Position numbers and translations under genes: made by a program
The notes under the pieces: generated by a model
The model's input: the letters and a program-made list of their open reading frames with translations, nothing else
What the model was told of the DNA's origin: nothing
Database searches by the model: none
From: a virus
Virus record (IMG/VR): IMGVR_UViG_3300034104_003795
Span: 90,370-154,369 of that record
Reading direction: 5' to 3' (one strand)
Length of the DNA stretch: 64,000 bases
Shown here: positions 1 to 64,000 of the stretch, piece by piece
How the letters are laid out: every line of letters starts with the position of its first letter
How positions within the stretch are numbered: position 1 is the stretch's first letter

Positions 1-81
1 CGTACTAAACATACGAATCCCAGCCCACTCATTTCTCAATGTAGGTTGCGAACAATTTGTATGTAGTGTTAAAGTTTTCAT
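1..81 (-). CDS. 5' end of an unidentified gene cut by the window edge
   Basis: An ATG at 79-81 opens a reading frame that runs without a stop for 27 codons to the left edge, so only the N-terminus is visible (starts MKTLTLHTNCSQPTLRNE). It is preceded at 93-106 by the TATATACTTATATA element seen before several other genes here, which supports a real start. Nothing in 27 residues identifies a family. Confidence 0.5.
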   Translation of the reverse strand, partial: MKTLTLHTNCSQPTLRNEWAGIRMFST

Positions 82-92
82 CACTGTTTGTT

Positions 93-106
93 TATATAAG
101 TATATA
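93..106 (-). promoter_or_regulatory. TATAYTTATA element (motif B) before the left-edge gene
   Basis: The minus strand reads TATATACTTATATA 12 bases upstream of the start codon at 81. Near-identical elements sit before genes starting at 28317, 29725, 31407 and 51592. I infer a second promoter class, or part of one, distinct from the TTTG/TAnnTTTG class. The function is not shown by sequence alone. Confidence 0.4.
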
Positions 107-152
107 ATAATTTTATTTTCCGAATCTTTGTTAGTTTTATCAGGCTTAAATT

Positions 153-176
153 GGGGAACATATTGATATGCCCCCC
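153..176. other. Strong hairpin downstream of the structured RNA
   Basis: Inverted repeat: GGGG, AA, CATAT, TG, ATATG, CC, CCCC. On the plus strand it is followed by TTTT and on the minus strand it is preceded by AAAA, so it looks like an intrinsic terminator for plus-strand transcription. No plus-strand gene is visible, so it may instead protect or terminate the 3' end of the minus-strand RNA locus. Confidence 0.4.
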
Positions 177-211
177 TTTTCAAGTTGTAATAAAAATTAA
201 GATATGAAACG

Positions 212-229
212 AACAACTTTTCAGTTGTT
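212..229 (-). terminator. GAAA-capped hairpin at the 3' end of the large RNA
   Basis: The minus strand reads AACAACT-GAAA-AGTTGTT, a perfect 7-bp stem with a GNRA loop, then T-rich sequence (TTAATTTTTATT, about 190-200). Position and T-richness suggest a 3' boundary or weak terminator for the structured RNA. The U-run is not immediate, so the terminator call is tentative. Confidence 0.4.
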
Positions 230-234
230 AGTAG

Positions 235-322
235 CTCTCTCTATTGGAATCGAACCAATATGCAACCATTGAGAAAGTAAAAACGCTGAGAATATACGTT
301 GGGATAACTAGCTTTAGAAAGA
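235..322 (-). other. tRNA-like element: acceptor stem and T-arm without a clear anticodon arm
   Basis: TCTTTCT (322-316) pairs with AGAGAGA (242-236), 7 bp with one G-U. Immediately inside the 3' strand is a canonical T-arm: ATTGG, loop TTCGATT, CCAAT (259-243). Some 54 nt lie between position 9 and the T-stem, too long for a class I tRNA and close to a class II tRNA. I could not find a standard D-arm or a 7-nt anticodon loop. G235 would be the discriminator. It may be a degenerate tRNA-Ser-like gene, or a tRNA-like 3' end of the large RNA (tmRNA-style mimicry). CCA is not encoded. Confidence 0.45.
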
Positions 323-1195
323 TTATTTTGTTTCCTTTCGTTTCCACATCCTTTTGAGATGTACCAGTCAATGCAGGTTATTATAGATTAACCACTCTTA
401 AAGTTGTAACTTACTCACCTATTACTCCCCTTATTCAATCCTGCCGAACTGATTAAACCTTGCGGGTCTATAAGCTTTTCGTAGATATCACATTCGCCTT
501 GCGGGCGTTTGTGGCTGGGAACAACTCCCAACTATGTATGCACCTTTCGGTCACAACTGATGAACACTTTTGCTTTTATTTATAATTGAATAATCAAATC
601 CGCATTTGATAAAAGTTTTGGTTCGTAGATGGATTCAGGTAGCGGTTCACCACTAGCTCTGTCCCCTTTTGAAGAACAGAATACTATACTACCCGATGCG
701 TTATCTCAACGCCATACTTCAAGTCATCTTCATTAATAGGGATTGGTGTCCCATATTAAAGGATAGTAACGGCACCACCCGTACACAGTCTTATCTTACG
801 TCCTTTCGGATAGCTTGATTGTCAAGACCACTTTGGTATTGAATCACGCAATAATAAAAAGGGATTAGCTTTCTATTTCTTACAATAATCCTATGAGTTA
901 TTCTTATCGTTCTTCCGAACTCAACTGAACAATCTACAATTGCTCAGTCACCCAAACTCTTCTGCTACAGTGTTACCCTCACATACAAAGCCCAAATGAT
1001 ATCTCACTTGCCTACTCAAGCTCATAACCTTACAGGGATATGAACCGCAAAATGCTTAACCAAACATTTCACTTTATCCTACTTTCGTAGTTTATTTAAT
1101 GACCATAGGCGGCCATTTTGTACACTATATAACACGAAGTTATTATGTGTAAATTATTTCAATAATGTAAAGAACTTTGTTATTTGATAACTTTA

Positions 1196-1227
1196 TAAAG
1201 ATACGAAATCTTTTTCAAACTACCAAA
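1196..1227 (-). promoter_or_regulatory. Bacteroidota-type promoter before the large RNA
   Basis: Minus strand: TTTG (1227-1224), 20-nt spacer ending TTTCG, then TATCTTTA (1203-1196). It matches the TTTG/TAnnTTTG consensus with a final A. The predicted start near 1191 is the 5' end of the structured RNA region. Confidence 0.7.
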
Positions 1228-1237
1228 TTTATTTTTA

Positions 1238-1294
1238 AAGATTCTCAATTTTGTTTTCTGGTCAAACCAATCAACTACTTTATTTTTGAATCTT
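1238..1294 (-). ncRNA. Candidate small RNA closed by a 7-bp helix
   Basis: AAGATTC at the 5' end (1294-1288) pairs perfectly with GAATCTT (1244-1238). Inside is a TGGT-TTG-ACCA hairpin. The 5' arm begins at the start site predicted from the promoter at 1297-1328. There is no ORF. It is one of three consecutive promoter-plus-closed-helix units; the function is unknown. Confidence 0.4.
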
Positions 1295-1296
1295 CA

Positions 1297-1328
1297 TAAA
1301 GATACGATAATTTTTTCAAACTACCAAA
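1297..1328 (-). promoter_or_regulatory. Bacteroidota-type promoter
   Basis: TTTG (1328-1325), exactly 20-nt spacer, TATCTTTA (1304-1297), within the shared context ATTTGGTAG...CGTATCTTTA. It reads into the small RNA at 1238-1294. Confidence 0.65.
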
Positions 1329-1345
1329 TCTTTTTTTAAAAGTTA

Positions 1346-1419
1346 TTAAGGTATCCGGCTTTATTAGGAGCTTGCGCCCCTCACACAATCGGTTTTATTA
1401 TTGTTGGCTTCAACCTTAA
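1346..1419 (-). ncRNA. Candidate small RNA with GCAA-capped hairpin
   Basis: TTAAGGT (1419-1413) pairs with ACCTTAA (1352-1346). Internal hairpins are GGGGC-GCAA-GCTCC (1380-1367, GNRA loop), GTTG-AAGC-CAAC, and ACAAT/ATTGT. The outer helix begins at the start site predicted for the promoter at 1426-1457. There is no ORF. The compact nested structure suggests a stable RNA of about 75 nt, and I recognise no family. Confidence 0.45.
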
Positions 1420-1425
1420 CTTTGT

Positions 1426-1457
1426 TAAAGATACGAAAGTTTTTTCAAACTACCAAA
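1426..1457 (-). promoter_or_regulatory. Bacteroidota-type promoter
   Basis: TTTG (1457-1454), 20-nt spacer, TATCTTTA (1433-1426), reading into the small RNA at 1346-1419. Confidence 0.65.
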
Positions 1458-1467
1458 TCTTTTTTTA

Positions 1468-1565
1468 AATCTATTATAATGGGGTTGGGTTGTACCCTTT
1501 TCAATCTGCTTTCACACCCATCACTCCCAAAGAGCTGTCAGTATCAGATACCACTATTATAGATT
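1468..1565 (-). ncRNA. Candidate small RNA closed by a long helix, 3' of the tRNA
   Basis: The ends (1565-1551 and 1482-1468) form a 15-position helix with one A-A mismatch and one G-U pair. Inside are a GGGT-ACA-ACCC hairpin and a CTC/GAG hairpin. It starts 3 nt after the tRNA 3' end, so it is probably a trailer excised from the same transcript. There is no ORF and no family is recognised. Confidence 0.45.
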
Positions 1566-1568
1566 TTG

Positions 1569-1640
1569 TTGCGAGGGATGGATTCGAACCACCGGCCTCC
1601 AGGTTATGAGCCTGGCGAGCTACCACTGCTCTACCTCACG
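1569..1640 (-). tRNA. tRNA-Met(CAT), initiator type (tRNA-fMet)
   Basis: A full 72-nt cloverleaf. The 5' acceptor CGTGAGG faces CCTCGCA, leaving a C1-A72 mismatch. The D-stem is GAGC/GCTC, the anticodon stem CCAGG/CCTGG around loop CTCATAA, and the T-arm GGTGG-TTCGAAT-CCATC, with discriminator A73. The unpaired C1xA72 and the A11-U24 pair are initiator hallmarks, because elongator tRNA-Met has 1-72 paired and pyrimidine-11/purine-24. The anticodon stem has only two of the three consecutive G-C pairs typical of bacterial initiators (A29-U41 replaces the third). CCA is not encoded. Its own promoter lies at 1662-1693. Confidence 0.95.
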
Positions 1641-1661
1641 ATATTATTTTAAAGAACTTTG

Positions 1662-1693
1662 TAAAGATAGTACATTTTTTTGAAACGGCCAAA
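1662..1693 (-). promoter_or_regulatory. Promoter for the initiator tRNA
   Basis: TTTG (1693-1690), 20-nt spacer, TATCTTTA (1669-1662). This copy has GGCC where most have GGTA after TTTG, and lacks the CG before the -7 box. The predicted start is about 17 nt before the tRNA. Confidence 0.65.
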
Positions 1694-1722
1694 TCTTTTT
1701 TTCAAAATGTGGATAACTTTTT

Positions 1723-1747
1723 TAATTCATTGATTATCAATGAGTTA
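1723..1747. repeat. Dyad repeat, TTGATTATCAA core
   Basis: Imperfect inverted repeat of TAATTCATTGA and TCAATGAGTTA around TTA, about 30 bp upstream of the tRNA promoter's -33 box. The same family occurs upstream of three other promoters (12988-13037, 19512-19571, 21879-21953). It is a candidate operator for a phage or host regulator. Confidence 0.6.
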
Positions 1748-1760
1748 CGCACATAAGAAT

Positions 1761-1773
1761 TTATAAGTATATG
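1761..1773 (-). promoter_or_regulatory. TATAYTTATA element (motif B)
   Basis: The minus strand reads CATATACTTATAA, the same element found before the left-edge gene and four or more protein genes. Here it lies between gene 1813-2088 and the RNA locus and would read into the locus. Confidence 0.3.
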
Positions 1774-1805
1774 TAAATATACAAAAAATATACGAATCCG
1801 CCAAA
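1774..1805 (-). promoter_or_regulatory. Weak Bacteroidota-type promoter
   Basis: TTTG (1805-1802), 20-nt spacer, TATATTTA (1781-1774). It immediately follows the stop of gene 1813-2088 and reads into the RNA locus. A shorter-spaced -7 box inside the spacer is also possible. Confidence 0.4.
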
Positions 1806-1812
1806 TTTATTT

Positions 1813-2088
1813 TTAAACTAATGCGTTCAGCTTATTAAGTACCAATTCTCTTACTGAATTAAAAAGTTCTTCCGTATCAGTTTGGAATAATGGCGCCGAA
1901 CCAACCGGTCTATCACTACCGGATATTTCAGACATTGCGTGTTCATATACAGCTCTAAATGCCATTGGGTCTTTTGTATATGCAATAGCAGAGTTATCAA
2001 CTCTGGATGAATTAGTAATTGAAATTATCGTTTTTTCTTCATCATCAAAGCAGATATGGCTTTCGCCGGTTACAACATAAGTTTTCAT
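1813..2088 (-). CDS. Hypothetical protein, 91 aa
   Basis: A soluble, mildly acidic protein with no membrane segment or recognised motif. The start ATG has the usual A/T-rich leader, and the gene is followed by the RNA locus promoters. It lies 18 bp after the adhesin-like gene at 2107, so the two are probably co-transcribed. I do not recognise the family. Confidence 0.7.
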   Translation of the reverse strand: MKTYVVTGESHICFDDEEKTIISITNSSRVDNSAIAYTKDPMAFRAVYEHAMSEISGSDRPVGSAPLFQTDTEELFNSVRELVLNKLNALV

Positions 2089-2106
2089 AATATATTAATT
2101 AATTTT

Positions 2107-2700
2107 TTAACAATAGTATTCTACTGCATAAGTATATAAAGGTTCACCACTCCATATTGGATTTACTTCTGCATATCTTTGGTATCCAGCTGGGTCACAT
2201 CCCCAATAGATGATATTTCCGCGAATCGGACTATATACTGCTTTATAAGTAGTTTTCCAATAATTACCCCATCCAAAATGATTCCATAAGAAAGTAATTC
2301 TATCATCCATTCTAGCAGGAGCCGCAGGACCATTAGAACCATCGCCACCATTAGATGCGTCATGCCAAGGGCCTATATTATAAAAATACCATCTCTCACT
2401 CCACTCAGCTGCACCATACACATTATATTTGTAAAGTCTGATACTGCAACTCGCTTGGCTTTCATATTTGAATATGTAAACGTATGGTCTACTTGCACTA
2501 TGCGTATATCCCCACCAATGAGAAAATGCATATCCACTCTGCCCATTGGCAGTTGGTCTATAACTACTTGCATCATTTATACCACCATAACTACCATTTC
2601 TAGCGTCCCATATGGTAAAGTATCCACCTCTATTGAATTCGGTATTTATATCGGATGCTGCGATTGTACCGCCTACTATATATCGTAACCTATCTGGCAT
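2107..2700 (-). CDS. Probable virion/tail-associated protein, aromatic-rich
   Basis: 197 aa, very rich in Tyr, Trp, Gly, Ser and Asn, with no signal peptide. The N-terminus contains GGTIAASDINTEFNR, a pattern common at the start of phage tail-fibre and tail-associated proteins (a GTI..SDI..E motif). The composition suggests a beta-rich, surface-exposed or adhesive protein. This rests on composition and the short motif, not on a full domain match. The C-terminus ends in a Cys two residues after a Tyr pair. Confidence 0.55.
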   Translation of the reverse strand: MPDRLRYIVGGTIAASDINTEFNRGGYFTIWDARNGSYGGINDASSYRPTANGQSGYAFSHWWGYTHSASRPYVYIFKYESQASCSIRLYKYNVYGAAEWSERWYFYNIGPWHDASNGGDGSNGPAAPARMDDRITFLWNHFGWGNYWKTTYKAVYSPIRGNIIYWGCDPAGYQRYAEVNPIWSGEPLYTYAVEYYC

Positions 2701-2703
2701 ATC

Positions 2704-3429
2704 TTATTTAGATTTTTGCATAATCTTTACCAATGACATTGCACTCTTTTTAACAGGAGCATCATCTTGATATCTAAGCGCAGATTGTACTTTTATATCT
2801 CTACCGGTTTCAGGATTTCTTACAGTTTTATTAAGAATATCCTTTGGTAACATTTTGATTAATTTATCATCTCTTTCTGCAGATGATCCTGGTAAATTTT
2901 GTAAATTTCTTTGTGTACCTTTTTTTCTTTGAAATGCGAAAACTTGTTTGGTATTTCTCATTTTTGAATATGCTTGCTGCATTGTACCAGGATGCATATC
3001 CCCAACACTTTCTACTCTACCATTTTTATAAACCAAAACACCTTTACCTTTGGTATCTTCGCCACCATACAAAACTGAATCCTGTGTGAATTCATTTCCT
3101 AATTGGTGAATATCTTTAATTGAAATGTTTGGAACGAATAAGGAAATTTCGGTTGAATCAACTAATTTATCTTTTGGACAATCAAAATAGTTTACTCTAT
3201 TATCTTGACACTCTTGCCAATGACCTTCCATCTCAAAAAATCCTAATCCTTTAGCTCTTATTTTATCCGCTAATATTTTGTTAGCCGCTTTATTTTCAGC
3301 AGGAGTATTTGCATATCTATAAGCAGTTATAACTCCCCAACTTTTTACCTTCTTTTTACCTTGAACGTGTTGGAGAACCCTACCCAGTGAGGCTTCAGTT
3401 AGTTGTGCTATTTTACATCCTTTTTCCAT
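2704..3429 (-). CDS. Hypothetical protein with DUF3293-like N-terminus and a short C-terminal motif domain
   Basis: 241 aa. Residues ~30-150 (SWGVITAYR..., then FFEMEGHW..., then SLFVPN) resemble small DUF3293-type proteins of unknown function that occur in phages. The C-terminal ~45 residues carry NKTVRNPETGRDIKVQSAL, closely related to the C-terminus of the HAD protein at 30022-30738. This shared tail looks like a portable adaptor or localisation module. The gene overlaps the 3' end of the upstream gene by 22 bp. Confidence 0.6.
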   Translation of the reverse strand: MEKGCKIAQLTEASLGRVLQHVQGKKKVKSWGVITAYRYANTPAENKAANKILADKIRAKGLGFFEMEGHWQECQDNRVNYFDCPKDKLVDSTEISLFVPNISIKDIHQLGNEFTQDSVLYGGEDTKGKGVLVYKNGRVESVGDMHPGTMQQAYSKMRNTKQVFAFQRKKGTQRNLQNLPGSSAERDDKLIKMLPKDILNKTVRNPETGRDIKVQSALRYQDDAPVKKSAMSLVKIMQKSK

Positions 3430-3641
3430 TCCTTATATATTTCATTAGATAAATATATAGAATCGTGGAAATGAATCTTTTCCTGAACCTTTGCTAGCTT
3501 TTCTTTTAAAGAATCAAGTTTGGTTTGTCTAGCCCATTTTCCCATATTATTTACAGGTGGATAGGCTTCCCAATATGCAAGTTGTTCTTGCAATTCTTTT
3601 TCCCTAATCTTTAGCTTTACTATTTTCTCATTTATTTCCAT
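3408..3641 (-). CDS. Small coiled-coil protein, 77 aa
   Basis: Highly charged, with heptad-like Leu/Ile spacing in residues 1-22 and 43-57, predicting two short coiled-coil helices around a proline segment. The start codon lies only about 8 bp from the -7 box of the promoter at 3649-3680, implying a very short or leaderless transcript. Function unknown. Confidence 0.65.
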   Translation of the reverse strand: MEINEKIVKLKIREKELQEQLAYWEAYPPVNNMGKWARQTKLDSLKEKLAKVQEKIHFHDSIYLSNEIYKEWKKDVK

Positions 3642-3648
3642 ATCTATA

Positions 3649-3680
3649 CAAATATACGAATTTTATTTGATATTACCAAA
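3649..3680 (-). promoter_or_regulatory. Bacteroidota-type promoter
   Basis: TTTG (3680-3677), 20-nt spacer, TATATTTG (3656-3649), with the extended TTTGGTAA and TTCG context. It overlaps the 3' end of the membrane-protein gene and serves the gene starting at 3641. Confidence 0.7.
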
Positions 3681-3908
3681 TTTATTTAAACACTTCGTAA
3701 ACCAGATATAAAGTCCAAAAAATAACCCCGCAATACAATACAAAACGAAGTTCGCTTTCCATAAACTTCCCGTCAGTAGTATTAGGGAATACTGAACGGC
3801 ATCGAATCCAAACGGATTGAAGAATAGAGCCAACATCAATGCCATGTCTTTGTAAAGCATTAAGCGATTGCTTTTGTCCTTTAATTTGTTTATTGTTTTT
3901 ACTATCAC
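3663..3908 (-). CDS. Small membrane protein, two or three TM segments
   Basis: 81 aa with hydrophobic stretches at about 22-45 and 52-70, a Lys/Arg-rich N-terminus, and the sequence NPFGFD between helices, a pattern seen in small phage inner-membrane proteins. An overlapping frame (3682-3918) encodes a similar-length ORF. I chose this one because its hydrophobic pattern is coherent. Role unknown. Confidence 0.6.
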   Translation of the reverse strand: MIVKTINKLKDKSNRLMLYKDMALMLALFFNPFGFDAVQYSLILLTGSLWKANFVLYCIAGLFFGLYIWFTKCLNKFGNIK

Positions 3909-3947
3909 CTTCGTCCATGTGTGGTTTATTTCGTTTAGGTGTGTAAC

Positions 3948-4592
3948 TTATTTTATTAGGTTGTGTTTAACCAATTGTTTAAATATATATTCCGATACTT
4001 TTCTATCAGATGGATAGTGTAATCCACTTAATTCTCTTGCTCTCTTTATCTCGTGATAAAAATCATCAAGCTCTTCCGCTAATGCTGGATTCATCTTTCC
4101 AAAGTGATAAAGTATAACTAAAAAATCCATTGTGTGTCCAGATGGATATGCTGCCGAATTTGCATCAGTAGCGGTAATCGGATGTAAATCCAATCTTAAC
4201 TCTTTAGCTAATTGATAAGGTCTTGGACGATTGAATTTATCCTTTAAGTAAAACGTTATAGGGTCTATATCACCAACCCATTTTAGAATTTCTTCTTTAC
4301 TCACATCTAATCCCAATTTCTTTGCTACAATAACAAAAAAATCATAGTGATTTGTTTCTATCAACTTACAAAAACGGATATCATCTTCATCTGCGTTATT
4401 AGTTATCTTTGTAAGATATTCTAATTCGTTTTTTGTTTCATCAGATGAGTTAGCTGGAAATGGATGATTTTCTAATACATCTTTGATAATACCAGTTTCA
4501 ATAGCAGCCTTTAATATACCGGCTCTATCCTCTTTAACTTTAGCTTCTTGCTCTCTAGTTGTATTACCATATTTAATATCATCCAAATTCAT
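3948..4592 (-). CDS. PAP2-superfamily phosphatase
   Basis: 214 aa. The three PAP2/acid phosphatase motifs are present in order: KDKFNRPRP (K-x6-RP type, ~117-125), YPSGHT (~148-153) and ARELSGLHYPSD (R-x5-H-x3-D, ~187-198). The family removes phosphate from lipids, nucleotides or sugars through a phospho-His intermediate. There is no strong membrane segment, so it resembles soluble class A acid phosphatases or vanadium-haloperoxidase-fold phosphatases rather than the lipid type. Its start overlaps the SpeD-like stop by one base, suggesting coupled translation. The substrate is unknown. Confidence 0.8.
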   Translation of the reverse strand: MNLDDIKYGNTTREQEAKVKEDRAGILKAAIETGIIKDVLENHPFPANSSDETKNELEYLTKITNNADEDDIRFCKLIETNHYDFFVIVAKKLGLDVSKEEILKWVGDIDPITFYLKDKFNRPRPYQLAKELRLDLHPITATDANSAAYPSGHTMDFLVILYHFGKMNPALAEELDDFYHEIKRARELSGLHYPSDRKVSEYIFKQLVKHNLIK

Positions 4593-5032
4593 TAAACCTG
4601 CTTTCTTTTAAATATATCTATTATTTGTTTTATCTTACTTTTCTTAAAGTGTCCAGAATCAATCACTTTAAAATTATTCCCGTTTCTGTCAATAAATTGC
4701 CAATGAGCTTCGGTTAATCCAAACCAATCGTCTAAATGATTTAAAACATCTTTTGGTTTAAAATTTGAACAACTATATAAATCAAACTGAAACATCGCTG
4801 GGTTTTCATTATCCCAAACGTGAATTGATGCGTGTGATGTAGCTAATGTAACAGTTCCGGTTATCCCTTCGTTACCCGGTTCATTAACATAAACCGAAGT
4901 GGGGCCGGCTACTACTTTCATTCCCACATTTTGTACTAATTGTGTAAACCAGATGTTTAACACTTTGTCTGTTTTTGGTGGAGTCTTTACATAACCCTTT
5001 ACCAAAAGATGAAGATGGTTTGGTACGAACAT
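4592..5032 (-). CDS. S-adenosylmethionine decarboxylase-like protein (SpeD family)
   Basis: 146 aa. Around residues 60-90 the sequence LATSHASIHVWDNE...DLYSC follows the AdoMet decarboxylase pattern ESH-x-SIHTWPE...DVFTC. Ser66 is the candidate pyruvoyl-forming residue, and His71 and Cys88 sit at the expected catalytic spacings (+5 and about +20). The Glu before the Ser is Thr here. The family makes decarboxylated AdoMet for spermidine, which could help neutralise packaged DNA. No spermidine synthase is in the window. The start is preceded by motif B. Confidence 0.75.
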   Translation of the reverse strand: MFVPNHLHLLVKGYVKTPPKTDKVLNIWFTQLVQNVGMKVVAGPTSVYVNEPGNEGITGTVTLATSHASIHVWDNENPAMFQFDLYSCSNFKPKDVLNHLDDWFGLTEAHWQFIDRNGNNFKVIDSGHFKKSKIKQIIDIFKRKQV

Positions 5033-5053
5033 TATTTAAACTTTATTTATTTG

Positions 5054-5068
5054 TGTATATAAATATAA
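5054..5068 (-). promoter_or_regulatory. TATATTTATA element (motif B variant)
   Basis: The minus strand reads TTATATTTATATAC, about 22 bp upstream of the SpeD-like start and just after the stop of the upstream gene. It is a variant of the TATAYTTATA element. Confidence 0.3.
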
Positions 5069-5069
5069 T

Positions 5070-5444
5070 TTAAATATTTTTAGGTTTTCTTCCTCTTTTT
5101 TTCTTTGGTTTTGGATTATCTTTCTCATTTTGCAGTTTAAGTATTTCTGCACATTTTTCATATTCCTCAACTTCAATATAATAATCCATCATTTTCTTTA
5201 ATGTTAAATCTATATCATCTTTTGATATTATAAAATCAACATTAATAGGTGGTTCAAATGTTCGTGGTGTTTTTGGTTTTTGTGCCAATTTAGGAGTAAC
5301 TTGTAATATAACTCTATCATCTTCATCTGATTGAAGAAAATCAAATACGTTAGAGTATATCGAATCCATTATCACTCCCTTATTCGCATCTGCCCATTGT
5401 TCTATGGGAGTGCCAAAATCTATGTATATTCTTTTTGGTGTCAT
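5070..5444 (-). CDS. Hypothetical protein with AT-hook-like basic tail
   Basis: 124 aa. A helical segment near 85-105 (MMDYYIEVEEYEKCAEIL) resembles the helical-hairpin pattern of UvrB/UvrC-motif proteins. The C-terminus KKKRGRKPKNI contains the RGRKP core of an AT-hook, suggesting contact with A/T-rich DNA minor groove. Its start overlaps the bilin reductase stop by 4 bp (ATGA type). Function unknown. Confidence 0.6.
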   Translation of the reverse strand: MTPKRIYIDFGTPIEQWADANKGVIMDSIYSNVFDFLQSDEDDRVILQVTPKLAQKPKTPRTFEPPINVDFIISKDDIDLTLKKMMDYYIEVEEYEKCAEILKLQNEKDNPKPKKKRGRKPKNI

Positions 5445-6070
5445 ATCTTTGGGAATAATATGTTTTCCATAAAATACTTTGCTTTTTCCTCACCAATTAG
5501 TGCTTTCAATGCTGAAAACGTTCTTGGGTTAGTAGCCTGTATTTGACAATAAATATTTTGTTTCTCTATTACACCTTCAATATTATCGGTTTTCTTTTCC
5601 AACCAAAGAAGTGAATTAAGATACCAATCGTATTTTTCCACTACCCAATTACAAAAACGAACCAATTCCTCATCGGATTCCGGTTTTAACATAATAAATC
5701 TATCGGAAAAAACAGTAGCCCATTCAGGTATCTTTTTTCTTTGTTTAAAATCCATACCATCATCAAAAGGATATGTTTTAAGACCAGGACTCAAATCCAT
5801 ATATGCACCCGTTACCATTTTTTCAGTTGATATAACATCAAATCCAAAAATAGGCTCTGGTGAATCTTTATGTGGGAATGTTGTAAAGTGTAGTACTTCT
5901 ATTTTACCATCACCATATCTTTCCACGTGAGCCATACGAAATAACTTTGATTCATATCTAAAATTATCCCATCCATAATCTTCGGTTTCTAATGGTTGGC
6001 AATTAGGCGCCTTCTCCACCATCTCCTTCAACGTCCACGCTAGCTGATTCAGATACTCTTTGTAATTCAT
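5441..6070 (-). CDS. Ferredoxin-dependent bilin reductase (PcyA/PcyX/PebS family)
   Basis: 209 aa, near the family's ~230. Family signatures occur in order: LFRMAHVERYG (~43-53), IEVLHFTTFP (~57-66), PIFGFDVI (~73-80) and AYMDLSP (~89-95). Glu50, His61 and Asp78 align by spacing with the catalytic Glu76, His88 and Asp105 of PcyA. The enzyme reduces biliverdin with electrons from ferredoxin; which bilin it makes cannot be read from sequence. The preceding gene encodes heme oxygenase and overlaps it, so the pair forms a heme-to-bilin route. The overlap is 68 bp from the first ATG, or 20 bp if Met17 (6022) is the start. Marine phages carry pebS, pcyA and pcyX; a Bacteroidota phage setting is unusual. 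Confidence 0.85.
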   Translation of the reverse strand: MNYKEYLNQLAWTLKEMVEKAPNCQPLETEDYGWDNFRYESKLFRMAHVERYGDGKIEVLHFTTFPHKDSPEPIFGFDVISTEKMVTGAYMDLSPGLKTYPFDDGMDFKQRKKIPEWATVFSDRFIMLKPESDEELVRFCNWVVEKYDWYLNSLLWLEKKTDNIEGVIEKQNIYCQIQATNPRTFSALKALIGEEKAKYFMENILFPKI

Positions 6071-6566
6071 CTAATATAGTTATGTTGTAATCCAATGCTT
6101 TGTTTGCTTCATCTGCCCATTCATCTTTTTGAATTGCTCTAATCGTTCCGGCAATTTCTCTAACATCACCCTCAAACTCATACATCTTACCACTTCCAGG
6201 TACATTCTTTTTCATCATCTGCCCACCAAACATAATTGCTAAGTAGTTTAGGTAAACGTGTGGAAGTATTTCTTCTTTACTCAATGTACGAAGGTATTTA
6301 CGATATTCATTCGTTGCTACCAATGGTGTAATTTGAATTTGAGTTTCTCCCATCAATTCTTTAATGTCCTCAAATACCTTACCAGCTCTATCTAAAGCTG
6401 GGTGTGGTAATTCATGTACTTCAATTGCATCAAATATTGCCAATTGCTGACACAAATACAAAATGTATTCTTCGTTTGATAATTCTCCTTTAAACATTCT
6501 TTGATTAAATGTCATCTTTTCTGCCAAAGAGTGCTTTTCAGCTATGGCTTCTTTTAATGGTAACAT
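6003..6566 (-). CDS. Heme oxygenase (biliverdin-producing, HO-1 type)
   Basis: 187 aa. The N-terminus LKEAIAEKHSLAE matches the heme oxygenase proximal-helix pattern, with His12 as the candidate axial heme ligand. The distal helix region carries HVYLNYLAIMFGGQ (~103-117), corresponding to YLGDLSGGQ in known enzymes with the GGQ kept. It opens heme to biliverdin, iron and CO using O2 and ferredoxin electrons. The C-terminus is acidic and Gly-rich (~170-187). The overlap with the downstream bilin reductase gene implies translational coupling, as in viral ho1-pcyX/pebS pairs. Confidence 0.85.
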   Translation of the reverse strand: MLPLKEAIAEKHSLAEKMTFNQRMFKGELSNEEYILYLCQQLAIFDAIEVHELPHPALDRAGKVFEDIKELMGETQIQITPLVATNEYRKYLRTLSKEEILPHVYLNYLAIMFGGQMMKKNVPGSGKMYEFEGDVREIAGTIRAIQKDEWADEANKALDYNITILDELQRVSESASVDVEGDGGEGA

Positions 6567-6645
6567 ATTTTTATAATTTAATTTTTAGATAATACTCTGC
6601 CTTGTCATGTCTAAACATAACCTAAATGAATTGATTTAGTTGATA

Positions 6646-6846
6646 CTAAAAATCCCCTTCTGTGTGTACAATGTTGTCATCCCAACCATCTCTACCTGCG
6701 GTTTTAGTCACATCATCATCTCCCCAGTCCAAAAAATCTTCTCCTTTGTAATCAGGATGATTCTTTTTCATGTGGTCAATTCCTCTTACCCATGACCAGC
6801 TTAGTAACGCTGTTGCGGCAACAACAAAAATAATAATTCCCACCAT
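6646..6846 (-). CDS. Small single-pass membrane protein
   Basis: 66 aa with one N-terminal hydrophobic helix (residues ~2-20), then an acidic Asp/Trp-rich tail, probably cytoplasmic. There is no recognised family. The gap between it and heme oxygenase (6567-6645) shows no further ORF. Confidence 0.6.
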   Translation of the reverse strand: MVGIIIFVVAATALLSWSWVRGIDHMKKNHPDYKGEDFLDWGDDDVTKTAGRDGWDDNIVHTEGDF

Positions 6847-6882
6847 ATATTGTTTTTGTTTGTTTACCTCTCTATTGGACTT

Positions 6883-7455
6883 CTAGTCCCACCATCCTCT
6901 CAAATCACTACCATCGTATTTCTCCCAAGTAGTAAATTTTTTCCCTTTGAAGATGTCCCATAATTCCTTCCACTCCTTTTCTTCTATAACTCTTGCTCTC
7001 TTATATACTTTCCTAGCATGCTTCTTCTCAGCTGGCGTATCGTTATCTATCAATCTATAATTTCCATCTTCCGTTTTCTCAAACTCAAATTCACTACGAT
7101 TTATCTTACCCAACTCATCCTCTGCTCTTTGGATATAATCATCATCCAACTTATGCTTCAATAACTCCAATGCTCTACGCATCTTTATTAACTTTATATT
7201 TCGGGTTTCAGCAACTTCTATTCCTTTTTCACTCATTCCCTTCTCCATAATACTCAAAGAGCGATACATCATTTCTAAATGGAAACGATAATCCCACCAC
7301 TGGTGATTGTATAACTCCTTTCTGAATCTCCATACATTCTTAAAGAACAATGGAATATCATATCTTATAGCAGACCAAACTTTCCATAGGTTGCTATCAT
7401 ACCATACCAATTTCTCTAAGCTCTCAAAGAATGAGTCTTTAAATTCTACTTTCAT
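6883..7455 (-). CDS. Conserved-type phage protein of unknown function, 190 aa
   Basis: An alpha-helical, Trp/Lys/Glu-rich soluble protein beginning MKVEFKDSFFESLEKLVWYD. Proteins with this style (W- and K-rich, ending GWWD) are common unknowns in large phages. No catalytic motif is visible. Its start overlaps the stop of the 52-aa gene upstream (ATGA). Confidence 0.65.
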   Translation of the reverse strand: MKVEFKDSFFESLEKLVWYDSNLWKVWSAIRYDIPLFFKNVWRFRKELYNHQWWDYRFHLEMMYRSLSIMEKGMSEKGIEVAETRNIKLIKMRRALELLKHKLDDDYIQRAEDELGKINRSEFEFEKTEDGNYRLIDNDTPAEKKHARKVYKRARVIEEKEWKELWDIFKGKKFTTWEKYDGSDLRGWWD

Positions 7456-7610
7456 AACTTATTTTTTTTCTTAAAGAGGTCTGATAATTTGTTGCCTTCC
7501 TTTATAATCTTTCCAGTTTTCTCATCCATCATTGGTGCTTTCCACATATGGTAAGCGATGAACAACCCACTAGCTATCATAGAAAGTCCGATAATTTCGA
7601 TTGCACTCAT
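7452..7610 (-). CDS. Small membrane-anchored protein, 52 aa
   Basis: Begins MSAIEIIGLSMIASGLFIAY: one N-terminal TM helix (~4-20), then a Met/Lys-rich tail. It fits tightly between its neighbours, with a TGA that overlaps the next gene's ATG and a start 11 bp from the epimerase stop. That makes a real gene likely. Function unknown. Confidence 0.6.
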   Translation of the reverse strand: MSAIEIIGLSMIASGLFIAYHMWKAPMMDEKTGKIIKEGNKLSDLFKKKNKL

Positions 7611-7621
7611 AATTATTGTTT

Positions 7622-8470
7622 TTATAAATTTTCAATATACTCTCTTAATACATCCTTTGGTCTCCAATCAAGCCTATTTAATGCATCATCATTCTCTCTA
7701 CGTGTTTCTTTGTAATTTCCTTTTTGATTATCTATATAAAGTTTCTCACATCCAAATTTTTCAATAAAGATATCAGCCACTTCATTAATTGAATAATTAA
7801 ATCCAGTACCCAATTCCCAAGCATCTTCGTGTTTTTCATCACTAAATGCAATCTTAATTAAACCATCAACAATATCATCAACATGCGTAAAATCTCTCCT
7901 TTGCTCACCATCACCAACTATTGTAATCTGTTTCCCTTCCGTAATCTGCCCTCTCCATAATCCAATTACAGCAGCCCACTCACCTTCGGTTATTTCCGTT
8001 GGGCCATACACATTATAGAAACGAGCTATCTCAATATTAGTACCAAATACTTTACGATACATTTTACAAATATCTTCACCTAACTTCTTATACATGGCAT
8101 AAGGTGATTGATATGGGTCATGCCATTGTGAAGATGAACCCGAATATACTACCTTTACATTCCAGTTTCTAGCCCACTCACAAACCGCTTCCGTTCCAGA
8201 TGTATTAACTCTGAAAAACTCCGATGGGGTTTCGAATGATGGTTGAATTCTACTCAATCCCGCTAAATGAAAACATATATCAACTTCTTCTCCGCTGATG
8301 TAATCTATTTGTTCAACATTCATTGGTAAGTACCGTACTCCTTCTATTTGATTTTCTACTTTACCAGTAGAATAATCATCAATTACAATTACTTTATGTC
8401 CTTCGTTGTGAAGTCTTTTTACTAAATTAGTTCCTACGAAACCAACTCCGCCTGTTACTACTATATTCAT
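7622..8470 (-). CDS. NAD-dependent sugar epimerase/dehydratase (extended SDR)
   Basis: 282 aa. The N-terminal Rossmann motif TGGVGFVG (~6-13), a VIDDYSTG acidic residue after beta-2, an SGSSS strand (~110) and the catalytic YAMYKK (Y-x3-K, ~124) are all visible. So are RFYNVYGP and the RRDFTHVDD signature of nucleotide-sugar epimerases. It probably interconverts or dehydrates a UDP/dTDP/GDP-sugar using NAD(P). It stands apart from the main glycan blocks but likely feeds the same nucleotide-sugar pool. Length is slightly below the usual 310-340. Confidence 0.8.
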   Translation of the reverse strand: MNIVVTGGVGFVGTNLVKRLHNEGHKVIVIDDYSTGKVENQIEGVRYLPMNVEQIDYISGEEVDICFHLAGLSRIQPSFETPSEFFRVNTSGTEAVCEWARNWNVKVVYSGSSSQWHDPYQSPYAMYKKLGEDICKMYRKVFGTNIEIARFYNVYGPTEITEGEWAAVIGLWRGQITEGKQITIVGDGEQRRDFTHVDDIVDGLIKIAFSDEKHEDAWELGTGFNYSINEVADIFIEKFGCEKLYIDNQKGNYKETRRENDDALNRLDWRPKDVLREYIENL

Positions 8471-8471
8471 A

Positions 8472-8762
8472 CTATGCCGTTTTTTCTATTCTTATTGTTA
8501 TACCCGCTGGCCCAGCGTTTACAAAATATTTATTGTACTTATTATCGTTTATCCACCCGTATTTATGAAATCTGAAAATAATTACATCATTACCTTCAAA
8601 CCAACAATGTATGGCGTTTGTAGCGTAATCAATGGATGGTTCTTTTAAAACTCCCATCTTCCAACTATTTACAAATTCCGGTTCCAATTCATCCGGTAGA
8701 ATGTTTATTATCATTTCCAAAGTATTTGAATCAATATTATCGCCACACTCAATCCCAAACAA
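8472..8762 (-). CDS. Hypothetical protein, 96 aa
   Basis: A small soluble protein, beta-rich in its C-terminal half (HCWFEGNDVIIFRFHKYGW). Two starts are possible: ATG at 8762, overlapping the membrane-protein gene by 52 bp, or ATG at 8714, which forms an ATGA overlap like many junctions here. It ends one base before the epimerase start. Family unknown. Confidence 0.6.
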   Translation of the reverse strand: MFGIECGDNIDSNTLEMIINILPDELEPEFVNSWKMGVLKEPSIDYATNAIHCWFEGNDVIIFRFHKYGWINDNKYNKYFVNAGPAGITIRIEKTA

Positions 8763-9049
8763 ACCAATGTTTTAGTATTTAAATGCTCACCAAACAATTG
8801 CCAACTCATTAGGGTAAATATAATAACCCCAATACCGTATCCCAAAAGACGAGATGGCCAAATCTCACCATCAAATGCCAATACAAAATGTTGTACCGAT
8901 TTTAGAAACAACCATCCCGAAGGTATTGATGCTAAAATAATTATGATTGGATATTTTTCATACCAACCATATTTGATACTACCCTGTAATTGTAAAAAGG
9001 TTAATACCTGTGCCACTAATCCATAAAGAAACCCTATTAATAAATTCAT
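8711..9049 (-). CDS. Small multi-pass membrane protein (DMT-like)
   Basis: About 112 aa from Met at 9049, with hydrophobic helices at about 5-20, 33-50, 62-78 and 95-110. The pattern resembles a half-size drug/metabolite transporter-type protein, but no diagnostic motif is present. A longer frame to 9100 exists, but those codons contain the promoter at 9054-9085, so the ATG at 9049 is preferred. Confidence 0.6.
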   Translation of the reverse strand: MNLLIGFLYGLVAQVLTFLQLQGSIKYGWYEKYPIIIILASIPSGWLFLKSVQHFVLAFDGEIWPSRLLGYGIGVIIFTLMSWQLFGEHLNTKTLVCLGLSVAIILIQILWK

Positions 9050-9053
9050 AATG

Positions 9054-9085
9054 TAAAGATACGAAAAATTATTGATATTACCAAA
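9054..9085 (-). promoter_or_regulatory. Bacteroidota-type promoter
   Basis: TTTG (9085-9082), 20-nt spacer, TATCTTTA (9061-9054). It lies inside the 3' end of the upstream gene and only about 5 bp from the ATG at 9049, implying a leaderless or near-leaderless message. Confidence 0.6.
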
Positions 9086-9635
9086 GACTTGCTGAACCAA
9101 ATGTTATAGTAATACCACTATTTAGTACGTGATTCACAATTCCACCTCTCATTCCACTTCTTGCACCAATATTACCATTCATTTCCGATAGGTAGTCCAA
9201 AACCTTTCTTATTTCAGGGTCACCCATCATCATCATTCCAATTGTTTGTATAAAGATAGATGGGTCTTTAATATGGTCTTTGGTTATTTGCTTACGAGTA
9301 TGAAATGGTGGTGAAATTGTATCTGGTCTGAATGTTTTAATATCAATTTCTTTATCAGCCAAATACATATCAACTCTCATTAGTGGTTCGGTTGTTACTT
9401 CCTTATCAATTAACCAAACTGTGTATCTATCAATCTCAATATCAACTTCGGCATTTTGCATTCTCATAGAGACTCCCATTACATCAAATTCTTGCCCTTC
9501 TAACTTATTCCAATTTTGTAATTTAGGTAACCCCGTTTTTAATAGACATGAAATATGGTCATATCCTATAAGATAATCTATATCAACATCCAAAGTTGAT
9601 TGGCCACATTTACTACATACCCATTCTTTTTTCAT
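9078..9635 (-). CDS. Hypothetical protein with N-terminal CxxC
   Basis: 185 aa. It starts MKKEWVCSKCGQ, a half zinc-ribbon knuckle, with one further Cys near residue 30. The rest is mixed alpha/beta with Met- and Gly-rich C-terminal sequence. No domain is recognised. Its 3' end contains a promoter for the next gene. Confidence 0.6.
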   Translation of the reverse strand: MKKEWVCSKCGQSTLDVDIDYLIGYDHISCLLKTGLPKLQNWNKLEGQEFDVMGVSMRMQNAEVDIEIDRYTVWLIDKEVTTEPLMRVDMYLADKEIDIKTFRPDTISPPFHTRKQITKDHIKDPSIFIQTIGMMMMGDPEIRKVLDYLSEMNGNIGARSGMRGGIVNHVLNSGITITFGSASLW

Positions 9636-9637
9636 TA

Positions 9638-10030
9638 TTAATTATATGTTTCAAATCTTAAATCATCTTCATCGGATGGTTTGTTGTGTGGCTTTGGTCT
9701 TCCGTTTTCATCTACTGCAACAAATACAATTTTATCTATTCGGATAATTGTTTGTTTTGTATCTTTGTTTCGTACTTCACAACTTATTGTTACCGATGTT
9801 GTACCAAATTGTACTAACTGACAACCTATCTCAATGATATCACCTGTTTTTGCAGATGCTACAAAGTTGATTTCACTCATTGCCTTTGTAACAATACTAC
9901 GTTCACCTAATTGACAAATTGTAAATATGGATGCTTCTTCATCAATCCACTTCAATACCTGTCCACCAAATAGTGTACCTCTGGCATTTAAATCTTCCGG
10001 CTTAATTAATTTTCTCGTTCTGAATATCAT
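9638..10030 (-). CDS. Acyl-CoA thioesterase, hotdog fold (YciA/BFIT type)
   Basis: 130 aa. PEDLNARGTLFGGQVLKWIDE is the hallmark helix of the acyl-CoA hydrolase hotdog family (N/G, GGxxL, D/E). Later strands include TKAMSEINFVASAKTGDIIEI and VFVAVDENGRP. The family cleaves acyl-CoA to free acid and CoA, usually as a hexamer. A phage copy could alter lipid turnover or recycle CoA in the host; that is inference. It overlaps the next gene's stop by 4 bp. Confidence 0.85.
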   Translation of the reverse strand: MIFRTRKLIKPEDLNARGTLFGGQVLKWIDEEASIFTICQLGERSIVTKAMSEINFVASAKTGDIIEIGCQLVQFGTTSVTISCEVRNKDTKQTIIRIDKIVFVAVDENGRPKPHNKPSDEDDLRFETYN

Positions 10031-10266
10031 TCGTAAATTCTTTTAATATCTATACAATCTTCTTTACCAATATCATCAAATGATTTCCAATTTCCAAACT
10101 TCCTATTTGTTCTTGGAAGGGTATGATGTTCCCTATGTCCACACCATTTACATTCTCTAACAACAACTCGAATAACATCTCTACCATGTGGATGTCCTTT
10201 ACATTCGTGTTTTTCTTTTCGGTACTCCCAGTTATGGGCCCCGATGTAGCAAAAAGGGGTAATCAT
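10027..10266 (-). CDS. Small Cys/His-rich protein, probable zinc binder
   Basis: 79 aa with C6, H11, H20, C22, H25, H27 and a CKWCGHREHH cluster (~39-48), consistent with one or two zinc sites. It starts 3 bp after the TerC stop and overlaps the thioesterase start. Family unknown. Confidence 0.6.
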   Translation of the reverse strand: MITPFCYIGAHNWEYRKEKHECKGHPHGRDVIRVVVRECKWCGHREHHTLPRTNRKFGNWKSFDDIGKEDCIDIKRIYE

Positions 10267-10269
10267 AAT

Positions 10270-10920
10270 TTATTTCTTTTTTATTATTAAAGGAATTATA
10301 AATGCTAATAAGGTTAAGATTGAAAATACGGCATCAATCGCTTCCGTATTCAAATCATGCAACCAATACGATGATACTAACTTCAATCCCAATGCTCCAA
10401 TTACCCAATATGCTACTCTCTCCAATATTGGATTCTTCTCTAATACTTTCACAAACTTTGTTGTTGCAAATCTCATAGCAAGGATACCAATAAACACACC
10501 ACCACATATCAACCATAAGTTAGGGGTGAATGCAACAGCGGCAAATACATTATCAATACTGAATACCAAATCCATCATCTCAATTGCTACGATTGTAGAC
10601 CATAATGCTGATAAGAATGGTATCTTAATTGTCATCTTACTACCACCATCCGTTTCAACTTTTGATGATAGGGCGTTATATGCTAAATACATAAGATATA
10701 AGCCACCTGCTACTTTTAACCATACCAATTTGATAAGAACCGATGCAAATAGTAAGGCCAATCCTCTAAAAAGGTAAGCTCCTGCTATACCGTATGTTAG
10801 TGCTTTCTTTTGTTGGTCTTTTGGCAGTTCCTTTACCATCGCAGCCAGTACAGCAGCATTGTCTATGCTGAGTACAATTTCCAAAATCATTATGTTTAGG
10901 AAAATCAGTAACTCTGTCAT
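10270..10920 (-). CDS. TerC-family integral membrane protein
   Basis: 216 aa with about seven hydrophobic helices. The two internally repeated family signatures are present: EIVLSIDNAAVLA (~14-26) and MDLVFSIDNVFAA (~115-127), whose acidic and Asn residues are thought to bind metal. Bacterial TerC proteins are linked to tellurite resistance and manganese export. In a phage it could alter host metal balance or protect metalated secreted proteins, which is inference. The upstream ORF overlaps its 5' end. Confidence 0.85.
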   Translation of the reverse strand: MTELLIFLNIMILEIVLSIDNAAVLAAMVKELPKDQQKKALTYGIAGAYLFRGLALLFASVLIKLVWLKVAGGLYLMYLAYNALSSKVETDGGSKMTIKIPFLSALWSTIVAIEMMDLVFSIDNVFAAVAFTPNLWLICGGVFIGILAMRFATTKFVKVLEKNPILERVAYWVIGALGLKLVSSYWLHDLNTEAIDAVFSILTLLAFIIPLIIKKK

Positions 10921-11110
10921 TGTTTTCTATTTTTGAATGTTCGTATGGATAACTATCTAATAAATTAACTTTTTCTTCCAACGTAATTATTCGTTCTTTT
11001 AACTCGTAGTTTTCATCTACTAAATTAAAATAATAAACCATTGTTGAAAAGAAAGCCAATGTAGCTATCACAAGTAGTAAATGTATTTTATATGTCTTAA
11101 TCCAATTCAT
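10766..11110 (-). CDS. Membrane-anchored coiled-coil protein overlapping terC
   Basis: 114 aa: a TM helix at ~9-28, then a Glu/Leu-rich coiled coil (~32-52). The last ~50 residues, Cys- and Arg-rich, are read in another frame across the terC start, an overlap of 155 bp. The N-terminal half looks real. The tail may be a by-product of the overlap or a frameshifted end. The topology resembles an i-spanin or small lysis protein, but there is no specific support. Confidence 0.45.
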   Translation of the reverse strand: MNWIKTYKIHLLLVIATLAFFSTMVYYFNLVDENYELKERIITLEEKVNLLDSYPYEHSKIENNDRVTDFPKHNDFGNCTQHRQCCCTGCDGKGTAKRPTKESTNIRYSRSLPF

Positions 11111-11111
11111 A

Positions 11112-12392
11112 TTAATATCTATTAAATCCTATTGGTGAATACTTGTCTTCCGATTTGTATTCTGCCTCATCTAAATTATATATTTCAGTTAATGTCATTG
11201 GTTTGGTTGCAACATGCTCTTTACCTAAATGTTTAATTAGATTATTAGCATCATCAATTGGTAAGGCATCGAATTTATGTTCTGCAATCAATCTTCCCTT
11301 TCTTAATAGTGCCGAATCAATCTTAGCTTTATCCATATTGAATGTTGCCACAATTTGAATTTTTAGAATATCACTTAATATACCATCGGTAATGTTAAGG
11401 ATGTTTGATACCCCATTAGCTCCACCATTGTTTCTATCCGTAATTACTCTTTCCGCATCTTCAATGAATAGAATTGAATTACTATTTTGAATTAGGAAAG
11501 GTGTCATCTCCGGTGATGTGATGAAATCTGCCAAGTATGGTGGGATGAATAGAACTCTCTTATCCTTAATCTTACTTGCGATATACTTTAAGTAGTGAGT
11601 CTTACCAGTACCCGGTGTTCCATGCAATAGAACTAATCCTTTACCATTCTTTTTATTAAGTGTATTGATAATCTTTTCGTGGATTGGTTTAAATGCCTTA
11701 CCATATCCCAACTCAATATCTAACTTCTGGTCAGGTAATTCAAACGATGTTGTATCATATCCTCTTGGAGTTTGGATAACCAATGCGATATTATTACTTT
11801 CGTGCTTTCGTTTCTTACCTAAACCGATAATCTTCTCAACCAATTCGGTATATAATTGAGATTCATCATTTGAAAACACTTGTACATCTACACCAATACT
11901 ATCTTTGAATGATTTCTTAACTTTGGCCGTCCACTTACGAATTACATTGGATATATTAATCAATGTAACTGAACCACCTGTTCTTTTTTCCCACACTTCT
12001 GTTGCTCCATAATTATTGTGCCCATAGTACTCTCTGACATAAATTTTATTAAAACCCATATCCTTAACCATAGCAAGAAACGGAGCCTGTTTGATTTGGT
12101 ATTCATCACTAATTCGGAAATGTTTTGTTACAATTCTACCTGTTTGATTTTGAACATAAGTACCGAATGGAAAATCATCCGAATCACTCAAACGATATGG
12201 TTGACCGGTTGTTACTTCATTAGTAGCACTACCGCCACTACCAACCGCTTCATCGTGAGCATTTCTAATTGCATCAAGAAGTTCTTCTGGAACATCTCCA
12301 TCTAATTCAAGATTCAATTCATCCAACATATCACTCTGCAATTTCTCAATAAGTTTTCTTTCGTTTTCTAAAACTTGCTGTCTTTTACTCAT
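11112..12392 (-). CDS. AAA+ ATPase
   Basis: 426 aa. The first ~215 residues lack a recognised domain. The AAA+ core then carries Walker A GTPGTGKT (~259-266), Walker B SILFIEDAE (~308-316), a sensor-1 VATFN and Arg residues in LLRKGR (~362). The fold looks like the classic AAA clade (BCS1/proteasome-like) of ATP-driven remodelling or unfolding enzymes. It lies 2 bp from a HAD-type gene, within a block from the promoter at 12952-12983. The client is unknown. Confidence 0.75.
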   Translation of the reverse strand: MSKRQQVLENERKLIEKLQSDMLDELNLELDGDVPEELLDAIRNAHDEAVGSGGSATNEVTTGQPYRLSDSDDFPFGTYVQNQTGRIVTKHFRISDEYQIKQAPFLAMVKDMGFNKIYVREYYGHNNYGATEVWEKRTGGSVTLINISNVIRKWTAKVKKSFKDSIGVDVQVFSNDESQLYTELVEKIIGLGKKRKHESNNIALVIQTPRGYDTTSFELPDQKLDIELGYGKAFKPIHEKIINTLNKKNGKGLVLLHGTPGTGKTHYLKYIASKIKDKRVLFIPPYLADFITSPEMTPFLIQNSNSILFIEDAERVITDRNNGGANGVSNILNITDGILSDILKIQIVATFNMDKAKIDSALLRKGRLIAEHKFDALPIDDANNLIKHLGKEHVATKPMTLTEIYNLDEAEYKSEDKYSPIGFNRY

Positions 12393-12394
12393 TT

Positions 12395-12934
12395 TTATCG
12401 GTTTAATTTATTAATACATTCATCAATTTTATCTCTTAATCGTCCACCAATCCCAAAATCACCATCAACCTGCACATGCCTCCACATTGGAATACGAGGT
12501 TTCATCCATTTGAACTCTGCACTTAATTTCATATCATCAATTGCAATCCAATTACTAATCTTATTATCCTTTGCCCATTTTACAATTTGATGTGCTCTAT
12601 CAAATTCCAAAGTTGAATTACTCATCTTATTCCAAATTCCCATTTGTCTGGTACTCATATGGGTTGTGATATCTACAATTGGTGCCGTAATTCCATAGTA
12701 TTGAAATATACGCTTTAACTGAATAAAACTAAAATGTTTTTTCCAATCTGAACTCACTACCAAACTTGCATTGGTTTCATTACAAATTTTTTCAAGTGCT
12801 TGACAATCTTCTTCAACCCAAGGGTATGGTATCGTAAAAGTTTTAGTTGCTTCATTTAGGGTAACTCTGCCATCACCCCACGTTCCCCACGCCAACGGTC
12901 CATCTACATCAATGAAAATAATCTTACGTCTCAT
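12395..12934 (-). CDS. HAD-superfamily phosphatase-like protein
   Basis: 179 aa. The N-terminal FIDVDGPL supplies the DxDG nucleophile/acid pair (Asp9, Asp11). VVSSDWKK (~60) fits motif II and WIAIDDM (~129) the acidic motif IV. The layout resembles HAD domains associated with RNA repair and phage 5'-nucleotidase-like proteins. The substrate is unknown. It is the first gene after the promoter at 12952-12983 and its dyads. Confidence 0.75.
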   Translation of the reverse strand: MRRKIIFIDVDGPLAWGTWGDGRVTLNEATKTFTIPYPWVEEDCQALEKICNETNASLVVSSDWKKHFSFIQLKRIFQYYGITAPIVDITTHMSTRQMGIWNKMSNSTLEFDRAHQIVKWAKDNKISNWIAIDDMKLSAEFKWMKPRIPMWRHVQVDGDFGIGGRLRDKIDECINKLNR

Positions 12935-12951
12935 AACTTTTTATTTATATA

Positions 12952-12983
12952 CAAATATACGAAATTTTACCGATTCTACCAAA
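12952..12983 (-). promoter_or_regulatory. Bacteroidota-type promoter with upstream dyads
   Basis: TTTG (12983-12980), 20-nt spacer ending TTTCG, TATATTTG (12959-12952). It drives the HAD and AAA+ genes, with dyad repeats directly upstream at 12988-13037. Confidence 0.75.
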
Positions 12984-12987
12984 TAAA

Positions 12988-13037
12988 TAACCCATTGATT
13001 TTCAATGACTTATAATCAGTTGATTTTCAATGGGTTA
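12988..13037. repeat. Two TTGATTTTCAA dyads within a larger inverted repeat
   Basis: Two copies of CATTGATTTTCAATG-like sequence centred near 13000 and 13025 (25 bp apart, about 2.4 helical turns). The outer TAACCCATTGA and TCAATGGGTTA also pair with each other. It sits just upstream of the -33 box, where an activator or repressor could bind. Confidence 0.65.
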
Positions 13038-13118
13038 TGGGTGTTTTTTAATCCCACCAGAACGATTTCGTGGTGGTTTCTTGGATGGCATGCAAGTAGT
13101 TAAATATCTTATAGGTTT
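13038..13118. other. Intergenic hairpin or 18-codon micro-ORF
   Basis: A CCACCA/TGGTGG hairpin (13056-13074 region) lacks a T-run on the minus strand. The same stretch encodes an 18-codon minus-strand ORF (ATG at 13090, MPSKKPPRNRSGGIKKHP). Either could be real; neither is well supported. Confidence 0.2.
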
Positions 13119-13244
13119 TTAGGTTTTTCTCCCAAATAACCCCTTCTTGTAAAGGACTGCCCTACTCTTTTTAGCTATCTTATTATGGATACGTGCCTTC
13201 TTTTGTTTTTTAGTTAATCTCATCTTATTAGGTTTTTTACCCAT
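13119..13244 (-). CDS. Very small basic protein, 41 aa
   Basis: Starts MGKKPNKMRLTKKQKKARIH. About 40% Lys/Arg, so probably nucleic-acid or ribosome binding, although no family is recognised. It fits neatly between the 60-aa membrane protein and the promoter region. A second micro-protein of the same kind lies at 25950-26075. Confidence 0.5.
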   Translation of the reverse strand: MGKKPNKMRLTKKQKKARIHNKIAKKSRAVLYKKGLFGRKT

Positions 13245-13254
13245 ATAAGTATGA

Positions 13255-13437
13255 TTATTGTTTAGGACTCGTTTTTTTGACCTCTTTTATACCCGCTGCC
13301 CATTTTCTTTTTAATCTAAAAAATATGTAATTAAAAATTAAGTATGTATTCCAAACAATAGCTACAATTATACCAATAGCAATTATCGGTAACATAATTA
13401 GATAGGTCAATAATTTAATCAGTATATTTTTTATCAT
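13255..13437 (-). CDS. Small single-pass membrane protein, 60 aa
   Basis: One long hydrophobic segment (residues ~8-36), then a basic tail ([15 protein letters not shown]), giving an N-out/C-in prediction. It overlaps the IscA stop by 4 bp, so it is coupled to that gene. Function unknown. Confidence 0.6.
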
Positions 13438-13766
13438 AGGGAGAATGATTCACCACATCCACAGGTTCTACTAGCGTTTGGATTTTCCCATTGGAATCCT
13501 TTACCATTTAATCCATCTGAATATGTTAATTGAGTACCATAAAGATATAGTAAACTCTTTCTATCAATTACTACTTTCAATCCACCATCCACCTGAACTA
13601 CTTCATCGGTTGGTTCTATCTTATCATCAAAATCCATTGTGTAAGATAATCCACTACACCCACCACCCTTCACACCAACTCGTAAGTTATGCGTATCAGG
13701 TGTTAAACCACCTTCCACCATTAATTCAATTACATGCTCTAATGCTTTAGGTTGTAGTGTTACCAT
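13434..13766 (-). CDS. A-type Fe-S cluster assembly protein (IscA/ErpA/SufA family)
   Basis: 110 aa, the full family length. The three conserved cysteines are Cys37 (GGGCSGL) and Cys102/Cys104 (TCGCGESF), the cluster- or iron-binding triad. The family carries Fe-S clusters from a scaffold to target proteins. The IscU-like scaffold gene lies 0.5 kb upstream in the same operon, so the phage brings both steps. No cysteine desulfurase is in the window, so sulfur would have to come from the host. Confidence 0.9.
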
Positions 13767-13768
13767 AA

Positions 13769-14068
13769 TTATTCAGTATTGTGAGACATCCAATCTTCCA
13801 TCTCTTGACCCAATTTCGGATTCACTTCTTTTAGGTGCTCAAATGTTAGTTCGTATCTTCCGTTTGTAATGTGTTTAATAAATAATTCATCTTCCAAACT
13901 ATCTACTACGTGTTGTATAGAATCAATCACATATGGTACGGTTGATACCTCTACATGCTCACTTCTTAATTTAGCCAGTTCTTTTTGTTGGAAGTAACAT
14001 AGTACTAACACAGCTACGGCGCCAGTTCCTACAATTGCTTTTTGGTATTTTTGAATAAACTCTTTCAT
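13769..14068 (-). CDS. Membrane-anchored hypothetical protein, 99 aa
   Basis: A TM helix at ~11-27 ([16 protein letters not shown]), then a helical, acidic soluble part. It sits between IscA and the PspC-like gene with 2-11 bp gaps. No family is recognised. Confidence 0.6.
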
Positions 14069-14078
14069 ATCTCTTATT

Positions 14079-14267
14079 TTATAATGCGTGATGTTTAGGT
14101 ATTATCGCCCAAGCTATAAAGTAAAACATAATAACGGGTACGGGTGCAAATATTAGGGTTAGAAAAACGATTCTCCAAACCGATGGGTCACTATTTGTAT
14201 AAAGTGCTAACCCACCACATATACCTGCTATTTTCTTCTCATAACGGCTTCTAAACAATCTTCTCAT
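14079..14267 (-). CDS. PspC-domain small membrane protein
   Basis: 62 aa. The PspC pattern is clear: RLFRSRYEKKIAGICGGLA at the N-terminus, then YTNSDPSVWRIVFLTL and a hydrophobic helix ending AWAIIP. PspC proteins sense or signal membrane stress in the phage-shock response. A phage copy might damp or mimic that response (inference). Its ATG overlaps the IscU stop. Confidence 0.8.
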   Translation of the reverse strand: MRRLFRSRYEKKIAGICGGLALYTNSDPSVWRIVFLTLIFAPVPVIMFYFIAWAIIPKHHAL

Positions 14268-14677
14268 TAGTGTAGTTTTTCTTCAAATTGTAATGGCTCT
14301 AAACCATTCTTTGTTCTATAATCGTTAATAGCAGCTTGAACCGCATCTTGAGCAAGAACCGAACAATGTATCTTAACAGGTGGTAGAGATAATTCCTCAA
14401 CCAAATCCATATTATCTAACTTTGCCGCCTCATCCACACTCTTACCCTTTAACCATTCAGTTGCTAGGGAAGATGCAGCAATTGCCGAACCACATCCAAA
14501 CGTTTTAAATTTCGCATCGGTTATGATTCCATCTTCAATCTCTATTTGGAGTCTCATTACATCACCACATTCAGGTGCTCCAACTAACCCAGTCCCCACT
14601 GTTGATTTACTTTTATCCAACGTACCAACATTGCGCGGGTTTTGGTAATGGTCTATTACCTTTTCTCCGTATGCCAT
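14267..14677 (-). CDS. Fe-S cluster scaffold protein (IscU/NifU N-terminal type)
   Basis: 136 aa. The cluster ligands Cys37 (PECGD, with Asp39), Cys62 (TFGCGSAIA) and Cys105 preceded by His104 (KIHCSVLA) match bacterial IscU spacing. The chaperone-recognition motif LPPVK (98-102), used by HscA, is intact, so the protein can probably engage the host system. It assembles [2Fe-2S] clusters; with the IscA-like gene it forms a partial ISC set. Possible beneficiaries in the window are the Fe-S-type nuclease at 51651 and ferredoxin-dependent enzymes. Confidence 0.92.
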   Translation of the reverse strand: MAYGEKVIDHYQNPRNVGTLDKSKSTVGTGLVGAPECGDVMRLQIEIEDGIITDAKFKTFGCGSAIAASSLATEWLKGKSVDEAAKLDNMDLVEELSLPPVKIHCSVLAQDAVQAAINDYRTKNGLEPLQFEEKLH

Positions 14678-14697
14678 ATTATTGTATTTTTAGTTTC

Positions 14698-14793
14698 TTA
14701 ATACCAAGGCCTGTTACCACCTTTGAAATACTCATACATCGCTATTCCAAACGTAATTAAGGCTGCTTCAATCTTTAGTAATAATAGTTTCAT
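14698..14793 (-). CDS. Micro-protein, 31 aa
   Basis: MKLLLLKIEAALITFGIAMY, then a short polar tail: a single amphipathic or membrane helix. It sits between IscU and the 63-aa gene, with an A-rich leader before the ATG. The call rests on fit and composition only. Confidence 0.35.
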   Translation of the reverse strand: MKLLLLKIEAALITFGIAMYEYFKGGNRPWY

Positions 14794-14851
14794 ACCAATA
14801 AGTATGAACTATCAAAAATTTTTCCCCTTACGACTCATCCTTCGGATTTCG

Positions 14852-15043
14852 TTATTCGAAGATATTCACCGATGCCATCTTTACACCACCCTTACCATTA
14901 TCAACAAATAGTTGCAATTCACCCGTTTTAGGATTGAATTTCTTTTGGGTAAGTTTCTTCTTATCTTCGGGCTGAATGGATTGATTAGCCAATGCTTTGT
15001 TTAATCTGTCCAACTCCGCTTGTTGTATCGGGTCTAATTCCAT
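14852..15043 (-). CDS. Hypothetical protein, 63 aa
   Basis: Small, soluble, with a helical N-terminus (PIQQAELDRLNKALANQSI) and a Lys-rich middle. It lies one base from the next upstream gene in a run of short unknowns. No family is recognised. Confidence 0.55.
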   Translation of the reverse strand: MELDPIQQAELDRLNKALANQSIQPEDKKKLTQKKFNPKTGELQLFVDNGKGGVKMASVNIFE

Positions 15044-15044
15044 A

Positions 15045-15323
15045 TTATCTCCAAATTGGTTCTATATGAAGGTTCACTTCATACAAGTCTTTATAACCAC
15101 TTTCCATTGGTTCAATTCCATTGATTTTCCATAACATTTTTTCAAATGATAACTTACCGCCTAACGTGTAAGCAGGTCCACCTTCAAAATCAAATAGGGT
15201 TACATCACCATTCTTATTTGTTGATTTACGAACAAATTGTGATTCACCTAAAACTCTCACTTTGTTTAGATTAATTCTTTCAATACTTCTTTCTTGTCCG
15301 AATCTGCTCTTTGTGATTTCCAT
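15045..15323 (-). CDS. Hypothetical protein, 92 aa
   Basis: A soluble protein with mixed beta/alpha composition and no Cys cluster or membrane helix. It is spaced 2 bp from the gene upstream and 1 bp from the one downstream, so it is clearly part of the operon. Function unknown. Confidence 0.55.
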   Translation of the reverse strand: MEITKSRFGQERSIERINLNKVRVLGESQFVRKSTNKNGDVTLFDFEGGPAYTLGGKLSFEKMLWKINGIEPMESGYKDLYEVNLHIEPIWR

Positions 15324-15325
15324 AA

Positions 15326-15526
15326 CTAATCTTTGTTGTTTTTGTTATTAATAATTGTGTTTATTTTTTCTTTATCTTCGTTAGATAATTGTTGAAACCA
15401 TTCCGGCTCTATATTATCCCAACTTTTTGATTCTTCTAATATTGGTAAGCCGTTATCATCACAATTCATAATACCCAACGGTCCAACCCATACATTAATT
15501 GAATCTAGTTTTATCAAATTTTTCAT
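15326..15526 (-). CDS. Hypothetical acidic protein, 66 aa
   Basis: Asn/Glu/Trp-rich with an INVWVGPLGIMNCDDNGLP core (~9-27). No domain is recognised. It is part of the small-gene operon. Confidence 0.55.
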   Translation of the reverse strand: MKNLIKLDSINVWVGPLGIMNCDDNGLPILEESKSWDNIEPEWFQQLSNEDKEKINTIINNKNNKD

Positions 15527-15539
15527 ATTAACGTTTCAT

Positions 15540-16031
15540 TTAGAATAAATATTCCAATCCTTTGGTATTCGGTTTTCTCAACTGAATATCCTGTATTGAT
15601 TGTGGGTTCTTTACTCTGCTATTCTTACGATACCATTCATATAAATCTTCCAACGTTCCCTTCCCCCTACTTCTCTCCATTGCCTTATCCCATAAATCCT
15701 TTCCGAATTCCTTTTTTAATTCCATTCTCAATTTCCACAATATCATTTCCTCATCTCTGGCAGCTTCCAACTCTAACTTAATAGATTTGATACGTTTCAT
15801 TCTACTTGCTTCTAATGCAGCCTGTTCTCTATTCTTCTCGTCAGTACCACCATAATTTTTATAAGCCTGTTCGTATGCTTTTTGAGAAGTATCTCTCATC
15901 TCTTTAGCTTCACCGAACATATACGAATAATCAAAATCACCATTTCGTATTTTTAATAACAATGGTGCTTCTGCTTTTAGTGGTTTGTTAGGTCTACCCT
16001 TAGTCCACCATCTATAAGGATTATATCCCAT
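15540..16031 (-). CDS. Hypothetical helical protein, 163 aa
   Basis: Strongly charged and helical between residues ~40 and 130 (repeated E/K/R heptads), likely coiled coil. The N-terminal YNPYRWWTKGRPNKP is basic and aromatic. It could be a structural or DNA-associated protein; no specific match. Confidence 0.55.
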   Translation of the reverse strand: MGYNPYRWWTKGRPNKPLKAEAPLLLKIRNGDFDYSYMFGEAKEMRDTSQKAYEQAYKNYGGTDEKNREQAALEASRMKRIKSIKLELEAARDEEMILWKLRMELKKEFGKDLWDKAMERSRGKGTLEDLYEWYRKNSRVKNPQSIQDIQLRKPNTKGLEYLF

Positions 16032-16034
16032 AAT

Positions 16035-16229
16035 TTATTTATTAATAATAATATAATTTTTAAGAATATGTTGTAACTTACTCATTCCGTTTGTAAGTCC
16101 ATCCACCTTTTCAATTTCGGAATCATACATATCCAATCCTGTTTCAATAATAGATTCGGCTTCAACACAATCAAAGCAATAACCCATTCTTAAATCTTTT
16201 TCTCTTTTGCAACATTTACATTGTGCCAT
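16035..16229 (-). CDS. Small zinc-ribbon protein, 64 aa
   Basis: CKCCKREKDLRMGYCFDC (~4-21) gives a CxxC...CxxC zinc knuckle, followed by an acidic helical tail. Such mini-ribbons often bind nucleic acid or protein partners. No family name can be given. Confidence 0.6.
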   Translation of the reverse strand: MAQCKCCKREKDLRMGYCFDCVEAESIIETGLDMYDSEIEKVDGLTNGMSKLQHILKNYIIINK

Positions 16230-16233
16230 AATA

Positions 16234-16650
16234 TTAGTTTACAAGTTCAATTCTGATTGTACCATCTTCATTGAACCATCCTTTTAATTGATATTGTTTA
16301 TCTGATTCCGATGCTGAACGAAGATACCCTGCAAAATGTGGTCTATCGTTCATACCCTGCTGATTATACATCTCAAATTCTACATTCATAGTTTTAAGAT
16401 ATGCCGTATCAGGTTGAACACCTATACCCATCGGTTTACTATCAATACTCATTTTCTTAAAACCACTCACTTTCATATGTCCGGCAGCTTGTAACTTACC
16501 CAAATAGGTTTGTACTTGTGAATCACTCACACCATCTTTTTTAGCCTTAACAAGTGCTCGTTCCATTCTCATTTTACGAACTCTCTCCGATGTATATTGT
16601 TGTCTTTTAGTTCCTGCAAATCTCATATCACTATTGTTGTATAACTTCAT
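16234..16650 (-). CDS. Hypothetical protein, 138 aa
   Basis: The basic N-terminal half (TKRQQYTSERVRKMRMERAL) could bind nucleic acid; the C-terminal half is beta-rich. It starts one base after the upstream stop. No family is recognised. Confidence 0.55.
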   Translation of the reverse strand: MKLYNNSDMRFAGTKRQQYTSERVRKMRMERALVKAKKDGVSDSQVQTYLGKLQAAGHMKVSGFKKMSIDSKPMGIGVQPDTAYLKTMNVEFEMYNQQGMNDRPHFAGYLRSASESDKQYQLKGWFNEDGTIRIELVN

Positions 16651-16651
16651 T

Positions 16652-16915
16652 TTATAGTTCTTGAATTTGTTCCAATATTTTTGTTACATCATCTTCACTC
16701 AAATAACCTTCCACATCATTAGTAACTGGTGTATCATATGCTATGTGCCCATCCTTACCAAACACCGCTAATTCATACAATCCCATATCACCACCGTAGG
16801 TATGTGGAGTTTTAACTACACTAGCACCATACCCATTATCAAAATAGATACGAGCTTGAACACCACCCAAGTGATTAGGGTGCGGGTTGAATTCCAAATC
16901 TTTAAATGTTTTCAT
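16652..16915 (-). CDS. Small phage protein of unknown function
   Basis: About 87 aa from ATG at 16915 (MKTFKDLEFNPHPN). A longer frame opening with TTG at 16933 overlaps the -7 box of the promoter at 16931, so the internal ATG is preferred. The HLGGVQARIYFDNGYGASV segment recalls small conserved phage proteins with an FNPH start, all of unknown role. Confidence 0.6.
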   Translation of the reverse strand: MKTFKDLEFNPHPNHLGGVQARIYFDNGYGASVVKTPHTYGGDMGLYELAVFGKDGHIAYDTPVTNDVEGYLSEDDVTKILEQIQEL

Positions 16916-16930
16916 CTTAATTAATTTATA

Positions 16931-16962
16931 CAAATATACGAAATTATTTCTTATTAACCAAA
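16931..16962 (-). promoter_or_regulatory. Bacteroidota-type promoter
   Basis: TTTG (16962-16959), 20-nt spacer ending TTTCG, TATATTTG (16938-16931). It overlaps the last codons of the 54-aa gene upstream and reads into the 16.9-to-13 kb small-gene operon including iscU and iscA. Confidence 0.75.
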
Positions 16963-17108
16963 TCTTTTTTATCCCTCTCCATAATGATACGAAGTTGGGA
17001 CTCTTTGAGTAACTTTACAGGTTCTTTCTTTTCTTTGGGTTGTTCTTCTGGTATGCGATAATTTTTCACTAACTTATCCATCCAATCTTTTGTTGTATCC
17101 TTATTCAT
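16944..17108 (-). CDS. Small charged protein, 54 aa
   Basis: Begins MNKDTTKDWMDKLVKNYRIP and is mostly Lys/Glu helical. It lies 1 bp downstream of the next gene's stop, and its own stop falls within the promoter at 16931-16962. Composition and packing support a real gene; function unknown. Confidence 0.5.
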   Translation of the reverse strand: MNKDTTKDWMDKLVKNYRIPEEQPKEKKEPVKLLKESQLRIIMERDKKDLVNKK

Positions 17109-17109
17109 A

Positions 17110-17352
17110 TTATCCGATTTTTTTACCTTTTAATACTTCTTCTCTTAATTGTTGATTTATTTCATCTAAATTAATTTGTCTTCCACTATTAAATTCAAAT
17201 GATACCCATCCGAATAGAAATCCCAAACTGAATTCAATGGTTCTTACTAATACAGGATATCCCTCATCGTTTTTCTTTAAATAACCACTATGTCCAATTT
17301 CAAATCCGATGAATGACCTCATCTTGCTAAGTAAGCTTAAATTTACTTTCAT
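17110..17352 (-). CDS. Hypothetical protein, 80 aa
   Basis: A short protein with a moderately hydrophobic centre (FSLGFLFGWVSFEF, ~41-54) and a polar C-terminus. It follows the GTP cyclohydrolase gene by 4 bp. Family unknown. Confidence 0.55.
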   Translation of the reverse strand: MKVNLSLLSKMRSFIGFEIGHSGYLKKNDEGYPVLVRTIEFSLGFLFGWVSFEFNSGRQINLDEINQQLREEVLKGKKIG

Positions 17353-17356
17353 ATTA

Positions 17357-17983
17357 TTACTTTAAATTATTCATTTTAATTGCGTTCATAAATTCTTCTC
17401 TAATCAAGTTATCACTATCCAAAAATCTTCCACTAAATTTGTTTGTAGTCATTAAAGAATCAGGATGTTGAATACCTCTCATACCACAACAAAGGTGATG
17501 TCCACTAATTGATACAGCTACACTTTCACACTCTAACTTATCAGTTAAGAACTTATGTATTTGTGCAGTTAGTGATTCTTGCATTTGTGGCCTTCTACTA
17601 AACCAATCAACAACCCTATTCAACTTACTCAATCCAATCACATTCTTTTCAGGAAGATAAGCCACAGCTGCATAACCATAGAACGGTAAGTTGTGGTGTG
17701 CGCACATTGAGTTCACTTTGATACCCGTCTGAATAACAATACCATCATACCCTTCTTCATTTGGGAATGTAGTTATATTCGGTGCTTCAGTCATACTACC
17801 TTTTACTAAATCATCTACCCAAGCTTTAGCTACCCTCAAAGGAGTTTCTATTGTTTGTGGGTCAGCCTCATAATCAAATCCCAATGATTCTAAAAATAAG
17901 CCATAGTATTTAGCGGCATCTCTAATCCTTTTCTTTTTCTCAAAGGAATCAACTACCTCATTTTCATTTGCCTTCTTTAACAT
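17357..17983 (-). CDS. folE: GTP cyclohydrolase I (FolE type)
   Basis: 208 aa from ATG at 17983; a longer start at 18022 would overlap the upstream gene by 59 bp. Signatures include the zinc-ligand Cys and His in VNSMCAHHNLPFYG, then GLSKLNRVVDWFSRRPQMQE and SISGHHLCCGMRG with the second zinc Cys. It converts GTP to dihydroneopterin triphosphate, the entry to folate and to 7-deazaguanine (queuosine/archaeosine) chemistry. Phages often carry folE for 7-deazaguanine DNA modification, but no queC/D/E or transglycosylase is in this window, so the pathway is open. Confidence 0.92.
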   Translation of the reverse strand: MLKKANENEVVDSFEKKKRIRDAAKYYGLFLESLGFDYEADPQTIETPLRVAKAWVDDLVKGSMTEAPNITTFPNEEGYDGIVIQTGIKVNSMCAHHNLPFYGYAAVAYLPEKNVIGLSKLNRVVDWFSRRPQMQESLTAQIHKFLTDKLECESVAVSISGHHLCCGMRGIQHPDSLMTTNKFSGRFLDSDNLIREEFMNAIKMNNLK

Positions 17984-18119
17984 ATTCGTATGCTTTAACC
18001 GAAAGTAATCCACTGTATTCACAATACATTTCCTCTCTTTCTTTTTCTAATTCTTTTTTAATTTCATCTGAAAAATAAATTCCATTACTTTCCATATCTG
18101 CTAATATAATCTTTTCCAT
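17964..18119 (-). CDS. Small acidic hypothetical protein
   Basis: 51 aa from the ATG at 18119 (MEKIILADMESNGIYFSDE). A longer frame to 18170 opens with unlikely Pro/Gly-rich sequence. It is helical, Glu/Lys-rich, with YSGLLSVKAYEYV near the end. It overlaps the folE start. No family is recognised. Confidence 0.5.
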   Translation of the reverse strand: MEKIILADMESNGIYFSDEIKKELEKEREEMYCEYSGLLSVKAYEYVKEGK

Positions 18120-18196
18120 TTTTTTGGGTTTGGGATTTACAAAAAATGGTGGATGGCCGAAGCCACCCACCTTATGTCTGGATTTAACCCCTTAAA

Positions 18197-19402
18197 TTAC
18201 CAAACAATCTTCTCACTATCATCTTCGGTTGGTTCGGTGAATAATGCCTCATCAGCTTTATCATCCTTAATATACTTTTGAACCAACTGCTTCACATACG
18301 TTCTTTCACTATCTACACCACCATCGTTAGAGAAGAATGGGAACATACTAATTTCAGCTGCTTCAAACAAACTGAAACCATCGTATAACAACCCAGCAGT
18401 TTCTACACTAGCACGAGTTGAAACACCGGTTGAAAGTTTACCATCACCTGTCTTTGCAATATCACGAGTGTGAGTAGCAATTTCAGCAACTGCTTTCAAA
18501 TCTTCTTCATTAACTTGCGGATACATATACTTTAAGAGATTCAACTCTTGCTCATCATTCAACACATCCATTTCAATTGTAGTGAAACGGTCTAATATCG
18601 CTCTATCCAATACTCTAGTTGAAGTATATTCACCACCAATGTTAGCGGTAGCGATAAAAGTAACACCATCAGCTACTTTAACAATTGGAGAATCAACAGC
18701 CTCATCTAAACGAAGGTAACGTTGTCCCAAATCCAATACAGTCATTAGAATATTCCAAGCGTCAGGATGTGCTCTACTCAACTCATCCAATAGGATAACA
18801 GCGTTTGGAGTACTAATTGCTTTTACGAAAGCAGATTCAGCGAAGAATGTACCTTTCTTACTATCAAAGTGTGTGTTACCAATTAGGGTTGCTCTCGCAT
18901 CTTGCGTTGCACCAAGGTTGAAATAGAAATCAGGTCTCTTTAAGCCTTTGGTAAGTGCTTTAGCCGCTAATGTCTTACCACAACCAGCCGGTCCTGTCAT
19001 CATAATATTCTTAGCTCTAACAGCTGAACGAATAAGGTATTTCCACTTTAAGTCAGAAATAACCAATCCTTCAGGTTTAAGTTTAACCGATTCGTTATGG
19101 ATAAAATCGGTAATCTCTTTATGATTATCCAACTTCTCTACATTAACTTCGGCGTTACTTTTCAATGGAGCAACCAAGTTATCAAATTCAGTCATATCGG
19201 TTAAGCGGTATTGAATCTTACCACCACTACCAACTACCTTACGAAGTGCTTTACCTGCTTCATAAGCTTTTTTACGAGTAGGAGTACCAATTCCTTGTGT
19301 ACCTACTATTTTACCAGCAGTATTTGCTAGTTTGAAATGTGAGCCAATCTTTACAACTTTAAAGATTTGTTTACTCATTTTGTCTACATTAGGCTTTGCC
19401 AT
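18197..19402 (-). CDS. MoxR/CobS-like AAA+ ATPase
   Basis: 401 aa. The AAA+ core carries Walker A GPAGCGKT (~138-145), Walker B VILLDELSRAH (~199-209), sensor 1 FIATANIGG (~249) and an RAILDRF arginine-finger region. The N-terminal ~110 residues are a family-specific extension. MoxR proteins act as chaperone-like remodelers with a VWA-domain partner, and the next gene upstream encodes one. The pair has its own promoters and dyads, marking it as a separately controlled module. The target is unknown. Confidence 0.85.
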   Translation of the reverse strand: MAKPNVDKMSKQIFKVVKIGSHFKLANTAGKIVGTQGIGTPTRKKAYEAGKALRKVVGSGGKIQYRLTDMTEFDNLVAPLKSNAEVNVEKLDNHKEITDFIHNESVKLKPEGLVISDLKWKYLIRSAVRAKNIMMTGPAGCGKTLAAKALTKGLKRPDFYFNLGATQDARATLIGNTHFDSKKGTFFAESAFVKAISTPNAVILLDELSRAHPDAWNILMTVLDLGQRYLRLDEAVDSPIVKVADGVTFIATANIGGEYTSTRVLDRAILDRFTTIEMDVLNDEQELNLLKYMYPQVNEEDLKAVAEIATHTRDIAKTGDGKLSTGVSTRASVETAGLLYDGFSLFEAAEISMFPFFSNDGGVDSERTYVKQLVQKYIKDDKADEALFTEPTEDDSEKIVW

Positions 19403-19459
19403 AATTAAGGGGTTTTAATATATAATAATAAATGTTTCTTTCTTATCAATCTTACTATG

Positions 19460-19491
19460 TAAAGATACGAAATCTTTTTGAATCTACCAAA
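19460..19491 (-). promoter_or_regulatory. Bacteroidota-type promoter for the MoxR gene
   Basis: TTTG (19491-19488), 20-nt spacer ending TTTCG, TATCTTTA (19467-19460). Dyad repeats lie directly upstream. Confidence 0.75.
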
Positions 19492-19511
19492 TTTATTTTT
19501 TGGGGTTATAA

Positions 19512-19571
19512 GTGGTTGAAAATCAACGAGTTAGGAGTGATTTTCGTAACTCGTTGATAATCAATCAGTTA
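19512..19571. repeat. Dyad repeats TTGAAAATCAA / TTGATAATCAA
   Basis: Two copies at 19512-19533 and 19547-19571 with facing AACGAGTTA/TAACTCGTT flanks that can pair with each other. The second copy overlaps the stop codon of the VWA gene. It lies between that stop and the MoxR promoter; candidate operator. Confidence 0.65.
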
Positions 19572-21794
19572 TGAATTTTGTGGTTTGCTCATAAATAATC
19601 GGTTCATTGTACGTGCTACCTCATTAACATTTGTTACGTTAATATAACTAGCAGCAGGTCCATAACACTCTTTGAATGTTCTAGCTGAACCACTACTATT
19701 TTCATCCATTTCGTAACTACTATCACTAACGAAATAACTCAATACTTTGATACCCATACCTTCAATTGATTTCATCATCTTACGAGTATGTTTAGCCGCA
19801 TTACTACCACTATAACTCATACCCTTTCCATGAAAGTAAGGTTCACCATCCGATATGTTTAGGAAGTATGAATCAACTTCACCATTACTACCTACCATTT
19901 GTTTCATCACTGCCTCAAAACACAATCCTTCAGGTGTAGTTCCGTTTGGATGTAAGTAACCAAACAATTGTTTAACCTTCATAAACTTATCAACTCTACT
20001 ATCGTAAGCCAATACAATGTAAGGTAACTCACCGGTTGTTGTACGGAAACTAATCTGAATATTAAGGTTAGGAATCATATCCACTGCCTTAGCCAATGCT
20101 ACGATGTTAGTCATAGTTTTTCTCCACTTCTCACCACCCATTGAACCACTAGCATCTACCGAAATATGTAGGTTAGCTTTCTTAAACATATCAATCTCTC
20201 TAGTATAGAATACGTGCTCATTACCATAACCCAACGATGATACCATTCTCTTATCCATCTTACCTACAAGCTGACGGTTAAAGATAGTTTCTCTACTCTC
20301 ACCTCTAACTTGCATTTTCTTACCCAACAATGTGCCGATACGAATACCTTCGGCAACTTCTTTAGAATATTGGTCATACATCGTATCTTCAGTCTTATTA
20401 TAACGTTTAGATGTAAGTGGGAAGTTTTCTTGCTCCATTAAGTTACGAGTCATCTTCTTAACCACAACACACTCAATACCTTTGAATGAATTACCATTAC
20501 CATAATAGTCTTGTGCTACAACTTTCATCTCTGCACCAGCTTCTTCAATTGATTCCAATTGTTTTGCTTCGGTTGATGATACTTTGGCTTTCTTAATCTT
20601 ACCACGTAAGAACTCTTTTTGTTTTTCTATCTTCTTACGAATAATATCAATCTGTCTTTGAGATAAACGTCCTTCCGCCGGCTTACCATTACCTTTACCT
20701 TTACCAGGTTTAATAACAATCTTACCCTTCACACCTTTACCATCTTCGGCAGGTTCGTTACCATCACCACTCACATCACTATCACCATCATCACCACTAC
20801 CATTCTCATTATCACCATTCTCACTATCACCATCATCGCCACTCATATCAACTTCAATATCATCTTCACCAGCCTCTTGCTCACCTTCACCGGCTTGCCC
20901 ATTACCGCTACCCTGTCCTTGTCCTTTTTGTTGTTGTTGTGGAGTAAGTGGTTCGATTGCGTCAATAAGAATAGCGTAAACTTCTAATGCTATTTTAAGT
21001 GCATCTTCGGTTGTTTTCAATCTACTAATCTCATTAAGTTTAATAATCCTAGCAATTTCTGGCATACGTTTCAACGCGTTTGGTTTACTGAACTTTGAAT
21101 GTAAGTTAATCAAACGGAACATATATGATTCAAAGTTTTCTTCGGTGAATTCATCCGATTTCATACCCCTATCAATAGCAGGGTCATTGAAGTACTTGTC
21201 ATACATTGAACGATAGTAATCTCTATAACCGGGTGCTGATTTGTAGATGAAGTTATCAATCCTTCTATCTTCTACATAGTTCAATATGTCTTTCACAACA
21301 CCTGCGAAATATGTAACACCCTTTTGATTTGAAATTTCATCTAAACGTTTGGATTCTTCAATACCAATAATTCTAATGATTACCATTTCCAAATCTCTCA
21401 ATATGTCAAAGTTGGAAAGTTTAATGTGTGAACCTTCGTGAAGTGCCAAACCCACCGCCGGGTCAAACTCCTTTGGTTCAGCGATGTTAGCGGAAATAGT
21501 TACTACCTTACCATCGGTATAAGAATCACCTTTGGTAGAAAACTTAACAGGTATAGATTGACCTGTTACAATAGATACGAAGTTAGCAATCGCTCTACGA
21601 TGTGCTGCTAACTTATACAAGTTCTTTGTAGCCAATTCCTTCGTGGAATAAGATGAATATACGGGAGCAGAATAATCCCAATCATCCATCCACCAAGAAG
21701 ATTTACCATAAGAACTATATGATTTACTTTTTTTAGATTTGCCACTAACTAGGTGGTCTTTTGTACCTGTCTTAAAATCTGTGTACCAACTCAT
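19569..21794 (-). CDS. VWA-domain protein, CobT-like partner of the MoxR ATPase
   Basis: 741 aa from ATG at 21794; the longer frame to 21836 contains the promoter. A region near residues 100-250 includes an HEGSH motif, which could be a degenerate metal site. A very acidic low-complexity linker (Gly/Asp/Glu, ~305-355) follows, then a C-terminal VWA domain with the metal-adhesion motif DASGSMGG (~560). This layout (acidic linker plus VWA) matches CobT of cobalt chelatase and MoxR-associated VWA proteins, which bind a target while the ATPase remodels it. There is no other cobalamin gene, so a chelatase role is unlikely. Confidence 0.8.
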   Translation of the reverse strand: MSWYTDFKTGTKDHLVSGKSKKSKSYSSYGKSSWWMDDWDYSAPVYSSYSTKELATKNLYKLAAHRRAIANFVSIVTGQSIPVKFSTKGDSYTDGKVVTISANIAEPKEFDPAVGLALHEGSHIKLSNFDILRDLEMVIIRIIGIEESKRLDEISNQKGVTYFAGVVKDILNYVEDRRIDNFIYKSAPGYRDYYRSMYDKYFNDPAIDRGMKSDEFTEENFESYMFRLINLHSKFSKPNALKRMPEIARIIKLNEISRLKTTEDALKIALEVYAILIDAIEPLTPQQQQKGQGQGSGNGQAGEGEQEAGEDDIEVDMSGDDGDSENGDNENGSGDDGDSDVSGDGNEPAEDGKGVKGKIVIKPGKGKGNGKPAEGRLSQRQIDIIRKKIEKQKEFLRGKIKKAKVSSTEAKQLESIEEAGAEMKVVAQDYYGNGNSFKGIECVVVKKMTRNLMEQENFPLTSKRYNKTEDTMYDQYSKEVAEGIRIGTLLGKKMQVRGESRETIFNRQLVGKMDKRMVSSLGYGNEHVFYTREIDMFKKANLHISVDASGSMGGEKWRKTMTNIVALAKAVDMIPNLNIQISFRTTTGELPYIVLAYDSRVDKFMKVKQLFGYLHPNGTTPEGLCFEAVMKQMVGSNGEVDSYFLNISDGEPYFHGKGMSYSGSNAAKHTRKMMKSIEGMGIKVLSYFVSDSSYEMDENSSGSARTFKECYGPAASYINVTNVNEVARTMNRLFMSKPQNS

Positions 21795-21825
21795 ATAAAG
21801 GGGTTTAATTTTGAATGAATATACC

Positions 21826-21857
21826 CAAATATACAAAGAAGTTTTCAGACCACCAAA
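21826..21857 (-). promoter_or_regulatory. Bacteroidota-type promoter for the VWA gene
   Basis: TTTG (21857-21854), 20-nt spacer, TATATTTG (21833-21826). Three dyad repeats lie directly upstream at 21879-21953. Confidence 0.7.
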
Positions 21858-21878
21858 TATTTTTTGAAATATTTTTTA

Positions 21879-21953
21879 AGTCATTGGAAATCAATAAGTT
21901 ATAATACGTTGGAAATCAATGAGTTACATAAGTCATTGAAAATCAATTAATTA
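21879..21953. repeat. Three tandem TTGRAAATCAA dyads with 26-bp period
   Basis: Copies at 21879-21901, 21906-21926 and 21931-21953, centred about 26 bp apart, each (C/G)(A/T)TTG(G/A)AAATCAAT(A/G/T)A. It is the densest array of this repeat in the window, between the sulfotransferase stop and the VWA promoter. The iteron-like regularity suggests cooperative protein binding. Confidence 0.7.
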
Positions 21954-22693
21954 CGCGGGTCCGAATATCCCAGCTCCTTTATTATATCGGATTCCGTTAG
22001 AATTTTATTAAGTTCTTCTGGAATATCAACTTCACCATTCATATTTTGAAACGATTGGTTTATCTGCCAAGTTCTATATGCGTACCTATCGGATTTATAG
22101 GTTTCATCGTCTTTTATATTAGCATAATGCTTGTTAGGCCAATGGATATAATCTTTTGTACGATTTGTAAAAATTTCTTCCGTATAATCCAACTCTAACG
22201 TATCCATAAGTTCACGTAACTTTTCAAAATTATTTGGAAAGAAATCTTCATATCTAATTGTGTATATATTTGGATAGTTATTATCTCTAGCTTGTCTAAA
22301 TAATTCAGCAGCAACTTCATATTCCTCCACTTTAGAATGATATTCGGAATTACCACCATCCACTGTTAAATTATTCATAGGAGTACTCCCTGCCTTAATC
22401 ATACCCGTATATACATTCCAAGGATTTCTAATTACCATAATGATTGTATATTCATAGTACCGAGAATCAGGATGTCTTGTATATGCAATACCACCAGCTC
22501 TTATATCAACTGGTAGCATTGGGTATTTTATTAAAATGTTTTCTCTATCACCAGAATAATGTATATCTTCTGGTCTTACAAATGGGGTTTCAAAAGGCAC
22601 TTCGTATAAATTGGAACATTCTCCCAATTTAGATTTAAGAATAGATGTGCCAGTATGTGGAAAGCCTGTAACTAATATTTTTGTTTTTTTCAA
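21947..22693 (-). CDS. P-loop sulfotransferase-like protein
   Basis: 248 aa. The N-terminal VTGFPHTGTSIL (~8-19) matches the 5'-phosphosulfate-binding loop of PAPS sulfotransferases, and IIMVIRNPWNVYTG (~83-96) matches the 3'-phosphate loop. It probably transfers sulfate from PAPS to a sugar, since the genes upstream are glycosyltransferases and an APS kinase is encoded at 29255. The start is TTG: no in-frame ATG exists between it and the preceding stop. Confidence 0.75.
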   Translation of the reverse strand: MKKTKILVTGFPHTGTSILKSKLGECSNLYEVPFETPFVRPEDIHYSGDRENILIKYPMLPVDIRAGGIAYTRHPDSRYYEYTIIMVIRNPWNVYTGMIKAGSTPMNNLTVDGGNSEYHSKVEEYEVAAELFRQARDNNYPNIYTIRYEDFFPNNFEKLRELMDTLELDYTEEIFTNRTKDYIHWPNKHYANIKDDETYKSDRYAYRTWQINQSFQNMNGEVDIPEELNKILTESDIIKELGYSDPRN

Positions 22694-22704
22694 AATTTTA
22701 TGTA

Positions 22705-22866
22705 TTAATCAAGTTCTTCATTATCCCATTCATCCATTGGAAATGATGACTCAATTTCTTCAAACAAAAATGTTAATTCTTTTCTAGCATCTTCCACTCT
22801 ACGCCAATCTTCAAATGAAATAGCATCTTCTAGCATTTCTATTATGTCTTTAATTTTATTTTCCAT
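22705..22866 (-). CDS. Small acidic protein, 53 aa
   Basis: MENKIKDIIEMLEDAISFED, then helical and strongly acidic. An in-frame ATG two codons upstream (22872) is equally possible. It lies between the glycosyltransferase and sulfotransferase genes and just after a weak motif-B element near 22888. Family unknown. Confidence 0.5.
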   Translation of the reverse strand: MENKIKDIIEMLEDAISFEDWRRVEDARKELTFLFEEIESSFPMDEWDNEELD

Positions 22867-22907
22867 ATTCATAATACTATATTTTGATTAAATATATCAT
22901 TGTTGAA

Positions 22908-23723
22908 TTAAACGTTAAAATCATCTTTTATAGAACTCTTTTTAAAACTACCATTTGGGTCCGGTAAAAATTCAGTCCTATCACTCCATAGAATTTCTTC
23001 TCTAGGTGGTGATATAAATTTGTTATACACTTCATGTTGAGTTCCTTTGGATATCCTAGTTATAATCATATAATTTGGAAATTCTCTTATTTCCATTTTT
23101 ATCTTACTAAAATGTACCGATAAAAAATGTTCGGGTGGAAATGCATAGTGTCCTTGTTTTAAGTATTCCATCATTTGTAAAAATATAAAAGAATAATAAT
23201 CCATTATTTTTGGCCTACCATACGCAAAACAATCATTGATTCCAAAATTATTTGACCAAGTATAAGATTGTACTCTGCCCATTGGTACATTTAAATAATT
23301 GTTTAATTGAAGCTCAAAATTTTCATCTAATACAATATCAATACGAGTTCGTATAACAATATCATATTCAATTCCTAATTGTTTTGATAACATATTTGCT
23401 CTCCATACTTTATAGTACATAGATAGTTGCCCAAACGCTTTAGTTGTATTCTGAAAAAGTAAATCTATATTTGTTGGCGATTGTATGTGCATGGATGCGA
23501 AATCCTGTGTGGTTTGTTTGAAGATATCATAACTTTCTACTTCCAAACGTTTAGGAGTATATACTTTTTCAAATTCTTTTATAGTATCGCCTAATTCAGG
23601 ATTTTCAATATCCCAAAAAGAAGCATATACATCTATATCATACTTCTTAATAAGCTCTGTCCAAAAATTTTTAGTTTCATTTAGGTCTCTCATATGACCT
23701 GAAAAACATAACGCTACTCTCAT
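22908..23723 (-). CDS. Glycosyltransferase-like protein, viral type
   Basis: 271 aa. It starts MRVALCFSGHMRDLNETKNFW, typical of a glycosyltransferase-like family found in phages and giant viruses that opens with xALCxSGxxR. The IVIRTRIDIVLDEN segment (~121-134) could supply the DxD-like metal site. Its start overlaps the SET-domain stop, linking it to the 22-25 kb glycan block. The donor sugar is unknown. Confidence 0.65.
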   Translation of the reverse strand: MRVALCFSGHMRDLNETKNFWTELIKKYDIDVYASFWDIENPELGDTIKEFEKVYTPKRLEVESYDIFKQTTQDFASMHIQSPTNIDLLFQNTTKAFGQLSMYYKVWRANMLSKQLGIEYDIVIRTRIDIVLDENFELQLNNYLNVPMGRVQSYTWSNNFGINDCFAYGRPKIMDYYSFIFLQMMEYLKQGHYAFPPEHFLSVHFSKIKMEIREFPNYMIITRISKGTQHEVYNKFISPPREEILWSDRTEFLPDPNGSFKKSSIKDDFNV

Positions 23724-24121
23724 ATTACATTCGTATTAGTTCTACCATCTTGCCAATAATTCACACCACCATACCAAACAAATATTTCTTCATCCTTTTC
23801 AATTCGCCTATTGGAAACAAACTCAAATGTTTCTTTTTCTAAATTAGAACGCCAATATGCATTTGCACTTTCAGAATGATTATATAAACACCCATATCCC
23901 CATGCCAAAACCTGCTTTTGCCATTCCGAACCAGCACCTTGTGGCCAGTTAAAACGATAATCATTCATTAAGGGACTCATTTCTCCTTTTTGAATTTTTA
24001 AATCATATATAGGGCATTCTTCTATAATTTCATTCGCATCTATTATTTCATTTGCGAATATACCATATCCATGTACAGGACTTTTTGAAATATAAATTTT
24101 ATTTGGTGGATAAATTCTCAT
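23720..24121 (-). CDS. SET-domain protein
   Basis: About 133 aa from ATG at 24121; the first 18 residues of the longer frame overlap the upstream gene. SET motifs occur in order: GYGIFANEII (~18-27), CLYNHSESANAYW (the NHS pseudoknot element, ~80-92) and RIEKDEEIFVWYGG (GEExxxxYG, ~105-118). The family methylates protein Lys residues using AdoMet. Small viral SET proteins are known from algal viruses and phages. A target among host or virion proteins cannot be inferred. Confidence 0.8.
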   Translation of the reverse strand: MRIYPPNKIYISKSPVHGYGIFANEIIDANEIIEECPIYDLKIQKGEMSPLMNDYRFNWPQGAGSEWQKQVLAWGYGCLYNHSESANAYWRSNLEKETFEFVSNRRIEKDEEIFVWYGGVNYWQDGRTNTNVI

Positions 24122-24566
24122 CTTTGTATTTTTGAATATAATCTGAACATATTCCGCTGCATTTGGAAACGTCATCGTTGTATATTTCAGGCATTACGGC
24201 TATACTTTTCTTAATCGGTTGTTTACCAGGATAAACCCAAACATAATTAAACGATGTCAAAGTCATTGTATCTTCCTCATGCCAAAACCAATTAATATTG
24301 GCCGCCTCATAATCGTTTTCAGTAAGGTATTCAACAGCCTGCTTATTCTTACAATGTACCCATACTCTAGCACTTCTATCGTCTATCCAATTAAAATCTA
24401 TTTCGTATTGCGGACCATCATGCCCCAGCCACCATTTACCATCTATGTACCAAACATCAACCTCAACATCAAATCCCATTTGAAGTGCATCATCAATATA
24501 TTCTGGCTTATTTTCAGCTTCTTCTATTTTTCCGTTTACGTTTCCTCTATGTGATATATAAATCAT
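24099..24566 (-). CDS. Glycerophosphodiester phosphodiesterase-like protein
   Basis: 155 aa, shorter than the usual ~250. It opens with the catalytic HRGN motif (His6-Arg7), then AENKPEYIDDALQMGFDVEVDVW with the two acidic metal ligands, and LGHD (~46-49), the second catalytic His. These match the GDPD/PI-PLC-like barrel start; the barrel's later half is reduced. Similar short versions occur in bacterial polysaccharide clusters, fitting its place among glycosyltransferases. Confidence 0.75.
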   Translation of the reverse strand: MIYISHRGNVNGKIEEAENKPEYIDDALQMGFDVEVDVWYIDGKWWLGHDGPQYEIDFNWIDDRSARVWVHCKNKQAVEYLTENDYEAANINWFWHEEDTMTLTSFNYVWVYPGKQPIKKSIAVMPEIYNDDVSKCSGICSDYIQKYKDENLSTK

Positions 24567-25336
24567 TTCTCGTCATTTCGTTTATAAGGGTCATCTGCAA
24601 ATAGTTGTTCTATTCTAGATATACTAAAATTTCTTTCAGGTATAAATCCACTCGTCCATTCTTTTCTAAATAGATTTGCTTTAATTTTATAAGGATGAAG
24701 TAATTCAATATCTAAAATATTAAAATGCTCCATCATTATAATTCTACCATCAACTTTCTCAAATCTAAATGGTTCTTTTGCATTTAAATATGATTTAGTA
24801 ATTCTTTCTTCCGGCGCATGTGTGGTAACCCATTTATGAAATTTACCATCCACTTTCCATTTAGAAATATTTACTTTACCAGTATCAAAATTATATTTAG
24901 TTTCACCAAACATAACTAACATATTTTCCAAAGTTCCCGCAACAATATGGTCTGATATGTGGTATTCCGCATATTCCCATGCTCTAAAAAATATAGGTGA
25001 TGTGTGTATTTTGTGCGGTTCAACTAATATAGAATTTCTAATATATTGTAAATTGGAGTAATATTCATCTCCTCTTAATTTTATAACATATTTTGTTTCA
25101 ACCCGTTTTAATGCAGTTAAAGTTGATATTAGTTGAAGGTTGAGATTTTGTGCACCAAAATCAAAAGGATATGGACTGAGTAATACGGTAAAGTTTTCAG
25201 GTAAATTTTTAAAATCTATTTCAGTATCTACCCAAGTTGAAAGTATGACAGGACAATCTTTATAATTCTTTATCCAAAATTCATAACATTCAGGTAGTAA
25301 TCTTCCTTGAATAATAACCGTAACATCTTCCATCAC
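24563..25336 (-). CDS. WavE-like glycosyltransferase
   Basis: 257 aa. The pattern VTVIIQGRL, PVILSTWVDTE, FDFGAQNLNLQLIST and KYVIKLRGDEY matches WavE lipopolysaccharide-synthesis proteins (IQG...STW...NxNxQ...K.R.D). A paralog with the same four motifs lies at 40197-40793. It probably adds a sugar to a surface glycan. It overlaps the GDPD-like start by 4 bp. Confidence 0.75.
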   Translation of the reverse strand: MMEDVTVIIQGRLLPECYEFWIKNYKDCPVILSTWVDTEIDFKNLPENFTVLLSPYPFDFGAQNLNLQLISTLTALKRVETKYVIKLRGDEYYSNLQYIRNSILVEPHKIHTSPIFFRAWEYAEYHISDHIVAGTLENMLVMFGETKYNFDTGKVNISKWKVDGKFHKWVTTHAPEERITKSYLNAKEPFRFEKVDGRIIMMEHFNILDIELLHPYKIKANLFRKEWTSGFIPERNFSISRIEQLFADDPYKRNDEK

Positions 25337-25353
25337 TATAACTATACATTATA

Positions 25354-25767
25354 TTATTTTCTCCATCCAATTTTTTCTCCAGCTTTTACTCTACGTTCAT
25401 ATTCTTCTTCCGAACCTGGATATCTCCACGCCCATACTAACCAAAATAACATAAACAATGCTATTCCAATAAGTGCAAATGGTTTGTGTGAAAGTGTGAA
25501 TAATAGAATAGTGTAACTAACTATCATAGTGATAGCCATTATCCATTTTACTTTTGTTGGATAAATACTTTTAGTTTCCCATCTTATTAAGTGTGGTGAA
25601 AATGTTGGATGTGTGTGTAGCCAATGATTTAATGCCGGTGAGCTTTTAGCAAATGCCCACGCTGCTAGTACCACAAAGGTTGTCATAGGTATACCTGGTA
25701 CAATAGCTCCTATGTACGCACAACCTACAAAAAGTAAGCCGAGCGCTCTCCATAACCATTTATTCAT
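25354..25767 (-). CDS. YbaN/DUF454-family membrane protein
   Basis: 137 aa from ATG at 25767. The family signature is clear: RALGLLFVGCAYIGAIVPGIP (two helices), then TTFVVLAAWAFAKSSPALNHWL, then two C-terminal helices. These are inner-membrane proteins of unknown biochemical role. A longer frame starting with TTG at 25788 is less likely. Confidence 0.8.
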   Translation of the reverse strand: MNKWLWRALGLLFVGCAYIGAIVPGIPMTTFVVLAAWAFAKSSPALNHWLHTHPTFSPHLIRWETKSIYPTKVKWIMAITMIVSYTILLFTLSHKPFALIGIALFMLFWLVWAWRYPGSEEEYERRVKAGEKIGWRK

Positions 25768-25778
25768 AACTCTATATT

Positions 25779-25940
25779 TTAATCCCAATCTTCCGAAAAA
25801 CTCTTTTTACCTTTTACCGGTTTAGAATCTTTCTTCTTTGGTTTTAGTTTCTTAATCTTGCCTTTCTCTTTTATGTATAATTCTTCTTCATCGATTTCAT
25901 TATACACAAACTTTTTCAGATAAGCCTTTTCGTTTTTCAT
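25779..25940 (-). CDS. Small Lys-rich protein, 53 aa
   Basis: Starts MKNEKAYLKKFVYNEIDEEE and ends with a KKKDSKPVKGKKSFSEDWD-type tail. Highly charged, mixed acidic then basic. It lies just before the DUF454 gene with minimal spacing. No family is recognised. Confidence 0.5.
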   Translation of the reverse strand: MKNEKAYLKKFVYNEIDEEELYIKEKGKIKKLKPKKKDSKPVKGKKSFSEDWD

Positions 25941-25949
25941 AAACCCATT

Positions 25950-26075
25950 TTATCTACCCTGTCCTCTATATTTTTTAGGTGCTTGCGCTTTAGGACCATA
26001 CGATTTCTTACCATTAGGATTGCTCTTTCTTTTACCAAAAGATACTTTGTTTGCCGAACCTACTGACTTTGCCAT
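25950..26075 (-). CDS. Very small basic protein, 41 aa
   Basis: Begins MAKSVGSANKVSFGKRKSNP; Lys/Arg/Gly/Ser-rich and probably unstructured and nucleic-acid binding. It is the same length and style as the 41-aa protein at 13119-13244, though not clearly homologous. The ATG has an A-rich leader. Confidence 0.45.
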   Translation of the reverse strand: MAKSVGSANKVSFGKRKSNPNGKKSYGPKAQAPKKYRGQGR

Positions 26076-26111
26076 TTGTTGTTACATTTTTGTTGTAAAT
26101 TGTAACGTAAC

Positions 26112-26903
26112 CTATTTAAAATGCTTCTTAATTAATCTAGCTCCCAATATCCATTTTTTTCCTATTGGGTTTTCAATTGGTTTTCTTAAAAATGCATCCA
26201 CTTGTTTTTGTACTGATTTAGAAACTGGTTGATATTCCGTATTATCTACTATGATAAAATTGTTGTGGAATATTCCCTGAAACTTACCCATATTCTCTTG
26301 GCATTTAGACCATACTTCTCTTACCAATGATTCAGGTAAACTTCTACTTCTTTCAGCATTTCTTTTAATCGCAACTTCCAACGAAGTGTTTACGAATACC
26401 ATATAACAATCATATCCAAGCTTTTCAGCTCTGTCTTTTTTGTTACGGATTTTAAGAATTTCATCTCCTGTTCCGTCGATTATCATTCCCAATCTCCCTG
26501 CCTCGTAAAATGCTTGTTGTTTTTGTGTAACGGCTTTAGCTTTGTTACGAATTGAATCACCTTCTTCTCCAGCTATATAAGCCCAGAAGTTAGGGTCATT
26601 CTTTTCTATATCCGCTAAATCTTTTGGATTAATACCATTCTTTTTAAGAGCTTGTTCAAATGCAGTATCCGAACTGATGAGTTTTAACCCACCCGCCGAT
26701 ACGGTTTCAATATCACCCTTACCTACACCAAAGATTTCCTTTGCAGTATAGGATTTACCACTACCCGGTCCACCAGCCAAAAAGATGCATTTAAGAATAC
26801 CAGGATCATCAACTCCTTCGGTGATTATTTCAGCGAATAGTTTGTTTCTGATTTCCTTAATCTCTTTTTGGATAGTAGATAGTTCGGATATAAGGTTCTT
26901 CAT
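26112..26903 (-). CDS. P-loop kinase of the zeta-toxin-like class
   Basis: 263 aa. Walker A GGPGSGKS (~44-51) follows a ~40-residue helical N-terminus. LISSDTAFEQ and IDGTGDE fit the substrate-binding and second acidic motifs of zeta-toxin/polynucleotide-kinase-like enzymes, and a NAERSRSLPES lid region follows. It probably phosphorylates a nucleotide, nucleotide-sugar or RNA end. The C-terminal ENPIGKKWILGARLIKK is weakly like the NP-x-I-x-A tails at 2704 and 30022. Confidence 0.7.
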   Translation of the reverse strand: MKNLISELSTIQKEIKEIRNKLFAEIITEGVDDPGILKCIFLAGGPGSGKSYTAKEIFGVGKGDIETVSAGGLKLISSDTAFEQALKKNGINPKDLADIEKNDPNFWAYIAGEEGDSIRNKAKAVTQKQQAFYEAGRLGMIIDGTGDEILKIRNKKDRAEKLGYDCYMVFVNTSLEVAIKRNAERSRSLPESLVREVWSKCQENMGKFQGIFHNNFIIVDNTEYQPVSKSVQKQVDAFLRKPIENPIGKKWILGARLIKKHFK

Positions 26904-26906
26904 TGA

Positions 26907-27164
26907 TTACTTAATCTTCTTAGCTGCTGGTTTCTTAGCTGCTGGCTTTTTCTTTTCAACAACAACAGTTTTAGCAACTTTTTTAGCTTTATCAGCTACT
27001 TTCTTTACTTTAACTGCAACTTCCTTTACTTCTTCGATTTTTTCTTCGATAACGTCAGGAATGTTATTGTTGTTCTTATCTTCAATCTTACCAGATTTCA
27101 TACCAAAGTATGCAAATGTTCCACCGATTGCTAGAACTGCCACAATAATTAAAAATGTAGTCAT
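26907..27164 (-). CDS. Membrane-anchored protein with histone-like Lys/Ala tail
   Basis: 85 aa: an N-terminal TM helix (~3-21), an acidic helix, then a Lys/Ala/Val repeat ending KKKPAAKKPAAKKIK. The tail resembles H1/AlgP-like basic repeats and could tether DNA or RNA to the membrane (inference). A motif-B element lies about 20 bp upstream of the ATG. Confidence 0.6.
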   Translation of the reverse strand: MTTFLIIVAVLAIGGTFAYFGMKSGKIEDKNNNNIPDVIEEKIEEVKEVAVKVKKVADKAKKVAKTVVVEKKKPAAKKPAAKKIK

Positions 27165-27184
27165 AATTTTTGTTTTAAGGTTTA

Positions 27185-27199
27185 TGTATAAATATATAG
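27185..27199 (-). promoter_or_regulatory. TATATTTATA element (motif B variant)
   Basis: The minus strand reads CTATATATTTATACA, about 20 bp before the start at 27164, in the only gap between this gene and the next upstream. Confidence 0.35.
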
Positions 27200-27217
27200 T
27201 TTTTTTGTAAACAAACG

Positions 27218-27475
27218 TTAATCTTCACCATATAAAGAGTATTTTGTAATAGGTTTTTCTACCTTTACTTCCTCTTTATAGATTACTTCTACCGTCCCTT
27301 TACGAGCTGATAGGAAGAATTCGGTTTGTCCAGTTTGTTGGAAATGATACTCCAACCCATCGGTTAGAGATTCCAAAATTGTAGAAGGAGAATCCACTGG
27401 TTGCCATCTGTCACCCGGTGGAACTCTCTTTAATACAACTTCTTTAATTTCTTCTATTTTAGTTTCAAATGCCAT
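27218..27475 (-). CDS. Hypothetical protein, 85 aa
   Basis: A soluble alpha/beta protein with no motif recognised. Its ATG overlaps the stop of the upstream 73-aa gene by one base. Both follow the promoter at 27722-27753. Confidence 0.55.
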   Translation of the reverse strand: MAFETKIEEIKEVVLKRVPPGDRWQPVDSPSTILESLTDGLEYHFQQTGQTEFFLSARKGTVEVIYKEEVKVEKPITKYSLYGED

Positions 27476-27696
27476 TACTTGATAACTTGTAAAATTTTAG
27501 ATTCTTTTGCAGATGTTACTTCGTAATCCAATTGGATACCAGCATCTTCAAATTCTTTAACCACTCTAGCTTCTGCTTCAGTAACTGTCATAGCATCTAC
27601 TAAATAGTTTTCCTTTACTTTCTTAATTTTTGTACCACCTTTGCCACCGTCTACTTCGTGTTGTACGGTCACTGTAACTTCAAAATACTTTGCCAT
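27475..27696 (-). CDS. Hypothetical protein, 73 aa
   Basis: A beta-rich N-terminus (YFEVTVTVQHEVDGG) followed by an alpha/beta segment with AEARVVKEFEDAG; a small ferredoxin-like fold is possible. It resembles short phage proteins that begin with an F/Y-E-V strand, all of unknown role. First gene after the promoter at 27722. Confidence 0.6.
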   Translation of the reverse strand: MAKYFEVTVTVQHEVDGGKGGTKIKKVKENYLVDAMTVTEAEARVVKEFEDAGIQLDYEVTSAKESKILQVIK

Positions 27697-27721
27697 AATT
27701 TATGTTTTTAATGTTTAATTA

Positions 27722-27753
27722 CAAATATACGATATTTTATTGAATCTACCAAA
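27722..27753 (-). promoter_or_regulatory. Bacteroidota-type promoter
   Basis: TTTG (27753-27750), 20-nt spacer ending ATCG, TATATTTG (27729-27722). The TTTGGTAGATTCAATAAAAT half is identical to the promoter at 60023-60054. Confidence 0.75.
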
Positions 27754-28317
27754 TTAATATTCATATTCTTTTTTAGGACCTGATAGGTTTCCGTTAATTA
27801 GGAACGAACAATTGAAGCATAACATCCTTAAATTATCGTATTTATGGTTCTTTTTATCACCATCTATAAAATCAAGTACCAATGGAACTCTATGGTCAGT
27901 AATCCGTCTTTCTTCAAACCCACAATTACAGCATTTTTCTTCCATATACCCACTAAGCAATAATCTTCTTTTTAATTTCCATACTGGGTATTTTGGGTAT
28001 TTTCCAGCAATAATATCATCCAACGAATGATACCCATGCACACTTTGAGAACCCTTACGAATTCCTATGCCATGTGGATTTTTCAAATCCTCAAATACTT
28101 TATATTCTTTTGCGTATTTTTTATAGGTATTGTAAGATACCCCTAATAATTTTGCAGCTTCGGCTGCTGAACGTGCTTTCTTTTGTATATCCCTAATTTC
28201 AGACTCTAACAATGGTCTTGCACCTAATCCTCTCTTTGTTCTTCTTTGGGGAGCTAATGATAAATCCTTTGTAGGGTCAAAGTTTGTAAACTCCTTAAAT
28301 TCTTTTTGTTCTTCCAT
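27754..28317 (-). CDS. HNH endonuclease-like protein with helix-turn-helix
   Basis: 187 aa. Residues ~48-70 (ARSAAEAAKLLGVSYNTYKKYA) form a helix-turn-helix. The C-terminal half has CCNCGFEERRITDHRVPLVL, then DFIDGDKKNHKYDNLRMLC.NC, the HNH fold with two CxxC zinc pairs and the LxLDxIDGDxxNHxxDNLRxLC pattern of phage HNH enzymes. It is either a free-standing homing endonuclease or a zinc-HNH regulator. Motif B precedes it. Confidence 0.8.
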   Translation of the reverse strand: MEEQKEFKEFTNFDPTKDLSLAPQRRTKRGLGARPLLESEIRDIQKKARSAAEAAKLLGVSYNTYKKYAKEYKVFEDLKNPHGIGIRKGSQSVHGYHSLDDIIAGKYPKYPVWKLKRRLLLSGYMEEKCCNCGFEERRITDHRVPLVLDFIDGDKKNHKYDNLRMLCFNCSFLINGNLSGPKKEYEY

Positions 28318-28347
28318 AACAATTTTGATATACTAATTTAATTTCTT

Positions 28348-28360
28348 TATATAAGTATAT
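28348..28360 (-). promoter_or_regulatory. TATACTTATA element (motif B)
   Basis: The minus strand reads ATATACTTATATA, about 30 bp before the HNH start at 28317 and just after the upstream stop. Confidence 0.4.
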
Positions 28361-28365
28361 CAATT

Positions 28366-28575
28366 TTATTTTTTCAGACCGTATTTTATCCATTTATACC
28401 AAATTCTTTCATGGATGTAATACTGAATAGGTTTGTAAATCAATTCTGCTACCCCAAATGCGGCGCCAATTTTAATTGAACCACTTACCCACCACATTAT
28501 AATAAACCCAATTAAAGTACTTAAAATACGATATGAGATGGTTTTAGCTATGTGTCTCTTTCGCTGTACTATCAT
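28366..28575 (-). CDS. DUF2061-family small membrane protein
   Basis: 69 aa. KRHIAKTISYRILSTLIGFI is the family's hallmark N-terminal helix, followed by a second hydrophobic helix and YYIHERIWYK near the end. In bacteria DUF2061 is often fused or adjacent to sulfate-assimilation genes such as APS kinase. An APS kinase lies 0.7 kb upstream here, which may be meaningful. It overlaps the next gene by 32 bp. Confidence 0.8.
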   Translation of the reverse strand: MIVQRKRHIAKTISYRILSTLIGFIIMWWVSGSIKIGAAFGVAELIYKPIQYYIHERIWYKWIKYGLKK

Positions 28576-28951
28576 TTTTATCTACGTTGTAAACAATTAT
28601 ATCGCCATTTGTATCTATATAGCCTTGTCTAATACCTGTACCACTTATAGCTTCAATATCAGTTGGTGGTTGGTGATATATAACTTCATACCCTACACCT
28701 CTACCATAGTTTACACTTTCAATATCAGGAATAATACTGATTAGGATTCTATCTATGTTTTCTTGAAAGAATGGTTCTTCCATTAAATCCATCATAACTC
28801 TATGGGCTGATTTTGGATTTTTCTCATCGGTTTCAACATCTCTAATTGCTACCCAAACATTTTTACCCTTTGTTAATTGTTGATTAATTAACCACTCATG
28901 TCCTTTATGCCATGTCTGCCATCTTCCGATGAATAATGCATATTTTTTCAT
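28544..28951 (-). CDS. Nucleotidyltransferase of the NMNAT/cytidylyltransferase fold
   Basis: 135 aa. FIGRWQTWHKGHEWLI contains the HxGH nucleotide-binding motif (His15-His18), and the ISGTGIR near 104 is the second signature. This short form resembles phage NadM/NMNAT-like adenylyltransferases that make NAD, or a related nucleotidylyl transfer enzyme. The preferred substrate is not certain. Confidence 0.8.
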   Translation of the reverse strand: MKKYALFIGRWQTWHKGHEWLINQQLTKGKNVWVAIRDVETDEKNPKSAHRVMMDLMEEPFFQENIDRILISIIPDIESVNYGRGVGYEVIYHQPPTDIEAISGTGIRQGYIDTNGDIIVYNVDKNDSTAKETHS

Positions 28952-28953
28952 AA

Positions 28954-29253
28954 CTACTTATTTGAATTATTTTGTTCTTGTTCTAATTTTTTCGCTCTTT
29001 CGTATTGGTATCTAGCTTGAAAATACTCATTATCTATACGATTCCATTTTCCAGCTGGACATGCACCATTTACGGGTGAATATATTTTTCCTTTTAAAGC
29101 ACATCCACATAATCCACAGTGAATTACAGGTGAAGTTTTTTTATTCTCACACCCATCACATACTTCCATTCTTTTAGCAGCTAAATCAACTTGTTTATCA
29201 TCTGGGTTAAAAGCAATACCCCACGCTTTAAATATTTCAACTATTTTATTCAT
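28954..29253 (-). CDS. Zinc-ribbon protein, 99 aa
   Basis: CDGCENKK, CGLCGC and CPAGKW give three Cys clusters (~32-65) that would form one or two zinc sites. A helical, Gln/Glu-rich tail follows. It resembles small phage zinc-ribbon proteins ending CPxGKW. It lies 1-2 bp from both neighbours in the APS-kinase operon. Function unknown. Confidence 0.6.
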   Translation of the reverse strand: MNKIVEIFKAWGIAFNPDDKQVDLAAKRMEVCDGCENKKTSPVIHCGLCGCALKGKIYSPVNGACPAGKWNRIDNEYFQARYQYERAKKLEQEQNNSNK

Positions 29254-29254
29254 A

Positions 29255-29725
29255 TTATAACTTATTTGTATCTTTCAAAAAATGTATTAATTTGGTGAAA
29301 GATTGTATTGGAGTTTCCGATGTAGTATTCATATCAAAAAAATTCACTTCAGGTGCTTCATACTCCTGTACTTTGAATTCTTCTCTACCTCTTTTACGAG
29401 TTGTGTGTACATATATTTCAACAATATTCTCTCCACATTCAGTTTTAAATTCTTCTCTTAATTCCTTGTACGGCGATACCAATGATACAACAACATCACA
29501 TCCTTTTGCATTTAAGAAAAAAGCAATTAATTGTGCGTTCTTTATATTTTGCACTCTACCTGTTTCTGAATAATCTTTGTTAAGTGTCAATTCTCTCAAA
29601 TCATCACCGTCAATGTGAAATACGTCTTTTCTCCAATTACGTTTTTCAGTTTGAAGAAATTCTCTAAGTTTTGTAGCCTGAATAGTTTTTCCGGCACCCG
29701 GTTGTCCTGTAAACCAATATATCAT
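29255..29725 (-). CDS. cysC: Adenylylsulfate (APS) kinase-like protein
   Basis: 156 aa, slightly shorter than cellular CysC. Walker A GQPGAGKT (~7-14), HIDGDDLRE (~38-46), a NIKNAQLIAFFLNAKGCDV segment matching the N...A......G core, and SLVSPY (~83-88) all fit. It phosphorylates APS to PAPS, the sulfate donor. The sulfotransferase at 21947 would use PAPS, so together they could sulfate a phage or host glycan. No ATP sulfurylase is in the window. Confidence 0.85.
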   Translation of the reverse strand: MIYWFTGQPGAGKTIQATKLREFLQTEKRNWRKDVFHIDGDDLRELTLNKDYSETGRVQNIKNAQLIAFFLNAKGCDVVVSLVSPYKELREEFKTECGENIVEIYVHTTRKRGREEFKVQEYEAPEVNFFDMNTTSETPIQSFTKLIHFLKDTNKL

Positions 29726-29740
29726 AACTTCCTTTTAGAA

Positions 29741-29752
29741 ATAAGTATATTG
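29741..29752 (-). promoter_or_regulatory. TATACTTAT element (motif B)
   Basis: The minus strand reads ATATACTTAT, 16 bp before the APS kinase start and just after the bS21 stop. Confidence 0.35.
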
Positions 29753-29753
29753 A

Positions 29754-30020
29754 TTAAAAATTATTTGATTTTTTTGTCTTTCCGCTTAATGCAGATGATG
29801 GCAAAATTCCAGCAGCTATTTTATCCAATATAACATCTCTCTGGCTCCTTCTAATAGCTTTTTGCTTTTGTTCCCTTTTTTCAGTTGTAGGTTTTGTGTA
29901 TTCTTTTCGGTCTCTCAATTCCATAATGTGACCGGATTTGATTACCTTTCTTTTGAATTCCTTTAGAGCCTTATTGATATCCTGTTTTGTACAGTCTACT
30001 ATAACGATTGATACACCCAT
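29754..30020 (-). CDS. rpsU: Ribosomal protein bS21-like
   Basis: 88 aa. The N-terminal half follows bS21: INKALKEFKRKVIKSG, then ELRDRKEYTKPTTEKREQKQ with the Y-x-KPTTE-x-R block, then a basic helix. The C-terminal ~20 residues are phage-specific. bS21 sits at the mRNA exit near the anti-Shine-Dalgarno sequence of 16S rRNA. In Bacteroidota, host bS21 helps sequester that sequence, and large phages often encode their own. It could shift ribosomes towards phage messages. Confidence 0.9.
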   Translation of the reverse strand: MGVSIVIVDCTKQDINKALKEFKRKVIKSGHIMELRDRKEYTKPTTEKREQKQKAIRRSQRDVILDKIAAGILPSSALSGKTKKSNNF

Positions 30021-30021
30021 A

Positions 30022-30738
30022 TTATGAATTTTTTAGTTGTTGTAATGCGTCTTTATACAATAAACTATCTTTACTATGTGAAAGTGCAGAAGCTAATTTT
30101 ATTTTTTTGTTTGTTGAGGGATTAAGTATAGTTTTATTTAAGATATTTTTTTTTTCTTCAGGTGATTTTTTAAAAAAATCATGCCAAATTTTAGATGAAT
30201 ATCCGTATTCTTTAATTGGATTTATAGACTCGTTTGTTTTAATATGTTGTATTTTTTGTTTTACATTTGGATATGCTTTAAGTCTTTTTCTAACCGCTTC
30301 TACATTTTTAAGAGAATCATCTACAAAGAATACATCATCGTATCCTTCATCTTTTACTTTTGCTTCTATCCAATCTGCTTTCTTTTCTGGGTTAGCATCA
30401 CCCAATGCAACTACATACAAATTACGAATTCCCAAATCTTTGATAAATTTATGAATTGGTTTATATGCAGAACGTGCAGTTAAAATATAAATTGTTCTAC
30501 CACTATTAGATGCTGACATTCTTTTCAGTAATTCAACATATCCTTTGATTAATTTAGGTTGATTTATTTTTTGAAAATCAGAATAATCAAAAACATCACC
30601 AGGTTTTTCAGTATAAACCGCATATTCACCGGGAGTTAGTGTTGATTTTTTTCCGTCTTTATGAGTTACATATATAAAAGAAGTTGTTTTGACAAGTGTA
30701 TCGTCAAAATCAAATACTCTTAATTTTTTATTTTCCAT
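30022..30738 (-). CDS. HAD-family phosphatase with a C-terminal motif domain
   Basis: 238 aa from ATG at 30738; an in-frame ATG at 30762 is possible. LRVFDFDDTLVKT holds the DxD motif, TIYILTARS (~85-93) motif II, and DVFFVDDSLKN the acidic motif IV, as in phage polynucleotide phosphatase-like HAD proteins. The C-terminal ~40 residues (ILNKTILNPSTNKKIKLASAL) are closely related to the C-terminus of the unrelated protein at 2704-3429. It starts 22 bp after the upstream stop. Confidence 0.75.
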   Translation of the reverse strand: MENKKLRVFDFDDTLVKTTSFIYVTHKDGKKSTLTPGEYAVYTEKPGDVFDYSDFQKINQPKLIKGYVELLKRMSASNSGRTIYILTARSAYKPIHKFIKDLGIRNLYVVALGDANPEKKADWIEAKVKDEGYDDVFFVDDSLKNVEAVRKRLKAYPNVKQKIQHIKTNESINPIKEYGYSSKIWHDFFKKSPEEKKNILNKTILNPSTNKKIKLASALSHSKDSLLYKDALQQLKNS

Positions 30739-30761
30739 AAATAATGTTCTTGATATTGGCA

Positions 30762-31076
30762 TTATCCGTTAAGTTGTCTTTTAGCCTTTGGAAGTGCTTT
30801 TTCCAATTTATCGTTTTCTCTAGTTAGATACTCAACTTTTACAGTCAATTCTGCAACTTTTGCTGTCATATCTATAATCATCTTACGCATTTCATCTTTC
30901 TCCTTTGATGATGCTACTAAAAGGGCTTCTAATTTAGAAATTCTATCTCTACAATCGTGTCTGATAAATTCCTCATCTCTTTCTTTTCTGATTGATTTCT
31001 TCTCATAGAAACGAAATGCTGCTGCACTACCCAATACCGTAATGGCCGTAATAAGTACTGAATATATATTTTCCAT
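30762..31076 (-). CDS. Membrane-anchored coiled-coil protein
   Basis: 104 aa from ATG at 31076, just past the upstream stop. A TM helix (~4-20) is followed by a charged coiled coil (~25-100) with regular Leu/Met heptads. The layout resembles i-spanins or inner-membrane tethers, but there is no defining motif. Confidence 0.55.
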   Translation of the reverse strand: MENIYSVLITAITVLGSAAAFRFYEKKSIRKERDEEFIRHDCRDRISKLEALLVASSKEKDEMRKMIIDMTAKVAELTVKVEYLTRENDKLEKALPKAKRQLNG

Positions 31077-31077
31077 A

Positions 31078-31407
31078 TTAGATTTCTTTTTGTGGTTCTT
31101 CTTCGGTTTGAGGTAACGCTGCTGCAACTCTTTCATTTCCCTTCTTATCAAAGTATTCTTTTACATACTTCAATTTCTTTTCCACATCAAGTATTTCATG
31201 ATAGTCCATATCCATAAGGTCATTTAGAATCATACCTCTATTTGCATTTTTATTAGCGGATACTACAATTGCCACTTGCTTTTTTGTTGAAGGAGTACCT
31301 TTATCATAATATTTCATAATAGCTTTAAGATGCATATCATTCTTACCCATCTCCTTTATGAAATTTTCTCTTACGATTTTTCTAATTGTATCTTTAATGT
31401 TTGCCAT
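31078..31407 (-). CDS. Hypothetical helical protein, 109 aa
   Basis: Starts MANIKDTIRKIVRENFIKEM, a pattern common to many phage structural or assembly proteins of unknown role. It has an all-alpha prediction and an acidic C-terminus. A motif-B element lies about 20 bp upstream. Function unknown. Confidence 0.55.
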   Translation of the reverse strand: MANIKDTIRKIVRENFIKEMGKNDMHLKAIMKYYDKGTPSTKKQVAIVVSANKNANRGMILNDLMDMDYHEILDVEKKLKYVKEYFDKKGNERVAAALPQTEEEPQKEI

Positions 31408-31424
31408 TTTTACCTAAAATTATA

Positions 31425-31439
31425 GATATAAATATACTT
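31425..31439 (-). promoter_or_regulatory. TATATTTATA element (motif B variant)
   Basis: The minus strand reads AAGTATATTTATATC between the glycosyltransferase stop at 31449 and the start at 31407, about 20 bp before the ATG. Confidence 0.4.
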
Positions 31440-31448
31440 TTTAAAGAA

Positions 31449-32327
31449 TTACCCTAAATTCAATATCCTTTTTGCAAATACTAACAACTCGTCTCTACCT
31501 AGAGCAAACGCCTTATCATAAAACTCTTTCTTCTTATCAATTCTTACAATCTTGTCTATAAAAGAAGGTTTATTATTAATATAGTCTTCGGTTATGTATA
31601 TACCATCAAGAAGAACCTGAACTATCTCATGCCCATATTTACGTGCAACATCAGTACAATTCATAGCGTATGTATCTTCTGGACCATAACCACCAAATGA
31701 ATCAGGAATTCCTGTGAAATTCCAAAAACTTCTTGAATATAAAGTATGCATACCACATCCAAATTTTGCAGATGGAACAATTCTAACCGATATATCACTT
31801 ACATCCTGTGTATATGCATTTTTTACAGCATCTTCACTATGTGCATATCCTAATCCTGTATTTAATAAATTTTTATGCACAATTACATCCCAACTATCAT
31901 CCCACCAACGAGGAATGGATGGTGATACTATATACATATTATTTAACTGATATGATAAATTTAATTGGTGTTTCAATAAATGTTCATGTAAAAGTATATC
32001 CGCATCGCAGAATATAAATTGGTCATAATATAATTTGATACTTTCTCTTTTTTGTTGAGTAGTTCCCCACAATGAATTATCGGTGATTATTTCATTTATA
32101 TTTTTTATACCATCAAATAGTGTATTAAATTTTTCAATAAAATAATCTTGTTTTAATTCACTAGCTTCCCAATCAGTTAATTCTGGATTTAAATTAAGAC
32201 TAACTTTCATTGTAAAGTTGTCATTTGCATCTAAATAAGAAAGAGCCTTACGATATTGTACCATAAACCTTTCAAGCATTTCAATTTCATGTGGCATCAC
32301 ATGCATACAAAATAAAGTAGTCTTCAT
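31449..32327 (-). CDS. Glycosyltransferase (GT-A-like)
   Basis: 292 aa. FIFCDADILLHE (~105-116) supplies the metal-binding DxD, and a GGYGPEDTYAMN acidic motif (~218-229) fits the second active-site region, as in chondroitin-polymerase/GT-A-like enzymes. It is the last gene of the large glycan operon and starts one base before the next gene's stop. Donor and acceptor unknown. Confidence 0.75.
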   Translation of the reverse strand: MKTTLFCMHVMPHEIEMLERFMVQYRKALSYLDANDNFTMKVSLNLNPELTDWEASELKQDYFIEKFNTLFDGIKNINEIITDNSLWGTTQQKRESIKLYYDQFIFCDADILLHEHLLKHQLNLSYQLNNMYIVSPSIPRWWDDSWDVIVHKNLLNTGLGYAHSEDAVKNAYTQDVSDISVRIVPSAKFGCGMHTLYSRSFWNFTGIPDSFGGYGPEDTYAMNCTDVARKYGHEIVQVLLDGIYITEDYINNKPSFIDKIVRIDKKKEFYDKAFALGRDELLVFAKRILNLG

Positions 32328-33487
32328 TAGATATTATATTTTATTAGTTCGGTTTCCATATGATAAATTCTATTTACTTTAAATTTGAAAATACCAAACT
32401 GATATTCTCCTTTTTCTAATTGATTATCATCTAAAATTAAACTCAAATCAACTATAAAATTTATTGCTTCTTGTGTAATTTGATTTATATCAAATTCAAT
32501 TTCAATATCACTTTCAGTTGCGTTATTTATTTTATCAATCAATGGTACAATACATCCATCTTGTTGTTTTGAGATGAACTCATTTATTTTTTCTTGCGAT
32601 AAATCTGTTTTGATATTTGAACACCAAGGTTCTAAAAAATCCAATGCTTCTATTTTTGTGTTTTTTATGTTAAAACATATATCGTATTTATGTGGTATAA
32701 TCGGATGTTGGTATTCATCGTTTTTAACAAAATGTCCCCATTTTCTAATATAGTTTTTAAATGCACTATTTTTCATTTTATGAAATGCTTCATCTTTGGT
32801 TACCTGTTCAATTCCATCTTGAAATTGTCCACCTCTACATGTCAAATGATATACCAATGCTTCCCACGTTTGAATTATCTCATAACCATTTAAAATAAAA
32901 CGATTAAATATATCAGAATCTTCGTGATAAGAATGAAATCTCTCATCATGCATACCAATTGAGGTAATATCTTCTTTATATATTGCCCAAGGTGCAAATA
33001 TTCCTTTAGTTGTTTTTCCTTCATACACATATCTCATCTCATAAACAAACTTATCAAATTCTGCTTTTTTGAAATCTTCTGGATACATACCAAAATCTTC
33101 TACAATCTTTTCTAATCCCTTTGGATGTAGTGGTGGTTCTATACGAGTACCACTAACTACCGAAAGTGGTTTTAGATGTTTTAATATAGCATCATCAAAC
33201 CACTGCCCCATGTACATATCGGCATGAAACATACATACTATTGGTGTAGTTGCTGCTTCAATACATCTATTGTATCCATACGCAATTCCCTTCGGTGTAT
33301 CGGTATCATTAACCAAATACTTTATACGATTTTCATCTAACCATTCTTTTGTACCATCGTTATCCGCATCCACATATACTATAATTTCGTTTTGATGTAA
33401 ACTATTTGCTTTAATAGATTGAATACTATTTTTAAGATAACGAAGATTGTTTTTAGATGGTATGCAAAATGTAATTTTTCTATTCAT
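32327..33487 (-). CDS. GT2-family glycosyltransferase
   Basis: 386 aa. The N-terminal ITFCIPSKNNLRYLKNSIQS is the GT2 nucleotide-binding start, followed by VYVDADNDGT, MFHADMYMG (DxD-like) and HSYHEDSDIF (ED catalytic pair, ~195). The C-terminal ~120 residues are an extra alpha/beta region without a named domain. It overlaps its neighbours by single bases, so it is translated in a coupled series. Confidence 0.8.
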   Translation of the reverse strand: MNRKITFCIPSKNNLRYLKNSIQSIKANSLHQNEIIVYVDADNDGTKEWLDENRIKYLVNDTDTPKGIAYGYNRCIEAATTPIVCMFHADMYMGQWFDDAILKHLKPLSVVSGTRIEPPLHPKGLEKIVEDFGMYPEDFKKAEFDKFVYEMRYVYEGKTTKGIFAPWAIYKEDITSIGMHDERFHSYHEDSDIFNRFILNGYEIIQTWEALVYHLTCRGGQFQDGIEQVTKDEAFHKMKNSAFKNYIRKWGHFVKNDEYQHPIIPHKYDICFNIKNTKIEALDFLEPWCSNIKTDLSQEKINEFISKQQDGCIVPLIDKINNATESDIEIEFDINQITQEAINFIVDLSLILDDNQLEKGEYQFGIFKFKVNRIYHMETELIKYNI

Positions 33488-34179
33488 TATTTATTTTTTA
33501 AAAAAAGACAATCACCCCACTCTTTACCAGTATCATGATACTCTTTAAGTTCAAATCCATGTGGTTTTAAAAATTCAATCAATTGTTCTCTAGTACAAGA
33601 ACCTTCAAATCTTATTTTATCCTGTGTTTCTAACATAATACAATCTAAATGCTTTAATACTTCGGTAGCTCCACTTAAAACAATCAACTCAGCACCTTCA
33701 ACATCCATATTTAAGAAATTGTAAGTATTTTTATTTTCAACCAATTTATCTAATGTAATGGTTGGTACTTCAATTTCAGCAATATGTTCATACGGTACCC
33801 AAGATGAATCTCTACCCCACTCATTGATTTTAAAAATAGAATCAGTACCACCATCGTAGTTACTCAAATTAAAAGTAATAACACCATCTTCTTTATCGCT
33901 AACTGCGTAGTTATATGCTTTGTATCCTTTTAGAATTTGGGCTTCACTATCGTTAAAATAAGAATATGTAAGTGGTGAACACCAAGTAACATATCTACCG
34001 GTATTTAATGATTCGCTTAAATTGCTGAATCTAAATGGATTTGCTTCAACGAGTATCACATCTTTTATACCAGCTTTTACATAAGCTAACGTTTCACCGC
34101 CTTCATGTGCCCCAACGTGTAGAACACCATTTATTTTAATATTGTATTTTTCTAACAATTGGTTAAAATCTAACATCAT
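33487..34179 (-). CDS. FkbM-family methyltransferase
   Basis: 230 aa. VLHVGAHEGGETLAY (~19-33) is the AdoMet-binding motif I in the FkbM form, VEANPF is motif II, and LNMDVEGAELIVLSG (~155-169) the FkbM signature. These enzymes O-methylate sugars or other hydroxyls. In this cluster it probably caps or decorates the glycan. Confidence 0.88.
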   Translation of the reverse strand: MMLDFNQLLEKYNIKINGVLHVGAHEGGETLAYVKAGIKDVILVEANPFRFSNLSESLNTGRYVTWCSPLTYSYFNDSEAQILKGYKAYNYAVSDKEDGVITFNLSNYDGGTDSIFKINEWGRDSSWVPYEHIAEIEVPTITLDKLVENKNTYNFLNMDVEGAELIVLSGATEVLKHLDCIMLETQDKIRFEGSCTREQLIEFLKPHGFELKEYHDTGKEWGDCLFLKNK

Positions 34180-34190
34180 AGTTTATAAGT

Positions 34191-35567
34191 TTATTTATTG
34201 TAATTTTCTAGGTAATATTTTAAATCTTCAGGTGTACCTAATCCCCACATTTTTTCAATATTGAATGTTTTTATTTTTTTACCATCACCAATTGCTTCAT
34301 TGAAAACAGGACAAACATAGAATTCATTATTTACTCTTATATTTTTATTAATCATTTGTTCTGCATACTTTACATAATCAGAACCTTTAGCCCAATAGTA
34401 AACACCAACAGTTGCTATATCTGAAATTGGATTCTTCTCTTGTACTTCGGTTACATAACCATACTCATCCACTTTAGCAAATGACCATTTAGGATGAGTT
34501 GAATGAAATGAAAGGATACCACCATCAACTTTTTGTTCAATCATCTTATACATAAACTCATTTGAATCCCACTCTATAAATTGGTCAGAGTTTGCCATCA
34601 ATAAAGGTGCATCGGAATCAATCAATTCTTTTGCCAATAGAGTAGTACATGCTGCACCTTCTGTCAATCCATCAACTTCCACAATCTTACAATTAGGCGT
34701 AATTAAGTTTAAAAGGGTATCCAAGTTATACTTCTCTCTATGTGATTTCTGAACTACATAGATAAATGTAGCATCTATGTTTAGGTTATCAACTACAACC
34801 TGAATCATTGGTTTACCTTCCACATCAATTAGTGGTTTAGGGAACGTATATCCGGCTTGTTGAAATCTAGTTCCTGCACCTGCCATTGGGATAAGTACGT
34901 TCATCTTACCACCTTGCCATTTTGGTTTACTCATAACTTTCTTTTCGTTTAATTTGTTTACTATTTTTTCTAATGTCAAATCATGTGGATTATCTACTCT
35001 CAAAACATTTGCTCTACTTCTACTCGCAGCTAACAAACCGGGTGGTGAATCTTCTACAATTAACGTTTCTTCTGGTAATACACCCATCATACTCATAGCC
35101 TTCCAATACATTTCAGGATGTGGTTTAGAGTTCTTTACATCCTCATTAGAAAGGATTAAATCCATATACTCAATAAGTCCTATCTTTGATAACATAACCA
35201 ATACAGACCTTCTAATTGAATTTGAAGCACATGCTAATTGATAACCTCTATCTCTCAACTCTTTGAATACCGAAACCAATACATGATTAGTTTGTAATTG
35301 GGATATTGCCTCAATAGTTAAGTGTTGTTTTCTATACCAAATTTCATCATAGAAATCGGTATGTAACCCTTTATTTTTAGTAAGCATTTCAAGCTTTTGA
35401 GTTGTCTTTAATCCATCGTATATTGATAGATGTTCAGCTTCGGTAATTACATAAGAATTACCAGTTAGAATTTCGATTTCTCTCAATGCCTGGTTTAATG
35501 TATTGTAGTGTATTTCTTTTGCTTCAACTAGTACACCATCTAAGTCAAAGATAATTAATTTTGTCAT
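34191..35567 (-). CDS. Fused HAD phosphatase and sugar-phosphate nucleotidyltransferase
   Basis: 458 aa from ATG at 35567. N-terminal half: HAD hydrolase with IIFDLDGVLVEA, the SNS motif near 123 and VEDSPPGL (~170). C-terminal half: nucleotidyltransferase with NVLIPMAGAGTRF (the GxGxR signature, ~225), FPKPLIDVEGKPMI, MANSDQF and NEFYVCP. The C-terminal half is a paralog of the protein at 39465-40193. The fusion suggests dephosphorylation and nucleotide activation of one sugar or cyclitol substrate in sequence, as in heptose pathways (inference). Confidence 0.85.
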   Translation of the reverse strand: MTKLIIFDLDGVLVEAKEIHYNTLNQALREIEILTGNSYVITEAEHLSIYDGLKTTQKLEMLTKNKGLHTDFYDEIWYRKQHLTIEAISQLQTNHVLVSVFKELRDRGYQLACASNSIRRSVLVMLSKIGLIEYMDLILSNEDVKNSKPHPEMYWKAMSMMGVLPEETLIVEDSPPGLLAASRSRANVLRVDNPHDLTLEKIVNKLNEKKVMSKPKWQGGKMNVLIPMAGAGTRFQQAGYTFPKPLIDVEGKPMIQVVVDNLNIDATFIYVVQKSHREKYNLDTLLNLITPNCKIVEVDGLTEGAACTTLLAKELIDSDAPLLMANSDQFIEWDSNEFMYKMIEQKVDGGILSFHSTHPKWSFAKVDEYGYVTEVQEKNPISDIATVGVYYWAKGSDYVKYAEQMINKNIRVNNEFYVCPVFNEAIGDGKKIKTFNIEKMWGLGTPEDLKYYLENYNK

Positions 35568-35568
35568 A

Positions 35569-36264
35569 TTACCAAATTCCTCTATCAAACGGGTTTATAT
35601 TATATTCTTCAAAAATAGGATTTAATTCGGTTTGATATTCTGTTAAATTCCATTTACCTTTATTAATCGCAGTTGCTATGTATGGAAATACAAAACTATC
35701 ATAATGGAATATTCCTCTTTTTTTCTCAATACCATTCGTTGCTGAAAAATCTTTTTCATTCAACTTTATAGAATCTTCAAATTCATAAATTGTTAATTCT
35801 AAATGATTTTCTATTAACTCCTTAAATGTTTTAGTTTTAATAATAGTTGGTTGTATTGAAAATTTAGATAAATCATTTTGAACCAAAGTATCTTCAAATT
35901 CCGATTTTGTTCCACCCGAACCAGCATATAATAATTTTATACTATTAGCTTTATCGGTTAAAATATATTCATAATATTTTTCTAAATATACGTGAAGTGG
36001 ATTGGAATATAAAATCATATCTTCGTGAAAAAATAATATCACATCTTCATTTATTTTATCCAAACATTCTAAAATACGATTTGTATATTTTTTAGAATCA
36101 TCATATGTGATTTGTAAGCAATTTTCTGGAAGTGCCTTATCAATTTCATTAACACATACATAGAGTTTATAATCAGGCATAAATTTATTTAATTGCCCAA
36201 AAAAAGATGGCCATACATCTTTCATATCCGTATGCGTGTATATTACTAACGGTAGTTTATTCAT
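35569..36264 (-). CDS. Probable glycosyltransferase-like protein
   Basis: 231 aa from ATG at 36264; the longer frame to 36360 overlaps the upstream gene with unlikely sequence. LPLVIYTHTDMKDVWPSFFGQ opens a Rossmann-like fold, and VILFFHEDMILYSN (~66) could be the acidic metal site. It resembles unnamed glycosyltransferase-like proteins of polysaccharide clusters. Assignment rests on context plus these motifs. Confidence 0.55.
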   Translation of the reverse strand: MNKLPLVIYTHTDMKDVWPSFFGQLNKFMPDYKLYVCVNEIDKALPENCLQITYDDSKKYTNRILECLDKINEDVILFFHEDMILYSNPLHVYLEKYYEYILTDKANSIKLLYAGSGGTKSEFEDTLVQNDLSKFSIQPTIIKTKTFKELIENHLELTIYEFEDSIKLNEKDFSATNGIEKKRGIFHYDSFVFPYIATAINKGKWNLTEYQTELNPIFEEYNINPFDRGIW

Positions 36265-36979
36265 AAAAATAAGATATTTCTTTTGAGTATTGAGAATATG
36301 GGTCCATGTAAGGTCTTGTTTTTCTACCATGTGTAAATTCATCAATAGAAGAACCAACATCTACATATTGGTTATTTGGATTAGCCCTATACATTTCATC
36401 TATTAGTATTTCAGAAACAGGACCCGCAGATACAAAAAATGTTTGATTCTCTAATTGGGATACATATTCAATTAGTTGTGTAATATAGTCCTCACCATAA
36501 TCTAACCAATATCTTATACAATCATCTGGAAATGGAAATATTTCATTTACTTTAAATGGAAAATTTTCTTTCCTAGCTCTATGATTACATATAACATATA
36601 CACTCTTATCTAATGTTTTATAAAACTCATACATCTTTTGATAATTTGAATTTATCCAAAGATTTGCAAAAGTTTTATTTGAGTTTTGAATTCTATCTGA
36701 TAAGAAAGTATAATCATCAATACTATCCGAATGAGCTGATATTGCATAATGGTAATTGGTTTCGGTATGTTCCAATGATTTTAATAAACCTTCACCAACT
36801 TTATTTAATCCAATTGGAGTAGTCCATCTATCAACTGCAAATGCTTGTGAATTAGTACCAATTGCATTACCTTTCATCAAACCAACTTCACCGTCAGCAT
36901 ATCTTGCATAAGCAAAATTTGTATCCGATTTTATAAGATTGGTGTAGTATTCAAAATCTGTTTGAAATTTATTCTGCAT
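36257..36979 (-). CDS. GT-D-type glycosyltransferase-like protein (DUF1792-like)
   Basis: 240 aa. FAYARYADGEVGLMKG (~23-38) matches the R(F/Y)xDGE start of the GT-D (DUF1792) fold, and FFVSAGPVSEILIDEM with YVDVGSSIDEF (~180-215) its AGP...DVG C-terminal signature. These enzymes add hexoses to bacterial surface glycans. It is controlled by the wecB operon and also by an internal promoter at 37036-37067. Confidence 0.7.
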   Translation of the reverse strand: MQNKFQTDFEYYTNLIKSDTNFAYARYADGEVGLMKGNAIGTNSQAFAVDRWTTPIGLNKVGEGLLKSLEHTETNYHYAISAHSDSIDDYTFLSDRIQNSNKTFANLWINSNYQKMYEFYKTLDKSVYVICNHRARKENFPFKVNEIFPFPDDCIRYWLDYGEDYITQLIEYVSQLENQTFFVSAGPVSEILIDEMYRANPNNQYVDVGSSIDEFTHGRKTRPYMDPYSQYSKEISYFYE

Positions 36980-37973
36980 CTAATATCTTTTTAATTTTTT
37001 CCGCTGCTCTACCGTCTCCATATGGACAAGGTTTACAAATATACGAATTCTTTTCCAACTCACCAAATAATTCTTTAAGTTTAGTTGGTTCTTCGCACAT
37101 ATAAAGATGACCGGTTTTTATACCTTCAGGTCTTTCGGTTGTTTTTCTACACACAATTATTTTCTTATTAAAGAAAGAACCTTCTTCTTGCAATCCACCA
37201 CTATCGGTAACTACCAACTTACAATCTTTAAGAATATTAATCGTTTCATTGTGCGTTAAAGGTTCTACGATATTAATATTTGTTAGTAAATTCTTATGCT
37301 TTTGTACGTTTGGATTTGGATGAATCGGTAATACAAATTTGTATTGTGGATAATCAATTGCTAACTGATTAATTACATTAAACCATTCATCTAACCAATG
37401 ATGATTTTCTCTACGATGCATTGTTACTAGAATAGTATCACCATAACTACCTTTATCATACTTCATAAGATTATCCAATACAGTATTCCCAACTATATGG
37501 ATATCTCCTTTTACTCTTTCCGCATCTAAATTTTCAGCAGAAAGCTGTGTTGGTGCAAAATTAATATCTGCTAAACGAGCTATCATCTGTCTATATCCTT
37601 CTTCAGGATATGGGTTTTCTAAATCGTAACTCCTTAACCCAGCTTCCATATAATATATCTTAATACCTCTATGATAAGCTGCTAATGCACATGCAAAAGC
37701 GGAAGCCGTATCGCCTTGCACCAACACACCTCTAAATTTGTAATTTGGAAAATATTCCATACAACTAATCATAATAGAATCTAATCTAGTATAACGAAAG
37801 GATTCTTTTATATTAACTCTAAAATCAACTTTTACATCCGAAAGTAAATCTTCATGTTGACCTGTGAATAAAAGTTTATATTCTTTCTTATCCATAATAT
37901 CAATCAATGGTTTTACTTTCAACCATTCTGGTCTAGTACCAAAACATATTAATATTGGGTCTTTCTTATTCAT
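36969..37973 (-). CDS. wecB: UDP-N-acetylglucosamine 2-epimerase (WecB type)
   Basis: 334 aa. CFGTRPEWLKVKPLI (~10-24) is the family start; later GDTASAFACALAAYHRGI, EAGLRSYDLENPYPEEGYRQ (with the catalytic Glu and Arg) and TDSGGLQEEGSFFNKK complete the GT-B-like fold. It converts UDP-GlcNAc to UDP-ManNAc. The overlap with the RuBisCO-like gene (8 bp) links the two in one translation unit. Slightly shorter than the usual 370. Confidence 0.88.
   Translation of the reverse strand: MNKKDPILICFGTRPEWLKVKPLIDIMDKKEYKLLFTGQHEDLLSDVKVDFRVNIKESFRYTRLDSIMISCMEYFPNYKFRGVLVQGDTASAFACALAAYHRGIKIYYMEAGLRSYDLENPYPEEGYRQMIARLADINFAPTQLSAENLDAERVKGDIHIVGNTVLDNLMKYDKGSYGDTILVTMHRRENHHWLDEWFNVINQLAIDYPQYKFVLPIHPNPNVQKHKNLLTNINIVEPLTHNETINILKDCKLVVTDSGGLQEEGSFFNKKIIVCRKTTERPEGIKTGHLYMCEEPTKLKELFGELEKNSYICKPCPYGDGRAAEKIKKILDAE
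37036..37067 (-). promoter_or_regulatory. Internal Bacteroidota-type promoter within wecB
   Basis: TTTG (37067-37064), 20-nt spacer ending TTCG, TATATTTG (37043-37036), a perfect match to the window's consensus although inside a coding sequence. It would boost expression of the genes from 36979 leftwards. Confidence 0.55.
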
Positions 37974-39156
37974 TTTTATTTACTCCCCATTTTTGAATTG
38001 CTTTATTGTATTCTCTACCATATTCTTTATCTATACTCTGCCTCATAGCTTTTGCACCAGCCAAAGTACCATCAGGATGCCCATGAAGTGCACCACCAAC
38101 ATTTGCCATATAATCAATACCAACTTTATCAGTTACCCATTGAGTAAGACCAGGATGGAAACCACAGCTTAATGCCGGCATTACACCATATTGGTGCAAT
38201 ACTTTCATTGAATCAATTACCTCATCTTCAGGCCATTTGTAATATCCACCAATCATTCCGGCGTGAATAAAATCAACACCCATCATACCTGCTAACTTAC
38301 AAATTACCGTCCAATCAATATAATAAGCGTGATTTCTATTGGTTAGAATTTTATCACCACTTTTTTGAAAATGTACAAATATTGGTAAGTCTAATTCTCT
38401 TACAGCCTTATAAACCCCCATACCACACCAAAAATTAATATGAACACCATTACCACCCAACTCATATACTCTCTTTACTCTATCTAAAATATGTGGATAA
38501 TCTGAATGAATAGATACACAATAAACTACATTTTTATCTTTTAAATATTCTGCAATCAATGGTACTCTTTCTTCAATTGTACAAAAAGCGGGATTACTCA
38601 TAATCTCATCTTCTTTAATGAAATTAACGCCACCTTCTACTAATTCTTTAACCATCTCTAATAATGTCTGCGGAGTGATACCAATTTTAGGTTTCACAAT
38701 TGCACCAAACAACGGTTTATCAAATGTTTTAGTGTATTCTCTAATACCTTTAATACCAAATTTAGGTCCTAAAAATAAATCTTCAATATGTTGTGGAAAC
38801 CAGATATCTTTAACAGCACATTTTGTAATATTATCAATATCCATCTGCCCACCCATAATATTTACCAACAAATGTGCAATCCCATCCGTTTTAAAATCAA
38901 TGTTTATAACAGGAAACGCTACCTTAACTAATCCATTATTAATAGATTTAAGCTCATCTTCATCTCCCAATACTAAACAACTATTTCTCTCAAATAGCTC
39001 ATCAGTTTCCCATTGATTTCTTACATTTGGATTACCTACACTTTGGCCTATTGCCAAATTCCAAGCGGCATCTCTTAAATTAGTTTCAGATGCCAAATCA
39101 TAAGTAACAATAAAGTACTTTTCTATATCTACTTCTTTTCTAAAAATATTTACCAT
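37966..39156 (-). CDS. RuBisCO-like protein (form IV)
   Basis: 396 aa, full RuBisCO large-chain length. Conserved: VKPKIGI with Lys155 (K175 equivalent); NFIKEDE with Lys181, Asp183 and Glu184 (carbamylated-lysine and Mg ligands K201, D203, E204); His262 (H294) and FIHAG His298 (H327); PALSCG Ser330 (S379); and GGALHGHPDG near the end. Missing: Arg295 (Phe263 here), His298 (Ser266), and the loop-6 Lys334 region (Tyr). So metal and enolate chemistry are likely retained but CO2 fixation on ribulose bisphosphate is not. Flanked by wecB and a cupin in the glycan operon, it probably rearranges or decarboxylates a phosphorylated sugar. Confidence 0.88.
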   Translation of the reverse strand: MVNIFRKEVDIEKYFIVTYDLASETNLRDAAWNLAIGQSVGNPNVRNQWETDELFERNSCLVLGDEDELKSINNGLVKVAFPVINIDFKTDGIAHLLVNIMGGQMDIDNITKCAVKDIWFPQHIEDLFLGPKFGIKGIREYTKTFDKPLFGAIVKPKIGITPQTLLEMVKELVEGGVNFIKEDEIMSNPAFCTIEERVPLIAEYLKDKNVVYCVSIHSDYPHILDRVKRVYELGGNGVHINFWCGMGVYKAVRELDLPIFVHFQKSGDKILTNRNHAYYIDWTVICKLAGMMGVDFIHAGMIGGYYKWPEDEVIDSMKVLHQYGVMPALSCGFHPGLTQWVTDKVGIDYMANVGGALHGHPDGTLAGAKAMRQSIDKEYGREYNKAIQKWGVNKNE

Positions 39157-39157
39157 A

Positions 39158-39478
39158 TTATATAACGTATTTATCGCCAGGTATTGACGGAGTTTTTATA
39201 ATTAAGACTGTACAATCTTCTAAAAAGATTGGGTCAGCAATTTCGTATGGGTTTAAAATAAAGATATCACCTTCATTTAATTCTTTGTCTTGTATGGTCA
39301 TTTTTCCACTAACCAAATAATTTATTTCAGTACCAGCTTTGTGATAATGAGTATCCCATTTTTCACCTTTAGTGTGGTGTTTATAACAAACCTCAAACTG
39401 GTCTGTTTTAAAAGCAGTTGGTTCAAAGTTACCAATAAACCATCCACCTTTCATGTCTTTCATTTTAAGAATGTCCAT
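39158..39478 (-). CDS. Cupin-domain protein
   Basis: 106 aa. The cupin motif 1 GEKWDTHYHKAGTEINYLVSG (~38-58) gives HxH-x5-E metal ligands, and motif 2 is the weaker DIFILNPYEIADP. A small single-domain cupin in a sugar cluster could be an isomerase, epimerase or sugar-sensing protein. It is 1 bp from the RuBisCO-like gene and overlaps the nucleotidyltransferase by 14 bp. Confidence 0.8.
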   Translation of the reverse strand: MDILKMKDMKGGWFIGNFEPTAFKTDQFEVCYKHHTKGEKWDTHYHKAGTEINYLVSGKMTIQDKELNEGDIFILNPYEIADPIFLEDCTVLIIKTPSIPGDKYVI

Positions 39479-40193
39479 ATAATTGTTTGTATTTATTTAA
39501 ATCCTCTGGTACACCAATTGGCCAATGTAAGTTATAAAAGAATGGTAATATTTTTTTCCCATCTTTAATAAGATAATTGTATGATGGTGCTATATAAAAT
39601 TCGTTATTATACCTTTCACCAGATTCTATCATTTCTTTTGCCGAAGATACGAAATCTTTTCCATGTTTCCAAAAATGTAATCCATTAGTTGCAGTATTAC
39701 TGATTACAATCTTTTCTTTAACTTCAGTAACCTCACCTTGTGGGTCTAATTTCATATATGAATTTTTCTTTGATGATGATATAAATGCACCTAATATACC
39801 ATCTGCTTCATTTTTGTCACAAAACTCTAAAAGTTTATTAACATCAAAATCATGTATCATTTGGTCACAATTAACAATAATCAATGGAGTATCTTCATCT
39901 ATATAATCACTAGCTAACAATGCGGTACATGCTGGTCCTTCTGTTAATTCATCTATTTCAATTACAACCGAATCGGGTTTTAGTGATTTTAAAAAGGTTT
40001 GTAAACTATTTCCTACTGAATGCTTTTTTTGAATTATAAAAATATGTTTCCCATCTATATTTAGATTTTCAACAACTGATTGTACCATTGGTTTTTTGTT
40101 TACCGGAATAAATGGTTTTGGTATCGTATATCCTACATCGGAAAATCGTTTACCTTCGCCGGCCATCGGTATTATTACATTAACTTTTCTCAT
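39465..40193 (-). CDS. Sugar-phosphate nucleotidyltransferase
   Basis: 242 aa. NVIIPMAGEGKRFSDVGYTIP (GxGxRF, ~5-25), then KPFIPVNKKPMVQ, PLIIVNCDQM (~105) and NEFYIAPSYN mark a nucleotidylyltransferase that activates a sugar-1-phosphate. It shares motifs throughout with the C-terminal half of 34191-35567, so the two are paralogs, probably with different substrates. Confidence 0.85.
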   Translation of the reverse strand: MRKVNVIIPMAGEGKRFSDVGYTIPKPFIPVNKKPMVQSVVENLNIDGKHIFIIQKKHSVGNSLQTFLKSLKPDSVVIEIDELTEGPACTALLASDYIDEDTPLIIVNCDQMIHDFDVNKLLEFCDKNEADGILGAFISSSKKNSYMKLDPQGEVTEVKEKIVISNTATNGLHFWKHGKDFVSSAKEMIESGERYNNEFYIAPSYNYLIKDGKKILPFFYNLHWPIGVPEDLNKYKQLYGHS

Positions 40194-40196
40194 TTG

Positions 40197-40793
40197 TTAC
40201 GTTTTAAATGCTTCTATGTTTTTATAATGACTCAAATAATTGTTATATTTTTGCCAATAAATGTCAACTCTATCTTTTTCTAGATTTTTGAGAATGAAAT
40301 TGATTTTTTTATCAAATCCAAGCTCAAACAATCTATTTGTAAATGCAACTTCTGCGTGTGGTACATTAAAATCTGAAAATGTAAATAATTGAATCATATC
40401 ATCAACATTTCCTTCCGATAAATAATCTACCAAATATCCGGCATTATGTTGGTGATATGCTAGAAAATTTAAACAATCACTTTTAAACGATTTAAATATT
40501 TCTTCACAATTGATTGGGAACAAATCATATCTCCACTTTACAACTCTATCGTATCCCAGTTCTTTTGCCTTTATAAATCCATTTAAAGACGATACTCTTT
40601 GTAAATTTAAATTACCAACTCCAACTATTTCTGGTCTAGGGCTATATACAACCACATCGTTTTTATCCGGATAACAATAGGTTGGCTCCCCTTCCCATGT
40701 TGAAAAAATAATAGGAAATGGTTTCCAATCATTTTTCAATTTTTCTATATTATCACAAATAGTGCTACCTTGTATAACAATTGCCGTTTTCAT
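40197..40793 (-). CDS. WavE-like glycosyltransferase (short)
   Basis: 198 aa. AIVIQGSTI, FPIIFSTWEGE, GVGNLNLQRVSS and DRVVKWRYDLFP repeat the four-motif WavE pattern seen at 24563-25336. It is shorter than that paralog, so its acceptor domain may be reduced. Part of the glycan operon. Confidence 0.7.
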   Translation of the reverse strand: MKTAIVIQGSTICDNIEKLKNDWKPFPIIFSTWEGEPTYCYPDKNDVVVYSPRPEIVGVGNLNLQRVSSLNGFIKAKELGYDRVVKWRYDLFPINCEEIFKSFKSDCLNFLAYHQHNAGYLVDYLSEGNVDDMIQLFTFSDFNVPHAEVAFTNRLFELGFDKKINFILKNLEKDRVDIYWQKYNNYLSHYKNIEAFKT

Positions 40794-40795
40794 GT

Positions 40796-41566
40796 TTATT
40801 TTTCATATACAAGTTTCCAACCTTTCATTCTTTGGTTATGAAAATATTCATTCATCAATGCTCTAAATGGTACACCTTCCACACTTCTCTGATTTGATTC
40901 CCATAGTGAGTTAGCATCGCCACCATATTGTGCTCCTTTTATACTTCCCCACATTTGTTTATCATTCTTTGGATGTGGTGGTACAAATGTTTTAATTCCC
41001 GCATACTTCTGCAACATATATGAGAAGTGCATATCTTCACCACAGGTATTATATTTAGATTCAGGTTGTTCTCTCCACATATGAGATAACCATTCCTTTT
41101 TAAAGAACCAACTATGCCCAACCAAATCAACTTCTAATGTATGTTCATTATTTCCACCTTCAGGCCAACCAACTCTAGCATATGGTTCGTAGTATGATGA
41201 TTGTTCCGGTGGAAGTGGTTGTGGATAAATTAATCCAACCGTACCCAATAGTCCTTCATTCGTTTTCATTGTATTCATGCAATTCTCTAACCATTTTGAA
41301 CCAGGTATAGTATCATCATCAAAAATACAAACATATGGATTTTTAGCCATAAATGCAAAAGCAAATCGTGCCCATACACCGAAGTTGTAATTACAATAAG
41401 CACCCGCTATTTCAGTACCAATATCATAATTAATCAGGTCATTATCACCAGGATTATTATACCAAAAAAGTATTTCATCCGGCTGAACCGTTTGGTTTCT
41501 TAATGCCTCTAATTGTTCATTAAGATTTTCCGCTCTTTTGTAACCATTTAATATAACTGTTATCAT
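40796..41566 (-). CDS. GT2-family glycosyltransferase
   Basis: 256 aa from ATG at 41566, which overlaps the upstream stop (ATGA). ITVILNGYKRAENLNEQLEAL is the GT2 start, CIFDDDTIPGSKW (~86-98) holds the DDD metal motif, and NTCGEDMHFSYML the catalytic ED. It probably extends the same glycan as its neighbours. Confidence 0.82.
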   Translation of the reverse strand: MITVILNGYKRAENLNEQLEALRNQTVQPDEILFWYNNPGDNDLINYDIGTEIAGAYCNYNFGVWARFAFAFMAKNPYVCIFDDDTIPGSKWLENCMNTMKTNEGLLGTVGLIYPQPLPPEQSSYYEPYARVGWPEGGNNEHTLEVDLVGHSWFFKKEWLSHMWREQPESKYNTCGEDMHFSYMLQKYAGIKTFVPPHPKNDKQMWGSIKGAQYGGDANSLWESNQRSVEGVPFRALMNEYFHNQRMKGWKLVYEK

Positions 41567-42564
41567 AATTCTGTCATTATTCTTTTTAACCAAAGTTCTT
41601 TTGAAAAACAAGCTTCATAATTAGCCTTTGCCATTTCTGAACATTCATTGTAAAATTGTTTGTCATCTCTCAATCTTATTGCCAATTCTCTTGCACTTTC
41701 TAAATCATTTACAGCTACCGATAAGGATGGGTGACAAAGTAATTGTGTATCTACATCTTGATTTCCAATACAAGGGATACCAAAGTATGCACAATTTAGG
41801 GCAAACGTACCAGCTGCTACCGTTGGCATCATATGAACTGCGTATTTGAATGTTGATAATACGGTCATCCATTCACTCCACATTAATCTTGGTAAGTGAG
41901 TTAAGTTATCAATTACATTTTCATTCTCTCTCATAGCATGAGATGTTTGTGCCCAAATAGGAACATCAAAGTTACCAGCTATCATATAACTTTCAAACCC
42001 ACCATACCATCTTGCGAAGTTACCACCTATAATTGCCTTATCTTCTTTTGTTGGTACTATGTCTTTGATTAGAGTATCAATCATCAATGTACCGATAGGT
42101 CTTACTTTTTTATTAGGAAACAATCCCTTATAATAATATATATCTGAATCATTGTGCGTAAAGATTGAATCACATGATTGTAAGAAATTAAAGAAATAGA
42201 TTTGGTCTGATATAGTATAATCATTATACCACCAATGCGGTCCTTCTTGAATATAATGGACTTTCTTATTACCTCTTTCCTTCAATTTACCAACTATATC
42301 TTGTTGTAATAATTCTGAAAATGGATTAATACCATCTATAATTTTACTTCCCTCTGCACTTAAAAATACTTTGCCTTTTGGAAATATAATAAACACATGG
42401 TCATAATTAATCAAATGTTTATCCGCACCAAATAGATGAATATTATAATGGTCTGCGTCTAAAGCGTGCATCCAAGCAAATTCGGTTCTCATATTTGGAT
42501 GATGTGCCGGTATTTTACCAATAAACCCCATTTCAGTAAGGAAGGCTATTTTAGATTGTATCAT
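41563..42564 (-). CDS. GT-B-like glycosyltransferase
   Basis: 333 aa from ATG at 42564. IAFLTEMGFIGKIPAHH opens the N-terminal Rossmann domain; the C-terminal domain has YAVHMMPTVAAGTFALNCAYFGIPCIGN, the donor-binding region of GT-B enzymes. No named family. It overlaps the upstream GT2 stop by 14 bp. Confidence 0.65.
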   Translation of the reverse strand: MIQSKIAFLTEMGFIGKIPAHHPNMRTEFAWMHALDADHYNIHLFGADKHLINYDHVFIIFPKGKVFLSAEGSKIIDGINPFSELLQQDIVGKLKERGNKKVHYIQEGPHWWYNDYTISDQIYFFNFLQSCDSIFTHNDSDIYYYKGLFPNKKVRPIGTLMIDTLIKDIVPTKEDKAIIGGNFARWYGGFESYMIAGNFDVPIWAQTSHAMRENENVIDNLTHLPRLMWSEWMTVLSTFKYAVHMMPTVAAGTFALNCAYFGIPCIGNQDVDTQLLCHPSLSVAVNDLESARELAIRLRDDKQFYNECSEMAKANYEACFSKELWLKRIMTEL

Positions 42565-43180
42565 ATAAAGCGTTTTGTTTTTCTTGTCTTTCAATTTGCT
42601 TATGATGATACAAACAATAAATTTCTTCCTGAGGTAATATTGATAATGTATTATATCCCGCTATCCTTTCATGTACCTTACCACTCCATTCTATTTCAGA
42701 AGTTCTTCTATAAATACGAGTTTGATAGTCAGGAAAATTTACCCAACCGTTTTCATTAACTTTCCATCCCCATTTCTTAATATGTTCGGCAGTTAAACCA
42801 TTCACCGTATTAATTCTAGGTACGAAGAAAAGGTCTACATCTTTATTATAATCTAAAAAGTTGTGAATATTTTCAACCAAATATTCGGATGGCATTTCAT
42901 CTGCATCAATTTGAAAAATAAAAATACCGTTTGCATTATTTTTTAAATTATTCTTAAATGATGCAAAATCTTTATTAAGAGGAAATGAAATTACTCTTAT
43001 ATTCTTATGTATTTGTGAGATTATATTTAAATAATCTTTTATCTGCGATGTTGCAGAATCGGAATCATACTGAACCAGTATTTCATCTTCGGATTTTATC
43101 CTAGGTTGTAGGAAATCAACTAAAGTTGTGATTTCATTTATTTCATTACAAACTGTAATGGCGTATGTAACATTTATCAT
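42551..43180 (-). CDS. GT2-family glycosyltransferase
   Basis: 209 aa. VTYAITVCNEINEITTLVDF (~4-23) is a GT2 start, and FIFQIDADEMPSEYLVEN (~86-103) gives the DxD motif in the GT2 DADE form seen in surface-glycan transferases. The WSGKVHERI motif (~166) is typical of the beta-glycosyltransferase subfamily that follows. First gene of the glycan operon, with its promoter at 43186-43217. Confidence 0.82.
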   Translation of the reverse strand: MINVTYAITVCNEINEITTLVDFLQPRIKSEDEILVQYDSDSATSQIKDYLNIISQIHKNIRVISFPLNKDFASFKNNLKNNANGIFIFQIDADEMPSEYLVENIHNFLDYNKDVDLFFVPRINTVNGLTAEHIKKWGWKVNENGWVNFPDYQTRIYRRTSEIEWSGKVHERIAGYNTLSILPQEEIYCLYHHKQIERQEKQNALYDTI

Positions 43181-43185
43181 AGATA

Positions 43186-43217
43186 CAAATATAACAATTT
43201 TTTTCTAAATTACCAAA
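43186..43217 (-). promoter_or_regulatory. Bacteroidota-type promoter of the main glycan operon
   Basis: TTTG (43217-43214), 20-nt spacer, TATATTTG (43193-43186), 5 bp before the ATG at 43180. It heads a run of 13 tightly packed genes ending near 31449. A motif-B-like element (43238-43252) lies further upstream. Confidence 0.75.
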
Positions 43218-43277
43218 TCTATTTCGGTAATATATTTGTATATATAAATATAAAGTAAAAAGAGAAAACGATAAAAA

Positions 43278-44843
43278 TTATCGTATTTTAAACCCAATAC
43301 CAGAAAATGATATGTTTGTAGCGGAAAATGTTTTTTCAGAATTAAACTTATTATATAACACCTTTAAACTACCACCCTTTAAACTTCTATAATTTGTCCA
43401 ATCGTTGTTCACACCGGTATCGTATATCGCAGTACCTGCATTTGCTAATATTGCCGATTTTAATTGTGCAGGTGTTAATCTAGGATTTGCTTCTAAAAAC
43501 AAAGCACATACACCTGCTACTTGTGGAGATGCCATAGATGTACCACTAATATTACATTGTTTATATGATGCGTTTAAGTAATAGGATTGTCCACTAAATC
43601 TATTTGTATTTGAACATGCACTCATAATATCGGTACCCGGTGCGTATATTGTTACACCTGGACCTGTTTCCGATGATGTTGATTTTTGGTCATTATTTGT
43701 ATCATAAACCGTACTATCAATATTACCAACAATAAACGCTTCATCATCAAACGGAGAAGAACCTCTATGATAATAAGTTGCACCAGTACCATCGTTATAA
43801 TAATTATTATAATCTGTCCCACTAGGAACATCAATTTTATGAGAACGATTACCAGCTGCTATACATACTATAATTCCAGCATCAATCATTTCTTGAATAT
43901 CAGTATCAACCGATGATATTCTTACATTTGATATAGATGATGCCGCTGACATTAATCCAAAATTATTTATTCTTTCAGTATTAGTATCAATAGATGCTCC
44001 CGTATATGATGTTCCTCTATAATTAATTTCGGTTAATGCTGCAAATGAAGTGTAATATCCCCAACTCATATTAACTACGGTTGGTCTTTTTACACCTGTT
44101 GTAAAATTCAATGACTTATTATTATGCCAACCTTTAATCGCATCAAATGCATATGTTGTAGAAATACCAGTACCACTATCGCCACTTCCCTCTAATCCAC
44201 TTATTTTTTGAGCATATACTCTTGCCTTTTTGGCCCAACCATATGTTTTACCCGCAGCTATACCGGCACAATGTGTACCATGTCCATCAAAATCTCTATA
44301 ATGATTTGCATTTTGTGTGAATGAAACTCCACTTTCACTTGACCAGTTAATTTGTTGTACTCTACTTACTCCATTTTCATCTTGAAATTCCGGATGGTCT
44401 ACTTGTAATCCACTATCTTGAATTACTACATCCACACCGTCACCGGTTAATGTATAATTATAGTTCAAAGTAGTAGTTGTTCCACTGGCATATACATTTG
44501 AGGTAGAATTACATCGTATCAATCCCCAATTGATATAAGTACCACTATCGGATGTTGTTTTTGTAAAATCACCTGTTTGAATTGCACGATGTCCTATTTG
44601 AATATCAGTTCTATGTTCAGGTGGAATCTCTACAGCCAGCACTCTATCATCTAATTTTAATTGCTCAGCTTCTTCATCTGTCAGCATGTACCAACATTGA
44701 CGTAAAGATGTAGGTCTTTCGTTTGTAAATTCTACTCTACGATTTGGAATGTAAAGTTTGCCACCATCGGTATCACTTTCTATATCATTCCAAAACCCAT
44801 CGTAATCTACATCCTTTTTTAAGATAACGTTATATTCTCTCAT
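43278..44843 (-). CDS. Subtilisin-like serine protease (peptidase S8)
   Basis: 521 aa. Catalytic triad in order: Asp143 in VVIQDSG, His191 in DGHGTHCAG and Ser436 in SGTSMASP, with the oxyanion Asn332 in CIAAGN. The N-terminal ~75 residues form a small separate domain, possibly a propeptide or inhibitor-like fold. There is no signal peptide. It lies 6 bp after the collagen-like tail-fibre gene, so it is probably a virion or assembly protease acting on tail proteins or host surface polymers. Confidence 0.9.
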   Translation of the reverse strand: MREYNVILKKDVDYDGFWNDIESDTDGGKLYIPNRRVEFTNERPTSLRQCWYMLTDEEAEQLKLDDRVLAVEIPPEHRTDIQIGHRAIQTGDFTKTTSDSGTYINWGLIRCNSTSNVYASGTTTTLNYNYTLTGDGVDVVIQDSGLQVDHPEFQDENGVSRVQQINWSSESGVSFTQNANHYRDFDGHGTHCAGIAAGKTYGWAKKARVYAQKISGLEGSGDSGTGISTTYAFDAIKGWHNNKSLNFTTGVKRPTVVNMSWGYYTSFAALTEINYRGTSYTGASIDTNTERINNFGLMSAASSISNVRISSVDTDIQEMIDAGIIVCIAAGNRSHKIDVPSGTDYNNYYNDGTGATYYHRGSSPFDDEAFIVGNIDSTVYDTNNDQKSTSSETGPGVTIYAPGTDIMSACSNTNRFSGQSYYLNASYKQCNISGTSMASPQVAGVCALFLEANPRLTPAQLKSAILANAGTAIYDTGVNNDWTNYRSLKGGSLKVLYNKFNSEKTFSATNISFSGIGFKIR

Positions 44844-44849
44844 ATTTTA

Positions 44850-47800
44850 TTAATGCAATTGTACCCAAGCCCCATTCGCGTATCCCATAAATTTATGAGT
44901 AGTTGAATTGTATATCATATCTCCATTCGCAGGAGTTAAACTTCCAGTTTGTACATCAGTAAATGTTGCCATTCTCATTGGTGATTGCGTTACAATTACC
45001 GCAGTACCAGCTGTTAAGTTTAAGTTAGTTGCCGATGTTATTTCAGGTGTACCGGTTGCATATATGTTAAATCCAGATGCACTTATCGCACCACTAACAA
45101 ACATAGAACCTGTTAGTTTCATTTCTGCTCCATCGAATGTGAGAGTATTACTTACAAATAATCTTTCAGGTGAATTTTCGTATCTAACTAACCCATTATT
45201 TACACTTCCAGTTACAGCTAATAGGGATGCAACTCCAGAAGTTCCAGATGTACCATTCGTACCAGATGTGCCATCAACACCACTTGTACCAGTCACACCA
45301 GATGTACCAGATGAACCAAATGCAGTACCGTCTAAACCATTTTTACCAGATGAACCAGACGTACCATCAGAACCATTTGCTCCAGGTGCACCATTTGTTC
45401 CAGATGTACCACCACTACCAGCAGTTGCTCCTGCTGCGGTTAAACCACTTGTACCAGAAGTTCCAGAGCTACCACTAGTACCCATAGTACCGTTTTCTCC
45501 ATTTAATCCCGATGAACCAGATGAACCAATAAATGTTCCATCTTTACCAGATGTACCAGATGACCCAAAAAATCCAGATATACCAGATGTACCGGAAGTA
45601 CCATCTGAACCATTTACACCAGATGTTCCATCTTTACCAAATCCAGATGAACCAGATGTACCAGATGAACCAACAAATGTTCCATCTTTACCGGAAGTAC
45701 CGGATGTACCATCTTTACCAGATGAACCTGCACTACCCGCACCACCACCGGTTCCTGCGGTGATTGTTATATGTCCACTACCAGGTGTATTAGTTACAAC
45801 CGCCCCACCGGTAAATGTTATTTGATTTACACCACTAATAGATGTAGGTCCAACATCATCATTTATTGTTAATGCAATAGATGTACCAGAACTACCACTT
45901 GAACCGGATGTACCGGCTGTTCCACCTATACCAGTTATTCCAGATGAGCCAGATGTACCATCGGTACCAGGTGCCCCAATACCATTAAGTCCAGATGTTC
46001 CAGATGAGCCATCTTTACCAGATGTACCAGATGTACCGCCACTTCCACTTACTCCTGCGGTTCCAGATGAACCAGAAGTTCCACCACCACCATCTTTACC
46101 AGATGTACCAGAAGTACCATTTGAACCCCCACCGCCTACACCACCGGCTACAGTAAGTGCAACGGTACCGCCACCACTATTCGTAGCACGAATTGTATTA
46201 TCCAATGTTAATGTGGTTGTTGCAGCTGCGGAGAATGAACCACTATTAATTGTAAGTCCACCACCACCACCACCGGTTGTTATAGTTACTTGTCCGCCAC
46301 CATCATCTGCAACAACGGCTCCATTGAATCGTATTGTACGAACTGAACCAAAAGAACTACCACCTTGTTGAGATACTGTTATCGCTCCAAATGAAGATGT
46401 AGCTATTATTCTAGATATATCATTAACTCCACCAACCCAAGCATATCCTTGTGGAAGTGAAGCAGATAAAGGTCCACTTACTTGTAGAGAACCTGTAATT
46501 TGTATATTATTTGTTGTTGCGAATACCGAACCGGTTGCCGCAAATATTCCAGTACCACTACCAGCACTACCAAATGAAGATGTTGCTACTAAAATTGTTC
46601 TATTATTAGGACCACCTACCCAAGCATATCCTTCTCTTAAAGATGAAGTAATTGAACCACTAATATTCAAATTTTTACCAAATGTAACATCAGCATCGTC
46701 AAATGCAACTGCTTCAAAGGTTCTAAAATGTAGTTCATGATAGAGATTACCAGCTTTTGTATAAAGTTCTCCTTTGGCATTAGTACTTTTATCAGTCCAC
46801 AATATTGAAGAATTTTCTTCCTGTGCTCCTCTAGAATCAGAACCTAAATCTAAAATTTGAACGGTAGGACCATACAACATACCACCATATTGTGTTTTAC
46901 CAATTCGTATAGAACCGGTAATATGCAGAGAACCACTAATATGTGCAGAACCAGTATAAGGGAATACAGTTGTTGTTAAACCAGATGTTCCCGCAGTTCC
47001 ACTTATTCCAGATGAACCAGATGAGCCAGAAGTTCCAGATGAACCAGAGCTTCCAGAAGTTCCTGATGAACCACTTGTACCATCTAAACCGGTTGTACCA
47101 TCTTTACCGGATGTACCAGAAGACCCACTTGAACCAGATGTTCCAGAACTACCACTACTTCCAGATGTACCAGATGAACCAGAAGTTCCAGATGAACCAG
47201 AGCTTCCAGAAGTTCCAGATGAACCACTTTGACCAGGTGCACCTGCCGTATTTATATACCATGAAGTTATACCAGTACCACTACCTGATGTAGTTGTTAT
47301 ATTAACCACTAAATCACCTGTACCGCTGTTATAAGATGTTACAGTTCCTTCTAATACATTTGATGCATTTTCAGAAATAATAATAGCCTGTCCAGGAGTC
47401 CATTGTAATCCAGTTCCTATTGTGAAATTTTTAGAACCAGTGCTTATATTGTTTGAAGTACTCGATGTTGATGAGAATCTATCACCATTTTGTCCAGAAG
47501 TTCCAGATGAACCCGATGAACCAGATGTACCATCTTTACCAGATGTACCAGATGAACCGCTACTACCAGATGTTCCAGATGAACCGGAAGTACCACTCTC
47601 TCCAGAAGTTCCAGATGAACCTGAACTTCCAGAAGTTCCAGAACTACCACTACTTCCTGATGTGCCATCTTTACCAGATGTACCAGAAGAACCGGATGTA
47701 CCTGAACTTCCTGATGTGCCATCTTTACCGGAAGTACCAGAAGAACCACCACTACCAGCAGTACCAGCAGGTCCACTAGCTATTGAAGTTGTTTTTCCTA

Positions 47801-48101
47801 TTGTTTTTGTAGAACTATTGTAAACTAATACTTCACTTGCAACAGCATCGGTTGAAATATTATCAAATCTTAAACTACCAGAAATTAAAACACTACCAGT
47901 AAATTGTCCGCTTAATTGTCCACTTAAAGTTGATAGATTCGATACGGATGAAGATACTGATGTTAATGTTGAATTTAAATTATCAGTTGTTGTATATAAT
48001 GTATTTACGGAACTTGATACGTTTTCTAAAATCGTCAAGTTGGCATCCATTTCTGCCGCCGTTAAGGGACTACCCTTTGGTATTCTTTTTATTATTGCCA
48101 T
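44850..48101 (-). CDS. Collagen-like tail-fibre protein
   Basis: 1083 aa. The N-terminal ~70 residues (AIIKRIPKGSPLTAAEMDANL, then Ser/Leu heptads) are typical of phage fibre attachment regions. Several blocks of Gly-X-Y triplets, chiefly GTS, GSS and GKD, form collagen-like triple-helix rods (~110-215, 300-390, 690-770, 830-1000). Between them are beta-rich domains, including two copies of a GYAWVGG...ATSSFG unit (~495 and ~565). The C-terminus is a short adhesin-like domain (TGSLTPANGDMIYNSTTHKF). It likely forms a trimeric receptor-binding fibre. Confidence 0.9.
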   Translation of the reverse strand: MAIIKRIPKGSPLTAAEMDANLTILENVSSSVNTLYTTTDNLNSTLTSVSSSVSNLSTLSGQLSGQFTGSVLISGSLRFDNISTDAVASEVLVYNSSTKTIGKTTSIASGPAGTAGSGGSSGTSGKDGTSGSSGTSGSSGTSGKDGTSGSSGSSGTSGSSGSSGTSGESGTSGSSGTSGSSGSSGTSGKDGTSGSSGSSGTSGQNGDRFSSTSSTSNNISTGSKNFTIGTGLQWTPGQAIIISENASNVLEGTVTSYNSGTGDLVVNITTTSGSGTGITSWYINTAGAPGQSGSSGTSGSSGSSGTSGSSGTSGSSGSSGTSGSSGSSGTSGKDGTTGLDGTSGSSGTSGSSGSSGTSGSSGSSGISGTAGTSGLTTTVFPYTGSAHISGSLHITGSIRIGKTQYGGMLYGPTVQILDLGSDSRGAQEENSSILWTDKSTNAKGELYTKAGNLYHELHFRTFEAVAFDDADVTFGKNLNISGSITSSLREGYAWVGGPNNRTILVATSSFGSAGSGTGIFAATGSVFATTNNIQITGSLQVSGPLSASLPQGYAWVGGVNDISRIIATSSFGAITVSQQGGSSFGSVRTIRFNGAVVADDGGGQVTITTGGGGGGLTINSGSFSAAATTTLTLDNTIRATNSGGGTVALTVAGGVGGGGSNGTSGTSGKDGGGGTSGSSGTAGVSGSGGTSGTSGKDGSSGTSGLNGIGAPGTDGTSGSSGITGIGGTAGTSGSSGSSGTSIALTINDDVGPTSISGVNQITFTGGAVVTNTPGSGHITITAGTGGGAGSAGSSGKDGTSGTSGKDGTFVGSSGTSGSSGFGKDGTSGVNGSDGTSGTSGISGFFGSSGTSGKDGTFIGSSGSSGLNGENGTMGTSGSSGTSGTSGLTAAGATAGSGGTSGTNGAPGANGSDGTSGSSGKNGLDGTAFGSSGTSGVTGTSGVDGTSGTNGTSGTSGVASLLAVTGSVNNGLVRYENSPERLFVSNTLTFDGAEMKLTGSMFVSGAISASGFNIYATGTPEITSATNLNLTAGTAVIVTQSPMRMATFTDVQTGSLTPANGDMIYNSTTHKFMGYANGAWVQLH
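45200..47780. repeat. Tandem-like nucleotide repeats encoding Gly-X-Y triplets
   Basis: On the plus strand, blocks of 9- and 18-base units such as CCAGATGTA / CCAGAAGTT recur at about 45230-45720, 45890-46120, 46980-47230 and 47500-47760. They encode the GTS/GSS/GKD triplets of the fibre. Such repeats invite recombination and length change. They also create long antisense ORFs that I do not accept as genes. Confidence 0.8.
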
Positions 48102-48130
48102 GGTTTTATTCTACTTGTGTGTAATTACAC

Positions 48131-48145
48131 AAATAAATATAAATA
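48131..48145 (-). promoter_or_regulatory. TATATTTAT-like element before the fibre gene
   Basis: The minus strand reads TATTTATATTTATTT about 30 bp upstream of the fibre ATG at 48101, in the only gap before that gene. It is a weak variant of motif B; a late promoter is one possibility. Confidence 0.25.
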
Positions 48146-48165
48146 AATGGAAGAAATAAACACTT

Positions 48166-48684
48166 TTAAGGATTTTCCGGTTTAGGGGGAGATTGCTTTG
48201 GTTTTGGTATCTTAAGAAACTTTAAAAAGTCATCAGTAATAAACTTAACTTCCTTTATGGATTTCACATTATTAAGTAAATAGGTTCTATATGTACCAGG
48301 CTGATGTTCATATATTCCATGTCTTTTTAATTCTTGAAATGTTTTTGAACCAATCTTATTATCGGGTGACAACAACTCATCTAAAGTATTTTTTTCTGCA
48401 ATTTCTTTAATTTCATCGTATTTCAATCCCCTTTTTAAATTCAACTTTAGCCAATGAAAGAATTTTTCAGGTCGCGCTTCACTTATCTTTATACAATGTA
48501 GTACTTTATCAGGTGTAATACTAATTAAAAAAATAATAGCACTTTGAGGCCCATTAAACGAAGTAAGTTTTCCACCAACATACTCATACGAAACTATTTT
48601 ATAAATTCGTCTTGGAGTTAGTTTTGTTTTAGGAACTATGGATTCTCTTTGTATCAGCCTATTATATAAGTTTCCGTATGGCAT
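48166..48684 (-). CDS. Hypothetical protein with basic, Pro-rich tail
   Basis: 172 aa. Its first ~30 residues are basic (NRLIQRESIVPKTKLTPRR), with a beta-rich centre and a Lys/Pro tail (KIPKPKQSPPKPENP). It has the look of an assembly or DNA-associated protein, but no domain is recognised. It overlaps the GT-B stop by one base. Confidence 0.55.
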   Translation of the reverse strand: MPYGNLYNRLIQRESIVPKTKLTPRRIYKIVSYEYVGGKLTSFNGPQSAIIFLISITPDKVLHCIKISEARPEKFFHWLKLNLKRGLKYDEIKEIAEKNTLDELLSPDNKIGSKTFQELKRHGIYEHQPGTYRTYLLNNVKSIKEVKFITDDFLKFLKIPKPKQSPPKPENP

Positions 48685-49988
48685 TAACCTATTTTATTAA
48701 GTTTTGGTAATTGAATTTTTTGACTATTTACTGTAGGTGCGTTAAATGGAACTACTTGAGGTGCTCTTTTTACATAAGTATTAAGTATTTCTTCAAATCT
48801 TTCCGTCATTTTTTCTAAAGTAAAACTTTTAAGAGTATTTTCTCTTAATCTAACGGATTGTGACTTATATGTGTTATAGTTCTTATATACATCATATAAT
48901 TTATTTGCCGCATTTGAATAGTGTACCGTAAACCATTGTGCTTCTTTCATACAAAACTGGTCTGCTGCTGAATCGTGTACATTTGTCAACGAACCCTCTA
49001 ATAAAACCGCATGTTCTTTTGGTAAGAAATCGGTATGTCCACTCCAACCACTAGCTATAATTGGTTTACCCGTCAAACTAAATTCAGCCATAGGTCTACC
49101 ATACCCTTCACCCTTCGCAAATGATACCATTGCTTTAACCTTCGGATGATGGTATAGATTACTCATATCGCTTTCTTCCATATCACCATGAAGTAAATAA
49201 ATAGGTGGACACTTATCACCAAAACTCTTTATAACTTCTTCAATTTTCTTTCTAGTAGCTTCTCTATCCATTACACTAAATCCGGCATGCGATGTCTTTA
49301 TGATAAGAGCTGGTTTGTTTTCTTTGGTATATTGGAATACGGTTGCAAATGTTTTAATTGCCATACCAATATCTTTTCTATCTTGTCCCAAGTCTCCTTT
49401 CAACCAATGTCCAACAACTAAAAAACAAAAATCTTCTTTTATATTTTCTAAAATATCAGTATTTGTTTTAGATGGTACGGATGATTCAAATATATCGGTA
49501 TCAACTCCTTCAAAAAGCACTTCAATTGGCTTTACAACTCTAATTTCACCAACTATTTCATCAGTTTGTTGATTTTTTTGTTGATAAACAGTTCCACCTA
49601 AATTTTGTCTTGTGAAATGAGATGGTACTAATATCAAATCCATTTTGTTAGAACCATCAATGAAATCTTTTGGAGCGATTGTAGTTTCAACACCGGCAGT
49701 TATACCAATATTATAGTGCCCTTTTGGTTCAAATTCATTTGCTACCGAAACTTGCATAAACACATCCGGCTTTTGTTCTACTACTCCTACAACTCTTTCA
49801 AGCATCCATCTACCAAATTCATCTTGGTCAGTTACTTGATTTTGTGGAGTGTTACCCCAACGAAGTGGGATAATCTTAATATCATATTTATCCATTTTGC
49901 GTAGTGATTTCATCAAATCTCTACAATGGTCCCCATATCCACTTCTCGTAAAAATAGGTCCCTGAAATACTAATGTTGGTTTACTCAT
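48684..49988 (-). CDS. GT-B glycosyltransferase (group 1-like)
   Basis: 434 aa. The N-terminal LVFQGPIFTRSGYGDHCRDL resembles group 1 starts; the C-terminal VSFAKGEGYGRPMAEFSLTGKPI (~280-302) is the E-x7-E nucleotide-sugar loop. HWLKGDLGQDRKDIG (~194) fits the domain linker. It pairs with the next gene, and both stand apart from the main glycan operon, near the replication block. Confidence 0.8.
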   Translation of the reverse strand: MSKPTLVFQGPIFTRSGYGDHCRDLMKSLRKMDKYDIKIIPLRWGNTPQNQVTDQDEFGRWMLERVVGVVEQKPDVFMQVSVANEFEPKGHYNIGITAGVETTIAPKDFIDGSNKMDLILVPSHFTRQNLGGTVYQQKNQQTDEIVGEIRVVKPIEVLFEGVDTDIFESSVPSKTNTDILENIKEDFCFLVVGHWLKGDLGQDRKDIGMAIKTFATVFQYTKENKPALIIKTSHAGFSVMDREATRKKIEEVIKSFGDKCPPIYLLHGDMEESDMSNLYHHPKVKAMVSFAKGEGYGRPMAEFSLTGKPIIASGWSGHTDFLPKEHAVLLEGSLTNVHDSAADQFCMKEAQWFTVHYSNAANKLYDVYKNYNTYKSQSVRLRENTLKSFTLEKMTERFEEILNTYVKRAPQVVPFNAPTVNSQKIQLPKLNKIG

Positions 49989-49991
49989 AAC

Positions 49992-51377
49992 TTATTTAAT
50001 TTTGAACACTTCAAATCTTTTTCTTGGTTTCCAATTCTCAAACACATCTTCAATCCCATCTATTAATTGTTGGGCCATATTGATATGTGTTAATCCCGCT
50101 TCATTGATAAAAAACTCTCTACCAATTAATGCGTTTGCTTTTCTTTCTTCTTTTGGTGTATTGTATGATTTAGCAATTGCTTGTGCAACATCTTCTATAT
50201 CAACTCTATCATCCCAAATATACGGTGTTGGTACTGAACCTGCTAATGCTTGTGCTCTACTCCATACCGGATACGCCCAAGGACCAGGTTCTGCTTTACC
50301 TTCCCATTTTCTCCATTCATGTAAAGAACCAATCTTAATATAATCATCTGCAACCAATACATTACCTTCAACTTTAAATCCACATTGGTCTTGCAATCCA
50401 CCGGTTACGTTTACAATGATTGGAGTTCCAGCCATTATCGATTCTGCGGTTGCTAATCCAAATCCTTCGTTGTTAGCAATATTGATTGTTACATCTGCTA
50501 TATTATAGTTCCAATTCAATTCTTGTTGAACTCTTCTTTTTTCAGAAAAACGGATATTAATACCAGGTGTAAGTTCTTCAATTACAGCATACAAGTCAGT
50601 TCCATTTTCATCAACAGGCTGTGTATGCATTAATAAAAGACATTTATCCGCTTTATCTTTACCAATAATCTCACAAAATCTTTTATATGCCATTATTACA
50701 TCGGCCGGTTGTTTTCTGCGAATATTTCTATTACTCCAATACAATACAAAATCATATTCTTTACCACCTAAAATTTCATTACGATATTCCGCAGGTACTT
50801 CGGTTGGTTTGTAGATATCAGTATTAATACCGTGTGGTACATACTTTACTTGCCAATCTTTTAGAGGTCTCCATGTTACTTTATCGGTTCTAGAAGTAAT
50901 TCTTTTTATAATACCATATGTTTGTCTTGATATACATCCAATCCAATCACAACTTTCATAATAATCTCTATTATACATTGGGTCTGGTAAATCATCCCAA
51001 ATTGCGTAGAAAAGAATTGGAATATTTTGTCTGATTTCGTGTTCGATATCATACAACCATGTCCAATAACGAGGGTCAGTAAAGTGTAAGATTGCATCTG
51101 GGTTTTCTGAATTAATAATCTGCCTTAACAAATCAGCATTTCCATACCCATTCCAAGGAAGTATTTTTAAACTAGCATCTGCTACTCCATAATTTTTTTG
51201 TATATCTTCGCTAACATCCAAAACCTTACCTTGTTCAGGATGGTTAATTGCCGCTCCAACTTGATACCAATCGTATTTGTGTATCGTACCCAATACGAAT
51301 TCTTTTGACATTGTGGCTATACCACTTGCCATTCTTAAATCATCCGAAAGTAATAGGATTTTTTTCTTTTTTGCCAT
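49992..51377 (-). CDS. GT-B glycosyltransferase (group 1-like)
   Basis: 461 aa. KILLLSDDLRMASGIATMSKE opens the N-terminal Rossmann domain; NEGFGLATAESIMAGTPIIVN (~303-323) is the donor-binding E-x7-E loop, followed by GGLQDQ. DFVLYWSNRNIRRKQPADVI (~215) fits the linker. Likely works with 48684-49988, perhaps in DNA-base or glycan glucosylation; the sequence does not say which. Confidence 0.82.
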   Translation of the reverse strand: MAKKKKILLLSDDLRMASGIATMSKEFVLGTIHKYDWYQVGAAINHPEQGKVLDVSEDIQKNYGVADASLKILPWNGYGNADLLRQIINSENPDAILHFTDPRYWTWLYDIEHEIRQNIPILFYAIWDDLPDPMYNRDYYESCDWIGCISRQTYGIIKRITSRTDKVTWRPLKDWQVKYVPHGINTDIYKPTEVPAEYRNEILGGKEYDFVLYWSNRNIRRKQPADVIMAYKRFCEIIGKDKADKCLLLMHTQPVDENGTDLYAVIEELTPGINIRFSEKRRVQQELNWNYNIADVTINIANNEGFGLATAESIMAGTPIIVNVTGGLQDQCGFKVEGNVLVADDYIKIGSLHEWRKWEGKAEPGPWAYPVWSRAQALAGSVPTPYIWDDRVDIEDVAQAIAKSYNTPKEERKANALIGREFFINEAGLTHINMAQQLIDGIEDVFENWKPRKRFEVFKIK

Positions 51378-51391
51378 AACTTATTTTTTCA

Positions 51392-51592
51392 TTAAAATTG
51401 TGAACCTGAAATTTGTAGTTTTAAGTATTCGTTCATTTCTTTTCTAAATTCTTCGTCAGAAACATATCTTTCAACAGTTCGGTTTACCAATTTTTGAAGG
51501 GTAACATCGGAATCAAAAGATACTTTTTTAAATGATGAATATACATCTTTCAAGATTTTCACAGTTGTTAGCTTTGTGTTTTCTTGATTCAT
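51392..51592 (-). CDS. Ribbon-helix-helix-type small regulator
   Basis: 66 aa. LTTVKILKDVYSSFKKVSFDSDVTLQKLVN (~8-37) matches the beta-strand, helix, helix pattern of RHH/CopG-type DNA-binding proteins, with an acidic helical tail. It could be an autoregulator or a regulator of the dyad-marked promoters. Motif B precedes it. Confidence 0.6.
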   Translation of the reverse strand: MNQENTKLTTVKILKDVYSSFKKVSFDSDVTLQKLVNRTVERYVSDEEFRKEMNEYLKLQISGSQF

Positions 51593-51617
51593 TGTAATAT
51601 CGTTTTATATATTTGTA

Positions 51618-51630
51618 TATATAAGTATAT
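51618..51630 (-). promoter_or_regulatory. TATACTTATA element (motif B)
   Basis: The minus strand reads ATATACTTATATA, 26 bp before the RHH start and 21 bp after the nuclease stop. Confidence 0.4.
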
Positions 51631-51650
51631 AGAAAATAAAAAAACGAAAA

Positions 51651-52517
51651 TTAAGGTTTACCATCACATATCCCTCTATTCATAAATTCGCACCATTTAC
51701 AATTCTTTTTGTTATTGCCAGGTACTTTTGGGAATGGGATATCTTTGAAATTTCCATCATCATCAAAAACGGTATTAATAAATTCCATAAATTCATCATA
51801 CACTTTGTTTACCGATGGTGTTCCATTTGGCGGAATATGTTTTGATATGTAAGGAATTGGAAATGCAGAATCTTCAGGAAGTTTTCTTCTCATAATTTGA
51901 TATTCCACTTTGATTTTAGTCATTGGAATATTAAACAATTCTGAATAATATTTTTTATACAAAAGAATTTGAGAGTTTTTCAATTTATCAGCCTTTTGAT
52001 ATTGATTCCATCCCATTGTTGAAGTTTTAAGGTCAACAATTATAATTGAGTTTTCCGCTAAATCTCTCAATACAATATCAATGAATCCAATAAAGTGTAC
52101 ACCGTTTTTAATAGTTGCATTTAAAGGAATTTCAATACCAACTAATTCATATCCACTTTTAGAATAAAATTTACTACAATATTTTTTAAACCAAGTTAAT
52201 ATTCTTCTACCATCTCCATAGAATTCTTCTAATTCTATTTGAGTACAAGGTGTACCTTCGGTAAGAGATTCTTTTTCTTTAGTAAAAGCATCTTTTATTT
52301 TTTCTAAAAGAAGTTTATCTAAATCAATTTCATCTGCCTGCTTTTTTGAAACACCATACATAACCGAAAGGTAATGTTGAATTGTTTCGTGCATTCCAGT
52401 ACCGAAGATTGTGTGAATGTTGCCAGAACTTTCACCTAACTTATCTATGTAATTTAACTTATATTGTTGAGGGCAGCTACTCCACATTGAGTACTGCGAA
52501 AATGATACTTTTGCCAT
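51651..52517 (-). CDS. PD-(D/E)XK nuclease of the Cas4/AddB/RecB class, Fe-S type
   Basis: 288 aa. FGTGMHETIQHYL supplies the QxxxH-like motif, GFIDIVLRD (~143-151) the first acid and IIVDLKTS (~158-165) the DxK site. One N-terminal Cys (SSCPQQYK, ~15) and three C-terminal Cys (NCKWCEFMNRGICDG) form the iron-staple pattern that holds a [4Fe-4S] cluster. It probably resects or processes DNA ends in recombination or host-DNA breakdown. First gene after the promoter at 52532. Confidence 0.85.
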   Translation of the reverse strand: MAKVSFSQYSMWSSCPQQYKLNYIDKLGESSGNIHTIFGTGMHETIQHYLSVMYGVSKKQADEIDLDKLLLEKIKDAFTKEKESLTEGTPCTQIELEEFYGDGRRILTWFKKYCSKFYSKSGYELVGIEIPLNATIKNGVHFIGFIDIVLRDLAENSIIIVDLKTSTMGWNQYQKADKLKNSQILLYKKYYSELFNIPMTKIKVEYQIMRRKLPEDSAFPIPYISKHIPPNGTPSVNKVYDEFMEFINTVFDDDGNFKDIPFPKVPGNNKKNCKWCEFMNRGICDGKP

Positions 52518-52531
52518 TTGTTTTATTTATA

Positions 52532-52563
52532 TAAAGATACGAAAAAATGGTGATATTACCAAA
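52532..52563 (-). promoter_or_regulatory. Bacteroidota-type promoter
   Basis: TTTG (52563-52560), 20-nt spacer ending TTCG, TATCTTTA (52539-52532), between the clamp-loader gene and the nuclease. Confidence 0.7.
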
Positions 52564-53013
52564 TTAAAGTTTGAGTTTTAACTTGGTAATTAACTTGGGT
52601 TCTGTACCATATGCTTCAGCAATTCTTTTGATTTCTTCTCTACCGGTGGTACTTTCATATAATATATCAAGATATTCAGATGCTTCTTTTGTAGAAACTT
52701 CGTACCATTTAGCTACCAAATCAATAATCCATTGTTCATAATCTTTTACCGATTTGCCCTTCATATAACGAAGATAAGTTTTACCCTTTGGTATAACACC
52801 AATAAGTGCTTTATAAACTGCTTTTGGTGGTGCTTCTTGAATATAGGGTTGTATTTCTGCTATCATCTCTATCCAATCAGGATTCATAGACATATAGCGA
52901 AGAATTAACCAGTTACTCCAAGTCTTTTTATCAGTATCATCTAGCTTATCCCAATACTTTGGGTCCTGGTCTTTTGTAATTGCGTTGATATGGTCAAATA
53001 ATCCTTTAGGCAT
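52564..53013 (-). CDS. Clamp-loader subunit, T4 gp62-like
   Basis: 149 aa (T4 gp62 is 187). AVYKALIGVIPKGKTYLRYMKG (~69-90) and WIIDLVAKWYEVSTKEASEYL (~98-118) match the VPRGKRYGKW and LLAKRYQVNTNDAINY segments of gp62. Gene order next to the clamp-loader ATPase supports it. It joins four copies of the gp44-type ATPase to load the sliding clamp. The N-terminus is shorter than in T4. Confidence 0.75.
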   Translation of the reverse strand: MPKGLFDHINAITKDQDPKYWDKLDDTDKKTWSNWLILRYMSMNPDWIEMIAEIQPYIQEAPPKAVYKALIGVIPKGKTYLRYMKGKSVKDYEQWIIDLVAKWYEVSTKEASEYLDILYESTTGREEIKRIAEAYGTEPKLITKLKLKL

Positions 53014-53317
53014 TTGTATCTAAATCTAATGAGCGAGTTTCCGCTGCGGTTAATTTATCTTTTTGTTCTAATGCTCTTAATTCAAGAGGTTTAAGTGGTT
53101 CAAATTCTTCGCCACAACTTCCACATATAACCAAATCAAATGGAATAACCATATCCTGTGCTCCACCAAATGATAATTTTGATAATCTTCTTACTTTTAT
53201 AGTTGATATAAATTTATCATATCCACAATTTTCACATACCATAGGTAACGATTGTGAAATATCTACTTTAGGTTGAGGCATTTGTGGAACTTCACCTTGT
53301 CCAATAATGTTTGCCAT
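53006..53317 (-). CDS. Zinc-ribbon protein in the replication operon
   Basis: 103 aa. CENCGYDKF (~28) and CGSCGEEFE (~66) give a four-Cys zinc ribbon. It lies between the two clamp-loader genes, overlapping the gp62-like start by 8 bp, so it probably acts in replication or couples late transcription to it (inference). Confidence 0.6.
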   Translation of the reverse strand: MANIIGQGEVPQMPQPKVDISQSLPMVCENCGYDKFISTIKVRRLSKLSFGGAQDMVIPFDLVICGSCGEEFEPLKPLELRALEQKDKLTAAETRSLDLDTNA

Positions 53318-53318
53318 A

Positions 53319-54260
53319 TTATATTAAATTTAAAATTTGAATTAATGTTGCCGCTGCAATAATTTCTTTATCAATTGCTACTGCCGATTTAGCTACGCCA
53401 TCTCCTAATACAAGAATAACGTTTGCTGTATTTTCTCCCGCATACTCATCAACCTTATCATATAGTAATGTATAAAGGTCAGAAAAATCAGTTGCCTTTG
53501 AATCTAAAATAGCCTGTCTAACATTCATATATTTATTTCTCTTATCATCTTTTGATTTAAGAATTTCCAAAACTTTCATTTTGTAATCATTCTCTAAAAG
53601 ATTTTGAACATCTACTTGCAATTTACCTTTAAGAGAGTTTAATTGACAAGTATTAATAATCTTACGAATATCAGGGTAAGAAGAATCAATAATAGGAACT
53701 AAATCTTTTGGGTCAAACTGAACATCTTCTGCTCTTAAAATCTTACTCATCTGAATAGCTACATCTTTTTTAGTAGGTGGAGTTATTTGAAAAGTTTGAC
53801 AACGGCTTTGGATAGGTTCAATGATTTTTTCAACATAGTTACAAGTCAAAATGAATCGGCAATGTTTACTGAATGTTTCCATTAAGTTCCTCAAAATCGC
53901 TTGTGCGTTTGGAGTCATATAATCAAACTCATCAAGTATAATAATTTTATACTTTTTGAATCCCATAGATGATGCAAAGTTCTTTACCTTTGTTCTTACC
54001 GTCTCAACGTTGTTTTCATCTGATGCGTTTATAATCATATAATCACAATCAATTGATTTGATAATCAATTTTGCCAATGTTGTTTTACCAGTACCGGCTT
54101 TTCCAAAGAACAAAAGATGTGGTACATCTTCGGTTTCTATATAACCTGCTACTTTACTTTTTAAGTGTTCATTACCTACATAATCATCCAATTTAGATGG
54201 GCGATATTTTTCTACCCAAAGTGAATGATTTATTTGTTCTTCTTCTTTAAATTCAAACAT
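53319..54260 (-). CDS. Clamp-loader AAA+ ATPase, T4 gp44-like
   Basis: 313 aa, near gp44's 319. Walker A FGKAGTGKTT (~52-61), Walker B IIILDEFDYM (~105-114), sensor 1 FILTCNY (~137-143) and the SRC arginine finger (~153-155) are all present. It opens and loads the gp45-like sliding clamp with the gp62-like partner. Confidence 0.92.
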   Translation of the reverse strand: MFEFKEEEQINHSLWVEKYRPSKLDDYVGNEHLKSKVAGYIETEDVPHLLFFGKAGTGKTTLAKLIIKSIDCDYMIINASDENNVETVRTKVKNFASSMGFKKYKIIILDEFDYMTPNAQAILRNLMETFSKHCRFILTCNYVEKIIEPIQSRCQTFQITPPTKKDVAIQMSKILRAEDVQFDPKDLVPIIDSSYPDIRKIINTCQLNSLKGKLQVDVQNLLENDYKMKVLEILKSKDDKRNKYMNVRQAILDSKATDFSDLYTLLYDKVDEYAGENTANVILVLGDGVAKSAVAIDKEIIAAATLIQILNLI

Positions 54261-54271
54261 ATTTTTATTTT

Positions 54272-54736
54272 TTAATTTCCAGTTGAGCCGAAACCACCTT
54301 CACCTCTTTCTGTATTTGATAATTCCTCTACTTCATTAAACTCAATTGGTGGGTGTGGAATAATCATAATTTGTGATATACGGTCACCTACTTTATAAAA
54401 GTCATTAACCGGAACTTTAGTTTCTACCGTTTCATCATAAAAACCCTCGCCACCAAATATTTTGTTAAAGGTAGCCTGTATCTCACCTCTATATCCACTA
54501 TCAATCACACCAACCGAATTACTTAATTGTAAACCGGTCTTTCTGATTGATGAACGAGGAAATACTAATCCTACAAATCCGTTAGGTATTTCCATAGCCA
54601 GTCCCGTTCCATAAGTTATTTGTTCAGGAGTATCTTTAAGGATTTCAGTTGCTACTAAATCCATTCCAGCATCACCATCTTTAGCGTATGTTGGAATTAC
54701 TGCGTTACTATTCAGTTTCTTTATTTTCACTTGCAT
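54272..54736 (-). CDS. dut: dUTP diphosphatase (trimeric dUTPase)
   Basis: 154 aa from ATG at 54736. Motifs 1-5 are visible: DGDAGMDLVA, PRSSIRKTGL (motif 2), GVIDSGYRGEI (motif 3), DRISQIMIIP (motif 4) and RGEGGFGSTG at the C-terminus (motif 5). It hydrolyses dUTP to dUMP, limiting uracil in DNA and feeding dTMP synthesis. It overlaps the upstream gene by 29 bp. Confidence 0.95.
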   Translation of the reverse strand: MQVKIKKLNSNAVIPTYAKDGDAGMDLVATEILKDTPEQITYGTGLAMEIPNGFVGLVFPRSSIRKTGLQLSNSVGVIDSGYRGEIQATFNKIFGGEGFYDETVETKVPVNDFYKVGDRISQIMIIPHPPIEFNEVEELSNTERGEGGFGSTGN

Positions 54737-55100
54737 AATCTTCCATGTTTTTATCAAAGTTTTCTAAATCAGCTTGAGAGTTTTTGAAAGCCTGTCTTTG
54801 AGCTTCTCTCATTTCTTTTCCTGCATCTGAAATTTCTCTAGCGTAAATTTTAAATGTTTTTCCCGATTTACCATTTGTAAATGTAATGTATGAATTTTCT
54901 CCATTAGTTATTTCAAAAATGATTTTAGGATTCTCATCTGCACTAATTTCAGGATCAGTCCAAGCAAATACTTGTGGTTCATCTTCATCAAATTGGAAAC
55001 ACCATTCACAATCTTCATATTTTTTTTGTTCTAGTTTAACTTCACCAATTGGTTCTAGTTCAACTACTTCTTCTTTTTTTGTTTTTTTAGCCTTTGCCAT
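54708..55100 (-). CDS. Hypothetical protein in the replication operon, 130 aa
   Basis: A short basic N-terminus (AKAKKTKKEE) is followed by an acidic alpha/beta body with CEWCFQF near 31. Its place between the polymerase and dUTPase genes suggests a replication-associated role; no domain is recognised. Confidence 0.55.
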   Translation of the reverse strand: MAKAKKTKKEEVVELEPIGEVKLEQKKYEDCEWCFQFDEDEPQVFAWTDPEISADENPKIIFEITNGENSYITFTNGKSGKTFKIYAREISDAGKEMREAQRQAFKNSQADLENFDKNMEDYASENKETE

Positions 55101-55119
55101 ATTATTTTATTTTGTTTTA

Positions 55120-55150
55120 CAAATATACGAAAAAAAGTTTAGAATTCAAA
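55120..55150 (-). promoter_or_regulatory. Bacteroidota-type promoter, 19-nt spacer
   Basis: TTTG (55150-55147), 19-nt spacer ending TTCG, TATATTTG (55127-55120). It overlaps the end of the polymerase gene and drives the genes from 55100 leftwards. Confidence 0.6.
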
Positions 55151-57691
55151 AAACTTTTTTGCGTTTTGTGATTCTACCGATGCCATTTCCCATTTGAGAG
55201 CACCGAAGAAATCATTTAGTTTATTTTCTAATTCTGCTTTATATATTTCATCTCTATCTATGTATTTATCAATGAAATCCAATACATCCTTTGGGTCATT
55301 ATAATCTTTGAATGCCAAAGTATCTATTCCCAATGGATTACTTTTAAGATATACCCATTTAACTTTTTCACCATCTCTAATAGGTTCATGTTTAAACGGA
55401 CATTCAAAGAATTTAAGTAATCTATTATAAGCAATTCCAGCCTTAACGTGTGCAGGTGTTCCTTTCTCAAAATTAGCAATCGCCAATCCACTATCTTTTC
55501 TCCACTTACCTTTATCGTATTTACTCAATTCTTTAATAGCTCCACCTTTTGCGATTTTATTTATCGGAAGTGTATAGATACTCTTTTTAAATTCTAAAAG
55601 AGATTCATTTATTTCTTCATTGGTTTTACCCATTAGAATGTCTTTTAACATTTTAGCCATAAACTCCTGAAATGCTTTTGGAAACGATGAACGTACTACA
55701 TCCAATCCTTTTACATCCAATTTATCGCAAGGAATTCCATTCTTCAAAATCATCCATTGTGCGTATCGCTTCTTTGCTACCCAAAATCCTGCTTTACTGA
55801 TATACTCTTTCTTAATCTCAAAGCGGTGTTTCTCTTTTGGAATACAAAAGAATCTTTCCGCTAGTAAGTTATAAAATGAATTTAAAAATGCTTGAGTTTC
55901 TTCTGCAACGATATTAACTTCGGATGCCATTCTAGTTTGGTCAAATGTTTTATATTCAGGATACCTAAATTTAACCAAAGGTTCTGCCATCATATAAATT
56001 GAATCAGTATCAATGTAAACATTATAATCGTCTTTTGTACCCAACTCTTTTTGGTATTTAAGATTTGCCATTTCGGCAGTTTTCTTAATTACAGTTTGAC
56101 CGGTAATCGTTACTGCTTCTGCATTATCAATATCATAGAATCTAAATGCAACAAGTCCTAACACACCATACATTGAGTTCAAAAGAATCTTTTGTACCAA
56201 CTGCCTCTTACCATAGAATTCATATTTTTCAGTATCACCCGCCTCACCATACTTCTTCTCCAACTTTCTGAACTCAACCCTTTGTTTAAACCAAGTATCT
56301 AAAATATCTGCAATCAAACCAGGTTTCTTTTGTGTATATAACACACCATTTGCAGCAACACCTAATTGATTATCTCTAATTACTTCTTCTAATTCTTTTC
56401 TATTATATGTAAACTCTTTTGTTTTACCAACAATCGTATATTGTCTATCTTCACCCCTAACCCAAGATTCAGGATCCCAATTTGAAATCTTACCAACCTT
56501 TGTTTCAGGTGAGATATTTAAGGTCATAATGATTGATGGATATAGAGATGTTAAGTCCAAGTCATAAATCCAATCATACTTACCAACAATTGGTTCTTTA
56601 ACATATGCCCCAATAAATTTTTCTTCACCAGCTTCAGCCTGTTCTGCAAGTTTATCTTTGTGATTCTTTGGTTTATTAGGTGCTACCAATCCTTTCTTTT
56701 TAAGATAAGCTAAACAAGCTCCTTCCAAATACTTTGATGAGAAAATGTAATCTTCATATGGTGTAAATCCAGAATGACAAATCGCTCTACTTAATTCAAT
56801 AAATTGAAGTTTGGTATCCATTGATACCACCAACTCAACGTCAGTAATGTTATATTCAATAAATTTTTCTAAATCATCCTCAAATAAGTCATCCAAACTT
56901 CCCTCATATTCAACCTTACCTCTACCCAATTCTTTCATAGCGATATGATTAAGAGTATATGAACTCTCTAAACCAAAGTTGTATCGTTTATACAAACCGA
57001 TATAGTCCATAATACTCACACCCGCAATACTATAACGATTACGATAAGGTGACCAATATGTTTTACCTATACAAGATAAACGATTGGCTTGATTTTCCCC
57101 ACATACATTCTTAATACGATTATAAAGATATGGAACGTCAAAGAAATCAATATTCCATCCCGTCCAAATCGTTGCGTTTACACTTTCAACATAAGTTAAG
57201 TATTTCATCAACAATTCACGCTCACTACCAAAGATATGAACATGCACATCTCTACCATCTTTTTGAAACGATTTACCGTTTACCTTACCTTTTTTATCTA
57301 CAACGAATACATGATACTCTTTTGTGGCATCATCATACGCTGCTATTGAAGTAATTTCGTTTTCGGCTTTTTCAATGTTTGGAAGTCCTGTTATCATTTC
57401 TACCTCAATGTCAAAAGTTAAAACAATATGACCTTTAGATGGAGTATCATCCCCATATAGGTCTACTAATACTCTGGTGGTTTCCGGTACATCTGATTCA
57501 AATAATTCCTCACCACTATCCTTTTCCCATTTAAATACTTTACTTAAACGGTCACCATGCATAGATTGATATTCCCCATTTGGGTCTTTAACATATGCAT
57601 ATTTTTTATATGGAAATGTGCGATACCCTAAAGTGTCATCCCACAAATGAATTAAGTTTCTATTTCTTTCAAAGAAAATGTTTTGATACAT
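55139..57691 (-). CDS. Family B DNA polymerase, T4 gp43-like
   Basis: 850 aa (T4 gp43: 898). The 3'-5' exonuclease motifs ExoI FDIEVE (~89) and ExoII WNIDFFDVPYLYNR (~177-190) are followed by polymerase motifs DLTSLYPSI (~375), KILLNSMYGVLG (~505) and YIDTDSIYM (~560). The C-terminus MASVESQNAKKFFEF probably binds the clamp, as in gp43. It is the main replicative polymerase of the phage, with its clamp and loader in the same region. Confidence 0.95.
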   Translation of the reverse strand: MYQNIFFERNRNLIHLWDDTLGYRTFPYKKYAYVKDPNGEYQSMHGDRLSKVFKWEKDSGEELFESDVPETTRVLVDLYGDDTPSKGHIVLTFDIEVEMITGLPNIEKAENEITSIAAYDDATKEYHVFVVDKKGKVNGKSFQKDGRDVHVHIFGSERELLMKYLTYVESVNATIWTGWNIDFFDVPYLYNRIKNVCGENQANRLSCIGKTYWSPYRNRYSIAGVSIMDYIGLYKRYNFGLESSYTLNHIAMKELGRGKVEYEGSLDDLFEDDLEKFIEYNITDVELVVSMDTKLQFIELSRAICHSGFTPYEDYIFSSKYLEGACLAYLKKKGLVAPNKPKNHKDKLAEQAEAGEEKFIGAYVKEPIVGKYDWIYDLDLTSLYPSIIMTLNISPETKVGKISNWDPESWVRGEDRQYTIVGKTKEFTYNRKELEEVIRDNQLGVAANGVLYTQKKPGLIADILDTWFKQRVEFRKLEKKYGEAGDTEKYEFYGKRQLVQKILLNSMYGVLGLVAFRFYDIDNAEAVTITGQTVIKKTAEMANLKYQKELGTKDDYNVYIDTDSIYMMAEPLVKFRYPEYKTFDQTRMASEVNIVAEETQAFLNSFYNLLAERFFCIPKEKHRFEIKKEYISKAGFWVAKKRYAQWMILKNGIPCDKLDVKGLDVVRSSFPKAFQEFMAKMLKDILMGKTNEEINESLLEFKKSIYTLPINKIAKGGAIKELSKYDKGKWRKDSGLAIANFEKGTPAHVKAGIAYNRLLKFFECPFKHEPIRDGEKVKWVYLKSNPLGIDTLAFKDYNDPKDVLDFIDKYIDRDEIYKAELENKLNDFFGALKWEMASVESQNAKKFFEF

Positions 57692-57699
57692 CTATTATG

Positions 57700-59271
57700 T
57701 TATGGTTTATAAAATATAAAAATTGGTTCGTACTTATAAAATTGCCCTTCAATCTGCATACAATTTTTCGCTTTAGATAAATCCATTCCCGTCATTGGAC
57801 TCATTGTCATTCTTAATTTGCCTTTATACTCACATCCCAATTGTGTAAGTATATCAATACTATCTTGCTCCAATGGATAAAACTTATCAGGACCAACTTT
57901 AATATCTGCAATATTCCAACATACATAACGGTCATTACGAAGATACTCATATATAGTTTCTAATGTTGGTCTTAAAAATCCATCTCTCCAACTTTCATAG
58001 TTACCAAATTTCTTAAATGATTGTGTATCATCATCAGAATATCGTTCTCTATCAAAGTATGGCGGAGAAGTAAATGCAAAATCTAATTTACCTTTATACT
58101 TTTGAAATCTCGGGTCATCTTTAATAATTTCAGAACCAGTTGTAAAGATTTCGTATGTATTAGCGTGTCCCCAAAAAGGATTAGCTGCACCCGGTACTTT
58201 ATTATTAAAGAACTCCGCAAGATACTCATAGCGAGTCTTACCGATTTCTGAAATGTAGTTTTCGGTATTAGGGTCATTTCCTATGTAATGGATATTTCTA
58301 TCATCAAGACTTAATGCTCCTAATATTCTACCACCCCAACCCGCTGATGGGTCATAGATGTTAATTACATCTTGTTTTTTAATATGTTCCGTAAATCTTT
58401 TATAAAGATATTTTGCAGTAAGTGGTGGGAAGTTTACAACCGCCTGTGTACCCATACCGATACGAAATGCAGCAGTTGCTTCAGGAAATATTCTTTGTCC
58501 TAATGGGTATATCTTAATCTGAATTGGTTGTTTTGGAACATCAACTAAATTATCAATATTCTCACCCCAATCCGCAGTTTTTAATGAAGATATGTTTTCA
58601 TACTTCAATATACCAGCTGCATAAAGGTCTTTAACTTCTTGTGCAGTAATTGGCGGTGATGGAACTTTGCTATCCGCTTGTGATAAACAAAATCCATATC
58701 CTTCTTTCTTATTACCCGCTGCCCATTTTTCAATCCACTCTTTACCACTTTGGATATGTGAATTATGAAATTCTGGATTATCTAAATGTAAGGTTTTAGA
58801 AAAACGATACATACCATCTTGCCTAGTTAATCTTCTCATTTGTTTTACAAACTCTGTCAAATAGGCATCATCTGCGAATACATCGTAGATTGATGGTTTT
58901 GGCTTATCATAAGCCGAACCACCGATTCCCGTCTTATACATCGCAGGAAAGAATTGATTAACTGGTGTTGCAAACTTATTGAAGTTAAAGATGACTTCGT
59001 TTCCGTCATCATCTTTTTCTTCAAACTTTTCTACTTTGTAAGTTTGTAGTTTAGAAAATTGTTCAATCATTTCACCTTCATCAACACCGATTCTCGGTGG
59101 TGCTCCGGTTTCATTCCAAACTCTTACTGCGAGTTCTCTAAAAAATGCCACCCACCTTTCAAAATCGGCGAATGGCATTTTAAGAACATCTTCATATAAT
59201 AAGTTCACTTCCGGTTCGTACAACCAGTCATTCTTTTCGTAGAAATATTTCTTTTTGTAATTAAAACTCAT
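57700..59271 (-). CDS. DNA methyltransferase-like protein, TSPPY class
   Basis: 523 aa. IYDPSAGWGGRILGA (~308-322) is AdoMet motif I and FAFTSPPYFDRERY (~397-410) the catalytic TSPPY motif shared by N4-cytosine and some N6-adenine methyltransferases. The first ~290 residues are a large extra region, possibly target recognition. Two shorter paralogs lie at 60056 and 61267. It is wedged between the polymerase and clamp genes, abutting the clamp stop. Confidence 0.75.
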   Translation of the reverse strand: MSFNYKKKYFYEKNDWLYEPEVNLLYEDVLKMPFADFERWVAFFRELAVRVWNETGAPPRIGVDEGEMIEQFSKLQTYKVEKFEEKDDDGNEVIFNFNKFATPVNQFFPAMYKTGIGGSAYDKPKPSIYDVFADDAYLTEFVKQMRRLTRQDGMYRFSKTLHLDNPEFHNSHIQSGKEWIEKWAAGNKKEGYGFCLSQADSKVPSPPITAQEVKDLYAAGILKYENISSLKTADWGENIDNLVDVPKQPIQIKIYPLGQRIFPEATAAFRIGMGTQAVVNFPPLTAKYLYKRFTEHIKKQDVINIYDPSAGWGGRILGALSLDDRNIHYIGNDPNTENYISEIGKTRYEYLAEFFNNKVPGAANPFWGHANTYEIFTTGSEIIKDDPRFQKYKGKLDFAFTSPPYFDRERYSDDDTQSFKKFGNYESWRDGFLRPTLETIYEYLRNDRYVCWNIADIKVGPDKFYPLEQDSIDILTQLGCEYKGKLRMTMSPMTGMDLSKAKNCMQIEGQFYKYEPIFIFYKP

Positions 59272-59990
59272 TATGCAGTTAATTGTTGTTCTACTAGGTA
59301 ATATTTTGCAGTGAAATCATCAATTTTAAATTCAACGTGCGAAATACCTTGTGTTGATACTTTAAGTACAACCGCAGTTGCCTCTTTATTTGCAGTTAAG
59401 ATTTCTTTCAAATACTTTGCTGAGAAAGAAATTGGTTTAACATCACCTGCATATGCTTTATCAACTACGAACACAACTCTATTTGAGTTAATATTTGAAT
59501 AACCCAATACAACTTTTAATTCTTTCTTTTCAGTAAGAATAGTAAATGTATCAACATCACTCAATGCGTTTTTAGCTTTGATAAATTTATCAATAAACGC
59601 ACCATCAAAATTAATATCAACATCAAAATCAGGAAGTTTTTTCAAATCTGGTACATTTGGAATAACTGCCAAATCTGCCAATTGAAACTGAACCTTTGTG
59701 TTTTCGCTTTTAACGAAAAGGTTTACAGCTTTACCTTCAATTTCTTGTGCTTCCAACTCAATATCTTCACCAACTACCGAAAGTAATTTTGATAATGCTG
59801 ATGTTGTGTACACTCCTAAATCAGGTGCACTAAATGTGAAATTATCTAATTGAATTTCACCCAATACAGTTTTGTCATCGGATATGAAACGAGTAACTAA
59901 TTTGTTATCTTCCGTTTTCCATGCAACTGATTCTACTAATCCACCCAAACTATACTTTTGGATAAATCTTGTTAATTTTGCTTTGTTCAT
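59271..59990 (-). CDS. Sliding clamp, T4 gp45-like
   Basis: 239 aa (gp45: 228). Two repeated clamp halves are visible from beta-rich sequence: ~1-110 including KTVLGEIQLDNFTFSAPDLG, and ~120-235 including DVDINFDGAFIDKFIKAKNAL, with FKIDDFTAKYYLVE at the end. It forms a trimeric ring that tethers the polymerase and, in T4, couples late transcription. Start ATG at 59990 follows the promoter at 60023. Confidence 0.85.
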   Translation of the reverse strand: MNKAKLTRFIQKYSLGGLVESVAWKTEDNKLVTRFISDDKTVLGEIQLDNFTFSAPDLGVYTTSALSKLLSVVGEDIELEAQEIEGKAVNLFVKSENTKVQFQLADLAVIPNVPDLKKLPDFDVDINFDGAFIDKFIKAKNALSDVDTFTILTEKKELKVVLGYSNINSNRVVFVVDKAYAGDVKPISFSAKYLKEILTANKEATAVVLKVSTQGISHVEFKIDDFTAKYYLVEQQLTA

Positions 59991-60022
59991 TTTGTTTATG
60001 TTTAAATTTTAAATTGTGAATA

Positions 60023-60054
60023 CAAATATACGATATTTTATTGAATCTACCAAA
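60023..60054 (-). promoter_or_regulatory. Bacteroidota-type promoter for the clamp gene
   Basis: TTTG (60054-60051), 20-nt spacer ending ATCG, TATATTTG (60030-60023). The TTTGGTAGATTCAATAAAAT half is identical to the promoter at 27722-27753. Confidence 0.8.
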
Positions 60055-60055
60055 T

Positions 60056-61288
60056 TTATTTTTCCCAAATCCATATTGGTTCTCCAAATGCGTGGTTTTT
60101 TGTTTCTTCAGCCTTTTCCTTCAATTCATCGGAGTAATATTCCGATACAGCCATCCCAGCACCCCCACTATTGGGTCTTTTTGTCATTTCCATACCAATA
60201 CACCCTTTATAAATTAACCCTCTGGATTGAAGGAAATCGTTCATAGAATTAACTATGTCCACATACCCCTTATCAGGTGCGGAAAATACATCCGCAATAT
60301 TGATTGCCAGTATTCCACCTTTTTTTAAGGTTGGTATAATTTTGTCTAATGTTGTATGAAAGAACCCTTTGTTCCAATCATCAAACTTTTTATATCTAAT
60401 CCAACTTTGAGTATCATCAAAGCTGTATCTTTCCGTATTAAAATACGGTGGTGAAGTAAAGATTGTATCAAAGAAGTTTTCATACTCTGAATAATCTACA
60501 TCTTCAGCCGCCGCTTGTAACATCTTTGCATCTTTATCTTCTTCAAAGAATGTTGTATGTTTTTTATAGAACTCAATTTGTTTTTGATAGTTAGGATGAT
60601 TACTACTATTTGGGTCAATACCTAAATAAAACTTTGTTGTTTCTCCTGCAAAGAATCCAGCTAAACGGTCACCCCATCCTGCTGAAAAATCCATAACATT
60701 TTTACTTTGAAACTTATCATAGAATGCTTTTGCAATAACAGGTTTAAATTGTGATGCAACATACTTTCTTAATGTAGTTGCCATTTTAAGAGTTTCCAAA
60801 TTTACATCCAATAACATTTTATCCAAAGTAAAGTATGCTCTTACGATTGTTTTAATACCTTCTACCGTTTGCCAAGTTTTCCAACCCGATGGTGTTCTAA
60901 CCCAATCAACCTTCCAACGATTTTCTATATGAAATGGATTGGATGCATTATTACCTACATTAGTTCTTCTAAAATAATATTCAGAACCATCATAAGTTAA
61001 TGGATACTTTGATACTCTTTCATTACGTGGAAACCATTTACCTTCTACTAAAATATCAGGCCACCAAGTTCCTTTTAATTTTTTATAAGCATCTAACGTA
61101 TCTTCTTCTGTGATAGTTGGTATTGGTGGTGGGTATGTATGCAATACTTCTGAAAGTTCATCTATGATTTCTTTTTTCGTATAAGTTTTGAGAATAGTTT
61201 GCCATTCGTCTTTTTCAATACGAAGATACGGCTCCATCCCATAAAATTTTTTGAAGTATTCTTTTATCATAATTTTTTCCAAATCCAA
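60056..61288 (-). CDS. DNA methyltransferase-like protein, TSPPY class (paralog)
   Basis: 410 aa. VMDFSAGWGDRLAGFF (~196-211) is motif I and IFTSPPYFNTERYSFDDTQS (~284-303) the catalytic motif. The whole length is related to 61267-62496 (matching starts, FYGMEPYLRI versus FKGMQPYLYI; matching ends, EPIWIWEK versus EPIWIWKK), and the C-terminal half to 57700-59271. It overlaps the upstream paralog by 22 bp. The modified base is unknown. Confidence 0.75.
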   Translation of the reverse strand: MDLEKIMIKEYFKKFYGMEPYLRIEKDEWQTILKTYTKKEIIDELSEVLHTYPPPIPTITEEDTLDAYKKLKGTWWPDILVEGKWFPRNERVSKYPLTYDGSEYYFRRTNVGNNASNPFHIENRWKVDWVRTPSGWKTWQTVEGIKTIVRAYFTLDKMLLDVNLETLKMATTLRKYVASQFKPVIAKAFYDKFQSKNVMDFSAGWGDRLAGFFAGETTKFYLGIDPNSSNHPNYQKQIEFYKKHTTFFEEDKDAKMLQAAAEDVDYSEYENFFDTIFTSPPYFNTERYSFDDTQSWIRYKKFDDWNKGFFHTTLDKIIPTLKKGGILAINIADVFSAPDKGYVDIVNSMNDFLQSRGLIYKGCIGMEMTKRPNSGGAGMAVSEYYSDELKEKAEETKNHAFGEPIWIWEK

Positions 61289-62496
61289 ATAGGTTCACAA
61301 AATGTTTTATCACCGGCTTCTTCCGCCTTTTTCAAAGCTTCTTCGCTATATCTTTCCTCATCTCCTTCTATGATAGAACCCGCTCCAGCACTACCAGGTC
61401 TTTTCGCCATTTCCATTCCCAAACATCCTTCGTATTCTGCACCTAATGTTTGAATAAAATCATTCATTGGATTACATATCTCTTTATAACCTTTACCATC
61501 TCCTTTGGAACTTGCATATACATCTGCAATATTAACTGCGAGGATACCACCTTTCTTTAAAGTAGGCCAAACGTTTGCAATTGTTTTATGTAAAAACTCT
61601 TTATTCCAAGCATCAATATTTTTATATCTAACCCAACTTTGAGTATCATCGTAAGAATATCTCTCTACGTTGAAATACGGTGGTGAACTAAATACAATAT
61701 CAAAGTGCTCTTTATATTGAGTTAAATCTGCATCTTCCGCCGGTGATTCTATAAAATCAGCTTTCTTTTCAGTTTCAAAGAATGAATTGTGTTTAGTATA
61801 GAATTCCGCCTGTTTACGATATATTGGATGATTTTCTTTTCTAGGGTCTATTCCTACATAATGTTCACCATTTTCAGATGCAAAGAATCCACATAATCTA
61901 TCACCCCATCCCGCTGATATATCTAATACATTTTTAGCTCCATAAAAATCATACAATACTTTTGCTGCATTTGGTTTAAATTGAGAACAAATATATTTTC
62001 TCAAACTTAAACACACTCTTAATTGGTTTCTACCAACTTCATCAAATTTAAGAGTATATAACCCACCCATTAGAGTTGTCATAAATTCTTTACTTGCCCA
62101 AGTTCTAGAAGGTCCAGGTGATACCGTTCCATCTACACTCCAACGATTTGCTTGTTGAAAATGATTTGATGCATCATTTCCGGTATTTAATCTACGAATG
62201 TATTGTGGTTTACCTTGAAAATCTAAAGAGTATCTAAAATCTGATGCCTTTCTTGGAAACCATTCACCTTCGGTAAATAATTCATTCCAACGAATACCTT
62301 TTAATGCAAGATATTCTTTTCTAGCATCATCTTCACTTATTTCAGCAAAAGGCAATTCGTATGCCATACACACTTCTGCTAATGATTCTTTAACATCATT
62401 AACATCAAATGTTTTTTTAATATAAGTCCATTCTTCTGAATTTATATATAGGTATGGCTGCATACCTTTAAATTTATCAAAATATTCTAAATACAT
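61267..62496 (-). CDS. DNA methyltransferase-like protein, TSPPY class (paralog)
   Basis: 409 aa. VLDISAGWGDRLCGFF (~188-203) and VFSSPPYFNVERYSYDDTQS (~277-296) are motifs I and IV. It is nearly co-linear with 60056-61288, suggesting a tandem duplication. SSPPY replaces TSPPY. It starts 10 bp inside the GNAT gene's 3' end. Confidence 0.75.
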   Translation of the reverse strand: MYLEYFDKFKGMQPYLYINSEEWTYIKKTFDVNDVKESLAEVCMAYELPFAEISEDDARKEYLALKGIRWNELFTEGEWFPRKASDFRYSLDFQGKPQYIRRLNTGNDASNHFQQANRWSVDGTVSPGPSRTWASKEFMTTLMGGLYTLKFDEVGRNQLRVCLSLRKYICSQFKPNAAKVLYDFYGAKNVLDISAGWGDRLCGFFASENGEHYVGIDPRKENHPIYRKQAEFYTKHNSFFETEKKADFIESPAEDADLTQYKEHFDIVFSSPPYFNVERYSYDDTQSWVRYKNIDAWNKEFLHKTIANVWPTLKKGGILAVNIADVYASSKGDGKGYKEICNPMNDFIQTLGAEYEGCLGMEMAKRPGSAGAGSIIEGDEERYSEEALKKAEEAGDKTFCEPIWIWKKL

Positions 62497-63008
62497 ACTG
62501 TTTCTATATTTTTGTTTGCAACCAATCTCAATCTGAATACTATACCATTTATAACTCCGTCTTTTTTACTAGTCCAAGTTATATCACTATCTTTTACAAA
62601 ACCATATCTCTCATAAAATAATACGGCTCTATAATTGAATGCCCTAACGGTTAAGAATAGATTCTCTGCATGTTGTGATTTACAATATTCTACAAACTCA
62701 TCTAATACTTCTTTTGAAGCATTTGTTTTAGAGTGATTTGTTGCAATTTGATGAAGAATATAATCTCCTTTCTTTTTATATGTAGTAGCATTTTTACTCA
62801 TTCTACCATGAGATTTATATTTTCCAAAAGTGATAACAACACCGTCTTGCAGTATCATACCACCCTTTTCAATATACTTTTCCAACTTAAAGCCTTGCTT
62901 ATATAAGTGTGGAAATATTTCAGGATACAAATCAATAATAGTTGAAGCCTGATTTACAGCTTCAATCATTTCAGTTGTACCTTTTTCAGCTTTTACAAAA
63001 TTAAGCAT
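62487..63008 (-). CDS. GNAT-family N-acetyltransferase
   Basis: 173 aa. LHQIATNHSKTNASKEVLDEFV (~85-106) is a reduced acetyl-CoA-binding segment, and LTVRAFNYRAVLFYERYGFV (~119-138) the GNAT motif B with the N...A..FYE..GF pattern. It may acetylate a sugar, amine or protein. A promoter-like sequence (63046-63076) lies upstream inside the asparagine synthetase gene. Confidence 0.75.
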   Translation of the reverse strand: MLNFVKAEKGTTEMIEAVNQASTIIDLYPEIFPHLYKQGFKLEKYIEKGGMILQDGVVITFGKYKSHGRMSKNATTYKKKGDYILHQIATNHSKTNASKEVLDEFVEYCKSQHAENLFLTVRAFNYRAVLFYERYGFVKDSDITWTSKKDGVINGIVFRLRLVANKNIETVCI

Positions 63009-64000
63009 ATTGAAAGAATTTATTTAAGTTTAGTTCGTCTTTATACAAATATAAGGATTTTAATTGAGATTTCAAAATATCTTTTTTAGCTTCCATCATA
63101 TCACCTGTCCTACATCCTTTTGCGAAGTAAACTTTAGGTCTATATAATAGTTCATCGGAAATCTCACCTTTGAATGCAGCTCTTAATAGTGGTTTCATAT
63201 GTCCACCTTCTTTTTGATATAATGGTGGAATATTTAAAGTATATTCAACAAACGGTCTCCAACTATACGGAGTTCTTACCTCAACGGTTCCACCCCACAT
63301 AATAGATTGGTTTGTTGTTAAGAAGTTTGTCTTATGTACATCTTCTACTAATTTTCTTCTGGCCTTATCGTAATCTTCGGGTTTGTAATGGAACGCTTGA
63401 ATGTGCCCATAACTACCCCATATCTCATCGGATAGGTCACCACTAAATACAACTTTGAATCCTAACTCATTTATCTTTTTAGATAGTGCTATTTGTGCAA
63501 TTGCACTACCAACGTTTTGCCATCTACCTTGCTCAATAACATAAAGAGTTTCTTTAACCGCATCTTCAACATCCTGTTCGGTTAAAATAATTTCATGCAA
63601 TTTTACTCCAAATTCTTTTGCAGCAATTCTAGCATATTTTATATCATCATTTTTAGTATCACCATCACCCATTGATACAACGAATGCTTCAATATCAGGT
63701 TTAATTTTAGAAAGAATATATGTAGTGATAACGGAATCAATACCACCGCTAAGAATAGTACAAATAGGAACATCTGATACCATCTTAACTTTTACAGCTT
63801 CTTCCAACATTGTTCTAATATTCGTAACGATAGTTTCTCTATCATCATTTATTATTTCATTTGGAAGTTTATAATAAGTTTGCGTTGAATGTTCTAATGT
63901 TTTATAGTTGTATTCTAAATAAGTTCCTGGATAAATTGCCTTTACTTGCTTTTCATAAAGTTCTGATATTGGTAATCCTTTCTTTTCAGAACAAAATACC
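63001..64000 (-). CDS. asnB: Asparagine synthetase (AsnB type), cut by the window edge
   Basis: The frame is open from the stop at 63001 to the right edge, giving at least 333 codons. An internal ATG at 63810 is not the start, because in-frame sequence upstream contains family features (CSEKKG, YPGTYLEY, YYKLP). The ATP-pyrophosphatase motif SGGIDS and GDLSDEIWG follow, then VEVRTPY. It uses ATP and an amino donor to amidate aspartate or a related acid; the glutaminase domain would lie beyond the edge. Phages may use it for nucleotide or glycan precursors. Confidence 0.85.
   Translation of the reverse strand, partial: VFCSEKKGLPISELYEKQVKAIYPGTYLEYNYKTLEHSTQTYYKLPNEIINDDRETIVTNIRTMLEEAVKVKMVSDVPICTILSGGIDSVITTYILSKIKPDIEAFVVSMGDGDTKNDDIKYARIAAKEFGVKLHEIILTEQDVEDAVKETLYVIEQGRWQNVGSAIAQIALSKKINELGFKVVFSGDLSDEIWGSYGHIQAFHYKPEDYDKARRKLVEDVHKTNFLTTNQSIMWGGTVEVRTPYSWRPFVEYTLNIPPLYQKEGGHMKPLLRAAFKGEISDELLYRPKVYFAKGCRTGDMMEAKKDILKSQLKSLYLYKDELNLNKFFQYA
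63046..63076 (-). promoter_or_regulatory. Possible internal promoter within asnB
   Basis: TTTG (63076-63073), 19-nt spacer, TATATTTG (63053-63046), upstream of the GNAT start at 63008. It lacks the GGTA and CG context of most sites, so chance is possible. Confidence 0.35.

Follow-up and report, generated by a model that had tools for sequence, protein, structure and literature searches.

The window analyzed here, a stretch of 64,000 nucleotides (nt) from a 274-kb virus record (IMG/VR IMGVR_UViG_3300034104_003795, positions 90,370 to 154,369), carries on its minus strand, at 1190-283, a complete two-domain GOLLD RNA that stands at the head of the tRNA array of this phage and is a new member of that known family. 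Immediately behind its 3' end lies a short element, here called a mini-tRNA, which has the acceptor-like stem, D-loop-like linker, and T-arm of a tRNA. Its relatives (>100 in phage contigs) make up an RNA family that is widespread in phages and apparently undescribed. Taking the findings below together, we propose, as the probable and best explanation of the whole, that the mini-tRNA is a predicted RNase P signal, which ends the GOLLD transcript here and splits operons in other phages.

A complete GOLLD RNA in a phage tRNA locus

The earlier note on this DNA had singled out 205-1191 as a stretch without a gene and with structure on the minus strand only. It is indeed spanned by no long open reading frame (ORF), the ORFs lying wholly inside it reach no more than 49 aa, and its minus strand folds at -265.8 kcal/mol, versus -232.0 kcal/mol for dinucleotide shuffles (z -5.0), with 0 of 20 shuffles folding as well; the plus strand (z -1.2) is not better than shuffles. 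The features of the locus, given from the 5' side of the minus strand, are as follows.

1568-1640, minus: tRNA-Met(CAT), preceding the GOLLD promoter (ARAGORN; Rfam tRNA, 64.7 bits)
1196-1227, minus: putative GOLLD promoter, TTTG ... TATCTTTA (exact 32-mer repeat)
697-1190, minus: GOLLD 5' domain, by analogy the counterpart of the cap domain in the env-38 structure (nhmmer and alignment)
283-696, minus: GOLLD 3' domain, the ring domain by analogy (Rfam RF02032)
579-620, minus: unpaired A/U-rich linker in the 3' domain (unpaired stretch of the Rfam consensus)
233-278, minus: mini-tRNA with a 7-bp acceptor-like stem, CTTTCTC/GAGAGAG (covariance model R1)
212-229, minus: hairpin with a GAAA cap, AACAACT-GAAA-AGTTGTT, adjoining the mini-tRNA on its 3' side (sequence)

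The Rfam GOLLD model, which covers the 3' domain only, matches 696-283 on the minus strand at 306.8 bits (E 6.9e-87; gathering score 150) over its full length (positions 1-416 of 416). This identity bears out the proposal that the phage tRNA locus contains a giant, ornate RNA; the accompanying statement that the RNA has no specific match to GOLLD, and hence might be a divergent member or a new class, does not hold, and the match rules out a new RNA class. Besides GOLLD and tRNA, a cmscan of 1-2500 returned just one chance match, to sX4, with ROOL and the other Rfam giant RNAs absent; among the families that the earlier note had named for comparison, GOLLD is present, and ROOL, introns, and tmRNA give no match at the locus.

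The 5' domain was traced with nhmmer, which gave 157 matches in the fetched GOLLD-containing phage loci, the best one outside the window's own being in L143 (403 bits). Covariation of the helices had been set in advance as the check on the proposed structure, and it is found: an alignment of 16 sequences over about 500 nt has 131 consensus pairs, 78 of which show at least one double change that preserves pairing. For instance, the hairpin ACGG-GTGGTG-CCGT has the stems ACGC/GCGT and ACAG/CTGT in relatives. The homologous loci retain the RNA; neither of the two outcomes that the earlier note had named as refuting it was obtained. As is typical of GOLLD, the covarying 5' domain is less conserved than the 3' domain, and the RNA is located in a phage, near tRNAs, the setting (phage or prophage) of the family. 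The tRNA neighborhood described earlier is likewise real: the 274-kb record has one GOLLD and 26 tRNA matches, of which 25 lie downstream of GOLLD, nearly all close by, and the tRNA-Met lies upstream.

Two side observations may be added here. In ten relatives (L356, L359, L362, L365, L369, L371, L372, L380, L386, and L390), the GOLLD 3' domain is preceded, at a distance of roughly 0.8-1.4 kb, by a phage tmRNA (RF00023, 78-98 bits). Elsewhere in the window, a 1083-aa ORF (44850-48101, minus strand) with long GTSGSSGTSG-type repeats probably encodes a repetitive tail-fibre-like protein.

A repeated putative promoter

The promoter predicted for the RNA at 1196-1227 proves to be a repeated 32-mer with four copies in the window, the others being at 1297-1328, 1426-1457, and 19460-19491. 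Three of the four are placed in series within 1196-1457, between the tRNA-Met and GOLLD (shuffles, 0), and a similar sequence, TTTGG...TCGTATCTTT, occupies the same place directly upstream of the GOLLD 5' domain in several relatives. We take the putative promoter to resemble the -33/-7 type of Bacteroidota, which hints at a host from that phylum. The copies at 1297-1328 and 1426-1457 (within 1230-1560, minus strand) each stand ahead of a noncoding stretch of 60-100 nt, with AAGATTC/GAATCTT and AAGGT/ACCTT as possible closing stems; these stretches between the tRNA-Met and GOLLD are candidate small RNAs.

A mini-tRNA at the 3' end of GOLLD

A tRNA-like element had been noted at the 3' end of the RNA. 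Such an element does exist at 278-233, in the form of a minihelix of acceptor stem and T-arm; as a tRNA it fails, with both ARAGORN and the Rfam tRNA model silent at this position. It reads CTTTCTC-AATGGTTGCAT-ATTGG-TTCGATT-CCAAT-A-GAGAGAG, in which the linker AATGGTTGCAT resembles the D-loop of a tRNA (A A T G G T) with its G18G19-like pair of residues, and ATTGG-TTCGATT-CCAAT forms the T-arm. There is neither a D-stem nor an anticodon arm, the distance from acceptor to T-arm being about 10 nt versus about 40 in a tRNA, and the acceptor and T-stem make up a stack of about 12 bp. Both helices are contained in the minimum-energy fold. The covariance model R1, among whose 63 sequences this copy is itself included, scores it at 54.0 bits, with an E value of 7.7e-12 for the window, and it is the sole full strong R1 match in the 274-kb record. 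A tmRNA was likewise sought at 278-233, and the window has no match to one, neither an mRNA-like domain nor the full model being found.

The element ends in a CUA tail, and the GAAA-capped hairpin reported at the end of the RNA follows in the sequence at 212-229. This hairpin is not a clear terminator, since no U-run lies behind it. Among the candidates discarded were an intrinsic terminator as the GOLLD 3' end, the sole terminator-like match sitting inside GOLLD, and a mimic of tRNA-Ala aminoacylation (G3:U70), the acceptor stem having no conserved G-U pair.

A covarying family in phages

Viral contigs were scanned with the linker and T-loop fixed and with the acceptor stem and outer T-stem left free. 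A stricter pattern scan found 44 contigs, and the scan with a control heptamer found 81; therefore, match counts alone are no proof, and it is the acceptor-pairing test that separates real from control. At least six of the seven acceptor pairs are formed in 90 of the 142 unique AATGGTT matches among those listed (12.3 with 3' sides shuffled) and in 48 of the 108 unique AACGGTT matches among those listed (7.7 with 3' sides shuffled); resting as they do on the matches listed, both figures are lower bounds on the family. With the reversed heptamer as a control, the count is 3 of 41, versus 3.4 shuffled.

In an alignment of 63 mini-tRNAs, the covariation score is 0.763; shuffled sequences score 0.170, and slid partners do not exceed 0.284. 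Double-changed cells number 286, whereas shuffles have 102. The three T-stem pairs that the search pattern did not set are paired in 100% of these sequences. The 63 were chosen for diversity, mostly with visible pairing, and hence it is the acceptor-pairing test that supplies the unbiased figure. R1 gives >110 matches below an E value of 1e-3 in 98 loci, which had been preselected by pattern, and a single phage may hold up to ten copies. The register of the acceptor stem shifts by one base between mini-tRNAs, and single-sequence folding is weak for the A/U-rich ones.

The family is absent from Rfam 15, in that cmscan, run on the window and on ten further loci, gave only partial tmRNA matches of 17-20 bits (gathering score 47). 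Bacterial genomes (248 + 249) yielded one match under strict filters, with only 25 candidates scored per genome. No R1 matches were present in the annotated relatives of L446 or of the ArdC-like protein of L407, and DNA-similarity searches of the multicopy contigs L407, L461, and L589 against annotated phages returned nothing; for L544 and L548, DNA similarity pointed to mycobacteriophages and to phages of Streptococcus. The Microbacterium phage repeat motifs spelled out in the text of one report (PMC7302621) differ from the mini-tRNA, the 30-bp repeats of cluster EI being shown there in a figure only. We did not find a description of the mini-tRNA in the open-access literature, to which that search was largely confined.

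What fills the slot behind GOLLD

We surveyed the slot behind GOLLD in 89 loci that share the 3' landmark TCTCAG, two of the rows being the window's own record. An ARAGORN tRNA is found at most 160 nt past the landmark in 20 of the 89, and many of the tRNA-free loci have a hairpin and then a U-run behind GOLLD, neither of which the window has there. A mini-tRNA occupies the same slot in at least 16 other GOLLDs, namely, L143, L137, and L200, whose acceptor stems differ (CTTTCTC/GAGAGAG, TATCAT/ATGATA, and TTATCTA/TAGATAA), and 13 further loci, where the mini-tRNA begins about 3-9 nt past an Rfam GOLLD match of 261-288 bits. An alignment of the GOLLD-adjacent mini-tRNAs (17 rows, 16 distinct) has 99.5% of its cells paired and shows 24 double changes; L159, L384, and L428 are included in it on the basis of a flank resembling the GOLLD 3' end, L159 and L384 being too short for a GOLLD match. 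Since some GOLLDs end in an apparent plain terminator, the mini-tRNA is not required for GOLLD function.

Deviant tRNAs, too, are seen in this position. Six loci (L006, L010, L017, L020, L196, and L209) have a tRNA-Gly(TCC)-like sequence directly 3' of GOLLD with a T-arm that departs from the usual TTCRANT loop, making it a second kind of deviant tRNA behind GOLLD. In L002 (3837-3910) and L187, the ARAGORN tRNA directly after GOLLD has an unassignable (two-base) anticodon.

Mini-tRNAs between genes

Away from GOLLD, mini-tRNAs are predominantly intergenic: 99 of 114 avoid ORFs with a minimum length of 90 aa, whereas such ORFs contain 60% of random 45-nt windows. The flanking ORFs are mostly on the same strand as the mini-tRNA, both upstream (79:17) and downstream (76:20). 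In Mycobacterium phage Fowlmouth, six of the seven full mini-tRNAs begin 6-16 nt past an annotated stop codon and one overlaps the stop, and the three in Papyrus begin 6-11 nt past the stop; taken together, 9 of the 10 full matches begin 6-16 nt past a stop codon. Downstream, the next start codon follows at 33-50 nt; the exceptions are two Fowlmouth sites with an annotated ORF over the element. At Fowlmouth gp43 and gp47 (L633 5970-6107 and 6867-7142), the annotated genes overlap a mini-tRNA; it is possible that the annotated starts of these genes, or gp43 entirely, may be wrong.

Comparable arrangements recur in other phage contigs. L407 has a mini-tRNA behind each of five successive genes, followed in each case by a ribosome-binding site and start codon, and L409 (929-1779) has six mini-tRNAs about 150 bp apart in a stretch without long ORFs. 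The spacers between the latter are about 105 nt long, A/C-rich, and of the ACAAAACATAAC type.

A proposed role in processing, and its rivals

Bacterial RNase P cleaves hairpins consisting of the acceptor stem, T-stem, and T-loop alone, and it also processes the phage M3 and C4 RNAs (PMC11143913). The acceptor/T-stem stack and T-loop that characterize such substrates are found in the mini-tRNA, as judged from both covariation and fold. Another characteristic, the 3' RCCA, is mostly lacking: CCA is present in 6% of the strong mini-tRNAs, with C at the C74 position in 52% and at C75 in 7%. This motif aids bacterial RNase P and is not strictly required by it. Further, CCA is missing as well from 68% of the ordinary tRNAs found in these contigs; hence, its absence calls for caution and does not refute a role for RNase P.

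Accordingly qualified, we infer RNase P cleavage at mini-tRNAs and picture it as follows. A promoter of its own, at the head of the tRNA array, would drive GOLLD transcription; RNase P would then recognize the elbow and acceptor stack of the mini-tRNA and cut at its 5' side, setting the GOLLD 3' end and separating GOLLD from the remainder of a long transcript of the tRNA array. The 3' side of the mini-tRNA may be a target of RNase Z or of exonucleases. In the operons of other phages, the same cut would yield an mRNA 3' end just past the stop codon, and if the 3' side of the mini-tRNA were also cut or trimmed, the downstream message would be left with a short leader. The general form of this idea, that in phages of many hosts natural mini-tRNAs punctuate polycistronic mRNAs and end GOLLD-like giant RNAs through the tRNA-processing enzymes of the host while being unable to decode, is one we favor by a narrow measure.

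The presence of real tRNAs in the same slot of other GOLLD loci makes an origin from a tRNA by internal deletion easily imagined, and the locus might be a plain GOLLD, with the element behind it a decayed, functionless tRNA gene. Decay, however, would break stems, yet the GOLLD-adjacent elements have 99.5% of their cells paired and 24 double changes; moreover, the same architecture occurs in unrelated phages, and tRNAs are missing from most of the stretches fetched for these phages. We thus regard decay as quite improbable. Temperate phages often have tRNA 3' ends at attP, which recalls att sites, with host tRNA 3' ends copied into the phage; such fragments need neither a covarying 5' acceptor strand nor a D-loop-like linker, and several different mini-tRNA copies are present per genome, making this origin very improbable indeed. 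The covariation, including that of the 5' acceptor strand, was the ground on which both decayed tRNA and attP fragment were set aside.

It is also conceivable that mini-tRNAs work in trans, decoying or inhibiting either the tRNA enzymes of the host or a tRNA-targeting defence, their intergenic place being merely convenient for transcription. Many tRNA enzymes bind the elbow and acceptor stack, and an RNA with no anticodon arm would escape anticodon nucleases, but the fixed geometry relative to the stop codon, the co-orientation with genes, and a copy number that reaches about 10 per genome better suit a cis signal, and we consider a trans function unlikely. Short hairpins between genes and near stop codons could alternatively be transcription attenuators or roadblocks in translation coupling, working independently of tRNA enzymes. 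To us this seems rather unlikely: a plain hairpin has no need of a T-loop, G18G19-like linker, and acceptor/T-stem stack all together, a combination maintained in both A/U-rich and G/C-rich phages, and the mini-tRNA of the window has no U-run behind it. If cleavage by RNase P is the correct reading, knowledge of how the GOLLD 3' end forms would be a first step toward the function of this RNA and would help explain why GOLLD is found beside tRNAs, and the covarying, non-Rfam RNA family between the genes of mycobacteriophage isolates would point to an overlooked layer of phage mRNA processing.

Parallels with known systems

Several parallels are offered by known RNAs. The model RNase P substrates and external guide sequences (PMC11143913) have the same minimal domain, a coaxial stack of about 12 bp with a T-loop, and by this analogy the mini-tRNA, as a predicted substrate, would work like a natural version of them; those models are synthetic, whereas the phage mini-tRNAs are natural, keep a D-loop-like linker, and are mostly without CCA. 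The tRNA-like domain of tmRNA (RF00023) likewise combines an acceptor, T-arm, and D-loop with the absence of a D-stem and anticodon arm, and two L407 mini-tRNAs give weak RF00023 matches with the middle deleted (19-20 bits; gathering score 47). In contrast to tmRNA, the mini-tRNA has no mRNA-like domain or tag and is about 45 nt long versus about 370. The M3 RNA and the C4 antisense RNA, like the mini-tRNA as read here, are natural phage-encoded RNase P targets other than tRNAs (PMC11143913). They are single RNAs of particular phages, and the mini-tRNAs form a repeated intergenic family. The role proposed for mini-tRNAs also recalls mitochondrial tRNA punctuation, in which tRNA-shaped marks designate where a polycistronic transcript is cut; the mitochondrial marks are functional tRNAs, whereas mini-tRNAs cannot decode, and we claim no evolutionary link.

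As for GOLLD itself, the closest comparison is with env-38, which forms a 14-mer cage, has its linker at nt 497-538, and is found downstream of a tRNA-Met (PMC12286853). The window GOLLD shares with it the two-domain layout, the tRNA-Met directly upstream, the phage tRNA locus, and a similar size; the comparison with the solved structure covered part of its motifs. From its family membership, it should form an RNA-only cage like that of env-38, with 579-620, mapped by position, as the likely counterpart of the disordered linker. The GOLLD cage is a 14-mer joined by kissing loops and A-minor bridges. Unlike the GOLLDs with a tRNA or a terminator behind the 3' end, it has a mini-tRNA there.

Follow-up and report, generated by a model that had tools for sequence, protein, structure and literature searches.

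A heme oxygenase and bilin reductase gene pair forming a separate phage clade in a very probable Bacteroidota phage

What would a phage of a non-phototrophic bacterium do with two genes that lead from heme to a bilin? Cassettes of this kind are known from marine and freshwater phages, in which hemO is accompanied by either pcyX or pcyA, and what they are for in non-phototrophs has been called enigmatic (PMC11480375). The window, i.e., the whole stretch of 64,000 nucleotides that was analysed, sits in a 273,997-base virus record (hereafter G000) and raises this question again. The first-pass annotation, made from the letters alone, had placed a pair of a heme oxygenase (HO) and a ferredoxin-dependent bilin reductase (FDBR) at 5441-6566, which are exactly the limits of the following features:

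5441..6070, minus strand: FDBR, 209 aa; PF05996, PcyA-type triad Glu50/His61/Asp78
6003..6566, minus strand: HO (heme oxygenase fold), 187 aa; PF01126; His12 and GGQ kept; N107/A110/I111
6003..6070, minus strand: overlap of the HO 3′ end with the FDBR 5′ end, 68 nt, from the open reading frames

The identity of the pair was borne out by the Pfam profiles, phmmer and the fold matches. Indeed, FDBR scored 80.7 bits against PF05996 (curated cut-off 31) and HO 56.5 bits against PF01126 (curated cut-off 23), which places both within their families, and the closest PDB sequences to FDBR in phmmer were PcyX 5owg (1.8e-19) and PcyA 2g18. The AlphaFold models, for which the input alignments consisted of viral relatives, had a mean pLDDT of 91 for FDBR and 92 for HO, with PcyA (TM 0.88) and heme oxygenase-1 (TM 0.80) as the respective top PDB fold matches; the first 37 Foldseek matches of the FDBR model were all FDBRs or PcyA-bearing complexes. 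The residues pointed out at first reading were also confirmed by alignment, namely His12 and GGQ in HO and a PcyA-type triad in FDBR, where Glu50, His61 and Asp78 align with Glu76, His88 and Asp105 of PcyA. The 68-nt overlap is real, since the N-terminal helix of FDBR (residues 3-19), which lies inside it, is predicted with a pLDDT of 97, and since HO followed by FDBR, overlapping or abutting (mostly -3 to -73 nt), recurs at nearly all loci of relatives that have both genes. The HO tail within the overlap is disordered in the model (pLDDT 45). With the overlap excluded, dN/dS was 0.04-0.15 for FDBR and 0.03-0.20 for HO, i.e., both genes are under purifying selection, and therefore the pair is not there by chance and is not a decaying hitchhiker. 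Judging from their sequences, the two enzymes look able to open heme and then to reduce the resulting bile pigment.

The host is very probably a member of the Bacteroidota, as had been proposed from the start, and this assignment is well supported by the terminase, the gene leaders and the promoters. The terminase shares 57.5% identity with that of Flavobacterium phages (isolation host Flavobacterium sp. LMO8) and 55% with that of phage Mel-JY01. Five-base Shine-Dalgarno sites occur in 6 of 166 genes; the leaders are rich in A and have T at -1. In the intergenic regions, read on the coding strand, we counted 24 TTG-N17-23-TANNTTTG promoters vs 3.6 +/- 2.1 expected from Markov shuffles (about sevenfold), and full E. 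coli-type promoter sites were absent from the same regions. For Bacteroidota, both missing Shine-Dalgarno sites and a -33/-7 TTTG/TANNTTTG promoter have been described (PMC6847099). Note that the promoter test was flat in leader samples, themselves short, of the Bacteroidota phages phiST and immuto, and therefore the absence of such promoters elsewhere means little. A cyanobacterial host, which the first-pass annotation had regarded as counter-evidence to its proposal, was rejected in view of the promoters, the leaders and the Flavobacterium-like terminase.

Light harvesting in a cyanobacterial host, comparable to the use of pcyA and pebS by cyanophages, is accordingly hard to credit. It could be suggested by Mel-JY01, a core-genome relative deposited with the host Microcystis elabens, but the promoters and leaders are of the Bacteroidota type, the terminase of the Flavobacterium isolates is closer, photosynthesis genes were not noticed among the proteins listed for G000, and Mel-JY01 itself (PP395634.1, L026-L029) has 20 Bacteroidota-type TTG/TANNTTTG promoters in its leaders vs 0.8 expected. 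The core genes of Mel-JY01 resemble those of G000 and of Flavobacterium phages, and four-base Shine-Dalgarno sites are commoner in it than in G000; its recorded host may be wrong. In addition, G000 encodes, outside the window, a TonB-dependent receptor of 1086 aa (Plug, CarboxypepD_reg and OMP_b-brl_4; L014:9749-13009, i.e., G000 28749-32009, plus strand), which is not an assembly accident since relatives with 31-97% identity were found in 16 viral contigs.

Our trees place the window pair in a separate phage clade beside the PcyX clade, as a sister lineage to the phage pairs already known. In the FDBR tree, which was built without CB_2, alphaproteobacterial PcyA and pre-PcyA sequences, the phage HO-linked FDBRs are split from the distant cyanobacterial and cyanophage PcyA (100/99) and form three groups, each being one side of a branch: the window group with 25 rows (98/96), a second group of 6 rows (97/97) and a third of 41 rows that includes PcyX (99/96). 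The HO tree gave the same three groups (99/92, 95/86 and 99/98), and this agreement means that the pair was inherited together. Forcing the 8-row subclade of the window into the PcyX group cost 21 log-likelihood units and was rejected (p-AU 0.026). Thus, the phylogenetic check proposed with the first-pass annotation, in which a clade with PcyX was the expected support, left FDBR outside that clade.

The Glu/His/Asp triad was found in 20/20 window-side loci tabulated, with Glu throughout the window group, whereas in PcyX an Asp replaces PcyA Glu76 (PMC10151467, PMC11480375), i.e., Asp55 where the window FDBR has Glu50. This residue, together with the separate clades in both trees, rules out membership in PcyX. 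The triad and the fold are shared with cyanobacterial and cyanophage PcyA, but FDBR reached 97.3 bits with the NCBIfam PcyA equivalog model, below its cut-off of 206, and an adjoining HO was lacking in 5/5 cyanophage pcyA genes inspected. The pre-PcyA types (pre-1/2/3) are defined by the absence of His88 (Asn or Thr instead) and of Glu76 (PMC10151467), and FDBR has equivalents of both. In five other phage FDBRs (L070, L072, L075, L085 and L104), Ser or Cys stands in place of PcyA Glu76, and these are of neither PcyA nor PcyX type.

Among the closest known systems, the PcyX and HemO cassette of marine phages (Pelagibacter phage Mosig, PcyX_EBK42635) resembles the window pair in its overlapping HO then FDBR, in its occurrence in T4-like phages of non-phototrophs and in the His/Asp catalytic residues of PcyX. 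It differs in the Asp at the Glu76 position, in an HO that keeps the distal Asp (MGDLSGGQ) and in forming clades of its own in the FDBR and HO trees. The Mosig and window proteins share 33% identity for FDBR and 25% for HO. The vPcyA/X and vHemO of freshwater phage CB_2 are likewise a phage pair without the PcyX Asp and with a proposed non-phototrophic host, but they are reported from a broken cassette that contains alaS, and the CB_2 FDBR, which was not in our tree, groups between PcyX and PcyA (PMC11480375). The CB_2 enzyme makes phycocyanobilin in vitro (PMC11480375). Since the window group has Glu and not the PcyX Asp, and since the CB_2 enzyme without this Asp makes phycocyanobilin, we predict the same product for the window FDBR, with a chance slightly above even; caution is needed because Pro182 stands at the PcyA Asp220 position, where PcyX also has Pro.

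Phycoerythrobilin, which the first-pass annotation had named, beside other bilins, as a product that would support its proposal, is not supported, given the Glu where PcyX has Asp. A conversion of biliverdin to this product, as in the marine phage cassettes, would agree with the identical cassette architecture, the rank of PcyX as top PDB sequence match and the shared Pro, but Glu50, the two trees, which set the pair apart from the PcyX clade (including the p-AU obtained for the 8-row subclade), and the first place of PcyA in the fold search make it unlikely.

In the HO of this clade, the distal Asp of the classical enzyme and the Arg and Gly beside it are replaced, which was overlooked in the first-pass annotation. 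In our alignments, Asn107, Ala110 and Ile111 stand at Arg136, Gly139 and Asp140 of human HO-1, so that the distal Arg/Asp hydrogen-bond network is missing. These residues (with Ile or Leu at 111) are fixed or nearly so across the window group, in which the motif reads NYLA[IL]xxGGQ vs RHMGDLSGGQ or close to it in Mosig and nearly all PcyX-group HOs. H12, G114 and G115 are invariant in 42 sequences, and the proximal His, GGQ, R60, D67, Y88, R143 and the fold are conserved. The Arg/Asp pair of HO-1 bears a water network for proton delivery, and Asp140His lowers the activity of the human enzyme (PMC7948506). The network is not universal among active HOs, since plant HO-1 is without Arg and Asp (Ala149-His150), yet active and ferredoxin-dependent (PMC7948506). 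GmHO-1 thus shares with the window HO the missing Arg/Asp and the Ala at the Gly139 position, but it has His150 at the Asp position, where the window group has Ile or Leu. This His is polar and Ile/Leu are not, so that plant HO-1 is an imperfect precedent, and one for function rather than kinship.

Two readings of this replacement have to be weighed. On the one hand, HO may no longer be a true oxygenase and may act as a peroxidase or a heme/biliverdin chaperone, or open heme at another meso position, FDBR then using host biliverdin or an unusual product. The near fixation of N107/A110/Ile-Leu111 would fit, as would changes at HO-1 Gly139 and Asp140, which reportedly yield peroxidase activity according to titles cited in PMC5542595; nevertheless, the conserved residues and fold, the strict pairing with FDBR, which needs biliverdin, and the plant precedent make us doubt it. 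On the other hand, HO may be a working oxygenase with a changed relay, which we favour on sequence grounds because HO is kept with FDBR and is under selection. We would only tentatively extend this to a scheme in which HO dispenses with the distal Arg/Gly/Asp, either by means of a new proton relay or by yielding a different heme-opening product, and has co-evolved with a dedicated reductase that would make a bilin unlike those of PcyA or PcyX. The HO of this clade amounts to a natural experiment, in which a catalytic residue with a long history of study is replaced.

When viral contigs were scanned with the FDBR profile, at least 530 stretches encoding an FDBR were obtained, of which 80 were kept. 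Clustering of all genes within 5 kb, at 29 window-side and 48 other FDBR loci, recovered FDBR in 29/29 and 48/48 and HO in 29/29 and 45/48, and the commonest gene beyond them was found at 15 loci in all. HO and FDBR alone are thus common to almost all loci and form the unit, with no conserved third cassette gene. A standalone relative of HO was not obtained either, as the single new contig found also carries FDBR. Two peptide patterns, an insensitive means of search, were scanned against 84,980 species genomes and gave one match, a gene of PcyX type from a Neomarinimicrobiota MAG; the FDBR family was absent from 100 genomes drawn as relatives of this MAG, and a plasmid collection yielded no cellular source of the pair. 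Within the limits of the pattern scan, the phage HO-linked FDBR type looks largely confined to phages. Neither the clade nor HO/FDBR pairs tied to Bacteroidota phages were found in the open-access literature, to which the search was confined. In the Neomarinimicrobiota MAG (PBPT01000016.1), the PcyX-type FDBR and HO flank a 351-aa nitrilase/amidase-like gene, and the context looks phage-like. A further FDBR/HO set (L042, L051, L052 and L054-L063) belongs to phages with higher GC and more Shine-Dalgarno sites, and therefore with other hosts; at HO position 140 this set has Met, Trp, Tyr, Pro or Leu, and Asp in L052 only.

We then asked which partners the phage itself could provide. Neither plant-type ferredoxin or flavodoxin nor the phytochrome PHY domain was found in G000 and 25 relatives, and none of the 29 and 48 loci revealed a recurrent bilin-binding neighbour. 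Therefore, the electrons should come from the host, no bilin acceptor is carried by the phage, and the tuning of bacteriophytochromes, which was among the roles raised at first reading and lost ground here, would need host proteins. A bilin that loads host bacteriophytochromes and shifts the light responses of the infected cell would be in line with the CB_2 PcyA, from which phytochrome obtains a functional chromophore in E. coli, and with Bradyrhizobium ORS278, which couples hemO-pcyA-alaS with bphP (PMC11480375). However, the missing PHY domain and bilin-binding neighbour, and the host phytochromes that would be required across many hosts, render this role decidedly improbable.

Two iron-sulfur genes lie 7-8 kb from the pair in the window genome:

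14267..14677, minus strand: IscU-type Fe-S scaffold, about 8 kb upstream of the pair; TIGR01999 209 bits, cut-off 192.4
13434..13766, minus strand: A-type Fe-S carrier (IscA/ErpA/SufA type); TIGR00049 108 bits, cut-off 58.8

The two genes occur together in 8 of 9 close relatives, the ninth being a 60-kb fragment; IscU was mostly not seen farther out in the window group, where the contigs are partial. Fe-S cluster functions have been noted in the genomes of marine viruses (PMC5332604). IscU is a possible iron sink, and we infer its association with the pair, as well as that of the A-type carrier. The release of heme iron, also suggested in the first-pass annotation, thereby gained circumstantial support, in that the nearby genes fit, without proving, a supply of this iron to Fe-S assembly.

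Altogether, we read the pair as a heme-catabolism cassette for iron release in a T4-like jumbo phage of Bacteroidota, a reading to which we give an even chance. His12 of HO would bind host heme, and the enzyme, with O2 and electrons and despite the missing distal Asp, would open it to biliverdin, Fe2+ and CO. FDBR would take the biliverdin and carry out a four-electron reduction via host ferredoxin, most likely to phycocyanobilin since it has the Glu/His/Asp triad of PcyA, and by removing biliverdin, the tight-binding product of HO, it would pull HO forward. In a non-phototrophic host, the likely benefit would be the iron freed during infection, which could feed Fe-S assembly, the subclade also having IscU and the A-type carrier. 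An iron role was earlier proposed for phage HO/FDBR cassettes (PMC11480375), and a third lineage, tied to Bacteroidota, which has Fe-S assembly genes near and no partner among phytochromes or phycobiliproteins, makes the iron-supply idea testable.

Elsewhere in the window, an S-adenosylmethionine decarboxylase family protein is encoded downstream of the pair (4592-5032, minus strand). A nucleotide-sugar/glycosyltransferase cluster includes a RuBisCO-large-like protein (37966-39156, minus strand), which scored 114.8 bits against PF00016 and 178.8 bits against the rubisco_III model, far under the cut-off of 497.

Follow-up and report, generated by a model that had tools for sequence, protein, structure and literature searches.

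Why would a phage carry a RuBisCO-like protein (RLP) among glycan genes, and which reaction would it catalyse there? The question arises from a 396 aa open-reading frame with an ATG start (37966..39156, minus strand) in a 64,000-nucleotide stretch of viral DNA, referred to here as the window (positions 90,370 to 154,369 of IMG/VR record IMGVR_UViG_3300034104_003795). The full record is viral, 273,997 bp long, and contains a phage DNA polymerase, a tail fibre and other phage genes. A prediction made from the letters of the window alone had described a form IV RLP in a phage glycan operon, carrying out an undescribed enolization, isomerization or decarboxylation step in the making of an unusual sugar.

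Fold and active-site residues of the window RLP

The window RLP matches PF00016 across the catalytic domain (E=6.1e-33), and its AF2 model (pLDDT 93.2, pTM 0.91) aligns to RuBisCOs and RLPs with Z scores of 40-44, the top match being the form III RuBisCO 2cwx (Z 44.3, rmsd 2.2, 378 residues aligned) and the other best match MtnW 2oem (Z 44.0), which bears out the proposed full-length form IV protein. K181, D183 and E184 form the metal/carbamate centre (RuBisCO K201, D203 and E204), K155 and K157 correspond to K175 and K177, H262 to H292 and H298 to H327, so the residues listed as kept in the original prediction (Lys181, Asp183, Glu184, Lys155, His262, His298) map as claimed. The predicted loss of the substrate-phosphate residues and K334 was also right in that RuBisCO R295, H298 and K334 are replaced by K265, D268 and Y305, but Lys265 at the R295 position could still bind phosphate. 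Both RuBisCO phosphate sites are partly retained (K265, H298 and S330; G332, G354 and G355), so that a bisphosphate substrate or a decarboxylation could still be accommodated.

With the fold and the metal/carbamate centre in place and the carboxylation residues lost, the window RLP is a form IV protein in the broad sense, and it lies outside RuBisCO proper (forms I-III), as the loop-6 Lys334 is absent and the protein scores below both curated RuBisCO models (178.8 bits, cut-off 497.45; 162.9, cut-off 438). The NCBIfam cut-offs for RuBisCO, MtnW and OiaX were reached neither by the window RLP nor by three cellular members tested. Comparison with close relatives gave dN/dS values of 0.05-0.08, and the gene is under strong purifying selection.

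A separate clade with an invariant active site

We placed 46 members of the family (24 phage, 21 cellular and the window RLP) in a tree with 41 reference RuBisCOs and RLPs, sampled without 1ykw, 2qyg and the IV-GOS and IV-EnvOnly sequences of Tabita 2007. All 46 group together with SH-aLRT 100 on a stem of 0.98 changes per column. The sampled RuBisCO, MtnW and OiaX sequences lie outside this clade, and the OiaX group forms a separate clade that is itself supported at 100; the phylogeny proposed with the original prediction therefore puts the protein in a clade of its own, outside MtnW and OiaX. Four Bacteroidota-phylum sequences of 436-453 aa, presumed to be from Chlorobia and taken as candidates for IV-Photo (Chlorobium/Rhodopseudomonas type), place elsewhere.

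The equivalents of K175, K177, K201, D203 and E204 are kept in 46/46 members. Nine further residues (N42, P43, C113, E182, Q264, S266, M301, Y305 and C331) are present in every member and in 0/32 aligned family members outside the clade, and H239 and G103 are nearly as clade-specific. At RuBisCO positions, the clade substitutes Tyr for the CO2-polarising K334 (Y305, 46/46 members), Gln for H294 (Q264), Cys for G380 and Gly for N123 (G103). That K334 and H294 are lost speaks against carboxylation, whilst an active site invariant between archaea and phages speaks for a reaction common to the whole clade; the family very probably consists of non-carboxylating enzymes that all share one reaction. 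The R295 position is Lys or Ser in the clade (K265 is Ser in five members) and the position of window H298 is Gln in 9/46, so the claim of a kept His298 holds for the window RLP but not for the clade as a whole. In a phage sub-group (L027, L042, L048, L058, L078 and relatives), Ser at the R295 position occurs together with Gln at the H327 position. The H298Gln and K265Ser variants may mark two substrates within the clade.

Distribution across viruses, bacteria and archaea

RLP relatives were found on 169 IMG/VR contigs by a single-sequence scan and on 338 by a profile-based scan. A database with one genome per species yielded 24 cellular loci, 23 of which belong to the clade, the 24th, from Desulfosporosinus, being MtnW-like. 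The viral setting originally described is correct for this record, but the family extends to these ca. 23 cellular loci, in SAR11, other alphaproteobacteria, Azospirillum, Legionella, Pacearchaeota/Nanoarchaeia/Woesearchaeota (DPANN archaea), Verrucomicrobiia, Elusimicrobia, Patescibacteria, Crocinitomicaceae and Sphingobacteriales; among the short MAG contigs, some may be phage sequence binned in error. The family is patchily distributed, being present in 2/197 SAR11-order genomes and 4/22 Legionella. Four SAR11 loci (L087, L093, L095 and L097) carry two RLP cassette subtypes beside the same mrp-like, hflK, hflC and degP-like genes, which suggests a recurrent SAR11 insertion site for these cassettes.

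There was no RLP match among 50,697 GenBank phage records, the window RLP received no PHROG assignment, and a search of BFVD gave no convincing RuBisCO-type fold (best TM 0.41, generic TIM barrels). Among the plasmid matches listed, identity to the RLP was <32%, and these were OiaX-like or other RuBisCO-family genes.

Gene order in the window

The genes around the RLP, all on the minus strand, overlap or abut (gaps of -14, +1, -8 and -11 bp). Directly upstream of the RLP lies a small cupin gene (39158..39478; 106 aa, GGWFIGNFEP...H-H-E motif, weak PF12973 match), which overlaps the gene of a stand-alone nucleotidyltransferase (NTase; 39465..40193; 242 aa, PF00483/MobA-like); on its other side the RLP gene meets that of a WecB-type UDP-GlcNAc 2-epimerase (36969..37973), which scores above its NCBIfam cut-off. 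As these genes overlap or abut, RLP, NTase, cupin and epimerase form a single translation unit, just as had been proposed. The gene run of the RLP also includes a HAD (beta-phosphoglucomutase-like) domain fused to a second nucleotidyltransferase (34191..35588), and a GT2-type glycosyltransferase, an FkbM methyltransferase and an unassigned open-reading frame (31449..34179). Upstream is a run of glycosyltransferase-like open-reading frames (40197..43180, minus strand; GT2 at 40796-41611 and 42551-43180). A 155 aa protein with a compact TIM barrel of the GDPD fold is encoded ca. 14 kb from the RLP (24099..24566, minus strand). At 43278-44843, the window also encodes a subtilisin-like serine protease, adjoining a collagen-like GSSGTSG tail-fibre gene (44850-48101).

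Conserved partner genes

We surveyed the neighbourhoods of 81 phage RLP loci, drawn as 80 best matches rather than as a random sample, with neighbours grouped by strict clustering. The NTase occurs in 78/81 of these loci, the GDPD-fold protein (~150 aa) in 69/81 and the cupin in 58/81, the cupin also being found in several cellular loci. The linkage of RLP with NTase and cupin in a glycan locus was therefore anticipated correctly and the set recurs, but it had been drawn incompletely, as the GDPD-fold gene was overlooked. The UDP-GlcNAc 2-epimerase, which had been counted as part of the set, is present in 6/81 phage loci and we rejected it as a core partner. The NTase is also found in 21/23 cellular loci, both exceptions lying on short or truncated contigs, and is the most constant partner of the RLP.

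Full GDPD-RLP-cupin-NTase sets are present in Azospirillum, Elusimicrobia, Patescibacteria and an alphaproteobacterial single-cell genome, and the linkage of the RLP to NTase, GDPD and cupin spans viruses, bacteria and archaea. The adjacency of RLP and NTase persists from DPANN archaea to Legionella to phages despite reshuffled gene order. The model of the GDPD-fold protein (pLDDT 95) has nearly only GDPD or related PLD proteins as top matches (Z 11.2 to 1o1z) and keeps the catalytic pattern HR...EN...ExD...HD, with H6, R7, E18, N19, E35, D37 and H49 invariant; by fold and catalytic residues it is a GDPD member, a putative hydrolase of glycerophosphodiesters. The archaeal and verrucomicrobial RLPs are adjoined by full-length PF03009 proteins that match it. 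As controls, the MtnW-like Desulfosporosinus locus had none of the partner genes, and six plasmid loci of the OiaX group lacked the NTase/GDPD/cupin set and instead had acid-sugar catabolic neighbours, including a DUF1537-type kinase in 6/6.

Two cellular settings have further features. In Azospirillum oleiclasticum (L100:3870-9565), the GDPD-RLP-cupin-NTase genes are followed by open-reading frames which, read by eye, resemble CysD/CysN of sulfate activation, a hint that this may be a sulfated glycan locus. In loci L091-L097, including L092 (SAR11 and Nanoarchaeia), a second, divergent NTase lies near the RLP; in SAR11 its GxGxRF motif is replaced by AGPNxxF, and it is perhaps a non-catalytic or altered partner.

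RLP and HAD as possible alternative companions of the nucleotidyltransferase

Across loci with the cupin family, 79/80 have the NTase and 59/80 the RLP. Where the RLP is absent, the NTase usually carries a HAD as a fused domain, either of the beta-phosphoglucomutase-like type (71 cases across all loci) or at the C-terminus (19 cases). Among 185 unique NTases with full context, 97 have an RLP and no HAD, 67 a HAD and no RLP, 5 both and 16 neither, and NTases that are 66% identical occur with either partner. The window carries both NTase kinds, one stand-alone with the RLP and one HAD-fused. The apparent exclusion is strong by Fisher's test (p 5e-33, a value inflated by relatedness), and a phylogeny-aware independent-pairs test had too few evolutionary changes for significance; we take the alternation as suggestive. 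It fits an RLP that stands in place of a sugar-phosphate mutase or phosphatase feeding the NTase. A phage locus without RLP (L240:8001-11395) encodes a cupin, a KdsC-like HAD, a PfkB-like open-reading frame and an NTase fused to an RpiB sugar-phosphate isomerase.

Proposed reaction and alternatives

Our preferred reading, to which we assign a probability of roughly 0.55, is that the RLP enolizes and rearranges a phosphorylated ketose and supplies the NTase with the precursor of an activated surface-glycan unit. A phosphorylated ketose drawn from host metabolism would be enolized at the carbamylated-Lys/Mg2+ centre with K155 as the base and rearranged, by a carbonyl shift or an epimerization, without CO2 fixation, giving a phosphomonoester which the neighbouring NTase would turn into an activated building block linked to an NDP or CDP. 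Additional steps, in tailoring or in the handling of phosphodiesters, would fall to the cupin and the GDPD-fold protein, and glycosyltransferases of the phage would attach the activated unit to the surface glycan. The RLPs described so far enolize, isomerize or decarboxylate phosphorylated substrates (PMC6302742), and because of this known chemistry we rank enolization or isomerization as the likeliest class and decarboxylation as its main rival. Of the three steps originally put forward, enolization or isomerization thus fits, and the choice among them is one that we infer.

A decarboxylating enzyme would resemble the OiaX group (3-oxo-isoapionate-4-P decarboxylase/transcarboxylase), the RLP removing or transferring a carboxyl group of a phosphorylated keto-sugar acid and trimming the acid to the NTase precursor. 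The OiaX group shares the fold and the metal centre, is nearest in the tree, although by a weak joining branch (79), and like the clade mostly keeps the H327 and S379 equivalents, the R295 position being conservatively Lys in the RLP. This route is nonetheless unlikely, as the window RLP scores 139.7 against an NCBIfam OiaX cut-off of 700, and 10/10 OiaX-group members keep K334, R295 and H294, all of which are lost in the clade. OiaX-group loci are catabolic, with acid-sugar kinases and TRAP transporters, whereas RLP loci hold a biosynthetic NTase cassette; no DUF1537-type acid sugar kinase was seen among the scanned window genes or the recurrent RLP neighbours, nor an acid-sugar dehydrogenase among the recurrent cassette genes, in phage and cellular loci. 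MtnW (DK-MTP-1-P enolase, form IV-YkrW) matches the RLP in fold (Z 44 to 2oem), in the K175/K201/D203/E204 centre, in the N-x-GG-x-I-H-G-H-P (NAGGGIHGHP-type) P1 motif and in having no carboxylation residues. We hold it to be very improbable that the RLP is a variant MtnW or an R. rubrum-type 5-methylthioribulose-1-P isomerase, a sulfur-salvage phage gene placed in a glycan region by chance, as MtnW models score far under their cut-offs (149.3, cut-off 409; 125.3, cut-off 513.6) and the clade is separate from MtnW in the tree. MtnW moreover has Lys at the N123 position (4/4) where 46/46 clade members have Gly, K177 is kept only in the RLP, Q264, Y305 and C331 are unique to it, and its constant partners are the NTase and GDPD, not methionine-salvage genes.

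The RLP might instead act after the NTase or on a phosphodiester, tailoring a nucleotide-linked substrate or a glycerophosphodiester substrate released by the GDPD, for which speak a GDPD-fold partner nearly as frequent as the NTase and a P1 side opened by the loss of the T65/W66 and K334 equivalents. The Legionella loci, which pair RLP with NTase and have no GDPD or cupin within 8 kb, make this order of events distinctly unlikely, and we know of no RuBisCO-superfamily member that acts on a nucleotide-linked substrate. It is also quite improbable that the RLP is a general auxiliary gene, carried along with mobile glycan genes and sharing no pathway with them: phage glycan loci and the SAR11 hypervariable site do gather many genes, and so few of the SAR11-order genomes sampled carry the family, but the RLP-NTase adjacency outlasts reshuffling from archaea to phages, and the active site is invariant with a dN/dS of about 0.05.

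Form III RuBisCO (P. horikoshii 2cwx, T. kodakarensis) is closest to the RLP by structure and by profile score (178.8 bits) and shares K175, K177, K201, D203, E204, S379 and G403, whereas the RLP is without the K334, R295, H294, N123 and T65/W66 equivalents and reaches no RuBisCO-family cut-off. In pathway logic the cassette is like the HddC/GmhB-type heptose pathway (HAD phosphatase and PF00483 NTase), in which a sugar-phosphate enzyme feeds a related NTase in glycan loci, except that the RLP would replace or supplement the HAD step.

Relation to earlier reports and implications

RuBisCO-family genes in phage contigs have been reported before, as 'rbcL' of landfill phages, which clustered with 'RbcL-like' proteins and were assigned to CO2 fixation, and as an 'rbcL' function in random IMG/VR viruses (PMC12607003); the accessible part of that report holds no clade, active-site or cassette analysis. 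The GOS survey placed 65 marine sequences in new environmental RuBisCO groups outside the known forms (PMC1821046), which, unlike the clade here, were reported without function or gene context. Either of these sets may include members of the RLP clade. The literature searched, which covered few subscription papers, did not mention the clade, its active site or the gene cassette, and we regard the clade as a previously undescribed subfamily, separate from the RuBisCO, MtnW and OiaX sequences placed in the tree.

To our knowledge, few RuBisCO-superfamily reactions are settled: carboxylation, MtnW enolization, MTRu-1-P isomerization and OiaX-type decarboxylation/transcarboxylation. We put at about even the chances that the clade adds a new one that serves biosynthesis, not salvage, catabolism or carbon fixation, and provides, as part of a four-gene cassette (GDPD, RLP, cupin, NTase) found in phages, SAR11, DPANN archaea and Proteobacteria, the sugar-phosphate-type compound from which a nucleotide-activated glycan unit is made. 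As the clade has an invariant active site of its own and a constant NTase partner, such a further reaction is directly testable, the NTase giving a coupled assay. Viral 'rbcL' calls should therefore not be taken as evidence that phages fix carbon. The RLP clade points to a surface-glycan building block common to phages and their hosts, and suggests that the RuBisCO fold has been reused for an unusual surface sugar rather than for carbon fixation.
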